This document shows, piece by piece, positions 1 to 64,000 of a DNA stretch of 64,000 bases. The stretch is from Amphibalanus amphitrite (taxonomy: Eukaryota; Arthropoda; Thecostraca; Balanomorpha; Balanidae), in NCBI RefSeq assembly GCF_019059575.1, contig NW_024883062.1, positions 62,001-126,000 of the forward strand, given 5' to 3'. The first letter of the stretch is position 1, and the number at the start of each line of letters is the position of its first letter. Made by a program: the position numbers and the translations under genes. Below the pieces are notes generated by a model. That model was not told the DNA's origin. It searched no databases and was given only the letters and a program-made list of their open reading frames with translations.

Positions 1-731
1 TTAAGCAATTTAACGTTTTTGCACGTGCACATGTTTTCTTGGTGTCATTTCATGCGCCGATGTTTTTTCTATCCAATGGTGAAGACCACATGTCCTTAGC
101 TACTTCTTGCTCCAAGCTATCGTCGTTTTCCCAAGAGACCACCCGAACCTGCGGCGCACCATGAAAAAGGAGTCTGGCAATGGCCAAAATCGCGCGCCAA
201 GCGCCAGCGCGAGGTCATCATAGCTTATTGGCTTATTGTTATGGCTACACAATGGACAATTTCTATATTTTCATCAAAACAATACACATTGGCACGATAA
301 ATGACAGCATACACTACTCCAAATAATCGCCTTCAAGCATCACACACCATTCCAGCCTCGTCTTGACCCACTCCTGGAACGCCGCCAGAAGACTGATCGG
401 CGCTTTCTTTCTCAAACCGATGAAACCACCGACATATCGTCTGTGGGGAGGCTGCGTCGCTCCATACTAGAAAATAAGTTTTCTGATATTGGTAGGCCTT
501 TTCCCTACGACAAACTGAGCTCTAATGACCTTGCACTCGGCGCTGGCGCGCGGCTTTGGCCATTGCCAGGTGGTGCGCCACAGGTTCGGGAGGTCTCTTG
601 GGAAAACGACGATAGCTTATAGCAAAAAGTAGCTAGGGACATGTGGTCTTCACCATTGGATAGAAAAAAGATCGGCGCATGAAATGACACCTAAATAATG
701 TGTGCACGTGCAAACCCGTTTAATTGCTTAA
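1..731. mobile_element. Long-TIR (foldback-like) DNA element
   Basis: The first about 215 bases and bases about 510-731 are inverted copies of each other with scattered mismatches. Both ends begin TTAAGCAATT followed by a TTTAACG/AAACG variant, and share a GCACGTGCACA word and a stretch reading TGTCATTTCATGCGCCGAT. The middle (about 225-500) is single copy and holds a transposase-like tail on the minus strand. The left end coincides with the window edge, so a target duplication cannot be checked and the element could extend leftward. Class is inferred from the tail as Tc1/mariner-like. The TTAA at both tips could be element sequence or target site. Confidence 0.75.
314..424 (-). pseudogene. 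Transposase C-terminal remnant (Tc1/mariner-like)
   Basis: Reading the minus strand, the frame that ends at the TAG at 314-316 encodes about 36 residues ending WCVMLEGDYLE. The pattern W-x-x-C-x-x-x-x-G-x-Y-x-E at a C-terminus is typical of mariner-family transposases. Upstream the frame cannot be followed into a DDE/DDD catalytic core, so only a remnant of the gene survives between the inverted repeats. The element could not supply its own transposase. Another IS630/Tc1 relative is possible; family assignment rests on this short motif alone. Confidence 0.45.
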
Positions 732-2644
732 GGCACTTCCATTACTTAATAGTCAACCCTAGTAGATTGGCATAAGGTCGTTTTATTCCCATTAACGCCC
801 TCATACAGTCTTATAACGCTCGTAAGGTGTTTATGCATGCTACTTCCGCGTTCGTGAGGGGGAAATCAATGCTACTGTGTGGTATGCTGGTCGTCTGAAA
901 TGGAGGTGGCATGGCCTAATGCAGAGCAACCTGAACTGAATGCCAATGCGTGGTGTGGTTCAGGTAGCCAACTTAACTAAATACGGCTGGAAGATTTGGG
1001 GATGGCCCAAATGCAACACGCGCGCACATGTAAATTTATGTAAAGAGCAAGTTGAGCATGTGCAGACGGCAGACGCGCTTCTGTGCCTGTTGCCACCGCT
1101 CACAACGCGACGTTTAGCATTCACGGTCCGCAGCAAATGAGGATCCTGAATCTGTGCCTGGCGCTGCCTGCCAGCCACATGGCCGGCTCTCTGATGACGA
1201 TCTCTTATACATAGTCCTGCATTGTAGGATCCCCTCGGGCCGTGAGGAATTGTGCGCCATTTGATTGATGTGCTGTCTGCCATTTTTGCGGTTGTGAAAA
1301 AGGTCCGACTCGGATCGGATGGTGTGGCGTTGCTGACTGGCAGCGCGCAGTTCTGATTCATCGTCTGTGACCCGCCGATGTGGGTCAGACGTTACGCATT
1401 CCCCGCATTGGTGTTATGTTGGTCGCCGGAGCGAGGCGCTCCTATAGGCCGTGTGGTTTGGCAGGCTGGCGTCGCCGCTGCAGTGTGACGCATCGACCCG
1501 ACCTGCACAGCCGGGCTCTGTGACGGCCCGTGTGTTACACCCTCCCGAGGGCCGTGTGACGCAGTGACACGACTGTTGTGACATGGCTCTATTGACGTGG
1601 CCCGAGTCGCACACGGGATGACACGCCAGCCGCGCCGTGCAGGACCTTGATCCACCTGTCACCGTGCGTCCCCGTCGCCCTTCCCAAGACAAATGCTCTC
1701 CGGGCGAGCGCTCATGGCCGCACTGTCCGGAGTCTCAGACTGACCTCCGGTCCATGGCCAGATCACATGTTCGTGTCATCGGTAACGTTTCTCGTCATAT
1801 TCATATTTCGATGTGCATCCTGTTGCAAAATCAATAGCTGTCGACCTAGTGACCCAAGTACGGACATCACTGATGTTGGCTCACTCAATGCATATTAATG
1901 ACCTTGTCTCACTGGATGGTATCTCCAAAGAAAGCGTCGTTACACTCCTCCGCACACACACTGTATTACGTCGACGAGAAACAAAACAAGCGGCGTGCGC
2001 GATTTGTTGCGCTCAGCGGCGCGACTCTCCGACGCCTCGCGTCCGAGCCGGGCCGTTTCATCTGATACCGGTCCGGCAGGCACGAAAACACACCCGACGT
2101 ACGACCGACGCACACACGGCGCCACGAGCGCGCTCATAAACTGCACACAGAACAACACTCTGAGCAGCCGACTGGCGCAGCAGCGGCAGGACTGGTCCGT
2201 AAGGGGACGTGGTGAACACTCATCATCGACAATGGGACTTGGCCAATTTCCTCCCAACAGACAGACAGACTGAGGTCTCTGAGGGATGCGTTGAGCCGCC
2301 ATCCCCTAAGCAGGCATCAGATTCAACCATGGTGACTCACGCTCCCCATTTCTGGACTGGCCAACGCTACTCAATTTTACCTCGTTTCGTTCGACACCAG
2401 AGTTACACGGTCGTCTTTCCACTGGCCTGTGTTCAAGCACGTTCTGGTGACTACCGACTCTATCATTGAAATTTGAGGACAAGCCGCCTGCAAAAATTGG
2501 CTGCTGATTGCGCGCTATGGGCAGATTAGGACACTTCAGCTTGCCAGCAGCTCTCAAAGTACAACAATCCCTTCCCTCCTCCAAAAGCACAAAGATCACT
2601 GCAGGATTGTTCTGTGAGAAGCTCTGACTTACAGCAGTGCTTGC
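732..2644. other. Intergenic, no gene recognised
   Basis: Mixed-composition DNA. Open frames here are short, overlap in several frames and show no domain I recognise. GC-rich patches lie at about 1400-1700 and 1990-2200. Some of it may be 3' flank of the minus-strand gene that ends at 2645. Confidence 0.6.
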
Positions 2645-3808
2645 TCAGAACGGTAGGGCGAACTGGATGTCGTCCGGCTCTGCCCGCTCCGCCGCGTTGC
2701 CGAAGTCGTAGGACGGGGGCAGGTAGGCCCCGTTGGTGATGATGTCGATGATGTTGTTGCTGCTGCCGCCGCTCGGAGCTGGCTCCGGCTCCGGCTGCCT
2801 CTCGGTTGTGGTGCGGTAGGTGGTCGTGGGGCGCTGCGTCGTGGTTCTGTAGGTAGTTGGGAATCGTCGCGACGTGGTGGTCCTGTACGTGGTCGTAGGA
2901 CGACGGGTCGTAGTGCGGTAGGTGGTTGTGGGACGTCGTGTTGTGGTGCGGTAGGTGGTCGTAGGACGGCGTGTCGTGGTGCGGTAGGTAGTCGTAGGAC
3001 GCCGCGTCGTAGTTGTTCGCCGAGTGGTCGTGCGCCGCGTGGTTGTGCGCCTGGTGGTGGGTGCCTGCGTTGTGGGCGGCCTCACGACGGTGGGGGTGTT
3101 GCCGGTGCTGTCAGCCAGGTAGTCCAGACACCGGTTCTGGCCCAGGTAGCACGGCTCCAGCGGACCGAATGACGCGATGTCGAACGGCGATCTGCCGAAG
3201 AAGCGCGAGCACGCCTCCTCGATGGAGCAGGGCGCGTTGATGGTGAGGTTGGTGACCTGGTAGTTGGGCCACGGGTCGTCGAGGAAACAGCACGTCTCGA
3301 AGCCGGCCAGACAGCCGATGTCGCGGCCGGTCGACTTGGTCGAGTACCGGCCCGGGCAGGTGCCGGCCGTGTAGCAACCGCACGGCGGGTTCGGGTTGTC
3401 GATCCCGTTGGCGATGTCGCGCTTCAGCTTCTCCTGGGCTGCCTTGAAGTCGATGACGTCCTGTCGCTTTTCGATGCTCTGTAAGTCGATTTTGGTGTCG
3501 GCTGCGACGGCCAGCAGCCGGCCCTGTTGTCTGTTCTCTGCGGGTGCCACCGCGCGCGGCAGGTACTCGGGCCGCCGCGCCAGGTCGAAACCCTCCGGAA
3601 TGTTGCTGGACGAGCAGCAGCGGACGTAGTCGAACTTCTTGCAGGGCGGCACCTCTCCGAACAGGGCGATGTCGTCGAAGAAGCTGCCGTACGGCACGGG
3701 ACACTGGTTGGAGCGCCTGCAGGGGCACCAGGCCGAGTAGAAGTCGGGAGCGGCGAGACAGACGCCGACTCCACTCAGCACCAGACTCAGGTACAGGGCA
3801 GAGGCCAT
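2645..3808 (-). CDS. Secreted Cys-rich protein with Thr-rich mucin-like tail
   Basis: A 387-residue uninterrupted frame with a clear N-terminal signal peptide (hydrophobic residues 3-19, likely cut near LAAPD). Two CLIP-like cysteine modules follow: C28, C30, C36, C56, C64, C65 and C143, C145, C151, C166, C173, C174, each ending in a CC pair. A third, related cluster is C194, C200, C220, C227. An N-glycosylation site lies at N187. Residues about 245-335 are Thr/Arg-rich with an 11-residue repeat (RRPTTTYRTTT and variants), likely O-glycosylated. The tail has a PEPEPAP stretch and an acidic end. CLIP-like modules occur in arthropod serine-protease cascades, but no protease domain is present. 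An extracellular matrix, cuticle or immune adaptor role is inference. The ATG at 3806-3808 is chosen because the signal peptide follows it directly. No intron is evident. Confidence 0.8.
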   Translation of the reverse strand: MASALYLSLVLSGVGVCLAAPDFYSAWCPCRRSNQCPVPYGSFFDDIALFGEVPPCKKFDYVRCCSSSNIPEGFDLARRPEYLPRAVAPAENRQQGRLLAVAADTKIDLQSIEKRQDVIDFKAAQEKLKRDIANGIDNPNPPCGCYTAGTCPGRYSTKSTGRDIGCLAGFETCCFLDDPWPNYQVTNLTINAPCSIEEACSRFFGRSPFDIASFGPLEPCYLGQNRCLDYLADSTGNTPTVVRPPTTQAPTTRRTTTRRTTTRRTTTTRRPTTTYRTTTRRPTTTYRTTTRRPTTTYRTTTRRPTTTYRTTTSRRFPTTYRTTTQRPTTTYRTTTERQPEPEPAPSGGSSNNIIDIITNGAYLPPSYDFGNAAERAEPDDIQFALPF

Positions 3809-6800
3809 TCTGCGGACAGACGGGAGAGCGGCCGGTCAGTCGCACTGCGTGAAAACGTGACAACAATTTGAGACTTGGAGCAAGCAGTGTTCAGCAAGCT
3901 ATACCAGTGAGAGTCACAGCTGTCCACATGCACGCAGCTTGCACTTCAAACTTATTGTGCAAGTATATTGTTCTATGTTTCGTTCGATGCATTCTCAATC
4001 TCATGGATGTAAGCTCGGTACATCGATGATTGTATGAATCGTCTCCTTTCGTCCGCCTCTACAGGGCTGGGTAATTTGCATATGCTATTTGATTATACTC
4101 TGCATGCATAATACCTACATTGATTGCTGAACATTAGGAACATAGGTGCCTTGCACGGCTGCCTGCACTCATGTACCTAAAATCATGCGACAGGTGACCT
4201 ACACTCCCCATAGCCTACCTAATACCTATCTTGTATATTTTATGCATACCTAAGACGCATTCAAATCCTGCTGACGGCATTTGAAATAAAATGGCTCGAC
4301 GGGCACACTGCCTGTCACAGTCGTGTTGTCGAGGTATTTCCACGCAGTTGCAACGCTTTGTGGCATTGCGTTTGGATGCAACGTAGGCGTGCCTTCGTAC
4401 AGACTTGCTATCGGTATCTATTGACTCATAGAAAAACCGCATAGGTTTGCGAAATGGCTGACGAATGAAACGCTTAAAGCAACCGGACCGGATATGGTAA
4501 TACCGTAATACCCTGTCCTTACAAGTCATTGCGTAGGCCTTTCAACGCGACAGCCAAGAACATTGCCTGCAGTTTTTGCGTGGCGGCAGCGTTATCTGTG
4601 TGTGCATTCTCACTTGTCTTTATGAGCCGACGCTCGCCATACTCGTACACGATTTCACGCCCCATGTCTCTCTGCGTCCACTCCCCGCTGTCGGTTTTTG
4701 CGTCGGCCGTGCCCGCGCGCCGGTCAGTCGGTCAGGGGCCGCCCGATCGGGCCTGTGTCGGCGCCGCACCTGTCGCCGTCCTCGACAGTCCCAGACAGCC
4801 GCCGACAGCCGCCGCATGGCCAGCGGCCATCTCTCACGGCACGTCGACAGGACCAAACAACCGAGCCGCCGAGACGCGTCACATCTGCCCCAGAGATCCG
4901 TTTTTACTCTCAGCAGCGTGCGCAAAACAAATGGGGCAGGCGGCCTGCTCTGGGCAGGTCAGGAGCACGCCTCCAGGTCGGGCCAGGAGTACACGGCCCT
5001 GCTTCGGGGCGGGTCAGGAGCACGCGGCCTTGCTCCGGGCGGGTCAGGAGCACGCGACCCTGTTGCAGATGGGAGTTAAAAATATGCGGCCCTGTTCCAT
5101 GCCGAGTCGACAGCAGATATCTCACATCCGTGCCTGAATCATCGATACCTATGGGTTACATCAGTGTTCCCCTTGGGCGTCGTGACGGCATCGTCTCTCA
5201 CCATAGCTGTATGAATGAATAAAGCCTTCTCAGATCAGCTGTCTAGATCTACCCCGAACAATGCAGACTGTGGTGAATTCATATCAGTGGGCACTGTTTG
5301 TAGGTGTACGAACAGACATGAATTTCTTGAGTACTTATTATTTTGTTTAATTGTTTTGTATAATCGTTAATGAGAGGGATTGATTACTCCCAGTCATTTA
5401 AAAATTGATCCATTCAACACAAGCAACCTAAGCTTCAAGCATTTTCGTTTGAATTCTTGCTATTGGGCCATTTGTAGACTCGAAGCTCAGACGGTAACTC
5501 AGACTGTGGGGATTTCGTAACGGGGAGAAGTTAGAAGGCTTCAGTAGCTTCCACGTCTCAATGAGGGGAAACTTTGCACGTGCACCCTGCATACGTGCTA
5601 GCCACTCATCTGCATACCTTTATCTCGGAGACGGTGGACTATATCGGGTTCACGGACCGGCCCGCCCGCCAGGGCTATTAGGCCAACGCGCTCGCGCCGG
5701 TCGCGCCGGTCAAATTTCAGCGGTCGCCCGGTCGCGGAGCCCTTGAGAGGGAAGGGGGCCGCGGCTGGCCGGTGAGGGCTGTCTCCGGGACGCGCCGGCC
5801 GTCTGGAGTGCGAGATGGGGACGACGCCAGAGTGGTGGTGGCTCGCCCGGTAACGCCACCGACGTGGACTTTCTATTTGTCCGCTGATGTGGAGTGGATT
5901 GTGCGCGCGCCGGCACCCAGTGGGGTAACGCCGACTGGTGGCGATGGCGCAACCGGCGCGCGCCAGAGCCTGACCGGGCACCAGTTTATTGAGCAGGGAG
6001 CGCGATTTGTGTCCTCGATAGAGTGCTGAGGTGGCCGAGCTGGCACAGAAGGCCACCGGTGCCGCTCACCGATTGACGCCTTGGCTGGAGTATCGGGACA
6101 CCTGGTGACTGCACCTGGTCGCGCCCTGGGGCCAGTCAGGGGGGCGGCCCCACCTGTGCGCGTCTGGCGCGCCCTCCCGGACAGACTGGCCGCGGGCCGT
6201 CGTGACAGCATCCCAGCACGACTCCGGGCAGATTCCCGATGTTTCAATAAAGATGACATGCGGTTTGGTTTAGCAATGACTACATAATTGTGAAAGCTGG
6301 GCTGAGTGGTGTGGCTCCTTTTCGATCGGTTCGGTTTGCAGAGGTTGTCTGTCAGCGTTTACTGCCCACGTCCCACGCTGCGCTCAGTCCAAACAGCGGG
6401 GTGTGACAGACTGGCCGGTCTTGCGGCTCAAAGGATGGAGGGTTCTTAGACTCGGTGGGCCAGACGACTCGGACCGCAATTTCGATATCCATATACCTAG
6501 CGTGTGCCGATGGGATGAATTTAATCTGCTCTTGGCTGAAATATATTGATAGAAATGTTTAATTTCATTTATAGTTTCTTTGAAGAACGATTCTTTTCAT
6601 CAGCGGTCAATGTAATGCCTATATTCGTAAAATGACAAATGCGATGCCGGAGCCCGAGCAAGTAGCTGCTCGACGTTTTCTTCATCGGACCTTATAATGC
6701 CGTATCTGTTGAATGTTTTAAATGTTTCGCATTCAACATTTCACGAAGAATGCACGAGACGATTACAAAACGTCTAATATGGCCAGGGTCAGTCTGCGTG

Positions 6801-7452
6801 ACTGTCGTAGTCGCCCTAGTTATTCGAACGAAGATTCGTCGATGACTCCAGAGGTGTGCAATTTTGTAAATTGATCACGATATTGCAGGTTTTGTAACAT
6901 GCTCTGCAGTAACTCGGAATACATTGCTTTCCAATATTTCACAAAGTGTAAGGTCAGAGTGATGTAAGCAAGAATTGGTTCGCAAGAGGCCATCAAATGA
7001 GGATGGTGCCAAGCTGACCAATCACCAACAGACACTCAATCGCGCAACGGACCAGTGTTGTTGTTACTGGTTGCATCATGCATCAACTTGCCCTGAAGTA
7101 CTACTGACATCATTCTTGCAAATTGCTGTCCATCCCATTTTCGTGAGATCGTTAACTAGCTGTGAAAGCGGGAGGTTGCGTTGAAGCATGATCCGCATAT
7201 ATGTAGGTTTGTAGGAGTGCCGACTGCCGATTACCATCAACTCGGCAAGCAGAGCCTGAACGTAGCAGAAAGAACTCCCAAGTAACCCCAGTACTACGTT
7301 ATTTTAACAAAATGTGACAGTGTGGAATGGTTTGCCCTTAAACTAATAAATTAGCCGGTTTTTACATAAGATAAAACACCATCTTGTTACGTTTTGCGCG
7401 TCAAGCTATTTTTTACAATTGGCTCACCAAACAGGTATTTGCAAATTGATCA
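3809..7452. other. Intergenic, no convincing gene
   Basis: Several GC-rich stretches (about 4700-5070 and 5640-6240) are open in many frames at once, which reflects base composition rather than coding. AATAAA words occur at about 5218 and 6246 on the plus strand but I see no gene they clearly serve. A minisatellite lies inside (4951-5073). Confidence 0.55.
4951..5073. repeat. Short minisatellite, about 30-bp unit, four copies
   Basis: Four imperfect copies of a unit around GGGTCAGGAGCACGCGGCC, separated by CTGCTCCGGGC-like sequence. It makes overlapping frames look open and repetitive; no coding role is claimed. Confidence 0.75.
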
Positions 7453-8371
7453 TTAACCCTCGCCCGCACATGCCATTTTGCCATCCTAGAACGCACATGG
7501 GGGGGGGGGGTGGTTGCCACCCCCCCGCGCCATTTCGTTCCTGTTGGAGATAGAGCTTAGCAGTAAAGACCAAAAAGATTCTTTGGGAAGAGACGAATCC
7601 AATGATACCCAGTTTTACCTTCTCAGGTCAGTCATTGACCTTCCAGGTCAGGTCAAACAAAAAAATGTTGCTGTTTTGGGTCACCGTTGGATATCAAGTG
7701 CGCTGCTTATCAAATACCGATGACGATGCTGTTTTCTGGTGCCAAGCCAGCTAGAACCTCTTTGTCACACTATCCGACCAGAATTTTGGTGCTGAGGTCA
7801 TTTCAGGTCAAGTTAGGTCAAGGTCAATTATATGTGTTTGTATGTCTGTGTGTGTCTGTGTGTATACTGATGTGTGCACCGATTGTTTTTGGGTCCATAT
7901 TACATGAAATCATGATCTGAGAAGCTTTTACCAAAAATGCAGTCAAAAAACTTCACAAAAAGAAAATTCAGCTTGCCTAAAACGCAATTATCTTAGATGA
8001 CCTAGGTTGACCTTGACCCTGACCTTGACCCCTGTACATCGTCGAACAACATGTTCCATGATAGGTGGGAGGTAAGACTGGCAAAAAAGGCCGAAATCAG
8101 GGTGTCAAAAGCTCACAAGGCCCATGGCAAACGCAAGATGTTGAGAATTGGCCATTTGGGTCATGACATGACCTGAAAAACAAGGTCATATCTCCGAAAC
8201 CAAAAATCACAGAAACTTGAAATTTTAAGTGGACATCAAGAAAGGATAGACGAGCAGCTATACGAAAAATCAGCCTTCTAGCTCTAAAAATGTTGAGTGC
8301 AGAGCAGAAAGACTGCCTGGGGGGGGGGGGTGGCAACCACCCCCCCCCCCCCATGTGCGGGCGAGGGTTAA
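7453..8371 (+). mobile_element. TTAA G-hairpin element, family A, copy 1
   Basis: Body 7457-8367 lies between TTAA at 7453-7456 and 8368-8371. It begins CCCTCGCCCGCACATG and ends with the reverse complement. The TTAA target and CCC tip match piggyBac-type transposons; no transposase is encoded, so it is non-autonomous. Near each end is a hairpin: a G run, then TGGTTGCCA (left, 7511-7519) or TGGCAACCA (right, 8331-8339), then a C run. The left end carries the terminal word twice (at the TTAA and again just before the G run); the right end carries it once. The body is rich in AGGTCA/TGACCT. A second copy at 56088-57010 is nearly identical. Confidence 0.85.
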
Positions 8372-9318
8372 TAACATTCTGCAAAGCCAAACACTTTCGG
8401 TCACTTTCTGAAAACACCATTTGGGCTTTGTCGATCCTGGCTGTAAAAATCAGGATTATCTTACATTTTACATACAGAGATATCATGAAATAGGAGCTGG
8501 GTTGGCTGCGCCGGCTCCATATGTGCTGCTTCCATATCAGTGGTGGAAAGGGACTGTACCTGCACGGCCTGCCGCTCTGGCGCTGTTCGATTGCTCCTAC
8601 TCGTGTGTGCGGCGGAGCTGGAATTTCGATTCCGGCGGCAGCGCCGAGTGCTACAGGTGGGCCGTTCCACCGTGTCGAGTGCAGCGGCTACACGTGTCGG
8701 CGACACAGATCGACAGGTGGGCACTTCGGGAGAAACCCTCATCACCGTCACCGCAGCAGGACGGGACTCACGAGCGCGACAGGAAAACGGCCGGGTGGCT
8801 CAGCCGTGCATGTAACGAATGCTTTTCAGAACATTAAACCTTTTGTAAAAAAAAACTCGATGGAATTCATGCCGGTTGAAGTCATACAACGTGCTTATGT
8901 CCTAAATTAGGGCTCGTAATCGTCAGGCACAAATCTCATTCGGCCATCGCCGACTGGCAAGTAGTCAAGTATGACCATAGGGTACTTGCGATCGTGAGTA
9001 GTAAAGGGATCTTGCTTGAGATATGCCATCATTTTAACCTGACATGACCTCTATATGCAAGTTCACAACATTTTTTGTTTTACATGATAAAACCTTTGAA
9101 TTACCGTCTGTAAACCTTTAAATTACCGTCTGTGTGCCCGACATATTATTAAAAAATGACAAAGATATTGTTTTGTTTTGTTAATTCCTCACAACTAAGT
9201 AATATTCAGACAGGGGACTGAGAGCCCTGCATTAGCTGATTCCACGGTGACTATAAATACGGCTGATTCAACTTGTGCATACATAATGCTGATGCTGTCT
9301 CATCAATCGCTGAAAATA
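8372..9318. other. Intergenic, no gene recognised
   Basis: Contains a GC-rich patch (about 8500-8830) with overlapping open frames, then AT-rich DNA. No domain, RNA gene or repeat end seen. Bases 9313-9318 (AAAATA) are the left direct repeat of the next element. Confidence 0.55.
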
Positions 9319-9481
9319 CCAGACATGTGCATGGATCCGAGTGATGGATCTATGATCTCAGTGGATCTCGAAGCAAATTGCAGGTTAGGACCTATGATGC
9401 CACCGGATCCGACGTGAAAAATTTATTCTGGATCTATGATCTCACAGGATCCGAAGATAAAACCCGGAATATGGATCTATG

Positions 9482-9751
9482 ATCGAAACAGAACAATCGC
9501 TCCAAAAAGACCTGGACTCTATTTTCGAATACGGAAGAAATTGGGCTATCACTTTCAACGCCGACAAAACAGTGCAACAAACATTCACTCACAGACAACA
9601 TTCCAAAATGCCACCGACTCTTTCGTTCGGAGGGAAAGCAATACCACTAGCAAAATCACACAAACATCTCGGTTTAATTTTCTCTGACGATCTTCGCTTT
9701 CATTGTCATATTAACGAAATATGCAAAAAAGTTAACATATCCCTCAGTCCA
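9482..9751 (+). pseudogene. LINE reverse transcriptase fragment, 5' part
   Basis: This frame encodes the palm/thumb region of a non-LTR reverse transcriptase. It contains WAITFNADKT, then HLGLIFSDDLRFHCHI, a typical block after the catalytic YADD motif. It is truncated upstream, with no catalytic motif left, and is interrupted at 9751 by the Helitron. The frame resumes at 12173, because the Helitron length (2421) is a multiple of three. Probably CR1/L2-like, judged from the matching 3' half. Confidence 0.7.
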
Positions 9752-12172
9752 TCTACTATACTATTTGTAGAATGAAACTCTGTCTGTGTTTCTGTCTGTT
9801 TGCACCGTGCAGAGGTGTGCTTTGACGCCGTGCACAGGTCAAACGGTGCGGTCGATTGGGCTGAAATTTTCGCAGGGTGTTGATGACGTCACGCGCACGT
9901 GCAGTGTCGAGGCTCGAGTCCCGGGGGGTGGATGGTTCGCACGTGGCACGCGCTGGAAAAAGGTGCATTTTCTCCAAATTTTGCTCGGCTCTCAAGCTTG
10001 CTTCAAGGCATCGGCAGCCGGGTTCATTCGCCTTTGACAATAAAATGCATGACGATCGGCGGCGGGTGCCTCTCATTTGCAGATTGGCCAAGTTATTTAT
10101 TTTGCTAAACAGAGGCGAATGAAGGTGTTGATTTTCGGAAAAGAAAGACAGTTTTCAATGCGCTTACACAAATGCACCGCGTTTGCCGTAGTGAGCCACA
10201 TTTGTCCACATGCGCTATTTTTGCCGCAAATCGCACAACTTTGTCAAATATGGTCCGATAAAGGTGCAATGCGGTGGAAGGATGCATGGCAAAATAACAG
10301 GTACAAATGCGCCACGTTTGTCGCAACGCGCCACATTCGTCACAAGGCGCTATTTCCACCAAATATGATTAAGAATAATGGAATTACACGAGCAGGAGCA
10401 CGGTAAGGAACTCTTTTTTTAGTTCATCAGTTTAAATGATAATCTGTGACCTCACATGACCCAGTGGTAGTGGTGGTAGTGAAGTGGTAGTAGTATTGGT
10501 AGGAGTAGCGTTAGGGGTAGTGGTAGTATTAAGGGTAGTGGTAGGGGTAGTGTTAGGGGTAGTAGTAGGGGTAGTCTTAGGGGTAGTGGTAGGGGTAGTA
10601 GTAGGGGTAGTAGTAGGGTAGTGGTAGGGGTAGTGGTAGTGGTAGGGGTAGTAGTAGTGGTAGGGGTAGAAGTAGGGGTAGTGGTAGTAGTAGGGGTAGT
10701 GGTAGGGGTAGTGCCGGTAGTGGTAGGGGTAGTGGTAGAGGTAGTGGTAGGGGTAGTGGTAGGAGTAGTGGTAGGGGTATTGGTAGGGGTAGGGGTAGTG
10801 GTAGGGGTAGTGGTAGGAGTAGTGGTATGGGTAGAATTAGTAGAAGTGTGGTACAGGCCGATCCAATGTGACGTGGTGACCTATACGACCTGGCCTGACC
10901 GAAGGTGACCTGGCCTGACCCAGTGTGATCAGGGTGACCGACTTGACCTGACTTGACCCCGTATGACCCAAATTTTATCCAAATAAGCCATCAGAAAGTT
11001 CCTTTATATATCTGCTTCCAGACGGCTCATCGGTATGAATCAAACACCATTCGAAAGCAAACTGGCTGCTGCGTATTTTATGGCTACGCCGCGAAGCAAG
11101 TGGCGCAGCCGCTTGTCTATATTACTATTTGAGGAAGGCGTAGTTTCTGTCTATTACGAAGGTCGCGACATGGTGCTACGTAGCGCGGGTTACAGGTCAC
11201 ACCGTTGCACCTACCGCGCTGAAATTTGCGCAAGTTATAGAACAAGGATGGACAACGTGCCTTTGAGCGGTCTCGGCTCGATCGGATCGATAGCGAGCGC
11301 GTGGCGCGTGCCCAAAAAGTGCAAATTCGCGTCATAGACTTTACATGTATAAATCGGCTGGCAAAAACGAGCGAAAATGGCTAAATTTGCCCGACACGGG
11401 TCCGTTCCCCGTGCAATATCTCGGTAGCCGTGCGCCCGATCGGCACGGGGAAAACAGCATCGTGTAGAGAATCGAACGGGCAATCGAATAGTGTGCGGTG
11501 CAGGGGTGGCACGCGCCACGTGCAAGTGTGAGGGCAATTTCATTTCAAAAAGTGCCATTTTAAACGGATTTTGGAATTTATATTAATTTCAGGTGATCGT
11601 CAGACGGAATGAGTTGAAACAGCGCCTATTAGCAATAAAAATGTACCGTCTCTCATGGAAAAATTGTGAAAAGCTAATTGATCAAAAACAATGTGGAAAA
11701 AATCGCTGAATTAAATGGTATTTGTCCAAAATGTGCCACTAAAAAGTTACACGGGATTTGCTGCTTAACCTGATACGCTTGACAATTGAAAATGCTATCA
11801 TTAGAAAGAGCATTCAATTCTCTCCAAGATCCAATCATCACGTTTGCATGACAAGCAACAGTATTCTTAAAAATATAAATGTTTTAAACCTCTGCAAAAC
11901 GATTTTTAGCGAAAATTATCTACGCCTTTCATTTGTCTTAAAACTACGCACCTCAATTATAAAGCACATTTGACAGATTCTGAAGTGGAAAGCATGCTTA
12001 TCAGACACGGGCACCTCGATGCGGTGGATATTTTTTCCACAAACCAAAACGTTTAGCCGTCAAAAAGCAATCGACCGAAATGGATAGATAACCCAACCGA
12101 CACAAGAACAACCGAACACCCGCCGATCGAAAATATCCCTTTTCGCGTTGCGGAGCACGCGGGTCACCCTAG
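9752..12172 (+). mobile_element. Non-autonomous Helitron
   Basis: Starts TCTACTATACTA, followed by GAAACTCTGTCTGTG-like sequence, the usual animal Helitron 5' end. It ends in CTAG at 12169-12172, preceded by a small hairpin (CGCGT at 12144-12148 pairing with ACGCG at 12157-12161) about 7 bases upstream. It sits between A (9751) and T (12173), the Helitron target AT. Removing it rejoins the LINE frame exactly. No Rep/helicase coding is visible, so it needs a helper elsewhere. The interior holds a GGTAGTGGTAGG-type array and AGGTCA-like words. Confidence 0.88.
10459..10855. repeat. (GTAGTGGTAGGG)n-type simple repeat
   Basis: Nearly 400 bases built from GTAGTGGTAGG variants with almost no cytosine on the plus strand, inside the Helitron. 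It gives a meaningless Val/Gly-rich open frame. Confidence 0.9.
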
Positions 12173-13367
12173 TTGTATCCTATTGCACAACATTTGCCAA
12201 GACCCATCCTTCACCAAATATATACAACCTATGTAAGACCACATTTTGACTATTGTGACACTGTTTACGACGGACATATCACAGTACAGGACACGACACG
12301 ACTGGAGACATTGCAAAACAGAGCGGCTAGACTGACGACAGGAGCACTCTTTAGAACACCCTCCGACAAATTACGACTCGAGACAGGATGGGACAGACTA
12401 ACGACAAGAAGACGCATTCATAGATTGTCACTATATCACAAACTCGTTAAATCGAAACCAATTTTACCGAAGTACATACAAGAACTTATAACAAACACAA
12501 GGGTGACAGACACACAGTTGGTTTTAAGAAATGCCCATGACCACACGATCCAACGTCCGAAAACATCATCATATCAACGATCATTCTTTATCACCACAAG
12601 CAAAGAGTACAACGAACTACCGGCAACATTTAAATCCTTATCCATAGTAGAATTCAAAAAACACATTGTACACCATATTGGCTCCCCCCAGCCACCAAAA
12701 TACTACTCGTTTGGGTCAAAGACAGGCAACATCCTACATTCGCGACTAAGAAATGGAATGTCCGATTTAAATTCACAACAATTTAACATTCAAAAACAAG
12801 ATTCTCCGGCATGCCCTTGTGGTCACAGCATAGAAAGCGTTCGTCATTTCATCACAGCATGTCCATTGTTTTTACCTCAAAGACGCATCCTTTACCAAAA
12901 AGTATCGCAAACACTCCATACTAACTTTCATGAATACCAAACTAATAAAAAATTGGAAATCCTTCTTCATGGCACCAACCTAAATAGTGGCGACGGCCGG
13001 GCGGTGGCTCAACACTTCCAAACGTTCTTACTTAATTCTGGGCGCTTTACAATCCCAACACTCTGACTATTTAATTACGAGGCGGGATGGGCGTGTCTCG
13101 GTGGGGTGGCGTCGGCAACGGGGCTCTCTGGACAACCTCTAATGCGCGACGCGTTCGGCTTGGTGGCGGCGACCGGCGATTTAGTTTGTTTGAGTCCATT
13201 TTAAGTTCTTGTATATGTGTGTATGTGTTTATTTGCTTGTATGTTCTTTAACAGAGCTGGTGCCTCGAATTAAGCACTTTCGAGTGCTTTTGCACCAGTT
13301 CTTACTTATCTTGATTTTGTGTATTCTTTTGTTTCTTAATAAACGTGATGATGATGATGATGATGAT
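12173..13367 (+). pseudogene. LINE fragment, 3' part with (GAT)n tail
   Basis: The open frame 12173-13066 continues the reverse-transcriptase thumb (YTTYVRPHFDYCDTVYD; LQNRAARLTTGA) and ends with a Cys/His knuckle (CPCGHSIESVRHFITACP). The 3' untranslated part ends at an AATAAA at about 13339 and a (GAT)n tail at about 13346-13367. Microsatellite tails are typical of CR1/L2-type LINEs. No RNase H domain is seen. The first codon shown is not an initiator; it is where the interrupted frame resumes. Confidence 0.75.
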
Positions 13368-14726
13368 CTGAGTGGATCCCATCATGCACAACATTTACTT
13401 GATCCACAAACTAAAAAATTCGTTCCACGTCCACGGCTCGGCTCTCATGTGGTTTGTCTCGTACCTCTCCGATAGGCGCCAAAGAGTCACACTGAACGGC
13501 AAAACGTCGGAATGGACTAGTGTCATTTCGGGAACTCCAGAGGGGTCATTGATTGCTCCGATCCTATTTTCTATTTTTATCAATGACCTCCCTTCCGATC
13601 TAGACTCAGAATGTTTACTCTACGCAGACGATGCAAAAATCTTCAGGAAAATCACGACGCGCCAGGATGCTGCCACTCTGCAGACGGACATCGACCGGCT
13701 GAGCTCCTGGTCGGCCACATGGGGTCTGTCTCTAAACCCAGCCAAATGTAAAGGATTCAGTGTGACTCTGCGGCGCGCTCCCGTTCGGACCACCTACCGT
13801 ATTGGCAGCGCTGTTCTGGAGAGCGTAGACGAGATCAAAGATCTTGGCGTCACAATTGACAGCAAGCTGTCATTTTCGGCGCACGTGTCCCGGATTGTAT
13901 GCCAGGCAAACAGGGCCCTAGGCCTGATGATCAGAACCTTTCAGGCCGGGACTAAGAGATCGAAATTTAACAAACATACGTTACTCGTTACTTACTATGC
14001 CAATGTTCGTTCAATTTTGGAATACGGTTGCGTGGTCTGGGCGGGAGCGGCCAAATCCCACACAGAGCGGGTTGATCGTGTGCAGCACAAATTCTTGTTG
14101 TGGTTGAATAGCCACACATCCTCGCCATGTTCCTCTCTGTCCTATCCTTCTCTTCTGCATCATTTTGGTATTACATCACTGTCTGTCCGTAGAAACCAAC
14201 ACGACCTGCTCTTCCTGAGGAATATCCTGGCCGGTAAAATCCGTTCTTCTAACCTCCTTGGTAGCTTTCCGCTCCATGTGCCGCCGCGATCAACCCGCTC
14301 ACAGCGGCTCTTCGCCGAGCTTCCCTGGCGCGTACGGACCGTCGGGGATGGTTTTCTGCGCCGACTACCGAGGGCCATGAACGTGTTTTTAACTAGAAGT
14401 CCCGCTGATGTTTTTAGCGATAGTTTCTACACTTTTAGAGGACACGTTTTAAACTATGTGAAAGGGCTGGAAGCGGCGTGATCGCATCCGCTGTGCTTTT
14501 AGTGTTTCTTGTTTACTAGGCTTTTTAGGCTATTATTTATTTATTTACATCTCCTGTGTTTATAACCCTACGTGTTTTTATCTTCAGTGTGTGTGTGTGT
14601 GTGTATGTAGGTGTGTGTGTGTTGTGTGTGTGGGTGTGTGCTGTTTTACTGTCTCTTTGACTTCGCCTTTTAAGTGGACTTATTGTCTGTTGGCGATTTT
14701 AAATATACAAATACAAATACAAACTC
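13368..14726 (+). pseudogene. Second 5'-truncated LINE, YADD reverse transcriptase
   Basis: The open frame 13372-14481 (about 370 residues) begins inside the reverse transcriptase. It shows GTPEGSLIAPILFSIFINDLP, the catalytic LLYADDAKIF, and LGVTIDSKLSF. There is no endonuclease (lost by truncation), no RNase H and no terminal Cys/His knuckle. The 3' part holds a TG-rich run (14587-14640) and ends in (AAATAC)n-like repeats at about 14700-14726. It abuts the (GAT)n tail of the previous fragment. Jockey/CR1-like by motif style; clade uncertain. The catalytic core frame is undamaged, suggesting modest age. Confidence 0.75.
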
Positions 14727-15050
14727 GAAATTAGGTTTGCAAGTGTTTTTATGGCAATAAGTGCCACAAAACTATGGATTATGGCATGCACTCACATGAA
14801 ATCACTAAAACAGAACGTTTGTGAGTTTCAGCGATGGATTTTTTTCTGGATTTCTGTGTTGACTCAAAGTAATTAGGTTCTATGATCTCATTGGATCTTA
14901 AGTAAAAAATTAGACTTGGATCTATGATCTCTACGGATCTCTCGATGATTTAAAGAGCTGGATCTATGATCCCGACGAATCCGAGATCAGGATCCGTGGG
15001 ATCAAATTCTAGATCCATTTTCTCGGATCCATGCACATATCTGGAAAATA

Positions 15051-18000
15051 TATCCACTTTGACACCTCTGTAGACAAATTAGGGTGCTTATTTTTCCTAT
15101 TTATGCTTACACATTGCTCAGTCACTCTTCCAAGGCATTAAATTTTACGATACCCACGCCCACCATTAGATTTGGAAGCGTATTTTTTTCTAGCTGCGAC
15201 GTACAGATCAATGACACATTTACGGCTTTAAAAAGTTCACCTGTGCAAAACAGGAAACAACCAGCCTTTGTCTTTCGATACCAAGGCAAGAGCCTCAGCA
15301 ACCAAAGTATACCAAAGCACGGTTCGCAACCAGGCTCGGGCGAAGATAACTGTGCCGCTTCACTGTCACTTTCGGTGAGACCCAGAACTGAAGTTGGGAG
15401 TCGCTCTCACTTTCAACGTGATTCTGAGGCTGATCTTGGCAAACACTCTCACTCTCATCGAGCTACACGGTTACGCGAGGATTCACTTTTACTCTCAATT
15501 TGTCGCAGATTGGTTTTTGTGGTCATAATTAGAATTTTGGTAGGGAGGGTAGAAGATCTGAGAAGTTATCAATATGGACCGTTTAGGGGTCAGCTCACCT
15601 ACCTCTCTGCTCGTGGACCAGTGACGGAGCCGACGCAGCCGCTCGCCCAAACGCACCACGCCACTGCCGGACTGACACGGGTCATCGCACGCGCTCACTT
15701 TAAGGCCTGACCGTGACGTGACGTCACGGCACGGCGCCCCGGGCCGCAGATGGTGCGACGGGAGCTGCCCGACGGGGGAGACGGTAGCGGCCGGATCGGG
15801 GAGACGGTAGCGGACGGATCGGGGAGACCAGTCGGGGGAGAGAAACCAGCGGAGAGGGGTAGCGGCCTTCTCGGAGGAGGAGACGGTATGGCCGGCAGAG
15901 ACGGCCGAGCTATGACCAATAGAGACGCTCGGCTTGAAGACAGTAGCGGCTGGCCTAAGGGAGATCCCTGGACAGCGATGGAAGCCGCCGTGCGAGATGC
16001 TTAGGGCGGAGACGGTAGTGACTCGGAGACGTCCGAGCGGAGACGGTAGCGGCCGACAGAGACGACCGAGGGAAGACCGGCGGAGACGTTGGACCTGAGA
16101 CGGTTGTGACCGGGGGTAGGCGATCGGCCAGAGACGGTAGTGACTGTCGGAGACGATCGAGCGGAGGCGCCCGAGTTAACACTAACGGAGACACCCAGCG
16201 AGGAGACTAGTGCAGCTGGCTCGAGGGAGACCAATGGGCGAAGATATAAGCCGCCGTCCGAGATTTTTAGGGACGGCGGCGGTCGATCGATGGTGGAGAG
16301 GTGCACGACTTGCTGAATGTTGGGTCGCGAAAGACTTATCTGTGATGTGAAGCCTCTTGATTTTTTTCATCAAATGAAACTCTGAAATTTAATGAGCGAG
16401 GTTCTCACTTCTCATAAAATGCCATTTCCTTGCCTTTGAATTATCCGTAACAAAATATTTGTTTGAGCTCTCTTTTGGTTTCTTTTGGCTTGTTTTGTAG
16501 TGATTTAATTTCCACCACGCTTCAGTGGCAATAACCGTAGAAAAGACGGATGCACCTTTGGAGCAACAGCCTCCCTTGATTAATACCTCATAACCTGTTG
16601 TATATTTATTTGCTTTCCTGGGCTTGGCTTTTTCGATTCAATAAGATCTACTCAGAATGCTGGGATGAGATGATAAAGGCAACATTCTCTCAAAGCCGAA
16701 AGTGTTGTTCAAAGTAAAAGGTGTATCTGTCCGACACTTAAAGGGTTAGAGAATTACGTCCCTTTTTAGGTTCGAAGATTGTCCGATTAACGGCAATGCA
16801 GGTTTTTGGGGTTAGTGATATATGTACATTGCCCGAAAAATGAAACTGAATTCTTGCCTTTGCCCTGGTGTGATATTTTTTATTGTTTTATTTTGCTTTT
16901 GTAGGAAATACTGAAGCTCACATGACCACGGAACCTAGTGGAAATTATAATACATGAATTTTGTTCACCTTATAAATGATCCCTTACCTCCGATACGCCC
17001 CATCCCTCCCCGGAGACGTTGGGTGATGGTTGGCTGCGGGGCCGCCCCGGCTCGGTGCCAGGTGACCTACCGGTGTCGCCCGGCTGCTGCTGAGGCCGTG
17101 AATTTTCTTTGGTCGGTAGACGCGATTGCCGCGGATGTCGCTGAAAGAGGTGCTGTTACTTTCGAGCTTATTTTTGTGCGCGCGTGTAAATCTGTGTATT
17201 TTTTTTCGATTCGGCTGCTCTCGCTAGTTCGGAGGCAGGACCGCACTAGCGAAATTGGGATGTGTTTCGTTGTCTTATAGGTAGGTAGGTATAAAGAAAA
17301 AAATGGAAAGCCCAGTCTGATAAAGAAAAGTTTAATGCCACAATCGAGCTAATGCAAACAATGCAGTTATGCTAAAATGGAACAGCTCCGCTCAAAGTGG
17401 AACAAAAGTGTCCACCCCGCCCACGGTAGTCACCAATCAAGAAACATGATGAGTTGATTATAATTGATGGCATATTTTAGATAAGATAATTAGATGAGCG
17501 ATGGGCATTGCCTCCCTATCCCTCTCTATCTGAGACCGTTGACGGTCCCTGTTCGTCTCAGTCAGCTCCATTTACCTCTGCCTGTACCCACGATCCCTCC
17601 TTCTATCTCCGCCCCTCTCCCTGTCTGCTGCTCGGGCCGCCGGCGGCAGTGGTGGCCGTGCAGTGCGGTCGGTCATTACCGACGCCCGGCCGGCCGCCGC
17701 CGCGCACCGCCCTGGGTCAAGGCTGAGCCGCAGGTCAACGTCCAGCCACCATCCATCCGCTGGCGGTACCACCCTGGGAGCAGCGCTGCCGCCTGCGGCA
17801 CGTCGCCTCCTGCCTGCAGATCAGAGGGCAGGAAGTGCCAGTGCCCGGCACCTGCCGCCGGCCACCCGGGTCCGGACGGCCACCCCTGCTGCAGGGACGG
17901 CGAGCTATACACAGAGCGCGTGGGCCATCAACCGAACGCTCACCCCATCGTGCGTGCAGGGGCTGCCCCGCCCTAAGCCTCGCCCTGCCCTCGGTCAGAC

Positions 18001-18089
18001 GCACGTGTCAGATAAGTGGCCAGTGCTGGCTGCGTGCTTCGCATCCATGTGTGGCTTCAGCTCTCGGTTTCTTCTGAGACGGTTGATAT
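15051..18089. other. Intergenic with GC-rich patches
   Basis: No recognisable gene. It holds a minisatellite (15773-16290) and GC-rich patches at 16985-17100 and 17500-18000 that are open in several frames at once. A CRE-like palindrome (CCGTGACG, TGA, CGTCACGG) sits at 15711-15729 and includes TGACGTCA, but no gene start is next to it. Confidence 0.5.
15773..16290. repeat. GGAGACGGTAGYG dispersed minisatellite
   Basis: The word GGAGACGGTAG recurs many times in loosely spaced copies (for example 15777, 15798, 16006, 16036, 16130), with related GGAGAC words between. Spacing is irregular, so this is a degenerate array. Confidence 0.7.
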
Positions 18090-19064
18090 TAGGGTAAGGG
18101 CGGGTAAGAGTACGCGGGCGATAAGAGTACGCATCAGCTGTTTCGGTTGCTTAGCAACGCGGGTTTGTCGAGTTCATGAAGTGACATGAAGCCGCCAGTG
18201 CGTGCTTGTCACCAACGGAACGTGGGCGTTGAGCGGCGACGCTGTTGAGTTTAAGGCGATGAATATTATTTTAGAGCGTTATGATATTATTATGGTATGG
18301 TACAATAATGTTGATACTTGGCAGTTCAGATAAGGTACATTTCCGCGATTGTTGTGGCAAACTTGTGAGGTTATCTGGGGAAATACTGTGCAGTGCAATA
18401 TTCTGTTTGCGAAGTTTTGCACAACGTTTCGGGGTTGTTTTGTGCGCGAATTGCATGTATGGTAAGAGGACGCACTGTTCAGGAGGGTAAGAGTACGCAG
18501 AATTATACATTAAATCGAATATACAGAAATATACAATTATTAATCTATCGCTCAATGACGTTTGTTTTGTAGGTATATCATCAATGGAGCACTGTGATGC
18601 AGATGCGTACCCGAAATTCTTCCAAATACGAGTTATTCTCCCTTTTGATTGTGCATGTTTTTAAAGAAACACACGACATGATTATTTACTGATTTATAGA
18701 CTTGAAAGATTTATTTTATGTTTTTCTTTTTGGATACTAGAATTAACTTAAATGCCCTCTGAGTTTAAAGTTAAGCATTTGGACCGTACAAGCTACATAG
18801 GTGTGTGTTCATATGCTTGCGTACTCCACCCGCCTGGCGTGCGTACTCTTACACACCCCATATGGTAAGAGTACGCAACTGCAGCGGTTCAGAAAATGTC
18901 AGTTTTAGACCACTTCCATTTACGCTGAAGGATCGTTGCCTCATGGGATGATGGCTAATTCAATGAACTTTAATATTCCCTATTTGCGATTTCTTTCTTT
19001 CAAATATTAAACAAATGAGAGCAAGAAATCCACTAAGTGCGTACTCTTATACGACTTCACCCTA
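18090..19064. mobile_element. TA-flanked element, word GTAAGAGTACGC
   Basis: TA at 18090-18091 and 19063-19064 flank a body that starts GGGTAAGGGCGGGTAAGAG and ends with an imperfect reverse complement. The word (G/T)AAGAGTACGC recurs inside in both directions at about 18105, 18121, 18485, 18840, 18865 and 19040. One more copy lies just outside near 19098, so the right limit is slightly uncertain. No transposase. The organisation matches the elements at 42375, 50404 and 61634. Confidence 0.7.
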
Positions 19065-19065
19065 A

Positions 19066-22000
19066 TTGTAGATGCATATTGCATGTGCTCCACTGCCTAT
19101 GCGTACTCTTCTGACAGGAATATACCTAGGTACTACGAATCTGCCAAACAGTTCTGACCTTGACTGTGCTGTCGTGGAAAGTGTGCAATCAGCAATGTGT
19201 CTGTAAAGCGTCCTATCTTTCATTGTATATGTGTGAAACCTTTCAGCATTTCTTTTTTCTGTTCTAGCACGTTTCCTTAATCGTGCGTAAGCAACAAGTG
19301 GCGTGCGAGGAAGCGCCAATGGGCCCCAACCCCTAATGGGGGCGAGCCAACAAGCGCCGATAGACGCGTGCGTAAGCACCAATGGAGGTGTGCGTGGGCA
19401 CCGGTAGACTGCAGACATTGTGGCTCTTTGGTTTGAAAGGACAAAAACCAGTGACATCTGACTGAATCTGAATGGATAAAACACCTTGATAGATTCACAC
19501 TGTACTGTGCAATGACAGGTGTGATTCGTCTCGAATCTGCCATTGGGTTACGTGTAAGGTGTAACGGATGACCGGGGCTAAGACTGGGGTGACCAGCCAC
19601 GTGCCCCACGTGACGTCATACATCGTCATTGTGGTTATTGTCGTCGTCATTTGACATGCGTATTTTCAAGTAAAAAGTTGTCGGTGCTTACGCCGCCAAA
19701 ACGGTTCCCTCTGTTTTTCACCCAATTGACTCCATACGACCCGATCATTGCGTATGTGCGTGGCGTGCAGACGGTGGCGTATAGTGACCTTGTTTTGTCA
19801 TAGACAGACGTATCGCTCCTTCCTGGAAGCCGTCTCTTCCAATGAAATTCCCGTCTTTTTATAGCCACCTCTGCCGCATGGTAATCGAAATACCTAACGT
19901 GGCATCGATTCCGGTGGGACTGCCTGTTACAAGCATCCATCTGTACGTCAAATTCCACTGAGCGTTCAGCTGGTGCATTCCCAACTCGCCGGGGTAACTG
20001 GTGGTGTTTGCTGTACATTCTAGATTTGCTTTGCATCAACAATGCTGAATGGCCTCTTAACGGCCCACGACATATGCTGAGGTGATCTAAGAATATTAAA
20101 AAGTTCACAATCTGCTGGAGTGCTGCGTGAATGGCATCTATTTACCTACAATGCGAACGGCGTTAATTTGGTATACCAAATACTTAAAGGTATCAAAGTG
20201 TGAACGATGCATCTGCCTCAAGTCAAAATTCAAACTCAATTTGCTTTGACATATGAAAGTTGTAAACAGTAAACGATAACATTAAAATGACAAATTTTAG
20301 AAGGATCACTTTTATTGCTTTTAAAAGGATCGTTTTAGCGAGCCAAGAGCAGACATCAAATTTGTGCGGCATTAAAAATAGACATTAGTGATTCCGGAGT
20401 CCAAACAGATCCATCGCCTTTGGCATGTGTCACTGTGTTTGTCACAGTAGCCGCCGTGACAGCAAAGGGAGGCGTGAAAACCGGCCGGAGCCTGGCACGT
20501 AGAATGTTGTTCCGCGCACCGCTACAGCGTCACTTCAGCAGCAGCTGCTCGGCAGGATCGCGGGGACAGTCACGCCGGTATGAGCGTCATCGGGGCACAA
20601 CCGTTACCGTTAGCGGCCGGCGGAGCTATGTGCCGTGCCGAGGTAGCGGCCTGGGGGGCCGGGGAGCGGACTGCCGGTGCGCCACTGACGCCCCGCCGAC
20701 CTCGGCTGGTGCCGCTCCCACGCCGTCGGTAGCGCGGCCCGGCGGAACGCTACACGATGACCGCTCGTGCGTGGTGGCTGCGGCGTGCTGCCCGTACCGT
20801 CCCGTGCTGCGCCCATCCCACAGCCACCCTCCTTAGTGCGGTCCGATACCTCCGCTCTACGGGCATTTGAATATATTGAGAGCGGCGAAGAGTGAGAGTT
20901 AAATTTGAGTTGTCTAGTTAAAACAAAATTAATAAGCGGATTCAAGGGACACACCTCATTGTGAATGCCAATTAGATAACCAGTACCTAGAAGAGAATGC
21001 TTTTGCTCGAAGGTTCACATTAGAAGACTTAGTCGAGGCGCATTGTTTTCCTACGAAATTGACGGTTGATCTCCCGTTGTCTCTCGGGCTAAGTTCTTGA
21101 CCCCCGTCCCCGGCTGGGACCTCGTTGTTCCCAGCTGAACCGCACGCAACATTCTCTAACTGTGCGTCTGACAAGTCCTCAATTGAGGTCCCGCCTCTTT
21201 ACGAGTTTAAAGTCCCGAGTCCCATCCGGTTTCTTCCCATTGAGAACTGATTGAGAACCCGATTGAGAATTGAGCTCCATTTCTCCCACGACGGGTCAGT
21301 CCTCATCTCATAAATGTGGCCCGTCGTCCCATTTTTCCAGGCAGAGCCCCATTCTGTCTCTTCCTGAATGGGCCTTAGGGAGGTCACGCCCGCGAGCTCT
21401 CCCCGTTGAGAAATGGGACATTAGTGTCAAAACAGTATGTCAATGACAGAACAATGTAATCAAATGTGACTTATCCGAACAGCTTCTTATCGATAATGTG
21501 CGACTAGAGGAGCAAATATGCGTAGAAGGGAGCCATTTGCAGACCCGAAACTGCTTTTCCCTCCTGTCACTAATGTGTCAAGGCCCCAGCGAGTCCCCCT
21601 TTGAAATGGCCAAATGAATCCTTACAGCTTCTAAGTCATTGCCTTGTAGCCGTGATTGTAAAATTATAAAGAAGAAGCACCCATATTGGCCATTTATCAT
21701 GTCCGTGCCACCCTTTATTGGCTGTTTTATGCAGTAATTTATAACGTAGCCGTGGACGTTAATTAGTACACGGCTCGTGCAAGACCAATATCAATCAAAG
21801 TTCCATCGAGCGTGCAACTGACACCGTGGTCTGTAATTCATATCCAACAAAGTTGCGAAACGCACGCTCCTAAAATGAGTTCTGCACCCTCGTGCTCTGC
21901 AGTCGGCGCGGCCGGCCAGGTTGGAGACCCGTGTTTCTACACGCCGCAAAAGTGGCTGTGCATGGTGCCGTGACACGAGACGAATGGCCGCGACCGGGAT

Positions 22001-23148
22001 CGGCCCATCGGACGGTGGTGTAGCCGGCGGTCACCAGATGACCTCCGCTCTGCAGTGTAGAGACGGACAACACCTCATGGCTCATATGCATTGACAATGC
22101 TCGTTAGCTCCTGCAAATACAGAAGCAACGCGCACCAATCCCATCGTCTGTTTTCTTCCACCCGTATTTAATTGCATAGGGGATGTACTGAGTACCTATT
22201 GGAGGCGGAGCCGGAGCCGCCATGGCATTTCACCCGGAGCCGGAGCCGGAGCCGATTTTATTCTCCAGAGCCGGAGCCGGAGCCGTCTGAAATTTCCACG
22301 GCTCCGCATCCCTGCTCGAAACCCATGACCTAGGGCCATTTCAGGCAAGATAAAAAGATCTCCGACATGAGATTCACGTTCATTGTATGGAATTGAGGAG
22401 AAATGTCCGGAGTCGGAGTTGGAGTTGGAGTCGATTTTTGAAGTCGGAGTCGGAATCAGTCACAAAAATACATCGACTTAACACTCCTGGTTAACAATAA
22501 CATGGAGCTGATAATAAAAACATTTTATCTAGCACTTGATGTGACTCGCTTCAACAACTAGCTTGTGCTTCATGATGCAGCTCATTCTAACTTTTCCAAA
22601 CTGTTACCCTCGCCAAAGCAGTGCTCGTGTGTTTAGGATCGCTGGCAAGTGGCATAACATATGGAAGCATTTATAGCTGCATTTGGGCTTTGCACTATTT
22701 TTTCCTTTCATGCTAAATTCATTCATGTTATGTAATTTTGTTTATAGTTCCGTTCCAAATCGCTCAACTGAATCCACCATAAAGCATAATGGAGCATCCA
22801 TTCGCATGTGAGTACGAACGAGGAATGTGTTCTCTGCGTCTAAGGTATGATGTCCAGGTCGCTGTTTTGGAATGCCAATGGATGGACGGACTGCAGGCTC
22901 TTCGCTGTCGTAGCCTGTTTGCCGCTATGTGGGCGGGTTGACAGGAATGGCGAGTTTATGCAGATTCTCCTATATCCGGTGAGTTCTTGTCCAAAGCTGT
23001 AGCTAACAGCGCACAGTTTTGTGATTGCAGTTGATTTAAACGTTGCATTAGCTTACATAACGGAATACCGCGTCAACTGTTCCTGGAAAACTGAGAATTC
23101 AGAGCCATGCCCCGGAAACCCGTGAAACTTGCGGGCCGGATGACACCA
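19066..23148. other. Intergenic, no gene recognised
   Basis: A 153-codon minus-strand frame at 19647-20108 and a GC-rich plus-strand frame at 20420-20836 have no recognisable domain and are not called. The rest is AT-rich and featureless apart from the GGAGCC repeat at about 22198-22440. Confidence 0.5.
22198..22460. repeat. GGAGCC / GGAGTC hexamer-rich repeat
   Basis: Three clusters of GGAGCC hexamers at 22201-22300 end in ACGGCTCCGCATCCCTGC, followed at 22409-22456 by GGAGTC/GGAGTT hexamers. It looks like one dispersed repeat family with a hexamer core. No coding role. Confidence 0.65.
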
Positions 23149-23389
23149 GGGCCCAATCTCACCAAGTGGGGTAAAGTCAATTTGGGGTAAAATACCAAAC
23201 TACCCCACTCCGTAACTACAAAAATACTACCCCGAAATTAGTTAAACTAGCTTGGTGAGGTTGGGCCAAGTGCCCAACCTCACCAAGCTAGTTTAACTAA
23301 TTTCGGGGTAGTATTTTTGTAGTTACGGAGTGGGGTAGTTTGGTATTTTACCCCAAATTGAGTTTACCCCACTTGGTGAGATTGGGCCC
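23149..23389. repeat. Near-perfect 118-bp-arm palindrome (foldback MITE)
   Basis: Arms 23149-23266 and 23272-23389 are reverse complements with, by eye, about one mismatch (near 23175), around a 5-base loop CAAGT. Tips read GGGCCCAATCTCACC. CAG occurs at both junctions if the element is taken to start at GGCCC, a possible 3-bp target duplication. No coding. The near identity of the arms implies recent origin or conversion between arms. Confidence 0.9.
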
Positions 23390-24516
23390 AGGCGGGCGCC
23401 CAAGTGCCGGCTGTTTTCTGAACACGTCTATCCCCATTCAGGGGACACAGTGCGGCCCATATTAATATGGAGACGCCGTTGTAAAGGATGGATGGGCCCC
23501 AGACGTGATGTGAGACACCTGTGGCAACGGTGTTGGGCTGTTGGCTATATTTCACGTTGTTGGATGTAAACGTGTCCACACATTTTGTTGCGTTTATGCA
23601 AGGAGGCTAAGCGCCAACCTTTTTTTTTACTAATGGCTTATTATGGGCATTCTGAAATCGAATGGAGCTGAATTAGTCCTTGCAATGGGGTTGGGAACTC
23701 GATTTTTTAAGAATGCATGAAAATGATCAAACTATTTTCACAGAATTTATGGTGCATACCATTGCCTCATAAAATCAATAAGCTGAGAGAAATGGGGGAA
23801 GAAAGATAGGAAACTTGTTTTGAAAAGTTCTTGAAAAAAGATGCTCTTGATGCTGTTACGTCACATGTCACCTTCTGCGGTTGACAAATAATGGCGCATC
23901 TGGCGCACCACAGATTACATGTTATATCAATGCAAGGAATGGGTGAAAGATGTTGTTTGCTTCACTCTGCCATTCGCGCTGTTTTTAACTTTAAATTATG
24001 CTAAAACATTTACGGATGAAATGTTCAGTGTCAAAAATTGATGTGTCTGCCGTGTACCTACTATATTCCCACTTAACATGAGCGCGTGATAAACATTTTA
24101 TGTACCTCGAATTTTCAAATGATAAAGATGATGAATCGGAGGATGATGAAAAGCAAAAGCTCATTCCAATATTTGGACTACTTTACGATTAAAATGTTTA
24201 CATTCCTGTCATCTTATTGATCATTTATTTGTTCTTTTTTATGAAAATAACTTAAGGCGTTGAGAACCGAGGTAATTTCTATCTACCGTGCCTTAACTTA
24301 CCAGCAACAGCAATCTATCTACGCCCTACGGTGGCAAGGGAGACTGTGAAAGAAGCGTAAGATGGATTCTAAACAATTCTTTTGTGATATACTGAAGGGC
24401 AAAGTGCAGAGAAGAGCGTACAAGTCCTGTTTTGTGCCAGGCTGTTGCAGTAGCACTTATGAAACTCCGAAAACGATCTTCGTTCATCATCCCGAACAAC
24501 ATTACCCTGAGGAGAT
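23390..24516. other. Intergenic, AT-rich
   Basis: No gene, RNA gene or repeat recognised. Bases 24513-24516 (AGAT) form the left direct repeat of the next element. Confidence 0.55.
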
Positions 24517-25450
24517 CAGTTGGGCAAACTAGACCTTTGGAATCAAAATATGGAGGCATCAAAAGATTGATTCCTTTTGGGCATAAATGCAGACCATTTC
24601 TAGCTTACCAATCACATAAAAATAAGAGAGTGTTTCAAGAAGGAGCATGCCTGATCTTGAACAGAAATGCTTGAACTATCTCCTAAGCAAAATAATATTG
24701 CTCCTATCATAACAATTTGAATTCTATAGGTAGTGAAAGGCAATCAAGGAATTGATTCACTTTAAACAGATAATCATAATATTGATTCCCCATCAGCTGG
24801 CTAATCATTATTTTGATTCACAGGTAATGTTAACAGATAGGCAACAATGACTTGCAAGAATACAGCATTTATCTTGCTATTATTCTCATTTAGTGGTATC
24901 CTCAGCACCACAACTGATACCTATAGCATTGTTGTACTTAACCTTCACTACATTTGATAACAATTCACAATTTTTAAATGTCAAGAATACAAAAACTGAA
25001 GCAACAGGTAAAAACCATATAAATAATATAAAAGCACTACAAAAATGATAATTAGGGGTTTAAAAATTTCATTTTGCCATTTTACACAAATACTGATCAG
25101 TTAGTATGTGATTCATGATATAAAAATAACATACAGTGTGATTTCCTCAAAACAGGTTTTACGTGATGGACACTGGCTCTGTCTTTTTCCCATTCACAAG
25201 GCCAAAGGGACAATTTCTTAGCTTTGAGGTAACACTTTTTGCAAACCTACCACATTTTTCTACCTTTTAAAAGAAAAATCTCACCGTCATGGGCCTTTTT
25301 TCAACCGTAACGATTCATTTGAAGTCAAAAGTGTACCCAAATGAATCAAAAAATTGATTCCATGCCCATATTTGGTCATGGCTCCTCCCACCAGAATCAA
25401 ATTATTGATGCCTCCATATTTTGATTCCAAAAGTCTAGTTTGCCCAACTG
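24517..25450. mobile_element. CAGTTGGGCAAAC-TIR DNA element
   Basis: Left CAGTTGGGCAAACTAGAC and the matching right end form inverted repeats of about 45-55 bases that share TTTGGAATCAAAATATGG with few mismatches. AGAT flanks both sides (24513-24516, 25451-25454). CAG...CTG tips resemble hAT elements, but those make 8-bp duplications, so the superfamily is left open. The AT-rich interior repeats the word TTGATTC and encodes nothing recognisable. Confidence 0.75.
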
Positions 25451-26356
25451 AGATGATCGTCTGCAATAGCAGGAAGAGCTGATGCAAGTACTTTGAAATC
25501 CACTATCAAGTCGGTGCTATTGTTGTAATGATCACTGTGAGGTGAGATATTTTGTGCAAGGGCTGAGTGTAATGCCCAGGAAATGACCTCCATTCGCCCC
25601 CTGACCGGTCAGGGTTATAAAATTTGAGTGGATGGCGGTCCGTTTGGGGTTCAGATGTCAATTGTATTTTGTTACTGTCAAACAATACATGTTATGCTGG
25701 CAGCGAATGTGTGTAACGTCGTTTTTCGAAGCAGAAGTTAGAACTGTAACGGCAGAGTGCTTGCTGGTCTCATCGTAAGTATTGTAAGTGTTGTAAGCAA
25801 AAGCATTGTCAATATTGTAAGTACCTATTGTGAGCATTGATGTATGGTAGATATCACCTCACATGATCTCGGCTCAGATAACCCTCTCCGGTGTCCCTGT
25901 CAGTAAATGGCACCTGGATCATTACAGATAAGATAATTTGTCATAATTCTTAAAGAATTGGGTGGTTTTGACTCGTTTACTCGAGGTGCAGGTCGCATTT
26001 CAATACTTTTCCATAGGCTTGCAATGTAAAGGTCACGACTCTGACCTAACCTCAGGTCACAGATCAAAAATTCTGAGATATACAAACGACACATACTGCA
26101 GGTACTTTTGAAGACTTGATGAGAGGAAATAACTTCGTGAAAAACTCAAGCTCTGACGTGTTTGCAAACTTTTCTGAGGTGGGGTCAACAAACCCGCTCT
26201 GGTTACCTGACCTGACCTGACCCGGCATTTTTTTTTTTTTTTGCTGAGATGTGCGCAATGAGCATTTAGGAAAAGTCACCAAATATGAGCTGAAGTCTCG
26301 CGGCGTTTGGCAATTGTACAAGAAAATCCTGAAAGGTCTCCCCGTCCGAAATAGGG
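25451..26356. other. Intergenic with right-end remnant of a TTAA element
   Basis: From about 25970 the DNA resembles the bodies of the elements at 44432 and 62808 (shared AAATTCTGAGATATAC, AGGTCA-rich stretches). It stops at GGGTTAA (26354-26360), the form expected of a right terminus. No matching left end was found, so it looks truncated. The rest holds no recognised gene. Confidence 0.5.
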
Positions 26357-26800
26357 TTAATGTGTATATGAAGAGTTGCAGATGCCAAACATACCCAGAT
26401 CTAAGACTGCAGTTTCCAGCGCCGCTGCAACGTTTTTAAAACAAACATACATAGAACATACAAACATGTACATAGGATACATAGGATACATAGGATGACA
26501 GGCGAATAACCGCTCACGCAAGGAGCGGAGCTCCGCCCCGTCCAAAGTGGCCAACAAAGCAGAGACAGAGGCAGCATCACATCTTCCATCAAAGAACTGG
26601 TTTCTGGCTTGGAAGATGAGCTCCATCTTTGCATCCGAGTCGGTGCTGTCAGGAATCAGCTGGTCTAATGGAGTGAGAGTAGTGAGACGACTAGCTATTG
26701 TATCAGAGCTGCCTGGTCTTCGTAGCATTTGCACCGATTCTTCTCGATCGGACTCTGAATTCTGTTCCTCCTGCGTATTACTTGAGGCATTGCTATGTAG
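26357..26800 (-). CDS. Possible terminal exon of an unknown protein
   Basis: The minus strand is open for 148 codons from a possible splice acceptor (…GACTTAG at 26801-26807) to a stop at 26357. The first about 45 residues are Glu/Ser/Asn-rich (for example EEQNSESDREES). A helix-like part follows (MELIFQARNQFFDGRCDAA; LLATLDGAELRSLRERLFA). The end reads through a small TATCCTATG repeat, so the true stop may differ. I do not recognise the family. It could be a host exon or the end of a transposon gene. No upstream exon identified. Confidence 0.25.
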   Translation of the reverse strand, partial: LHSNASSNTQEEQNSESDREESVQMLRRPGSSDTIASRLTTLTPLDQLIPDSTDSDAKMELIFQARNQFFDGRCDAASVSALLATLDGAELRSLRERLFACHPMYPMYPMYMFVCSMYVCFKNVAAALETAVLDLGMFGICNSSYTH

Positions 26801-27695
26801 CTAAGTCTTTGGCAGAGTTTCATTATCCATGCTTTGCAAACAGTGCCATAACAACACAGTTAATTAATCACCAAGCTTCTTTGCAAGTTCCAATACAGTT
26901 GAATCGCACGCGATTTGAGTGCAAAAATCAAGAAAAGTGCCAACTTGTTCCCGTAAAATATTTTGAATATTGACCTAAAAAAATGAGTAATTTCCAGATA
27001 AAATAACAGCGAAATCAGTTTTCGCTTGCCAATAAAACTCACAGATATTGAAGCTCCATTATTAAAGGAACATTTTAGTATATGCCATTCTTGATAAAAC
27101 TTCTTAGCCACGCAATACCAGCTCAAAATAAAGAGACACTGAAAACACGACCAATCGCTCCGATTTACCATAGGAAAATACATAGAAAATGTATGTCTCA
27201 ACTGCGCCAAATATACAGACAGTTATATACCTACATGTGACGTCATGATTAGCCCGACCAATCAGAAGCAAGTTGTTTTCAGCCACAAATAATTAATTTC
27301 TGAATTAACTAGGCACTTTTTTAACAAAGTGATTTTAAATTAAATCATTAAAAATTCTGAGCTTTTTTATTTTACCAAAACATACAGAGCATGCAGATAG
27401 GTCCCAACCCTATTATTGTATGATCAAAGCGTATGCAGCGAAGTAACTAACTAGATATAGGTATAATTACTTGCCCGATGCTGAGCCTCAGCAGACGAAT
27501 GGTTGCTGATTGACTGCAGGAGAAATGCCTGAGCAGTTCAATGACTAGGGGCCGCCGTCCGGTGTGGGATGGAGCTGCCCCCAGCGAACGTACGTAATGG
27601 GAATAGCTCCGGGCTATGTCTGGGCTGTTATAATCGCAGCCTGTGAACTATTCATCATCGCCCATCTCAGACGGATACGAGAGAGTGAGAACGAG

Positions 27696-27753
<58 letters not shown>

Positions 27754-27758
27754 AGGGA

Positions 27759-27855
<97 letters not shown>

Positions 27856-30452
27856 CGAGAAGAGATTGCATCAGTTCGCTAGCCCGGCGAAGTCGGAAGA
27901 AGACGAGCCAATGTTAGTCGGCGTCCCCCCCCCCCTTCTATATCTGTTCCGCCCACCCATAGTCAAACAGCTGCTACCGAAGGCCAGACATGCCGCTGCT
28001 GGGTGCCATACTGGAGAGGGCAACGTCCCCCATCAATTCAGCCGGCGTAAACACCAGATTGAGATCGCTTCCGTAGATCGCTGGAGGCGATGTGCCGTGA
28101 ACAAATGGCCAAAGGTGGACGAGTGAGAGGTGGCGGGCTAAGGCTGCTTATTAGGGAAATGGCGTACCTACTGAGCATAAGTGTTCCAAATATTCTTTAA
28201 AATGGCACACTACTCGCTTGTAGCTCGTTCGTAGATAAAATGACTTTTGTTTTGTTTTGCCTCGTATGTGTACCTATCTGCTTTATGAAACCGCCTATTA
28301 CCTTTACATGGATTCTCTGTGTTATGTAGGTAAGCACTGACAATGGTAAGATGTGGCTTGATTACATACTCGAGGTCCGTTGCAACTTTGCGCTTTTAAG
28401 CGATGACATAATTTCATGCAATTTTCATTCGGAAAAGATCACCCTTGAGTCGGCTCACAGGAACCTGCTAGGTTGCGCTATGAGAGCCAATTGTTGCAGA
28501 GTATCGGCTTTTCACAGATACGGACATAGTGCCTTGCTTTCAAAAGCTTAGCGGTTCCAGCGCTCTATGGTGTCGGCGACGGTGGCTTCTCATCCAATCC
28601 AGGAATTGCAGAGTGCCGGCCGTGTTTCCTCATCAGTGACGTCACGGCTTGCATATTGCGGCCGGGCCTTTGAGCTGGGGATCACCTCGGGGCCGGCTTA
28701 TTGCGGTCGGCGGCCGTCTCCGGCGGCGGCCGGTGACAGCGGGTGGACCGGCCGGCGCCTCTGCCGGCTCATAGCCGGCCCCGTCCGTCATCTAAACGGG
28801 CCGAGAGCGGCGCTGCTTGGCAGCCACGGCGCTGCCGGCCGCCCTGTGAACGGCGCTGCCGGCCGCTGAGGTCGTGGTCGGCGGCCATTCCTGCGACCCG
28901 TCTCCGCAGGTCGACTTGATTTGAAAGTATTTTGAAGAAAAAAAAAATGCTGTCGCCTCTAGAGCTTTGTTATATAGTAGTTTAAGCTTTTAAGAATTTA
29001 GAATGATAAGCTTGTAAAAATATGTTTTTCACATTTTTACCCTTCTTCCCCCCAGCTATCACTTTCTCTCCATACCGAAAGTTATATAGCCTGTGTCTTC
29101 TATCAGCAATTTGTGGGAAAATATTAGGTACCTACAAATTAAGAAATATTTCGAGACCGAAATGCTGAGAGGACAAACGATCTCACACAAGTCGTTGTGA
29201 ACTAACTGGTACGTGATTTGATTGGATAAATGTAGTTCTACAAATTACAATTTACCCTAAAGTTAAAAAAGACATAAAAAAGATTGCAAATTAAGGTGTT
29301 GACAAAGTCAATATCTCATGTAGGTAACTGCGTCTTAAACATAGTCCAAACCTAGGGCGATGCATGTTTTGACTGGATCTATGACTGGATTGATAATTCT
29401 TTTGATATGCAGAACATGCAAAAAAAAAAATGGACGAGAACGCTTCTGCGGTTTACCATCCGCGGCCATATGGATCGTGTCAGAAATCACGACCTTGAGT
29501 CGGTACTACCAGTTTATTTAGTTTCACTCTTCATGTCATGTCATTTATAGAGTGCATGGTGCATTTCGGAGTTCAATATGTATACATTAACGCTTAACGA
29601 TATCGTACATACAGTCGCAATCGAGCAAGGTTTCATCATAAAATCGAGGATGGACACCTTATAACATCATACAACCGTGAGCGCGGAAGGAGACTGATTC
29701 AGCTAGGGTTGAGCAGATAGTTGCTGATAGCTCTCCTAACGATTAAATCGTTTATGTCGAAATGCTAAGAATAAGAGTCATGACATTGACAACAGCGTTT
29801 TGGATGCACAAAAAAAAAACAACTTTTATTATCTAGTCAGAAAATGACCAGGCAGTACTCGATTTCTTGCTTTAGGATGGGAAATATTTGTGTTACTTAT
29901 GTAGCATTTTGCTATCAAATGTTTCCATATAAATAATTTTTAATTTCTACAACTTACATGCAACAAATCGTGCTAAACCTAAAACATGCTGCCTTGAACT
30001 TCGATGTTGAAGTTCAACGTAATGCCGCATGTTCTTAAAGCCAAGCCACGACATGACCCGATGGACATTGAGGAAGCCACATTTTCAAAATTTGTTTTAT
30101 GACCGTTCTTTATCAACTAGGCAGACATTGGAAGGGTAAGGGTGACCTCTGTAGAACGCCTCAGAGGGACGCTTGGCCTATCATTCCAATAAGTTGTGTT
30201 ATAATTTATATCACTCTAATGTATCTATGCATAATGTATGTACATATACATATGTGCTATTCACTCCATAATATAGTTACGAGTAACGTAACACTTTGGC
30301 AATCATATAGCGTCGTCATCTATAACGGCATCCTTTTATACCCCGACAGCAATGTCAATGTCACCTAACACAATCCCCTCAGGTCGACCGTTTTTTTTTT
30401 CTCTGTACAATACGCACAAACTCTCCCGAATAGGAGATAACGGCGCACGGGG
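26801..30452. other. Intergenic, no gene recognised
   Basis: Contains the GA microsatellite (27703-27853), a GC-rich patch with CCGGC words (28600-28870) and long AT-rich stretches. Nothing codes convincingly. The right end may include 3' untranslated sequence of the KChIP gene (minus strand). Confidence 0.5.
27703..27853. repeat. (GA)n microsatellite
   Basis: About 150 bases of GA with a short GGGAGA-rich interruption at about 27740-27766. Overlapping Arg/Glu and Ser/Leu open frames here are artefacts. Confidence 0.97.
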
Positions 30453-31028
30453 CTACACCTCTGTCTCTCGACTGGGCCGATGCGCTGGTTGGTGCGCAGC
30501 CGAGCCCGGGTCTCCTCTTACGGTCGGCGGCGGGGGCGGATAGTCCGTCAGTACGGGCGACTGGTGACGGGCGGGCGGCGGCGGATAGTCCGTCAGTGCG
30601 GGCGACTGATGGCGGGCGGGCGGCGGCGGATAGTCCGTCAGTACGGGCGACTGGTGGCGGGCGGGCGGCGGGGGCGGATAGTCCGTCAGTACGGGCGACT
30701 GGTGACTGGCGGGCGGCAGCGGATGGCGGGCCGGTACGGGTGGAGGGTGACGGACCGGCAGCGGCGGCTGGTAGCCCGGCTGGTGACCCTGATAGCCCGG
30801 GTGGTAGTCTGGTTGGTGACCCTGGTAGCCCGGGTGGTAGTCTGGTTGGTGATCCTGGTAGCCCGGGTGGTAGCCCGGCTGGTGGCCGGTCTGCAAGGGA
30901 GCCTGGTGGCCCGGCTGGTGGTCCGTCTGGTAGCCTATCTGATGGCCCTTCTGCAGGGACGGCTGATGGCCCGCCTGCAGGGGAGCCTGGTGACCGGTCG
31001 GCGCCGCGCCGGCCGGCCACTGCTCCAG
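30453..31028 (-). other. In-frame open stretch after the KChIP stop codon
   Basis: Immediately after the TGA at 31029-31031 the same frame stays open for 191 codons to a TAG at 30453-30455. The peptide would be Pro/Gln/His/Tyr-rich, with tandem units of HQPGYHPGYQ type (about 30780-30895) and then four units of about 15 residues around RHQSPVLTDYPPPP. Unit lengths differ only by multiples of three. The stop context is UGA-CUG, related to the UGA-CU readthrough signal known in animals. But the DNA is GC-rich and a second minus-strand frame is also open, so openness alone is weak evidence. It could be 3' UTR minisatellite, readthrough extension, or an alternative exon. Confidence 0.45.
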
Positions 31029-31139
31029 TCATAAAACCGTGTCGAGCATGTTGAGCGAGCGCAGGAAGTCTGGGTCGCGCGCGCACCACTGGCGCAGCTC
31101 CTCCAGGGTCAGCATGCCGTCCTTGTTGACGTCGATTTG
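31029..31139 (-). CDS. KChIP-like calcium sensor, last exon (EF-hand 4)
   Basis: After a polypyrimidine/TTTCAG acceptor (31140-31150) the exon encodes 36 residues and a stop. It contains the canonical EF-hand loop DVNKDGMLTLEE and the tail RSLNMLDTVL. The Cys plus RSL tail is characteristic of Kv-channel-interacting proteins rather than of frequenin or neurocalcin. KChIPs bind the N-terminus of Kv4 channels and tune A-type potassium current according to calcium. The exon joins the one at 32446-32658 in phase 0. The UGA stop is followed by CUG and a long open frame (see 30453-31028). Confidence 0.85.
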   Translation of the reverse strand, partial: QIDVNKDGMLTLEELRQWCARDPDFLRSLNMLDTVL

Positions 31140-32445
31140 CTGAAACAGACAGCAAAGCGGTCCTAAATCGTACTAAGCCGTCCTAAACGGTCGGTGCGGG
31201 TGACTACCAATGCAAAGATTATGTACAAACAGTGGGTATAACACAATAACAGAAGCACAGCTTCTACATCATTCCTCAGTCGTGAGATTCTCATCTCACT
31301 ACAGTCTGCATGTTTTACAATCGTAACTGAATTTTGATCGATGCATTTTCCGTTCATGCAATATCTACGAGTACCTATAGTGAGCGTATGTAACAGACAT
31401 ACACGTGAAAGGTGGTTCTATAAGTTTGGTGATGCTATAATCTTGATATGGCAATACTTCCTTAGGACAAGTCGTGAGTTAAAAGGATGCTATTTTCTGA
31501 CTTATCAGTTGGTTTCAGGTCAGACCATTTTGTATCCCGTTACCTTAAAATGGCTGGCAATGTGAACTGAGTGCAGCTGACCGCGCCAACCGTCGGGCCG
31601 AATTATAGATAACTCGGCGAGTGTTAAATTATTGCCGCTCGCCATTGCAGCCGGGGCTACCTGAGAGCCCGGTGTAAATGTTTGAGTGGCCCGTTAGCTT
31701 GTTCCGACCGAGCAGTTCCCGATTCAGGCCGAGAAATGCTCACACCCTTGCAATCGTAACTGCTAACGTTACTGCCCTGGTCTCCACGCGGAAAGCACGG
31801 AACAGCTGAACGCATGCTATTTCGATCGCTTGCTTTTTCCAGAGACGCAGTATGCAATAGTGCATAGCAAAGTATTAAATACACAATACACTAGCGATAT
31901 ATAATATTGTTCATTTTGAATTGTATTGGTTTTCAATATATTTTTGATTGATTGATTGATTGATATCTCATCGAAGCAGATTTACCGTGCGGTGGACTCA
32001 TATCAGACATTTAATAAGGCATTAAACCAACTTTTAGTTAGTAGGTGACTGCTGCTTAGTCACATTTGTCGGGAGAACGACATAGGTGCATACCAGGTGC
32101 TGAAGGGTCACACCAGGTGTTGTATGGCCACAGAAGGGTCACTCCAGTGAGTGTGGTGTCTCGAAGGCACTTGAGAGGGCGTGAATGACCAATCAGGGCC
32201 ACCCCAGCTAGTTGGAGGTCATTCAGTGTCACTAAAGGTTACAGTAGGTCGTTCAGAATGGCACTGCTGCTGACACAGCCCTTCAGGGTCGTTCGGGCGG
32301 AGTCTTAGCCTGTTGAAGTCTCCAACGGATAAAGGGGTCACTCGCGGTTCCGTCAACCTCAACACACAGACGGCCTTTGAGTCTCCCCAAAGGATGTCAG
32401 ATCACCCATGGCCCCCTATAGGTCAGAGAACAGTCGACTACTCAC
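31140..32445 (-). other. KChIP intron
   Basis: The intron has donor GTGAGT (rc of 32440-32445) and acceptor TTTCAG (rc of 31140-31145). It contains a short TTGA tetranucleotide run near 31946-31964 and loosely repeated GGGTCACACCAGGTG-like words at about 32085-32260. No coding seen. Confidence 0.75.
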
Positions 32446-32658
32446 GTGGAATATGGTGTCTACGTGGTTCCTGGCGGCGTGCTCGTCCAGGTGCGGGTGC
32501 ACGTGCCGACCGAGCATGTCGTAGATGGCGGTGACCACCAGCTGCATCTCGTGCTTGGTGATGAGCCCGTCGCCGTCCAGGTCGTACAGGTCAAACACCC
32601 AGCGCACCTTCTCGTCGGTGGTGCCGCGCGACACCCGCGACAGCGCGTGAAGAAAGTC
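32446..32658 (-). CDS. KChIP-like calcium sensor, penultimate exon (EF-hand 3)
   Basis: A 71-codon exon with acceptor CCGACAG and donor GTGAGT, phase 0 at both ends. It starts DFLHALSRVSRGTTDEKVRW and contains the loop DLDGDGLITKHE, a complete EF-hand. It continues AIYDMLGRHVHPHLDE and ends HVDTIFH. The pattern AIYDMxG, then P-x-L-x-E, then HVDxxF matches Kv-channel-interacting proteins closely. Exons for the N-terminal region and EF-hands 1-2 should lie at higher coordinates. I could not find them in this window, so the gene is partial here. Confidence 0.87.
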
Positions 32659-33040
32659 CTGTCGGCGGCAGACATCAACAGGCGACAGAGTTTACAGCGG
32701 TCCGAACAACACTGCGAGCCGGGCCGTCACACCTGGCATTGATCCAGCGGCAGAGGCCACGGCCAGAGGTATCAAACGGGGACCATAAACCGGGACCAGA
32801 GTCGGCCTGCGTAATATGGCATGGATATCGGTCGCGACAATAAAGGAGAGGAGAACTCGGGATAGCGATCCTGCTCTTTTGAATTTATTTAATTCAATGG
32901 CATAACGTGGCACGTGACAGCATTGCTCTTTGCACGTTAGGTACCATTTTCATGGAAATCGGCTTCGATAGTCGATAGCTAATTTGCAAAATAGAGATGA
33001 TGCATATTGCATAATGCATCGTCATATCAAATACCAGTAA
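32659..33040 (-). other. Presumed KChIP intron up to LINE insertion
   Basis: No exon recognised. Non-coding sequence up to the presumed 5' end of the LINE at about 33041; if the upstream KChIP exons lie beyond the LINE pair this is intron. Confidence 0.5.
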
Positions 33041-33146
33041 AACGCCTTTTGGGCGAAGAACGAGCGACCCCGCAGGGGGCTGACCGTGGTCGGAGCTGCT
33101 GCTTAGCCGGGGTCATCTGGCTCCGGCTGTGCGGCGGCTGTGACTT

Positions 33147-33616
33147 CGGCCAGTAAGGGGAGTAGCGCCCCCTCGGCCCCAGCTTGACGCGCGTTTGACC
33201 TGGACTTGCCTTGCTTACTGGATGGATTGTCTGCAGGATTGGCCCCGCAGGGGGTTGGCAGTGGCCCGGGTCGCTGTTGGTCTGGGTTCCTTGGGCCCTC
33301 GCCCCGCGGCGGCCCTGGCCTCGGCCAGCAAGGGGAGTAGCGCCCCCTCGGCCCCAGCTTGACCTGTGCTTGCTTACGACTTGCTTTGATCGCTGGATGG
33401 ACAGATGGTACGGCCCGACTTTTTTTGGTTTTCGTGGTTTTGTTTCTCTTGAGCGGTCTTTGTTTGCTTTTGCTTTGCTTCTCACCGGATGTCCGCGTTT
33501 CGTTCGATCACAGCCTTCTGATTCCTTTCCTACCCCTTTTTCGTTGTTTTTGCACCCGCAGGAACACAGCCGAGTTGGGCTAGTGTAAGGGGAGTGGCGT
33601 CCCCTCGGGTACCAGC
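33147..33616 (+). promoter_or_regulatory. Repeated 5' UTR monomers of the LINE
   Basis: The block around AAGGGGAGTAGCGCCCCCTC occurs at 33147-33188 and 33321-33363, with a diverged third copy (AAGGGGAGTGGCGTCCCCTC) at about 33576-33616. Each can pair GGGG with CCCC around a short loop, and the variant keeps the outer pairs. Repeated 5' monomers act as internal promoters in some LINEs; that role here is inference. Confidence 0.5.
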
Positions 33617-34071
33617 CGGTTTTACTAGGCTAGGCGAGCCGACCCGTACCCCAGGACAACGGGATCCTGGAGGTTGAGCCCCCCACCGTGCGGAGCCAGT
33701 CGCGGTGGCTGGGCAACACGCCTCTTTGGCCCTGAGTTCTGTAAGGACGGGACACTCAGTGGGGCGCCGCACTTGAGGAGCCATTCCCAGTCGTGATGCC
33801 GCCGGGGGTGGTGTTGGAGAGGTGTCGCCGGCGGGGTTCGGGCACTTGTGCTCGTCCTCCGTCGGTGGGGCTGATCTGTCGCTGCCCCTGGCGGTGACTC
33901 GGCGAGGCGTCAAGGGAGGAGGCGGTATCCGACCGTGGGGGGTGGTGAGCCTCTCTCTCCCCCTCGGAAGGTGCCGCCAAGTCCCGTACAGTCAGCTCGG
34001 CCGTCCCAGGCCTTGTAGCGGCGCCGTTGCGGAGCGTCGGCGGCCGAGCTGGCGGAGACCAACTCTTTCAC

Positions 34072-35784
34072 ATGGATAACTTGACCGATCCCCCTTCCCC
34101 CCAGTCCAATCCCTCGGCCTCGGCCGATCCTCGCCCGTTGGCCTCGGCCGACAGGCGAACGGTGCTCGACAAAGGTCCACGATCTCCTAAGATCCTTATC
34201 TTCCGGAGCGCAGACAGGGAGCTGAGCTCTCTGTCGCCCTTCCAGCGGAAGGATGGCTGCGACCGGTTTGGTTCAATCGTTCGTTGTGACCGGATGCGTG
34301 ATGGCGCGCTGGAGGTCGAGTTCAGGAAAAGCGAGGAGGCGGCGAAAGCGTTGGACGCTACTCGCTTCGTATTCTCCGAGGGACGGGCATCCGGCCGGAG
34401 GCTCGTCTCCATCCCGCTTACAGTGGAGCCCCACCGCTCTAAGAACTCCTCACGAGGGGTCATTAACTGCTTCGATCTGAGGGGAGTGAGCGACGAGGAT
34501 ATTGCGGACGGGCTCGCCGATTTCGGCGTGACAGCGGCTCGCCGCATCATGACGAAGAGAGGCACGGTCTCGACCAACAACATCATTCTGACTTTTGACT
34601 CTACTGACTTGCCGAGTGAGATTCGCGTGGGCTACGTGAAGGTTCGCGTGCGGCCTTTCGTCCCAGCGCCCATGCGCTGCTTCCGCTGCCAACGTTTCGG
34701 CCACACAAAGGACAACTGCCGAGGAAGACCCACGTGCTCCAAGTGTGCTTCGCAGGACCACACTGACGAAACCTGTGACTCGGAGACCCCCCGATGCGTC
34801 AACTGCGGAGAGGGGCAGACGCCGCACTCCGCGTATGATAGGTCTTGCCCTGCATACGTCAAGGAGAAAGAGATCATGACCATCAAGGCTACCAGAAATT
34901 TGTCTTTCAAAGAGGCCCGGGAGGTGTACAACCAGAGTCACCCGAAGACCTCGTATGCCCAGAAGGTGAGAGTCACAAACTCTACCGATGCCTCCCAGAT
35001 GAGTGTAGCACAGCTCGTGCAGCTTCTCAAACGATTCGGCCTCACCGTCGTAGCCACTGGTGACTCAGCGGACACCACGGCGCCTCGTGCGCCGCCGAGC
35101 AACACAGAGCAGGCTGCTCAAGAGTCAGTGTGGGGTCCACCCAGTCCCGTTCCAGCCGCGAACGGTGATGGAGACGGCTGGGCCGTCGTCCAGCGCCGAC
35201 AGGGTGGTCGGCGCCCCCCGGCGCAGGGTAAGGCGCCACCCACCCCGCCCCGCCCCCGACCGTCTACGGCGGTGCAGGAGGCTCTGCGGCGGGGGGAGGA
35301 GGAGAGGAGGGCACGTGAGGCGAGGAGGGCTCGCCTCGTCCAGAAGGCCCTCGAGGCTAAGGAAGCCTCGTCTGCCGACTCCGCCTCCGGGAGTGCCAAC
35401 GCGGCCGCCGCCGCTGACACCCCGGAGACACCTGAGGCGGGGACTCGGCCCATCATGGGTCCCCCGCCGCCTCCTCCACCTCCGCAGCGGCGGCCACCAC
35501 CGCCGCTGCCAGAGACGCCTGTGTCGAGGACACAGGCCGCCGCCTCGACATCCCCGTCGGGGCGGCAACAGTCCTCCGCGGCTCCAGGGCGCCTCGCCAA
35601 GCGGCAGACGCCCCCGAGCTGGTCGCCCTCGGAGGGTGACGCCCCTCGGGCGAAAAAGCCCCAGCAGGGCTCGAGCCATGCCCGATCTGCCTCCGCTGAA
35701 GGGAGGCTTCACCGAGAGGGCTCGGGGCACCCCCGCATCCGTTACGGGGGGAGCGCCTCCTCGGAGTTAGAGGACCTAGTCTAG
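34072..35784 (+). CDS. LINE ORF1 (Gag-like, three zinc knuckles)
   Basis: The frame encodes 570 residues from the ATG at 34072. The frame is open slightly upstream, but this is the first ATG. ORF1 proteins bind element RNA and nucleic acid during retrotransposition. Residues about 203-259 hold three knuckles: C203, C206, H211, C216; C222, C225, H230, C235; C242, C245, H252, C259. They are preceded by an esterase/RRM-like region (about 40-195) and followed by KEIMTIKATRNLSFKEAR, a common post-knuckle motif. The C-terminal third is Pro/Ala/Arg-rich with runs of prolines. It ends at a UAG; the same frame then continues without another stop into ORF2. Confidence 0.88.
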   Translation: MDNLTDPPSPQSNPSASADPRPLASADRRTVLDKGPRSPKILIFRSADRELSSLSPFQRKDGCDRFGSIVRCDRMRDGALEVEFRKSEEAAKALDATRFVFSEGRASGRRLVSIPLTVEPHRSKNSSRGVINCFDLRGVSDEDIADGLADFGVTAARRIMTKRGTVSTNNIILTFDSTDLPSEIRVGYVKVRVRPFVPAPMRCFRCQRFGHTKDNCRGRPTCSKCASQDHTDETCDSETPRCVNCGEGQTPHSAYDRSCPAYVKEKEIMTIKATRNLSFKEAREVYNQSHPKTSYAQKVRVTNSTDASQMSVAQLVQLLKRFGLTVVATGDSADTTAPRAPPSNTEQAAQESVWGPPSPVPAANGDGDGWAVVQRRQGGRRPPAQGKAPPTPPRPRPSTAVQEALRRGEEERRAREARRARLVQKALEAKEASSADSASGSANAAAAADTPETPEAGTRPIMGPPPPPPPPQRRPPPPLPETPVSRTQAAASTSPSGRQQSSAAPGRLAKRQTPPSWSPSEGDAPRAKKPQQGSSHARSASAEGRLHREGSGHPRIRYGGSASSELEDLV

Positions 35785-38700
35785 TCTTTCAGTGTAGTCA
35801 TTTCCTCTTTTATCCTTTTATCTTTTTCGCGCTATTGCGCTTTTTTACCAGGTGCATTTCTCTCGGTGTTTTTTACCTTTTTTGTGGTCAGTCAGGTATC
35901 TGCGTGCGCCTTTGCCTCATGTTATTCGCGCCCTTTTTGCGCCTTTTTAACCACGCCTTTTATTCTACAGTGGAACTGTAGAGGCCTCCGGGCCAACTAC
36001 CAGGACCTACAGTCTCTTATCCGTTGGCGCACACCCCTTGTTTTAGGTCTCCAGGAGACCAAGCTAGCGCCAAACGTTACCTTTGCCATCAAGGGTTACT
36101 CAGTTTTTAGAAGAGACTTAGACACTCCGACCATTGCCCATGGAGGTGTACTTTTGGCAGTGCACCACAGTGTGCCCACACGTCAGGTTCCGCTGCAGAC
36201 TCCTCTGCAGGCGGTAGCCGCTAGAGTTGATTTCAACCACCGGGAGCTGACAGTTTGTTCTTTATACCTTCCACCAGGTATAGCGCTCCCGGTGGTTGAG
36301 CTGCATCGACTTGTCGATGAGCTTCCACCTCCGGTCCTGGTAGTCGGCGATTTTAATGCCCATAGCCTGGCGTGGGGATGCGACACGACTGGCACTCGTG
36401 GTCGACTTTTAGAATCTTTTATCCGCGATGAGGCGCTGTGTATTTTAAATACAGGACAGCGCACCCATTTTACAACACCCTCCGGTCAAACATCGGCTCT
36501 GGACCTGAGCTTAGTCAGTCCGCGGCTAGCTCAGCTTTTTACCTGGTCCGTCCATGACGACCCACTCGGGAGCGACCACTTCCCAGTGTGGCTGGAGCAC
36601 CAGGAGTCCCCAGTGTCAGGCAACCGTCCACCTAGGTGGAATGTTCGGAAAGCCGACTGGGGCGAATTCCAGGCCGCTGTAGAGGCTTCTGTTTTATCCA
36701 GAGCCGACCCCTCTGTGATGTCTACAGAGGATTTTACATGTTTACTCATTGACTCCGCAAACGGGTGCATACCCAAGACGTCGAGTCAGCCTCGTCGTCC
36801 TCCGGTCCCGTGGTGGACCAAGGAATGCGGAGATGCGATTCGTGCCAGGAAGCGCGCTTTTAGAAAGTTTGACCGGAGTAGTACTACTGAGAACCTCATC
36901 GCTTTTAAGAGAGCGCGGGCTTTTGCCCGACGCGTTTTAAAGGAGGCAAAGGCTGTTTCATGGCGCACTTACGTAAGTTCCTTAAACCGTTTTACTCCTA
37001 CGACCCAAATATGGGCACGCATGAAGCGCATTGAAGGCCGGTTCAGCTCTGTTCCGCTTCCGGTTTTAAGGGTGAACAACACGGACATATCTCACCCTTC
37101 AGACGTCGCAGAGACGATAGGCCGTGCACTCTATCAGCGCTGCCGAGGAGAGCCGTCCTCACGACCTGCACCAGCCGCCGTGGACTTCAGCACAGCTGAA
37201 AATTTGGTGTACAACGAGCCTTTCTCTATGGCTGAGCTCACGTCTGCCATCAGCTCGTTGCGCAGCGTCTCAGAAGGTCCGGATGCTGTCCACAACGACA
37301 TGCTCCGTCATCTCCCCACAGTTGCCCTCGAGGCGCTGCTAGCAACCTTCAATTCGCTTTGGGAGACTGGCACCTTCCCTGAGACCTGGCGGGAAGCCAT
37401 TATCATTCCTATCTTGAAGGCTGGCAAGTCGGGACATGACCCTCTCCATTATCGGCCCATCTCTCTCACATCATCGCTTTCAAAGCTGATGGAGAAGATG
37501 GTCAATGTGCGTTTTAGCTGGTTTCTGGAACATCACGGTGTTTTTACAAACGCCCAGTGCGGTTTTAGAAAGCACCGCAGCCCTGCTGACCACATTTTAG
37601 CCCTTGATTCCGAGATACGCACCTGTTTTACTGAAAAGAAGCACCTTGGAGCACTGTTCTTTGATATTGAGGCGGCCTATGATACAGTCTTACGACACAG
37701 CATACTTTCCAAAGTATATAAGTACGGCATACGCGGCCGGATGGGCCTCTTTATCAAGAATTTTTTATCGGGTCGTCGGTTTAAAGTCCGAGTTGGCAGT
37801 GATTTCTCGAGCAGTTTTACCCAGGAGAACGGAGTTCCCCAGGGTGGGGTGCTCAGTGTGGCGTTGTTCGCGGTGGCAATCAATGACATCGTCGACGACC
37901 TCCCGGTTTCCATCGGGAGATCGCTTTTTGTCGACGATTTTGCCATCTGGTTTGCTGCTTCAAGCGCTCGACACGCGGCTAGACAGCTGCAGCTCGCCGT
38001 AACACGTTTGGAGAGGTGGAGCGGTAAGAATGGCCTTCGTTTTTCCACAGCGAAGACCGTGGCAATGCACTTTTGCCGCCGACGTTGTGACGACCTAGCT
38101 TTGGGAATCAAGCTCTACGGACAGGTGATTCCCACTCGGCCGGTGGCGAAGTTTCTTGGGATTTATTTTGACAGTCGCTTGACGTATAAGGAACATTTTA
38201 GAACGCTTCGGGAACGGTGTTTTAAATCCCTGAACGTTTTAAAATGTGTTGCTCGCACATCTTATGGTGCGGACCGCAGGACCCTTCTTCTCCTGTACCG
38301 ATCGATAGTTCGGTCGAAGCTGGATTACGCTTCTTTTGTCTACGATTCAGCGAGCCAATCCAGCAAAAAGGTCCTCGACGCAGTCCATCATGCTGCAATC
38401 CGTGTCGCCACCGGAGCATTCCGCACCTCGCCCAGCAGCAGCCTTCTTGCTGAGGCGCACGAGCCGCCTCTATCCCTACGCCGCCAGATGCTTGGGATGC
38501 GATATGCGCTGAAACTGCGTCAGTTCCCGACGCATCCGACGTATCCGTACGTCTTCTCCACCTACTACACTCGACTTGACAGAGCGCGACAATCGCTCTG
38601 CTTTGGAGCGCGCATGAGAGGTCTCTTCTCCGCAGCCAACATAGGTTTACGTGTCGTACGACGTAGCTGGGGTACGTCCTCTCCGCCTTGGAAACACGCA

Positions 38701-39654
38701 AAACCTCAAGTAGATCTCTCACTCTCCGAAGTTAAGAAGGATGACTTGCTGCCTTGTGAGGCGCGAGTCAGGGCCTTGCAACACATCGTCTCGTACGATG
38801 GTTTTAACACCGTTTTTACAGACGGATCAAAAACACCTGAGGGAGTGGGATGTGCTTTTATCGCAGGTCGCGATACCCGCTCATTCTCTCTACCTTCTTT
38901 TGCCTCGGTGTTTTCATCTGAGCTAGTCGCCATCGAGAAGGCTCTGTGTTTTATCGAGGTGTCGGACGGCCTTTCTTACCTGATTTTATCGGACTCCCTA
39001 AGTAGCCTTTTGGCGTTACGGAGTTTTAATCCAGTTGACCCGATCGTTCAAGACATTTTAGCTCGACTTCAGTCAGTGGAACAATCGGGGAAATTTGTTC
39101 AGTTCTGCTGGATTCCCAGCCACGTCGGCATACACGGCAACGAGCTGGCAGATGCGGCCGCGAGGCGCGCGGCCGCAGCCTCCTGCACTCGACGTCTGCC
39201 ATTGCCGGCGCGTGACCTTTATTCGGCTGTGCGATCTTTCATTCTCTCTGAGTGGCAGGCAGAGTGGAGCCTACGTGGAGGCGGAAAGCTCCGTGAGGTG
39301 AAGCCGACTTTGGAGCCATGGAGGTCTTGCTTGCAAGACAACCGGTCCAACGAGGTGATCTTGTGCAGGCTCCGAATCGGCCATACATATGCCACGCATG
39401 GCCACCTCCTCCGCGGAGACGAGCAGGCCATTTGCAACGGTTGTTCCGCGCCTCTTACCGTCGCTCACGTGCTCTTATCTTGTCCACTTTTAGAACCAGA
39501 CCGGACGCGCTACCTCGGCCGCATCGCTCCGGGTACCACTGTCCGCCACCTGCTGGGTGACGAGTCACCCTGGGTTTTATCTGGCAACATCTTTCCTTTA
39601 TCCGTGCAGTCAAATTCCAAGCGATTTACTCGACCTGACCCAAATCCTCTCTAG
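35785..39654 (+). CDS. LINE ORF2: endonuclease, reverse transcriptase, RNase H
   Basis: Open from the codon after the ORF1 UAG to 39654. Numbering from a GTG at 35866, the APE-like endonuclease has E64, DFN 162-164 and SDH 236-238. The reverse transcriptase has D600 (FFDIEAAYD) and FVDD 688-691, where a family norm is YADD. RNase H has D986, E1019, D1043 and D1096, the full acidic set, with IPSHVGIHGNELAD. A C-terminal knuckle is CNGCSAPLTVAHVLLSC. No AUG occurs before the endonuclease; the first Met is about residue 285. Start is therefore unknown: readthrough of the UAG, reinitiation, or a non-AUG start. All catalytic residues are present. Confidence 0.9.
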   Translation, partial: SFSVVISSFILLSFSRYCAFLPGAFLSVFFTFFVVSQVSACAFASCYSRPFCAFLTTPFILQWNCRGLRANYQDLQSLIRWRTPLVLGLQETKLAPNVTFAIKGYSVFRRDLDTPTIAHGGVLLAVHHSVPTRQVPLQTPLQAVAARVDFNHRELTVCSLYLPPGIALPVVELHRLVDELPPPVLVVGDFNAHSLAWGCDTTGTRGRLLESFIRDEALCILNTGQRTHFTTPSGQTSALDLSLVSPRLAQLFTWSVHDDPLGSDHFPVWLEHQESPVSGNRPPRWNVRKADWGEFQAAVEASVLSRADPSVMSTEDFTCLLIDSANGCIPKTSSQPRRPPVPWWTKECGDAIRARKRAFRKFDRSSTTENLIAFKRARAFARRVLKEAKAVSWRTYVSSLNRFTPTTQIWARMKRIEGRFSSVPLPVLRVNNTDISHPSDVAETIGRALYQRCRGEPSSRPAPAAVDFSTAENLVYNEPFSMAELTSAISSLRSVSEGPDAVHNDMLRHLPTVALEALLATFNSLWETGTFPETWREAIIIPILKAGKSGHDPLHYRPISLTSSLSKLMEKMVNVRFSWFLEHHGVFTNAQCGFRKHRSPADHILALDSEIRTCFTEKKHLGALFFDIEAAYDTVLRHSILSKVYKYGIRGRMGLFIKNFLSGRRFKVRVGSDFSSSFTQENGVPQGGVLSVALFAVAINDIVDDLPVSIGRSLFVDDFAIWFAASSARHAARQLQLAVTRLERWSGKNGLRFSTAKTVAMHFCRRRCDDLALGIKLYGQVIPTRPVAKFLGIYFDSRLTYKEHFRTLRERCFKSLNVLKCVARTSYGADRRTLLLLYRSIVRSKLDYASFVYDSASQSSKKVLDAVHHAAIRVATGAFRTSPSSSLLAEAHEPPLSLRRQMLGMRYALKLRQFPTHPTYPYVFSTYYTRLDRARQSLCFGARMRGLFSAANIGLRVVRRSWGTSSPPWKHAKPQVDLSLSEVKKDDLLPCEARVRALQHIVSYDGFNTVFTDGSKTPEGVGCAFIAGRDTRSFSLPSFASVFSSELVAIEKALCFIEVSDGLSYLILSDSLSSLLALRSFNPVDPIVQDILARLQSVEQSGKFVQFCWIPSHVGIHGNELADAAARRAAAASCTRRLPLPARDLYSAVRSFILSEWQAEWSLRGGGKLREVKPTLEPWRSCLQDNRSNEVILCRLRIGHTYATHGHLLRGDEQAICNGCSAPLTVAHVLLSCPLLEPDRTRYLGRIAPGTTVRHLLGDESPWVLSGNIFPLSVQSNSKRFTRPDPNPL

Positions 39655-39860
39655 TCTCCTTGTCTAGTCAGTTGTCTATTACGACGCTTTTGCGTTGTTT
39701 TATTTTACCCTGTCCTTTTTTTTATAAAGTCTTCTACTTTCTAGTCTTGATATCTAGAAAGTTTCTTCTTTTGAAACACTTGTTTTACTAGCGCGACGTT
39801 ATGGGCGCAAAATGACTTTGCAGTCGACGCGCCCTAAAGCCCCAATAAACAAACAAACAA

Positions 39861-41680
39861 CTCAAGAGAACGGAGTTCCCCAAGGCGGAGTTCTCAGTGT
39901 GGCGCTGTTCGCTGTGGCGATCAATGATATTGGCGACAAACTTGCACCATCCATCGGCAGATCGCTATTTGTCGATGATTTCGCGATCTGGTTTTCTGCC
40001 ACGACCGCCCGTCACGTTGCCAGACAGTTGCAGCTCGCTGTAACCCGTCTAGAGAGGTGGAGCGACGACAACGGCCTACGTTTTTCAACAACGAAGACGG
40101 TCGCTATGCACTTTTGCCGCCGCCGCTGCGACGACTTAGCCTTGGGAATTAAGCTCCGTGGACAGGTGTTTCCTACTCGGCCGGTGGCAAAGTTTCTTGG
40201 AATATTTTTTGACAGTCGTTTGACGTATAGAGAACATTTTAGAACGCTTCGGGAACGATGTTTTAAATCCCTGAACGTTTTAAAATGTGTCGCCCGCACA
40301 TCTTATGGTGCGGACCGCAGGACGCTCCTTCTTTTATATCGGTCGATCGTCCGATCGAAACTGGATTACGCATGCTTTGTTTACGACTCTGCCAGCGAAT
40401 CCAGTAAAAAGGCTCTTGACTCCGTGCACCACGCGGCGCGACGTGTTGCCACAGGTGCATTCCGCACGTCGCCCAAGAGCAGCCTCCTCGCCGAGGCACA
40501 CGAACCGCCACTATCTCTCCGCCGTCAGATGCTGGGGATGAGGTACGCACTGAAACTCCGCCAGTTCCCAGGACATCCGACGTATCCGTACGTCTTTTCT
40601 CCTGATTTTAATCGTCTTGACAGAGTGCGACAATCGGTCTCCTTCGGATTGCGCATAAAAGAGCTCTTTTCTACAGTCAACATAGAGTTCCGTGAAGTGC
40701 GACGTACGTGGGGTACGCCCTCTCCGCCATGGAAATACGCTCCAGCGCAAGTAGACCTCACGCTCTCTGAGGTCAAGAAGGACGACCTGCCGCCATGTGT
40801 GCAACGAGCACGGGCATTGGAACACATTGCGTCATACGACGGTTTTATCTCGGTGTTTACAGACGGCTCGAAAACGGAGGACGGCGTCGGCTGCGCTTTC
40901 GTGGCTGGTCGCGACACGCGCACTTTTTCATTGCCTTCCTCTGCCTCCGTTTTCTCATCCGAGCTCGTTGCAATCGAGAAGGCGTTGTGTTTTATCGAGG
41001 TGTCTGACAACTTGTCTTACCTCATTTTATCGGATTCTCTCAGCAGCCTGCTGGCCATACGGAGGTTCAACCCAGACAATCCGATAGTCCAAGACATTTT
41101 ATCTCGGCTCACGTCGGTGGAGCAGTCAGGCAAAACTATTAAGTTTTGCTGGATTCCAAGCCATGTGGGTATAACTGGCAATGAGCTCGCCGACGCGGCC
41201 GCGAGACGCGCGGCCGCGGCTCCATGCCTTCGGCGTTTGCCCCTGCCGGCTCGTGATTTTTACCCAGCCATCCAAACCTTCACGATGTCAAGCTGGCAGG
41301 CAGAGTGGCATCTCCAAGGATCTGGGAAGCTGCGGAGCGTGAAACCTACCTTGGAGCCCTGGCAGTCTTGCTTCCAAAGCAACAGGCACCAGGAAGTGGC
41401 CCTCTGCAGATTACGTATTGGTCATACGTGCGCGACTCATGGCTATCTCCTCCGTGGAGAGGAACAACCCACATGCAGTCGGTGTGCCGTGCCTCTCACT
41501 GTCTCTCACGTGCTTTTATCTTGTCCTCTCGCTGAACCGAACCGGACACGCTATCTCGGGCGCATCGCTCCGGATACCACTATCCGCCACCTTCTGGGTG
41601 ACGACTCACCCTGGGTTTTATCCGGCAACATTTTTTCCTTTATCCGTTCGATCAACTTCCAAGCGATTTACTCGACCTGA
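39861..41680 (+). CDS. Truncated LINE ORF2: partial RT plus RNase H
   Basis: About 606 codons remain, open throughout: FVDDFAIW of the reverse transcriptase, complete RNase H (FTDGSKTEDGVGCAF, SSELVAIEKAL, LILSDSLSSL, WIPSHVGITGNELADAAAR) and knuckle CSRCAVPLTVSHVLLSC. The frame also runs back into the tail of the previous copy (to 39812), making a chance chimeric frame. Compared with the neighbouring copy, DNA differences are many but fall largely in third codon positions, so this copy comes from a distinct lineage that was under selection before insertion. It cannot be autonomous. Confidence 0.8.
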
Positions 41681-41915
41681 CATTAAAACCAACTAGTCCT
41701 CTCTAGTCCTTACATCTAGTCAGTTGTCTAGGACGACACTCTTGCGCTGCTTTATCTTACCTTGCTCTTTTATATCGAGTCTTTTACTTTTTAGTACTCG
41801 TATCTAGAAGGTTCTCTCTTTTGACACACTTGTTTTATTAAAACGACGCTATGGGCGCAAAATGACCTAAGTAGTCGGCGCGCCCTAAAGCCCCAATTAA
41901 CAAACAACAAACAAA
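39861..41915 (+). mobile_element. 5'-truncated LINE copy in tandem
   Basis: Begins in the middle of the reverse transcriptase (QENGVPQGGVLS) directly after the (CAAA)n tail of the preceding element and ends in its own AACAAAC-type tail at about 41898-41915. Both share the 3' sequence GGGCGCAAAATGACTT/C-like and CGCGCCCTAAAGCCCC. Same orientation, no spacer. 5' truncation is the usual result of incomplete target-primed reverse transcription. Confidence 0.9.
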
Positions 41916-41916
41916 C

Positions 41917-42091
41917 TCCCAGCGCCTCTAGTGGACGCGGTACGGGCGCCCAGCGCCTCTAGTGGGCGGAGTACGGCTCCCAACGTCCCTAGTGGGCGGA
42001 GTACGTGCATCCAGCGCCTCTAGTGGACGGAGTACGGCTCCCAACGTCTCTAGTGGGCGGAGTACGTGCATCCAGCGCCTCTAGTGGACGG
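41917..42091. repeat. AGCGCCTCTAGTGG minisatellite, array 1
   Basis: About six units of roughly 27-33 bases, each with CAGCGCCTCTAGTGGGCGG or CAACGTCTCTAGTGGGCGG, starting right after the LINE tail. The same unit occurs at 59872-60032, so it is a dispersed minisatellite. Confidence 0.85.
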
Positions 42092-42215
42092 ATTCGCGGA
42101 CAAACGTACGGATCGGAAAATTACGTTGGACAAAAGTACCCAGTACGCACACAAATGTGGGTGCGCAAAAATACGCAATGACAAAAAATATGCATCGTGA
42201 AAAAAACTCACGCGA

Positions 42216-42235
42216 CCTAACCTAACCTAACCTAA
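42216..42235. repeat. Interstitial telomere-like (CCTAA)4
   Basis: Four perfect CCTAA units. TTAGG is the common arthropod telomere repeat. Too short to be a telomere; it may be a repair scar. Confidence 0.7.
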
Positions 42236-42374
42236 TATATGTAGTCCTTAGAATCCACGTGCTTCCGGGAATGGACGTTTGAATCTGTCTCGTTTAGAGC
42301 TAAGTGTGCCCGCCATGGCTTCTTTTATTCGCTCTGGAAACGCGATGATTTTTTTTTAGTATGCCTAGTATGCT

Positions 42375-43299
42375 TAGGGTGAATAGGTCAAAAACGCCCC
42401 CATTAAGCGCGAAACCTTCTGACACTCAACCCAACCCAGATTACTCAAACCTTTGGGCACCATCATGTAGCTCATTCTTTTTACTACGCTTTGAGACCAA
42501 GAAATGACACTTGCGTGTGGTATTTAACCCCCCAAAAAGGTTTCCCATACCCTTACAAAGGGCGTTTTGCCCCACACCCTGGGTAATACGCCCACACCCA
42601 TGTGCAAAGCGCCCCCACCCCATCCATCAACAGAAAATGATGAACATGGCAGAACTTGACGTCATTCTGACGTCATTTGTGGTCAACCTATCATAGCCTT
42701 TGGAATAAAATGTTGTTGCAATGTGTAAAATGGATGCCCGGAGGAGTCCTGAAAGTTTGGTGACGATATCTGCAGTCGTTTAGGATATATCAGCAAAAAA
42801 GGACAGGGAGTGGCCTTTTCGGCCCCGACCTACAGGGCGCCACCTTGCACTCTCACCACCGTGCAAAACGCCCCCCTTTCAGAAAACTGGGGGCGTCTTG
42901 CCCCATGCATCGAGTAGGCGTCTTTCCCCATCCACTCCATTTCCGGTCAACAAAATATTGACAAAAAAAACGCGCCACTAACGCCGCAGCATAATGAATT
43001 CAACAGAATGACAATAAAACGTAGTTTTGAGTGATGTGCACAATAGCAAGTTTTGTGATATAAAGAGGGCATCAAAAGCTTAGGAATCTTCTGTAAAAAC
43101 AACAAAAACAACACCCAAAACCAACATCAGCACCTACCCACGCTGCTCCTCAAGACGCAGAACCGGAAATAGAGAACTACGTAAACAAGCAGCTGACTGT
43201 TCTGAAAGACAGGATAAAACACCTATCCGTCGATAAGATCTACGATTTTTTTATGGGAGGCGTTTAACCCAGGGGTGCGTTTTCCCCACAGTTACCCTA
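42375..43299. mobile_element. TA-flanked element, word GGCGTTTTGCCCC
   Basis: TA at 42375-42376 and 43298-43299 flank a body starting GGGTGAATAGGTCAAAAACG, with an imperfect inverted end (AAAACGC…; GTTACCC). A word of the form GGGCGT(T/C)TTGCCCC recurs in both directions at about 42558, 42605, 42862, 42890, 42917 and 43258-43287. No transposase. Organisation matches elements at 18090, 50404 and 61634. Confidence 0.6.
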
Positions 43300-44431
43300 C
43301 ATATTTTTACCTCGCGCTGTAGGTACATGACGTGGAAACCACAAAAATCCACTGTGTTCCGAATTAACGTCTGTCCGTCTGTCTGTCTGTGTTACACGGT
43401 GCTGTAGTATGCTGACAGCGGACCAGTGCCCCAATAATTTTCGATTTTGATGGGAAACTTCATCTGGGTGTAATCAATTTTTCACGCATATCTCCAACTT
43501 CCAAAGGGAATTTTCCATTCTCATTTTTACCCGGAAAAAATCATTGGCGCCGAAGGTCGTTGTTATCCAACATGCTACCAGTCTTGAATAGAATGTCATA
43601 CTATTGGTCCTTATTTCACACTTTTGGCGTCATCGGACCGGCAATTTTCAACTCCCATCCCTTCTCTAGTGAGAATTCCCCCCTCCCCCCTCCCCCCTGA
43701 CACCCAAGCCATAATGCCTACAATTATGGGACACTGCAGCTGACCTGTGCTGTAGTGTAGGCACTTATTTGTGCTGCGGTGAACTGCAGTATGTATTGTT
43801 TGGCTGTGCTGCGGTCTGCTGCAATCTCCATGATATGTGGCATGAGGCACCATGTCTGAGCCTCAGTGCGGATCACTATACATTGTCCCGATATGTGATG
43901 CAGCATGACGTGGTAGGCTGAATCATCCAGTACAAAAATAAGGCGGTCCGTCCGCTTTGCACGGGCTGCGGTACTTACCTCTAACCTCTGCTTTTCCAGT
44001 AAAGCGGACAAACCGGTCAGGGGCGCCGAACCAGTCGGATTTACCAGCCCGTCTACGGCATCGCGGCAGACCAGAAAAACCTGCTTATAAAGCTGTTGCT
44101 GCAGTGTTTCTAATAATAGGCCGCTAGCTGACAATATCACGGAGAATAAATGCATCATATGATGCCATTTTACGAACAGCAAAATGTCTGGCTGCATTTA
44201 GCCTAAGGTCGCCAAGTGCCAACGTGTTTCGCCGGCTAATCAAAGCATAGGCGTTTCGCGGGTACGCCAAATTACCCCGGTGCGGCAATTTGAACACCCC
44301 GTGACTTGTTGGAGATGTAAGACATACTATTAGGGGAAGCCGGGGGAAGCCCAGCATAGTAAGCTCTTTTTTATTTTTATTACATACCTTGCGTGCTGTA
44401 TAAAATGTTGATATCTTGTTAGCTAGGTAAG
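43300..44431. other. Intergenic, no gene recognised
   Basis: Holds a GTCTGTCCGTCTGTCTG run at about 43371 and short open minus-strand frames without recognised domains. Confidence 0.5.
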
Positions 44432-45060
44432 TTAACGCTCGCCCTGGCAGGGCATTTTTCATAACACGGCCTGGCAGGGGGGGGGGGTCGATGCGACCCC
44501 CCCCCCCCCCCCTCGCGATTGGCTCCTATGGCACCTAGAAACACCAAATTTGGTAGGTAGGTGGGCCCCCTGGAGTTCTCGCCCCTGTGCAAATTTGGTT
44601 GCTCTAGGTCAATATTTAGGGGGGGTTGGGGGGTATAAATGTAAAAATTTCGCTAAAAACAGGTCAAAAGTTTTTCGCTTATAACTTTTGATCTAATTAA
44701 AATAGAGCAAAAAGAAAGGGCACCAGTGAACTCAGCACGTCAAGGCGCGTCGAATGATATACTTTTTAGCTTGCTTAAGTGTACTTAAAGTTTTCTTAAT
44801 TTTTAGGTAAGTAAACTTTAATTAATCAATTAAGTTCGCCTGTCAATTTTCTCCCATAAACTTATGCCTAATGGGGAGGTCGCAAAATTGACCTGGCCTT
44901 AGGTCACCGATATCAAAATTCCAAGACATACATCTTCTACATGCTCTTACGACTTACTCTTATCGATCGCTGAAAGCTTTGAGGTGATCGTTCAGTCGGT
45001 GTAGCTTTGACAAGCATTCTAACTTTATTCTGAGGTGAGGTCACGGTTGGGGTAGGTACT
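44432..45060 (+). mobile_element. TTAA G-hairpin element, family E, left part only
   Basis: Starts at TTAA (44432-44435) with CGCTCGCCCTGGCAGGGC. The word CCTGGCAGGG is repeated just before a G run, then TCG-ATG-CGA, then a C run, giving a long hairpin at about 44477-44512. The body at 44853-45020 matches the element at 62808 (shared GGGGAGGTCGCAAAATTGACC). No right terminus was found; the adjoining repeat block at 45067 probably interrupts it. Confidence 0.6.
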
Positions 45061-45066
45061 GCTGCA

Positions 45067-46246
45067 CGTGTGCACGTGTAGGGGTCGTTTCCAGATCTCA
45101 AGAACGGCTGAAACGATTGCGCTCAAACTTGGTACATGGCTAGAAACAGTAGGGTGCCGTGCAAAAGTCAGTTGGGACCCAGTTTGCACGTGCGCACTTG
45201 CAGGTTGCCGCTTTCATATCTCGAGAACGGCTGGGCCGATAGCGCTCAAATTTGGCACATCGCTAGAGAGCGGTTAGCAAGGTGCCGTGCACAAGTCATT
45301 TCGAAGTACTACCCCCTCGCAATGACGCACGTGCAAGGCTCACCCTCTCCCTCGCTCCGTTTGTCGCCCCAAATGGCGTTTCACTGATTTACTCTGTGCT
45401 CGAAAATAACGATCAATGATCATAAGGCATACCAATAAATTCAAATACAATAATGGACGGATGACAAATGAAATTATTTAGGGATAGCCAAGTTTAGAGA
45501 AAAAGCTTGCATAGATATGGTACACTAAAAGAGTGACGATGAATGATCATTACGGAGCGAGCGAAGCGAGCGGAGTCTTTCCTTAGATTAACGGAAATTT
45601 CTGAGTATGAGCGGCCGGCCGGCCGGCCGGCCGGCCGGCCGGCCGGCCGTGCGGACGCTTTTGCGAGGCTTATATCTCAGCAACCACTTGACCGATTTAC
45701 ATGCGGTAATTTTTGTAGGGTAGCTTCATTCCTTCTACCAAGTATTGGACTATTCCCGATGCATGTGGGTGACCCCTTATGCACGTGCCACGTGCAAAAC
45801 GAAGAGGTGTCAGTTTTGCAATTGTTGCAATATCTCGGTAACTACTTGGCCGATTGCGCTCAAAGTTGGCATGTAGGTAGGCACCCACTAGGCACTGCAT
45901 ATCCATGTGCCAGAGTTGGGGTGCTGCTGCACGTGCGCACGTGCAGGGGTCGTTTCCAGATCTCGAGAACGGCTCGACCGATTGCGCTCAAATTTGGTAC
46001 ACAGTTTGGGACCGGTTAGTAGGGTGCCGTGCACAAGTCAGTTGGGACCCATTTTGCACGTGCGCACGTGCAGGGTGCCGCTTCCAGATCTCGAGAACGG
46101 CTGGGCCGATTGTGCCCAAATTTGGCACATCGCTAGAGACCGGTTAGTAGGGTGCCGTGCACAAGTCAGTTGGAGGTACCCCCTCGCAATTTCGCACGTG
46201 CAAGGCCCACCCTCTCGCTCGCTCCGTTAGTCGCCCCATAAGGCGT
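45067..46246. repeat. Two about 335-bp blocks of paired subunits
   Basis: 45067-45398 and 45910-46246 are similar blocks. Each holds two subunits of about 125 bases with GCACGTGCGCACGTGCAGG, then TCTCGAGAACGGCT, then GATTGCGCTCAAATTTGG, then AGGGTGCCGTGCACAAGTCA. Between them lies a related unit at about 45820-45900 and a (GGCC)9 run at 45613-45648. Likely part of an unrecognised, possibly Helitron-type, element. Confidence 0.7.
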
Positions 46247-46709
46247 TATACTGGTTGATAGTGGCGGACAATAGGAGTAGGCATAAAAATAAACTCTGAA
46301 AACAGAGCAAACGAATGTCTATGACTTATGTGAGACAGAATAAAAGCTGAATGATTATTGACTGACCTAAACACAGCAATGCAGGTTATGCAGCAACTGG
46401 TTTTACATGATCATAATAAAACAACGTATATTTTATCGGCGTCGCGTAAGTAACTGGTTACTAATTCACTTTTATGTACGCTTTTCGTATCACAGCTTTT
46501 TCTGCAATGACTCTTTATGCACTGTTTTCATGTCATCGATTTTTTCATGAACATATTTTTCTCATCAAGACTCGTCGAATGATATGCAATCCGACTTTGA
46601 AAAGGTCAACATGCGCAGCTGCTCTCGGCTCGTGACCTTAGGTCTAGGAACTCAAACCTCATTTGAATCACTTGTAATTGTACAGACAAAATGATGACTC
46701 TGCCATCCA
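46247..46709. other. 3' flank of the SLC22 gene
   Basis: AT-rich DNA downstream of the minus-strand transporter; probably includes its 3' UTR, but no clear poly(A) signal was identified. Confidence 0.5.
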
Positions 46710-48407
46710 TCATAGTGCATCGTCTCGCTGCATGGCCGCGTTACTGATGCCGCTCAGCTGGCGGCCGGCGGGCGCGCTGGCGGCCTTCCGCCGTCGGTAA
46801 GCCTCCTCCACGTCTGCCACCGTCTCGGGCATGGGCTGTCCGGCCGTCTCGGGCAGCAGCAGGGTGGCCAGGCTGGCCAGCAGCACCACGGCGCCGAACA
46901 CGGCCGAGGGCGCCAGCTCGTGCAGGCCGCTCACCAGGTCCACCACGAACGGCGACACGGCGCCGCCGATCCTTGTGGCCGTCTGCAGGACGCCAAGTGC
47001 CAGGCCTCGCTGTTGGGTCGGCATGAACTCAGATACGTAGATACCGATAATGTTGAACGCTATTGCCACCCCGAGCTTAGCAACAAGTCCCAAAAGCATC
47101 CAGAATGTGCTGTCTTTCTTGATGAATGCGAGGAACATGCAGACAGATGGTACCAACAAAGACACGCACAGCGTCAGACGACGACCATATCGGTTCATTA
47201 ACAGGAACACAAGCGCAGAAGGGATTTCCACCAAACCCGAGAGAGCTGCAGCCAGGTGGGGGCTGGAACTCAGCTGCGTCATGTCGAATGAGATGCCGAA
47301 GTAGGATCCTGAGATGGCGAAACTGACGTAGGCGCTTGCCAACGTGTTGATGCACATATGCCGGGTTCGCACTAAGTCGAGGACTCTTTGGAAGGCGGAG
47401 GACTTGTTTGTGCCTTTCAGGGCCGCTTCTCGGGCCAGCAGACCCCTGCGCGCCTCCTCCATGAGTTTCAGTACCTCTTCGTCTGATGGTATCTTTCGGC
47501 GATTCCAGTACGCCGCTTGACGCAGGATGACCAGCGCCTCATCAAGGCGGCCCTTAAGCACCAGCCAGCGCGGCGACTCGGGCATCAGCCAGAAGTTGGG
47601 CAGGAACAGCAGACTGGGCACGGCGAACGCCAGCTGCAGCAGCCAGCGCGTGCGGATGCCGTACGACGCGGCCGCCACCAGTATGATCCCAATTGAGAAC
47701 GGCAGGAAGGTAACGGTCGTCAGAGCCGCCCGGTGTTTGCAGCCGCTCAGCTCCGTCACCAGCACATACTGGCTGGCAATCATGGAAGCCATGGCGAAGC
47801 CCGTGAGTCCTCGAATCACGACGAAGCTGACGTAGTCGCCCACCAGCGCCGCGGAGAAGGAGCAGGCGATGACGAGTAGCATCACAGGCAGGAAGACGGG
47901 TCGTCGTCCGAACCGGTCCGTCAGCTGTCCGCCGAGCAGCGAGCCGGCGATACCTCCCAGCATCAGCACAGACTGCAGCATGGACAACATCGGCTTGCGG
48001 CCGCACACCAGGTTCCACTCGGTCACCACAGTCGACTCGTACACGGACCTGTCAAACACCCAGCGAGTGCACGAGGAGCTGTTGTCGCCCAAAGGATGAC
48101 ACTTCGGCAAATCGTCCGGCAGCGATGCGAACGTGGCGTTGATGTCGAAGCCGTCAGCGCATTTGAAAGGTGGTGATGCTCCGACAAACATCATCGACAT
48201 GGAGAAGGTCGGGAAGATGAGCCACATCACGGACATGTAGGCGATCAGCATCACTTGCCATCGTCCGGTACCACAGCATCGCTCCAGAACGTCCTCAAAC
48301 AAAATCGAGTCTTGTGGCGCCGAAGTTGCAGCTGGGTCTTGTGAAGACGAGGCTACGATCGAGTGCTGTGGCGCTGGGTCCGCATCTGTGGTACCCCAGG
48401 GAACCAT
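46710..48407 (-). CDS. SLC22-family organic ion transporter
   Basis: A 565-residue major facilitator with the SLC22 layout. TM1 is at about 50-76, followed by a large extracellular loop with cysteines C83, C103, C113, C135 and sequons N90 and N109. The loop ends TVVTEWNLVCGRKP, a family signature. The cytosolic motif GGQLTDRFGRRPVF is at 159-172; MPESPRWLVLKGR at 275-287 starts the central cytosolic loop; NRYGRR at 405-410 is its counterpart in the second half. About twelve membrane segments are visible. These proteins move organic cations, anions or carnitine across the plasma membrane; substrate cannot be told from sequence. The ATG at 48405-48407 precedes a typical polar N-terminus. Length is normal, the frame is a single uninterrupted exon, and no lesion is seen. 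Confidence 0.92.
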   Translation of the reverse strand: MVPWGTTDADPAPQHSIVASSSQDPAATSAPQDSILFEDVLERCCGTGRWQVMLIAYMSVMWLIFPTFSMSMMFVGASPPFKCADGFDINATFASLPDDLPKCHPLGDNSSSCTRWVFDRSVYESTVVTEWNLVCGRKPMLSMLQSVLMLGGIAGSLLGGQLTDRFGRRPVFLPVMLLVIACSFSAALVGDYVSFVVIRGLTGFAMASMIASQYVLVTELSGCKHRAALTTVTFLPFSIGIILVAAASYGIRTRWLLQLAFAVPSLLFLPNFWLMPESPRWLVLKGRLDEALVILRQAAYWNRRKIPSDEEVLKLMEEARRGLLAREAALKGTNKSSAFQRVLDLVRTRHMCINTLASAYVSFAISGSYFGISFDMTQLSSSPHLAAALSGLVEIPSALVFLLMNRYGRRLTLCVSLLVPSVCMFLAFIKKDSTFWMLLGLVAKLGVAIAFNIIGIYVSEFMPTQQRGLALGVLQTATRIGGAVSPFVVDLVSGLHELAPSAVFGAVVLLASLATLLLPETAGQPMPETVADVEEAYRRRKAASAPAGRQLSGISNAAMQRDDAL

Positions 48408-49321
48408 CTCCTCCCCCCGATCGCTGTCTTAGCTCCCCTGGCTCACAATCCCTCTAGCGTCGCACGCGCCACGGTCGCGTCGGACCGGCCTCGGCGGCAC
48501 CCTGCGCACCACTGGCGTTGTGGCTCAGACGTGGTTTTCCACCAGTCCCCCGACCAGTCTGTGCCGCAAGGGCAGCGAATAGCTGCGCGAGCCACACGCC
48601 ACCAGCGAATAGGTGCACGATCGGCACGCCACCACTCCTGCACGGCGGTACCGGTAACTACAAATGAAAGGCTGTCAGGTGTTGCGAAATCGATCGTGCT
48701 CAGGTGAAATTCAACGGCACGCGCCTTCCGGCTGAATGGGTGAATGATAGCAAAAATGGAATGGTTGAATAGGAGGATGGCAGTACAGAGTGTAGCCCAA
48801 GGCCAAATAATCGCATGACGTGAGCGAAAATTAACATTTTTAATGGACCTTACATCGTTAGTAAGGCTGATATTTGGTCGTTTTTTATTTCCTTCTCTAT
48901 TGGGAGCCTTTAGTAGTGTCGAATCGATTGGATTCGATAATTGAGTGCATAGGCGGCGGAACAGGGAGGGCACCGGGGCGGGGCACCGTGCCTCCTTTGA
49001 TTTTGGCATTTTAACATTAGCCCTAATGGGCGTTGCATGGAAAGAATGGGACCAAAAGTTGGCAGTGCCCCCCCCCTTAATTGAAGGTGTTTCACCGCTA
49101 CTCAATGGTGCTTTTCAAATGACCAAATAGGATTAAATAAAAGTAGTTGTTGATAAATAAAACAGGTTGATGCACTTGCCACGGAACAAATGAAGAAATC
49201 ATACGTTAGTGAAAAACCGTTATCATTCAATATGATCACATGGCTCCATCTTCGCGCCTCCATGTCTGGACAATGGCCCAGTCCAGACGCGAGACCTGCA
49301 CCGGTCAACACCAGCACATGG
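48408..49321. other. Upstream flank of the SLC22 gene
   Basis: GC-rich near the gene (48420-48640), then AT-rich. Promoter likely lies here but no element can be named. No other gene recognised. Confidence 0.45.
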
Positions 49322-49930
49322 ATGAGATGCATGTTGATCAAGACAGCCCATATTCAGCCCAGATTCAGCCCGGATTCAGCCCAGATTCGGGACACCTCCG
49401 ATCAAGCTGAAACTCGCACACAATGTAGGCCATGACATGCCCAATCCACAGTCCAAGTCATTTGGTGGCACTCCCAGCCGTTTGACCTACAGAGGTCAGC
49501 AAAGGTCACGTGGCCCAAATTTGCACAGCAGATTGTGGCCCACCCAGTAGAGCTAGAGCGCTAAAAATGGCACCAATCGACTCGCCAGCATCTAATCTTA
49601 CTTTCCCAACACTCATTTGACCTCTCAAGGTCATGCGATGACCTAAGGTCATTTGTGGGCTATGTCGAAAATACACTTGCACAGCAGTTTTCGAGTAGAT
49701 GGATTGACCGAATTCCAAATCAAAGCAGATCATCGGGTAGCCCATAGGCCGTAGTAACTTTCCTTGAAAACTGCTTTTCGATATGTGACCCCGTTTGACC
49801 TCGGCAGGTCAAAATGTGCAAATAAACGACACTCAATACGTCGCAGCCCGGATTCAGCCCAGATTCGGGACACCTCCGATCAAGCTGAAACTCGCACGCA
49901 ATGTAGGCCATGACATGCCCAATCCACAGT

Positions 49931-51757
49931 TTAACCCTATTAGTGGCAGGGGGGGGGGTTGTTTTCATCCACCCCTCAGGTTTTTCGGGAATATCTCCGA
50001 AACCGCTGAAGCTACGATGCTGAAATTTTCTGACTTTTCCTAAAACTAAATTGGGCATATTCCCTGAAAATTTCAAGTTCATAACTTTACCAGGGGCGGC
50101 TCCAGAGCACTGGGAATTGGGGGGTCGTATTCGTGAAGCGAGTCATTTGGGCGAAGATCACGATGCTGCACCAGTTTTACGAACTGAAAGGTATCATGTG
50201 ATAACATATACAGTTATTGTGCATCCTCTTTTGACACGTTTTTGCTATAATAGGCGGATCCAGGCGTCCAAAAAGGGGGGTTATGTTTTACCTCCCAACA
50301 TAGGTGCCCTGACACCGCCTATGCATGACCAATACAATTGTAGTCGTTCTCTCATAAGAAAATTGTAACATAACAAGACCATTACCACCCTTTTTAGAAA
50401 CAGTAGGGGAAGGTGGGGTAAGACGGCCCAGCGGGGCAAGACGGACCACCAGCCCTCCCGGCTGAACCGCTGCTGGTATCTACTGCTTTATGCACTCACT
50501 ATGTTTGTTTTCCTTCGTAACAATGGCCACCTTGAGCTCATGCTGCTAGGATGCATAGCTTTTGAGTTATTGAGAAAAATGTTGTTTTTCGTCAAACCGA
50601 TCTAATATAAGAGGTCTACAGGTGATTCAATTACGGCGCCTTTCTTGCATGATTAGTTTCTATTTTGCACTTAACTGTGAAGAACAAAGTTATAAACTTA
50701 GTTATAGTCACACTTTAGGAAAGGCAAGGTTTTGCATTGTTGGGCTATTTGACATATACGTCATGATAATGACAGAATTTAGATTTGGGGCAAGACGGAC
50801 CACTGTGGTCCATCTTACCCTGTGGTGGTCCATTGTACTCTGCATATGGAAAGTTATTTTCCAAAACATTGACACAAGTTTAAGTAAGCTAATTTTTCAG
50901 GAAGGAGTCTTTGTTGCATGTGAGCAATGCATGCAAGTGCTCAGTTAGCATGCATTCATGCCAAACGACAATCAACACACATGTTCCCAGCTTTTAGCTG
51001 CACTTCCATCACACATGAGTAAAGAATAAAGGCTCATTTTGTTATTTTACCATTCTGGTATCTTTTTCTTGCAAGAGTACAGAGCAGAAGTGTAACACAC
51101 ATGCGCGGATAGCAGGCACTGCTGGGTGGTCCGTCTTACCCCACGTTTTTTCTTGTCTGAGTTTTTGACATGTCCCTCTTTAAGAGCATCCACCACCTAG
51201 ATGTCTTTAATTTGAAATTTAGTCTTTACAAATATCAACAGAGGAAGGATTGAGCATTCCGAAGAATATAAATAATATGAATTACGAGAGCAGTGTAGCA
51301 AGATATGCGGCCTCAAACCTTAGCTGGTCCGTCTTACCCCACCTTCCCCTACCAACAAAAACCTTATTTACTATACTTTTTGTGTACCCCCAATCTCAAT
51401 GATCTGTATCCGCCTATGATTTTTGAAAATGCATATTTTTAGGATCCATGTGAATTCCTGGTTCATTCTCTATCGATCGGCAAAAGTTGCGTTAAGATTG
51501 GTTCAGAAACCTGGCCGTGATAAACAGTCTAAAATGTATCTGCAATTTGCCCGTTTTTACCCCCCTCTACCCCCCCTATTGACATTTTTTAATTTTTATT
51601 TTTTAGAAATGTAGATCACGTTGAGCGAAATCGAATGCCGTTTGAATTTTGAAAATCGGCCCGTTAGATCTCGAGATATCAAGGGGGGGGGGTCGTAAAC
51701 AGCCCCCCTCCCTGCCACTAATAGGGGTAGCCAGGAGCCTGCCACTAATAGGGTTAA
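49931..51757 (-). mobile_element. TTAA G-hairpin element, family D
   Basis: TTAA at 49931-49934 and 51754-51757; tips CCCTATTAGTGGCAGG. The right end carries the terminal word twice (51707-51725 and 51740-51753), the left end once, so the element is reversed relative to the others. Consistent with that, reading the minus strand the single end is preceded by GAGATATTCCCGAAAAACC, matching the element at 62808. Inserted in a foldback unit at an existing TTAA. It contains a TA-flanked element at 50404-51351. Confidence 0.85.
50404..51351. mobile_element. TA-flanked element, word GTAAGACGGACC
   Basis: TA at 50404-50405 and 51350-51351; tips GGGGAAGGTGGGGTAAGACG with a perfect inverted right tip. 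The word GG(G/C)AAGACGGACC or its complement recurs at about 50433, 50788, 50808, 51128 and 51326. Nested inside the family D element. No coding. Confidence 0.88.
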
Positions 51758-54700
51758 GTCATTCGGTGGCACTCCCCGCCGTTTGACCTACAGAGGTCAG
51801 CAAAGGTCACGTGGCCCAAATTTGCACAGCAGATTGTGGCCCACCCAGTAGAGGTAGAGCGCTAAAAATGGCACCAATCGACTCGCCAGCATCTAATCTT
51901 ACTTTCCCAACACTCATTTGACCTCTCAAGGTCATGCGATGACCTAAGGTCATTTGTGGGCTATGTCGAAAATACACTTGCACAGCAGTTTTCGAGTAGA
52001 TGGATTGACCGAATTACAAATCAAAGCACATCATCGGGTAGCCCATAGGCCGTAGTATCTTTCCTTAAAAACTGCTTTTCGATATGTGACCCTGTTTGAC
52101 CTCGGCAGGTCAAAATGTGCAAATAAACGACACTCAATACGTCGCAGCCCGGATTCAGCCCAGATTCGGGACACCTCCGATCAAGCTGAAACTCGCACAC
52201 AATGTAGGCCATGACATGCCCAATCCACAGTCCAAGTCATTCGGTGGCACTCCCAGCCGTTTGACCTACAGAGGTCAGCAAAGGTCACGTGGCCCAAATT
52301 TGCACAGCAGATTGTGGCCCACCCAGTAGAGCTAGAGCGCTAAAAATGGCACCAATCGACTCGCCAGCATCTAATCTTACTTTCTCAACACTCATTTGAC
52401 CTCTCAAGGTCATGCGATGACCTAAGGTCATTTGTGGGCTATGTCGAAAATACATTTGCACAGCAGTTTTCGAGTAGATGGATTGACCGAATTCCAAATC
52501 AAAGCACATCATCGGGTAGCCCGTAGGCCGTAGTAACTTTCCTTAAAACCGCTTTTCGATATGTGACCCCGTTTGACCTCGGCAGGTCAAAATGTGCAAA
52601 TAAACGACACTCAATACGTCGCAGCCCGGATTCAGCCCAGATTCGGGACACCTCTGATCAAGCTGAAACTCGCACAAAATGTAGGCCATGACATGCGCAA
52701 TCCACAGTCCAAGTCATTCGGTGGCACTCCCAGCCGTTTGACCTACAGAGGTCAGCAAAGGTCACGTGGCCCAAATTTGCACAGCAGATTGTGGCCCACC
52801 CAGTAGAGCTAGAGCGCTAAAAATGGCACCAATCGACTCGCCAGCATCTAATCTTACTTTCCCAACACTCATTTGACCTCTCAAGGTCATGCGATGACCT
52901 AAGGTCATTTGTGGGCTATGTCGAAAATACACTTGCACAGCTGTTTTCGAGTAGATGGATTGACCGAATTCCAAATCAAAGCAGATCATCGGGTAGCCCA
53001 TAGGCCGTAGTAACTTTCCTTGAAAACCGCTTCTCGATATGTGACCCCGTTTGACCTCGGCAGGTCAAAATGAGCAAATAAACGACACTCAATACGTCGC
53101 AGCCCGGATTCAGCCCAGATTCGGGACACCTCCGATCAAGCTGAAACTCGCACACAATGTAGGCCATGACATGCCCAATCCTCAGTTTAAGTCATTCGGT
53201 GGCACTCCCAGCCGTTTGACCTACAGAGGTCAGCAAAGGTCACGTGGCCCAAATTTGCACAGCAGATTGTGGCCCACCCAGTAGAGGTAGAGCGCTAAAA
53301 ATGGCACCAATCGACTCGCCAGCATCTAATCTTACTTTCCCAACACTCATTTGACCTCTCAAGGTCATGCGATGACCTAAGGTCCTTTGTGGGCTATGTC
53401 GAAAATACATTTGCACAGCAGTTTTCGACTAGATGGATTGACCGAATTCCAAATCAAAGCACATCATCGGGTAGCCCATAGGCCGTAGTATCTTTCCTTA
53501 AAAACTGCTTTTCGATATGTGACCCTGTTTGACCTCGGCAGGTCAAAATGTGCAAATAAACGACACTCAATACGTCGCAGCCCGGATTCAGCCCAGATTC
53601 GGGACACCTCCGATCAAGCTGAAACTCGCACACAATGTAGGCCATGACATGCCCAATCCACAGTCCAAGTCATTCGGTGGCACTCCCAGCCGTTTGACCT
53701 ACAGAGGTCAGCAAAGGTCACGTGGCCCAAATTTGCACAGCAGATTGTGGCCCACCCAGTAGAGCTAGAGCGCTAAAAATGGCACCAATCGACTCGCCAG
53801 CATCTAATCTTACTTTCTCAACACTCATTTGACCTCTCAAGGTCATGCGATGACCTAAGTTCATTTGTGGGCTATGTCGAAAATACATTTGCACAGCAGT
53901 TTTCGAGTAGATGGATTGACCGAATTCCAAATCAAAGCACATCATCGGGTAGCCCATAGGCCGTAGTAACTTTCCTTAAAACTGCTTTTCGATATGTGAC
54001 CCCGTTTGACCTCGGCAGGTCAAAATGTGCAAATAAACGACACTCAATACGTCGCAGCCCGGATTCAGCCCAGATTCGGGACACCTCTGATCAAGCTGAA
54101 ACTCGCACAAAATGTAGGCCATGACATGCGCAATCCACAGTTCAAGTCATTCGGTGGCACTCCCAGCCGTTTGACCTACAGAGGTCAGCAAAGGTCACGT
54201 GGCCCAAATTTGCACAGCAGATTGTGGCCCACCCAGTAGAGCTAGAGCGCTAAAAATGGCACCAATCGACTCGCCAGCATCTAATCTTACTTTCCCAACA
54301 CTCATTTGACCTCTCAAGGTCATGCGATGACCTAAGGTCATTTGTGGGCTATGTCGAAAATACAATTGCACAGCAGTTTTCGAGTAGATGGATTGACCGA
54401 ATTCCAAATCAAAGCACATCATCGGGTAGCCCATAGGCCTTAGTAACTTTCCTTAAAAACCGCTTTTCGATATGTGACCCCGTTTGACCTCGGCAGGTCA
54501 AAAGGTGCAAATAAACGACACTCAATACGTTGCAGCCCGGATTCAGCCCAGATTCGGGACACCTCTGATCAAGCTGAAACTCGCACACAATGTAGGCCAT
54601 GACATGCCCAATCCACAGTCCAAGTCATTCGGTGGCACTCCCAGCCGTTTGACCTACAGAGGTCAGCAAAGGTCACGTGGCCCAAATTTGCACAGCAGAT

Positions 54701-55523
54701 TGTGGCCCACCCAGTAGAGCTAGAGCGCTAAAAATGGCACCAATCGACTCGCAAGAATCTAATCTTACTTTCCCAACACTCATTTGACCTCTCAAGGTCA
54801 TGCGATGACCTAAGGTCATTTGTGGGCTATGTCGAAAATACATTTGCACAGCAGTTTTCGACTAGATGGATTGACCGAATTCCAAATCAAAGCACATCAT
54901 CGGGTAGCCCATAGGCCGTAGTAACTTTCCTTAAAAACTGCTTTTCGATATGTGACCCTGTTTGACCTCGGCAGGTCAAAATGTGCAAATAAACGACACT
55001 CAATACGTCGCAGCCCGGATTCAGCCCAGATTCGGGACACCTCCGATCAAGCTGAAACTCGCACACAATGTAGGCCATGACATGCCCAATCCACAGTCCA
55101 AGTCATTCGGTAGCACTCCCAGCCGTTTGACCTACAGAGGTCAGCAAAGGTCACGTGGCCCAAATTTGCACAGCAGATTGTGGCCCACCCAGTAAAGCTA
55201 GAGCGCTAAAAATGGCACCAATCGACTCGCCAGCATCTAATCTTACTTTCCCAACACTCATTTGACCTCTCAAGGTCATGCGATGACCTAAGGTCATTTG
55301 TGGGCTATGTCGAAAATACATTTGCACAGCAGTTTTCGAGTAGATGGATTGACCGAATTCCAAATCAAAGCACATAGGCCGTAGTAACTTTCCTTAAAAA
55401 CCGCTTTTCGATATGTGACCCCGTTTGACCTCGGCAGGTCAAAATGTGCAAATAAACGACACTCAATACGTCGCAGCCCGGATTCAGCCCAGATTCGGGA
55501 CACCTCTGATCAAGCTGAAACTC
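51758..55523 (+). repeat. 478-bp tandem units, forward arm
   Basis: The anchor GATATGTGACCC recurs at 478-base spacing (for example 54469 to 54947), with the same arm also at 49340-49930. The last step is shorter (to 55410) because 15 bases around 55375 are missing. Each unit carries about nine AGGTCA/TGACCT half-sites. Short frames repeating through the array are by-products. Confidence 0.95.
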
Positions 55524-58395
55524 GACGTATGCGACGTATTGAGTGTCGTTTATTTGCACATTTTGACCTGCCGAGGTCAAACGGGGTCACATATCGAAAA
55601 GCGGTTTTTAAGGAAAGTTACTACGGCCTATGGGCTACCCGATGATGTGCTTTGATTTGGAATTCGGTCAATCCATCTACTCGAAAACTGCTGTGCAAGT
55701 GTATTTTCGACATAGCCCACAAATGACCTTAGGTCATCGCATGACCTTGAGAGGTCTAATGAGTGTTGGGAAAGTAAGATTAGATTCTGGCGAGTCGATT
55801 GGTGCCATTTTTAGCGCTCTAGCTCTACTGGGTGGGCCACAATCTGCTGTGCAAATTTGGGCCACGTGACCTTTGCTGACCTCTGTAGGTCAAACGGCTG
55901 GGAGTGCCACCGAATGACTTGGACTGTGGATTGGGGATGTCATGGCCTACATTGTGTGCGAGTTTTAGCTTGATCGGAGGTGTCCCGAATCTGGTCTGAA
56001 TCCGGGCTGCGACGACTATTGAGTGTCGTTTATTTGCACATTTTGACCTGCCGAGGTCAAACGGGGTCACATATCGAAAAGCGGTTTTTAACCCTCGCCC
56101 GCACATGCCATTTTCCCATCCTAGAACGCACATGGGGGGGGGGTGGTTGCCACCCCCCCCCCCGCGCCATTTCGTTCCTGTTGGAGATAGAGCTTAGCGG
56201 TAAAGACCAAAAAGATTCTTTGGGAAGAGACGAATCCAATGATACCCAGTTTTACCTTCTCAGGTCAGTCATTGACCTTCCAGGTCAGGTCAAACTAAAA
56301 AATGTTGCTGTTTTGGGTCACCGTTGGATATCAAGTGTGCTGCTTATCAAATACCGATGACGATGCTGTTTTCTGGTGCCAAGCCAGCTAGAACCTCTTT
56401 GTCACACTACCCGACCAGAATTTTGCTGCTGAGGTCATTTCAGGTCAAGTTAGGTCAAGGTCAATTATATGTGTTTGTATGTCTGTGTGTGTCTGTGTGT
56501 ATACTGATGTGTGCACCGATTGTTTTTGGGTCCATATTACATGAAATCATGATCTGAGAAGCTTTTACCAAAAATGCAGTCAAAAAACTTCAAAAAAGTA
56601 AATTCAGCTTGCCTAAAACGCAATTATCTTAGATGACCTAGGTTGACCTTGACCCTGACCTTGACCCTTGTACATCGTCGAACAACATGTTCCATGATAG
56701 GTGGGAGGTAAGACTGGCAAAAAAGGCCGAAATCAGGGTGTCAAAAGCTCATAAGGCCCATGGCAAACGCAATATGTTGAGAATTGGCCATTTGGGTCAT
56801 GACATGACCTGACAAACAAGGTCATATCTCCGAAACCAAAAATCACAGAAACTTGAAATTTTCAGTGGACATCAAAAAAAGATAGAGGAGCAGCTATACG
56901 AAAAATCAGCCTTCTAGCTCTAAAAATGTTGAGTGCAGAGCAGAAAGACTACCTGGGGGGGGGGGGGGGTGGCAACCACCCCCCCCCCCCCATGTGCGGG
57001 CGAGGGTTAAGGAAAGTTACTACGGCCTATGGGCTACCCGATGATGTGCTTTGATTTAAAATTCGGTCAATCCATCTACTCGAAAACTGCTGTGCAAGTG
57101 TATTTTCTAGCCCACAAATGACCTTAGGTCATCGCATGACCTTGAGAGGTCAAATGAGTGTTGGGAAAGTAAGATTAGATGCTGGCGAGTCGATTGGTGC
57201 CATTTTTAGCGCTCTAGCTCTACTGGGTGGGCCACAATCTGCTGTGCAAATTTGGGCCACGTGACCTTTGCTGACCTCTGTAGGTCAAACGGCTGAGAGT
57301 GCCACCGAATGACTTGGACTGTGGATTGGGCATGTCATGGCCTACATTGTGTGCGAGTTTCAGCTTGATCGGAGGTGTCCCGAATCTGGGCTGAATCCGG
57401 GCTGCGACGTATTGAGTGTCGTTTATTTGCACATTTTGACCTGCCGAGGTCAAACAGGGTCACTTATCGAAAAGCAGTTTTTAAGGAAAGTTACTACGGC
57501 CTATGGGCTACCCGATGATGTGCTTTGATTTGGAATTCGGTCAATCCATCTACTCAAAAACTGCTGTGCAAATGTATTTTCGACATAGCCCACAAATGAC
57601 CTTAGGTCATCGCATGACCTTGAGAGGTCCAATGAGTGTTGAGAAAGTAAGATTAGATGCTGGCGAGTGGATTGGTGCCATTTTTAGCGCTCTAGCTCTA
57701 CTGGGTGGGCCACAATCTGCTGTGCAAATTTGGGCCACGTGACCTTTGCTGACCTCTGTAGGTCAAACGGCGGGGAGTGCCACCGAATGACTTGGACTGT
57801 GGATTGGGCATGTCATGGCCTACATTGCGTGCGAGTTTCAGCTTGATCAGAGGTGTCCCGAACCTGGGTTGAATCCGGGCTGCGACGTATTGAGTGTCGT
57901 TTATTTGCACATTTTGACCTGCCGAGGTCAAACGGGGTCACATATCGAAAAGCGGTTTTTAAAGAAAGTTACTACGGCCTATGGGCTACCCGATGATGTG
58001 CTGTAATTTGGAATTTGGTCAATCCATCTACTCGAAAACTGCTGTGCAAATGTATTTTCGACATAGCCCACAAATGACCTTAGGTCATCGCATGACCTTG
58101 AGAGGTCAAATGAGTGTTGGGAAAGTAAGGTTAGATGCTGGCGAGGCGATTGGTGCCATTTTTAGCGCTCTAGCTCTACTGGGTGGGCCACAATCTGCTG
58201 TGCAAATTTGGGCCACGTGACCTTTGCTGACCTCTGTCGGTCAAACGGCGGGGAGTGCCACCGAATGACTTGGACTGTGGATTGAGCATGTCATGGCCTA
58301 CATTGTGTGCGAGTTTCAGCTTGATCGGAGGTGTCCCGAATCTGGGCTGAATCCGGGCTGAATCTGGGCTGAATATGGGCTGTCTTGACGGACAT
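55524..58395 (-). repeat. 478-bp tandem units, reverse arm
   Basis: The same unit on the opposite strand, about four copies once the 919-bp insertion at 56092 is discounted. It ends with GAATATGGGCTGTCTTGACG, the mirror of the left outer tip. The turn from forward to reverse falls within a unit near CTGAAACTCGACGTATG. Confidence 0.93.
56088..57010 (+). mobile_element. TTAA G-hairpin element, family A, copy 2
   Basis: Body 56092-57006 between TTAA at 56088-56091 and 57007-57010. Nearly identical to 7453-8371 over its length, including both hairpins (TGGTTGCCA and TGGCAACCA tips between G and C runs) and the doubled left word. It interrupts a 478-bp unit exactly at its GTTTTTAAGGAAAG site, which is uninterrupted in neighbouring units. 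Confidence 0.93.
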
Positions 58396-58405
58396 ATGAG
58401 ATGCA

Positions 58406-60197
58406 CCGGTTTGTTCTCCGGTCGGAGCTGGCAGCGGTCTTCTGACGCCGGCGCCGTCTTCACCACCCGCCTCGTCACCACGGCACGGTGTAGGTACAGG
58501 TGGACCGACATTTCTGCGCCACGTCACAACCCCCCCCCCCTCTCCTGCTGGCGCCCGGCTACAACATCACTTGACGACTGACGTCGCCGTCACAGCTCTC
58601 TGGTGACGTCATCATCACGACCTCGAGCGACATGGGGTACCTACCATCCGGCCGCCATGATTGGTCCAGCACCACTCGCTGACCACTCCAGAGGCGCACT
58701 CCGGTCCATCTACGGCGTCCGAGACTACTTCTGCTGCTCACCATGTTCCTGACGAACCAGTGATATCTCCAATTGCTGCAGCCACTGTTGTCGGTATCCA
58801 ACAACGCATGCCTGTGCATCCCTACTCTCATATCTTGCTGCAAGAGTTTAGCAGCTTCTGCCAAATTGTCAGGGAACTCAGATTTGTTTTTCAATTGAAA
58901 AACACAATTCTAAAGAATAGTGTTTTAACTATTGACAACAAACCTTCGGTTATTGACACCTCCTATTGTCGGTTCCAGGGGTAGGGGAGGTAATGTCGCA
59001 CAGCCGTCCTGCTACCCCGAATATAGACCCGTGCAGATTGCACTTTCATCCTTGCAACATCAACATTGCAGCTTTATGATAATCGCGTAGCGGACCGGAC
59101 GGCCTGGGCCACAGCGTGTGCGTGCAAAATGCTAATTACGTGCGGCGCTCCCGCAGCGCACTGCCGTGGCCGTCCTTGGTTAGCACGCTCACGCGCATCA
59201 TATCACATCCGTCGCGTCTTTGAACGAGATGAGTTTGAAAGGGCCCGCTGACAGTACGAGTACATAGCTGATGCATAGCAAAACCTATATTAACCAAAAA
59301 ATAATCCAGTCACGCTGCAAAGACAAACATTAAACTTTCGAAAAACAGAAACATTGTAAACTCACCACAAATGCACACAATGGATATTCGAGAATACCTA
59401 CGTTGAAAAAGATATCGTTTCACGGAATAAAAACATATTACAACGTTTTGTAAGTGTGTCCAACAGCATAACAAACTATACTGCTGTTCTAATTATATCT
59501 ACATTGTTTAAAGAATCATCCGTTATGTAAAAGCTGAATTACCAATACTGGCTAACATAACTCATCACTTTAAACATTTTCATTGGGACGCCATCGAAAT
59601 GACTTGAAAAGGTCATTTTGGTCAAAGGACGCAAGGACGGAAGGTCAAAGGACGGAGGGTGACTGACCGACAGTTACGCATATGAAGCTCTAAACGTGTG
59701 CGCATTAATTGATGTACCTATAGATAAGAGGGGTCGAGCGATGAAATAGCGGCTGTGTGATTGAGGGCCGGACCGATGTGATCACAAATGGGATGGGGAC
59801 TGGGTGACGCTGTTGCTATCATGATCAAAGAATCTTGATCGTGACTGCCACGACCGCAGCGCTGCCCCTGGACGGCTCCCAGCGCCTCTAGTGGATGGAG
59901 TGCGGGCATCCAGCGCCTCTAGTGGGCGGAATACGGCTCCCAGCGCCTCTAGTGGGCGGAATACGGCTCCCAGCGCCTCTAGTGGATGGAGTGCGGGCAT
60001 CCAGCGCCTCTAGTGGGCGGAGTATGGGGCTGCAGACAAAAGTTTGCATCGAAAATGTTCGTATAGCAAATGTACGATAGGTCATTGCATTTGGTGGTGG
60101 CAAATGCCAACGTGTAGTTTTCTTTGCACAGGTCTTTCCGTGGTGTAAATCCCCATCGTCTGGCAAATCATTTGGGTCATTGCATTTTGTATGTTTT
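58406..60197. other. Intergenic, no gene recognised
   Basis: GC-rich near 58420-58560, then AT-rich. A minisatellite (59872-60032) is the only structure found. Confidence 0.5.
59872..60032. repeat. AGCGCCTCTAGTGG minisatellite, array 2
   Basis: Five units of about 27-33 bases (CAGCGCCTCTAGTGGGCGG and variants with GGATGGAGTGCGG) matching the array at 41917-42091. The units differ from those of array 1, so the two arrays expanded separately. Confidence 0.88.
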
Positions 60198-61083
60198 TTA
60201 ACCCTCGCATGTGTGCGGCGTTTGCCAGCTTCTAATGTGTAGGGGGGGTTGGACCCCCCTTGCCGTTTGGCCCCTGATCGAGCTAGAGCTTCGCGGAAAA
60301 AAAAAACGAGCGTGTTGCCCGTGACGAGAGGAAGCCGATGATACCCAATTTTAAGGTCCTAGGTCATTGGTTGACTTTTCAGGTCAGGTCAGTGACCCAA
60401 AGTCGGGAAAATCGGGACCTGTTACATAGAAAGTCGTTAAGTGTGGCTGCTAATGGGTTTTTCGGGGTGCTGATCACGAATATCGTGTTAGTTTTGATCA
60501 GAGATGATGTCTTTAAGCATTAACAGCAGGGCGGGTCAGGTCAGGTCAGGTCGACCAGTAGGCGCCGTGACGGGTATTCGGAGTACGTGTCAACCGCCTC
60601 TGACAGCTTCGTAACATGTTACGAAGTCACCAAAACTACTTCGTAAATGTTCAAATGGTTGCTAAATTCGAATTCAGCTCCAAAAACTAGCCTAGAAACA
60701 TGTAAAACTCCAAAAAGTGAACCGAGGTCATCAAAGGTCAATGACTTGACCTGACCTTCAGGTGACCTTGACACCCACCCTAATGCATGGGAGCAGCATC
60801 AAATCACATGTTTGAGTGTTTGAAACCACGAAAAGCTTGCAAACGCGCGGCTAATGCGAGCCGACATACGCGGAATCGCGATTCCGGCCAAACATGGTCT
60901 CGGAAAAGAGGTCACAGGTCAAAGGTAATTGGGGTCAGGGTCATGAAATTTTCAGGGTAGGTGTAAAATTGATTAATGCGAGGGTACTGAAAGTTTCGTC
61001 GCGATCAACCGCTTTTTACGCGAGTTATTCGCGAAAAACCATGGGGGTCCATCCGTCCCCCCCCCTACACATGCGAGGGTTAA
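60198..61083 (+). mobile_element. TTAA G-hairpin element, family B
   Basis: TTAA at 60198-60201 and 61080-61083; tips CCCTCGCATGTGTG and reverse complement. The left end has an inner echo (AATGTGTAGGGGGG) before a G/C-run hairpin at about 60241-60260. The right end is preceded by GAGTTATTCGCGAAAAACC, then a G run and a C run. AGGTCA-rich body, no transposase. Confidence 0.85.
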
Positions 61084-61633
61084 AACGTTATACCTGCTTA
61101 TCAGACAAATAAAGACATTTTCTGACAAAAATATCTATACATCAACAAATATACGTAGGACCAAAGTATCTACTTTGTTTTGCCCTACCTAAACACTAAA
61201 GTATGTAGGTAGTTACCTGTTTGTTGCAAATGTTCGCAGGGCATTAAATGCCCACGCATTGACAAAAATATAAGTTATGCTAGGCTATGATTGAGGTATA
61301 TTATATGCGAACAATGATTTTTAAATACCCTCCTTACAATACAATACCAAATGATGATAGAATGAAATAATTATTGCTGATTTGGACCACAGGTCATTAT
61401 CAAAATAAGCCAGACAGAACTGCTGTAAGACACGTGTGTTTTTACGATTTTTGGCTTTATTTCATTCTCTCATCAAGTAGGTGACTTAAAAATCATTTTC
61501 CTCATACATCTTATACCTATGCCTTACATACGACAAGTGCTACAAGCATGCTAGGCTATGTTTGGCTATTAACTGTGGCTAGCACTGTTTTGAGATACCT
61601 ACATGCTTAAACATATAGAATAGTCAAGTAAGG
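61084..61633. other. Intergenic, AT-rich
   Basis: No gene or repeat end recognised. Confidence 0.55.
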
Positions 61634-62615
61634 TAAGGTAAGGTGCCTAATTAGCGACCCCCTTAATTTGAACCGTCATTGCTCATGCTCTGTGGGTGCC
61701 ACTGTATTACTGGTTTGATTTTCGGAGAGATCGTTCATTTTTCTATTAAAATATAGTCATTTTCCGTCCCAATATTCACTAACTTATTTGTAGTGAGCAT
61801 TTTGGCAAACCTTTGCAAAAAAACGCTAATAGGGAACTCTTCCCGATTAGCGACCGGGGAGGGTCGCTAATAAGTCTATGGGTTTCCCCATATTAAAAAT
61901 GGCAAAAAATGCGACGCCTGAAAAGATGAAATATGATCTCAAAAAGTTAACCTATACGCAAAGCACTCAATCACTCGAACAGGAACGTTTATCCAACACA
62001 TTTACGTAAGTAAAAACTGATCACGTGATGCACCGAAGGCGAAAAGAAGGCGGAAACCCAAATTTTGCGAGCTATCTCGTATGATATTCGAGGTTCGCGC
62101 TGAATTCGGCACCCCTGCAGTTGGTGACGACATTTGGCATCCCCTGCCGCACATTGCAAGCTTCAGCAACACCTCATTTTCATTTCTCTCTTTTCCCCTT
62201 TCTTTTCCTTCTTGAGCTATTTGCGACCATGTCAGGCGCAAATAGGAAATATGAGTTGCGACACATTTTTAACCGCCATGCTGTGCACAGTTGAGCGATT
62301 CACTATGGGAAAACGGCAATCAATTGAAAAAGGAATGTCGATTCAGAATAAAAAAGGTGCATCATCCTAATGTGCATCGCTTTTTATCAGAGAGGGCCCA
62401 AACACATACGTTTTGGATAAGAAACTCGTCCTTTTTATTTAAACTCACCTGAAACGTCCCACCAGAAACATCGACGACCGGCAAATAATTTAATTTGATA
62501 ACCAAAGCATGGCTGACCTTTTGACGATATTTTTACCCCGTTTTCTTCTGCCAGTTTTTCTGTAGGGAGGTAGGTCGTAAATCGGAAAGGGTCGCTAATT
62601 AGGCACCTTACCCTA
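61634..62615. mobile_element. TA-flanked element, word TTAGCGACCC
   Basis: TA at 61634-61635 and 62614-62615; tips AGGTAAGGTGCCTAATTAGC (left) and the matching right end with one difference. The word ATTAGCGACC or GGTCGCTAAT recurs at about 61845-61872 as a close inverted pair. No coding; an open frame at 62134-62370 has no recognised domain. Confidence 0.85.
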
Positions 62616-62807
62616 ACCTTGTTCTCAAAACTAATGTAAAAAAAACAACAACAAGAAAAATGCCATTTTTTAGGAGATTTCGGCTTATGCGTTCTTCAAC
62701 TCGCTCTATTTTATTCTACTTTTAGTGCAAAAACGTTTAACTTCAAATCAGTCAAGCTCCTCAAAACTATGCAGCTGTTTTCATAACCGAAGGTTTGTTG
62801 TCAATAG

Positions 62808-64000
62808 TTAACCCGCGCCCTGCTGGGGGTCCTGGATTTCCACGCCCTGCTGGGGGGGGGGGTGTTTGAACACCCCCCCTTGTAACTCGGCTCCTGGGCC
62901 ACGTAGCGATACGCGGAAGGCGGCGTTCGAAAGAGCGTCAAAAATAATGACGAAATCACTTCGGTCAAATTTTTGGTCAGGTCAAAGGTCAGGTCACCAG
63001 AGGTCATTGAAGGCAAAATTTCGCCGATTTCCAGGTCGAATGTCGAAAATTTCCAAGAAGCCAACGCAGAACTCGGGAACCAATAGAGCTACAGCGCCGC
63101 GGAAAAGCGCATTCGATAGCCCTATTAACGCCCTTTCTGAGCAATTCTCTCAGATTTGACCTAACGTCAACGGTTTTGCCTGCAGGGGGCAAAAACTGCA
63201 AAAATAGCCGATTTTTTCGAAAACAGTTTTTCTGCAATAACTTTTGACCCAAGCCTTGTACGAGCTTACTTTTACCGGCATCGTGTTCCTCTCGTCAAGA
63301 CGCATCGAATGAATTATGACTTGACCTTGAAAGGTCAACTTGAAAATTTGACCTCAGGTCAAGGTCATGACCTGACCGGAAAGGGTCATGTTGCATATCA
63401 GTCGATCCGTATCGTCGAGCTGAACACATCTAAGGCGTTTTCAGCGCTCTAGCATGCCTCTATCAAAAGTTATTTGCGAAAAACTGTTAGATACCATTCG
63501 TGACCTAAGATGACCTCAGGGCATAAACAAGGGTCACGGACACCATTTTCAAGTTCAGTGTGTCTAAACCACTTGTAATTCGGTGTTTGGGAGTGTTTAT
63601 AATGTCTTTCATCCAAAAGAGGCGCATTTCAATTTTCTCCCATTGACTTATAATGGGGAGGTCGCAAAATTGACCTGACCTTAGGTCATCGATATCAAAA
63701 TTCTGAGATATACATTTTGTACATGCTATTGCTCTTAGCAATCGCTGAAAGTTTCAAAGCGATCGGTCACTCGGTGTAGCTATGACAGACATTGAAAGTT
63801 TTTATGAGGTGAGGTCACTTCAAGTGACCTGGTGACCTGACCTTGAATGACCTTGGTCTGAAATTTTCACAACATGTGTAGAATTGATGTATGATAAGGT
63901 GTACCAAAAACGGCGGCGCTCCGCGCCGCCGTTTTTGAGATATTCGCGAAAAACCACAAGGGGGGGTGTTCAAACACCCCCCCCCCCAGCAGGGCGCGGG
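62808..64000 (+). mobile_element. TTAA G-hairpin element, family C (cut by window end)
   Basis: TTAA at 62808-62811, then CCCGCGCCCTGCTGGGGG. The word CGCCCTGCTGGGGG is repeated before a G run; GGGGGGGTGTT pairs with AACACCCCCCC (about 62854-62878). The right end has GGGTGTT, CA, AACACCC runs and the single word ending GGGCGCGGG exactly at base 64000; the closing TTAA would lie just outside. A perfect 14-bp hairpin lies at 63906-63936. Body rich in AGGTCA; no transposase. Confidence 0.85.
63906..63936. other. Perfect 14-bp hairpin inside family C element
   Basis: AAAAACGGCGGCGC and its exact complement flank a TCC loop, 20 bases before the right-end G tract. Function unknown. Confidence 0.9.

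Follow-up and report, generated by a model that had tools for sequence, protein, structure and literature searches.

The TTAA-bounded elements found in the window, the whole 64-kb stretch of Amphibalanus amphitrite DNA analysed here, very probably belong to the piggyBac superfamily as non-autonomous elements of MITE type, and their G-tract palindrome would most likely be the internal-repeat dyad recognised by a dimer of the transposase CRD. The strongest new points are the constancy, throughout the genome, of a shift of ~27 bp between the palindromes of the two ends and the occurrence of different end modules on common bodies.

The initial annotation had described five families (A to E) in the window, and all of them were located. 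Five complete TTAA-bounded elements of 886-1827 bp (A1, A2, B, C and D) were recognised, E being truncated. Element A1 (7453..8371, + strand; 919 bp including both TTAA) has its long end at the left, with a palindrome at 7499..7526 (+; G12-TGGTTGCCA-C7), and its short end at the right, where the palindrome at 8319..8352 shows the core TGGTTGCCA on the opposite strand (-). Element A2 (56088..57010, +; 923 bp) sits in a satellite of ~478 bp, with empty sites in adjacent units. Element B (60198..61083, +; 886 bp), also with the long end left and the short end right, is damaged at both tips and its palindromes are decayed: the long-end one (60242..60259, +) shows TTGGA at the left of the modal family core TCGGTTGGA, and the short-end one (61043..61065, -) shows ACGGATGGA in place of the modal family core TCGGATGGA. 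Element C (62808..64000, +; 1197 bp) has its long end at the left and its closing TTAA at 64001-64004, beyond the window edge; its long-end palindrome (62852..62879, +) reads G11-TGTTTGAACA-C7, and the same core is found again in the short-end palindrome (63960..63987, -). Element D (49931..51757, -; 1827 bp) lies reversed within the satellite, with its long end at the right, and its cores CTGTTTACGA and TTGTTTTCATCCA present almost no pairing. Element E (44432..44837, +) retains only a long end, with a palindrome at 44477..44512 (+; G11-TCGATGCGA-C16); it resembles its family member L141 over ~406 bp only, and a search for its right end found none. The tips TGG/CCA in A, TGTT/AACA in C and TCG/CGA in E, on which the annotation had based its argument, are all present.

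Terminal inverted repeats of the CCC type, a tip shared with T. ni piggyBac, were found in A, B, C and D. The window copy of E begins with CGC, and CCC was found in two other copies of this family, L141 and one genome match, the latter retrieved by a pattern that itself demanded CCC. The joined flanks of A2 matched the satellite array or its inverted part 10 times (for example at 55548..55671, +, with 2 mismatches in 124 positions) and those of D 12 times (for example at 53127..53250, +, with 3 in 124); 21 of these 22 matches presented 2-7 mismatches in 124, and the remaining one 24. An inverted copy of the joined flanks of C, compared by eye, was found at 58881..58944 (-). These empty sites therefore establish three TTAA-precise insertions, those of A2, D and C, and together with the CCC tips and the unequal ends described below they bear out the assignment of the ends to the piggyBac type. 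No empty sites for A1, B or E were found within the 64-kb window. A 3.9-kb TTAA element had been suspected because the 16-bp termini at 58925 and 62811 match; it turned out to be an inverted host-repeat copy holding the empty site of C. No stop-to-stop frame of at least 180 aa lies wholly within A-E, as expected of non-autonomous elements.

Other features of the window were also observed. The ~478-bp satellite array, with an inverted part, occupies 49360-58396 and is broken up by D and A2. The motif AGGTCA/TGACCT, the nuclear-receptor half-site, is dense: it reaches 17.6 and 18.8 occurrences per kb in C and in the satellite (51757-55380), respectively, 14.1 in both copies of A and 13.5 in B. 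The rest of the window has 0.98 per kb, and D lacks the motif. A separate short element with inverted ends AAGGTAAGGTGCCTAATTAGCGACC, noticed by eye at 61630-62620, stands outside the TTAA group. The stretch 33949-41680 comprises a LINE, whose domains are endonuclease, reverse transcriptase and RNase H, and, downstream of it, a second partial frame that repeats its sequence. In its LINE-type reverse transcriptases and a sugar/MFS-type transporter the window looks like animal DNA.

The key feature overlooked by the initial annotation is the asymmetry between long and short ends. From outside inwards, the short end consists of TTAA, the tip, a family-specific word, the G run, the core and the C run, whereas in the long end the tip and the word are followed by a spacer of ~20 bp and a repeat of the word before the G run, so that the palindrome lies ~27 bp deeper. 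This shift was 27 bp in A and C, 26 bp in B and, by eye, 27 bp in D, for which the parser gave 31 because the G run of D is interrupted. Among 27 pairs of terminal inverted repeats taken from the window and from fetched DNA, 22 could be parsed, and all 22 combined a long with a short end, none being symmetric; these represent at most 21 independent cases, since L144 and L146, with bodies of 100% identity, probably derive from a single duplicated segment, and the fetched stretches were mostly picked around pattern matches or transposase genes rather than sampled at random. The five unparsed pairs comprised two that were long and short by eye, one mispairing and two from another TTAA family. Inverted copies of a different TTAA terminus (TTAACCCCGCCTSAAACACC), without the G-tract palindrome, were seen at L143:1886-3067 and 1886-4308. 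Twenty of the 22 parsed elements had a shift of 26-28 bp, and the other two, in which a G run is interrupted, gave 30 and 31 bp; the value of ~27 bp was kept in all eight end words represented by both ends. The elements thus present unequal ends with a shifted palindromic internal repeat, as in the T. ni type.

The same geometry was observed on a genomic scale. In 807.6 Mb (2,644 contigs), the pattern TTAACCCN{8,38}GGGGGGN{3,14}CCCCCC gave 29,250 forward matches, whereas its reversed version gave 5, and chance is therefore excluded; the reverse-strand count of 81,979 appears inflated, one G run being counted several times. When the start of the G run was fixed and the length of run plus core limited, on the forward strand, 12,844 matches (control, 0) placed the G run at 11-16 bp from TTAA and 11,472 (control, 2) at 36-44 bp, corresponding to short and long ends, whereas the interval of 17-35 bp between them held 489 (control, 3), that is, 24,316 counted ends against 489. 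Among 100 listed ends of the general pattern, 40 were long, with the G run at 39-41 bp from TTAA, and 60 were short, 57 of them at 13-15 bp and the others at 10 and 17. At ~1 kb each, 29,250 elements would make up some 3-4% of the genome, a figure that decayed ends escape. The genome contains tens of thousands of small, gene-less elements with ends of the piggyBac plan, and the 22 parsed elements (573-1827 bp) are short, without genes and of high copy number, as are MITEs. Outside this genome, the general pattern met at least 120 stretches in viral contigs, and among the matches listed none carried these words except a bare TTAACCCGCGCC in L079; viral relatives were rejected, the listed strings looking like terminators or chance. 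One inner motif gave no match in viral contigs, and one exact pattern none in prokaryote genome contigs.

A comparable arrangement has been described for T. ni piggyBac (LE35/RE63), in which the target is TTAA and the ends are unequal, an insertion plus a duplicated sequence at one end shifting the internal repeat by ~27-28 bp. According to this account (PMC7351741), bp 34-63 of RE are nearly equal to bp 7-35 of LE, a CRD dimer occupies bp 17-33, the groove becoming narrower around bp 25, and the unequal ends are termed a puzzling, enigmatic arrangement. A palindromic internal repeat near the tip, bound by a dimer of the transposase C-terminal CRD, is thus a known feature (PMC7351741, PMC11707139), and the remark of the initial annotation that the G-tract hairpin is not known as a standard piggyBac feature does not hold insofar as it concerns a palindrome inside the tip. 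The CRD of piggyBat, from Myotis lucifugus and of the same superfamily, has a different fold and its dimer recognises an unrelated palindrome (PMC11707139); piggyBat has the palindrome at the left end only, whereas the elements studied here carry one at both ends. Inner palindromic repeats near both ends are also described for the piggyBac-like human MER75, MER85 and Looper, as a common characteristic that could theoretically form hairpins or cruciforms; the passages of this source on the three elements leave G-tract cores unmentioned (PMC12324416), and the likeness noted here concerns the palindromes. Unlike T. ni piggyBac, the barnacle elements have no transposase gene, fall into many families with differing words, and build the palindrome from a G run and a C run around a short family-specific core. 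This G-tract composition is the sole unusual point of their palindromes. A literature search, judged mostly from listing entries, returned no account of G-tract piggyBac ends or of end-module exchange.

It was proposed in the initial annotation that both sides of the hairpin change together and that the fold itself, in DNA or RNA, is kept by selection. The first part holds between families. In a sample of 135 ends (100 listed and 35 others), assigned to 18 core groups by a clustering that merged too much, and hence conservatively (A, B and E share a group), right halves were permuted among the groups 20,000 times, shared descent not being modelled. The outermost position was paired in 14 of 18 groups (permutation mean 7.8; 47 of 20,000 permutations reached the observed value), the outer two positions in 25 of 36 cases (mean 12.8; 1 of 20,000) and the outer three in 35 of 54 (mean 17.2; 0 of 20,000), and full complementarity of the outer two was found in 10 of 18 groups (mean 2.2; 0 of 20,000). 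Within a family the joint change fails. Among 55 listed short ends that share one inner sequence, 48 carried one of three words and 7 another; the family core was exact in 40 of these 48 and, as judged by eye, different without compensation in 8. Variation of stem tips without compensation, which the annotation had named as contrary evidence, is therefore found in part, within families.

The second part, selection of the fold as an RNA hairpin, a cruciform or an extruded single-stranded DNA hairpin, is improbable and was rejected as the main reading. Besides the arms paired between families and the theoretical capacity for hairpins mentioned above, it can draw on the strong hairpins predicted for C (folding z of -3.2 at both ends), E (-3.2) and one A1 end (-2.3, against -1.5 at the other). 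Among the nine ends tested as DNA, however, the long and short ends of B gave -2.1 and 0.0 and those of D, which hardly pairs, -1.0 and -0.3, the folding thus agreeing with the pairing seen in the sequences. Moreover, in 5 of the 18 core groups no more than 0-2 bases next to the centre are left unpaired, which gives no room for a hairpin loop, and T-G wobble accounts for only 1 of the 19 mismatches at the three outer positions. The lengths of G and C runs are uncorrelated (r = -0.03, 61 ends; G-run lengths may contain assembly errors), and in the one backbone tested neither compensation within the family nor tolerance of wobble was seen. A known protein-binding dyad occupies the same place (PMC7351741). 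A site recognised by a protein in double-stranded DNA explains the pattern between and within families better than a selected hairpin, because change between families together with decay within them is what should be expected of a double-stranded recognition site selected only in active copies.

Arms might also be kept complementary without any selection, through templated correction of quasi-palindromes or conversion between inverted ends, and a similarly low probability was given to this explanation. It would account for the long and short modal cores being equal or one base apart in 6 of the 8 end words with both ends, and G and C runs vary as slippage predicts. However, the imperfect core TCGGATGGA persists uncorrected in many copies, 19 of the 20 with its end type having it unchanged; the 8 variants among the 48 within-family copies are likewise uncorrected, and for each of the words ACCGAC and GGCCGA the two ends retain different cores.

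The search for an autonomous partner with the same ends was unsuccessful. The profile PF13843 gave at least 116 matches in the genome, many in open frames of 550-680 aa, and none in 14 control genomes; groups of equal score among the matches listed suggest near-identical transposase copies and, consequently, recent activity. None of the 24 loci examined among these matches (12 with flanks of ~2 kb, the other 12 covered by 0.6-0.9 kb of downstream flank) had G-tract ends as its own. In 8 of the 12 fully fetched loci (L149, L150, L153, L154, L156, L157, L159 and L160), piggyBac transposase genes in open frames were enclosed by paired TTAACCC ends whose words differ from those studied here; at five loci G-tract elements appeared nearby as separate insertions (L151, L154, L155, L160 and L168). 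Of 17 autonomous ends scanned, 3 contained a dyad with 8-10 unbroken pairs, at bp 15-34 (GTGTCCTCATATGAGGACAC) or 16-33 (CGTATCATTTATGATACG and TGGTCACATTTGTGACCA), each at one end of its element, and the other 14 showed no such dyad at these positions; in three related copies, one end presented a dyad of 12 bp at bp 51-62. L149, L159 and L160 thus share with the G-tract elements the TTAACCC tip and, at one end, a dyad in this position, but they differ in their tip words (ATTAGCGCTC, AGATCTGCCC and ATTAGAGCCC), in the lack of G runs in the dyad and in that a shifted second copy was not found at the opposite end. Another TTAA superfamily, such as Kolobok, resembling piggyBac by convergence would agree with the lack of a linked transposase at the 24 loci, but this is highly improbable in view of the CCC tips, the long/short asymmetry with its 27-bp shift, the dyad near bp 25 and the abundance of piggyBac transposases, which have paired TTAACCC ends of their own at the 8 loci listed.

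The double-stranded CRD site remains the preferred reading. The short end would represent one transposase-binding unit, and the long end repeats the word and carries the palindrome ~27 bp further in; the CRD dimer would grip the G-tract dyad in double-stranded DNA, and since both arms would have to fit one CRD, they would change together upon a change of specificity. The transposase would be supplied in trans, and bodies may change partners through exchange of end modules. Against this explanation, no transposase with these ends was found at the 24 loci, 14 of the 17 autonomous ends have no such dyad, most G runs exceed 6, and D, CTATTTTTTG and CATTTTTTTG are poorly palindromic. With a G run of 6 the core is centred at bp 25, in agreement with the plan of T. 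ni piggyBac, and longer runs (the median length is 10) push the palindrome centre to ~bp 29. The cores CTATTTTTTG and CATTTTTTTG are complementary only at their outer bases, and D and cores such as CTATTTTTTG fit a double-stranded site less well.

The inner sequence GGTTTTTCGCGAATAACTCG with upstream TTAACCC was found 2,005 times per strand (controls, 0), and three main end types stand out among the 55 cases listed. The sample contained five whole elements of this backbone (L144 with its duplicate L146, two in L143, one in L137, and window B). The bodies of L144:4750-5654 and L143:4907-5815 are 94.1% identical, whereas their short-end prefixes agree in 9 of 14 bases, 7 of which are the common CCCTCGC, and their cores in 3 of 9 (short) and 6 of 9 (long). 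L144 shares its end type with window B; the two bodies are 94.6% identical, and the prefixes agree at 14 of 14 positions in the short end and at 39 of 40 in the long end. Between L144 and L137:1871-2745, of the other end type, the body is 93.2% identical and the long prefix agrees in 16 of 40. At either end of the elements, identity resumes at the inner palindrome edge. Near-identical bodies (94%) therefore bear different end modules at both termini, which is new. The simplest reading would be exchange of end modules with a related family by recombination or conversion; very fast concerted change in place may be the cause instead. The end modules are probably related, because the spacers of two types keep some resemblance. 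A more tentative proposal is that a large set of parallel piggyBac recognition codes exists in this genome, in which word and palindrome may be swapped as one module at both ends and a body may thereby change its transposase. The link between word and core on which this draws comes from one backbone, in which 40 of the 48 assignable copies were exact and none (0/48) had a word and a core from different families.

These elements form an abundant and diverse non-autonomous piggyBac-type group with unequal ends like those of T. ni piggyBac and unusual G-tract palindromes. The ~27-bp shift in 8 of 8 end words, together with the 24,316 ends against 489 at intermediate distances, provides natural evidence that this geometry is required. 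The many pairs of word and palindrome would offer orthogonal end specificities for piggyBac, and the replacement of ends on a body 94% identical makes it possible to study partner change in non-autonomous elements.
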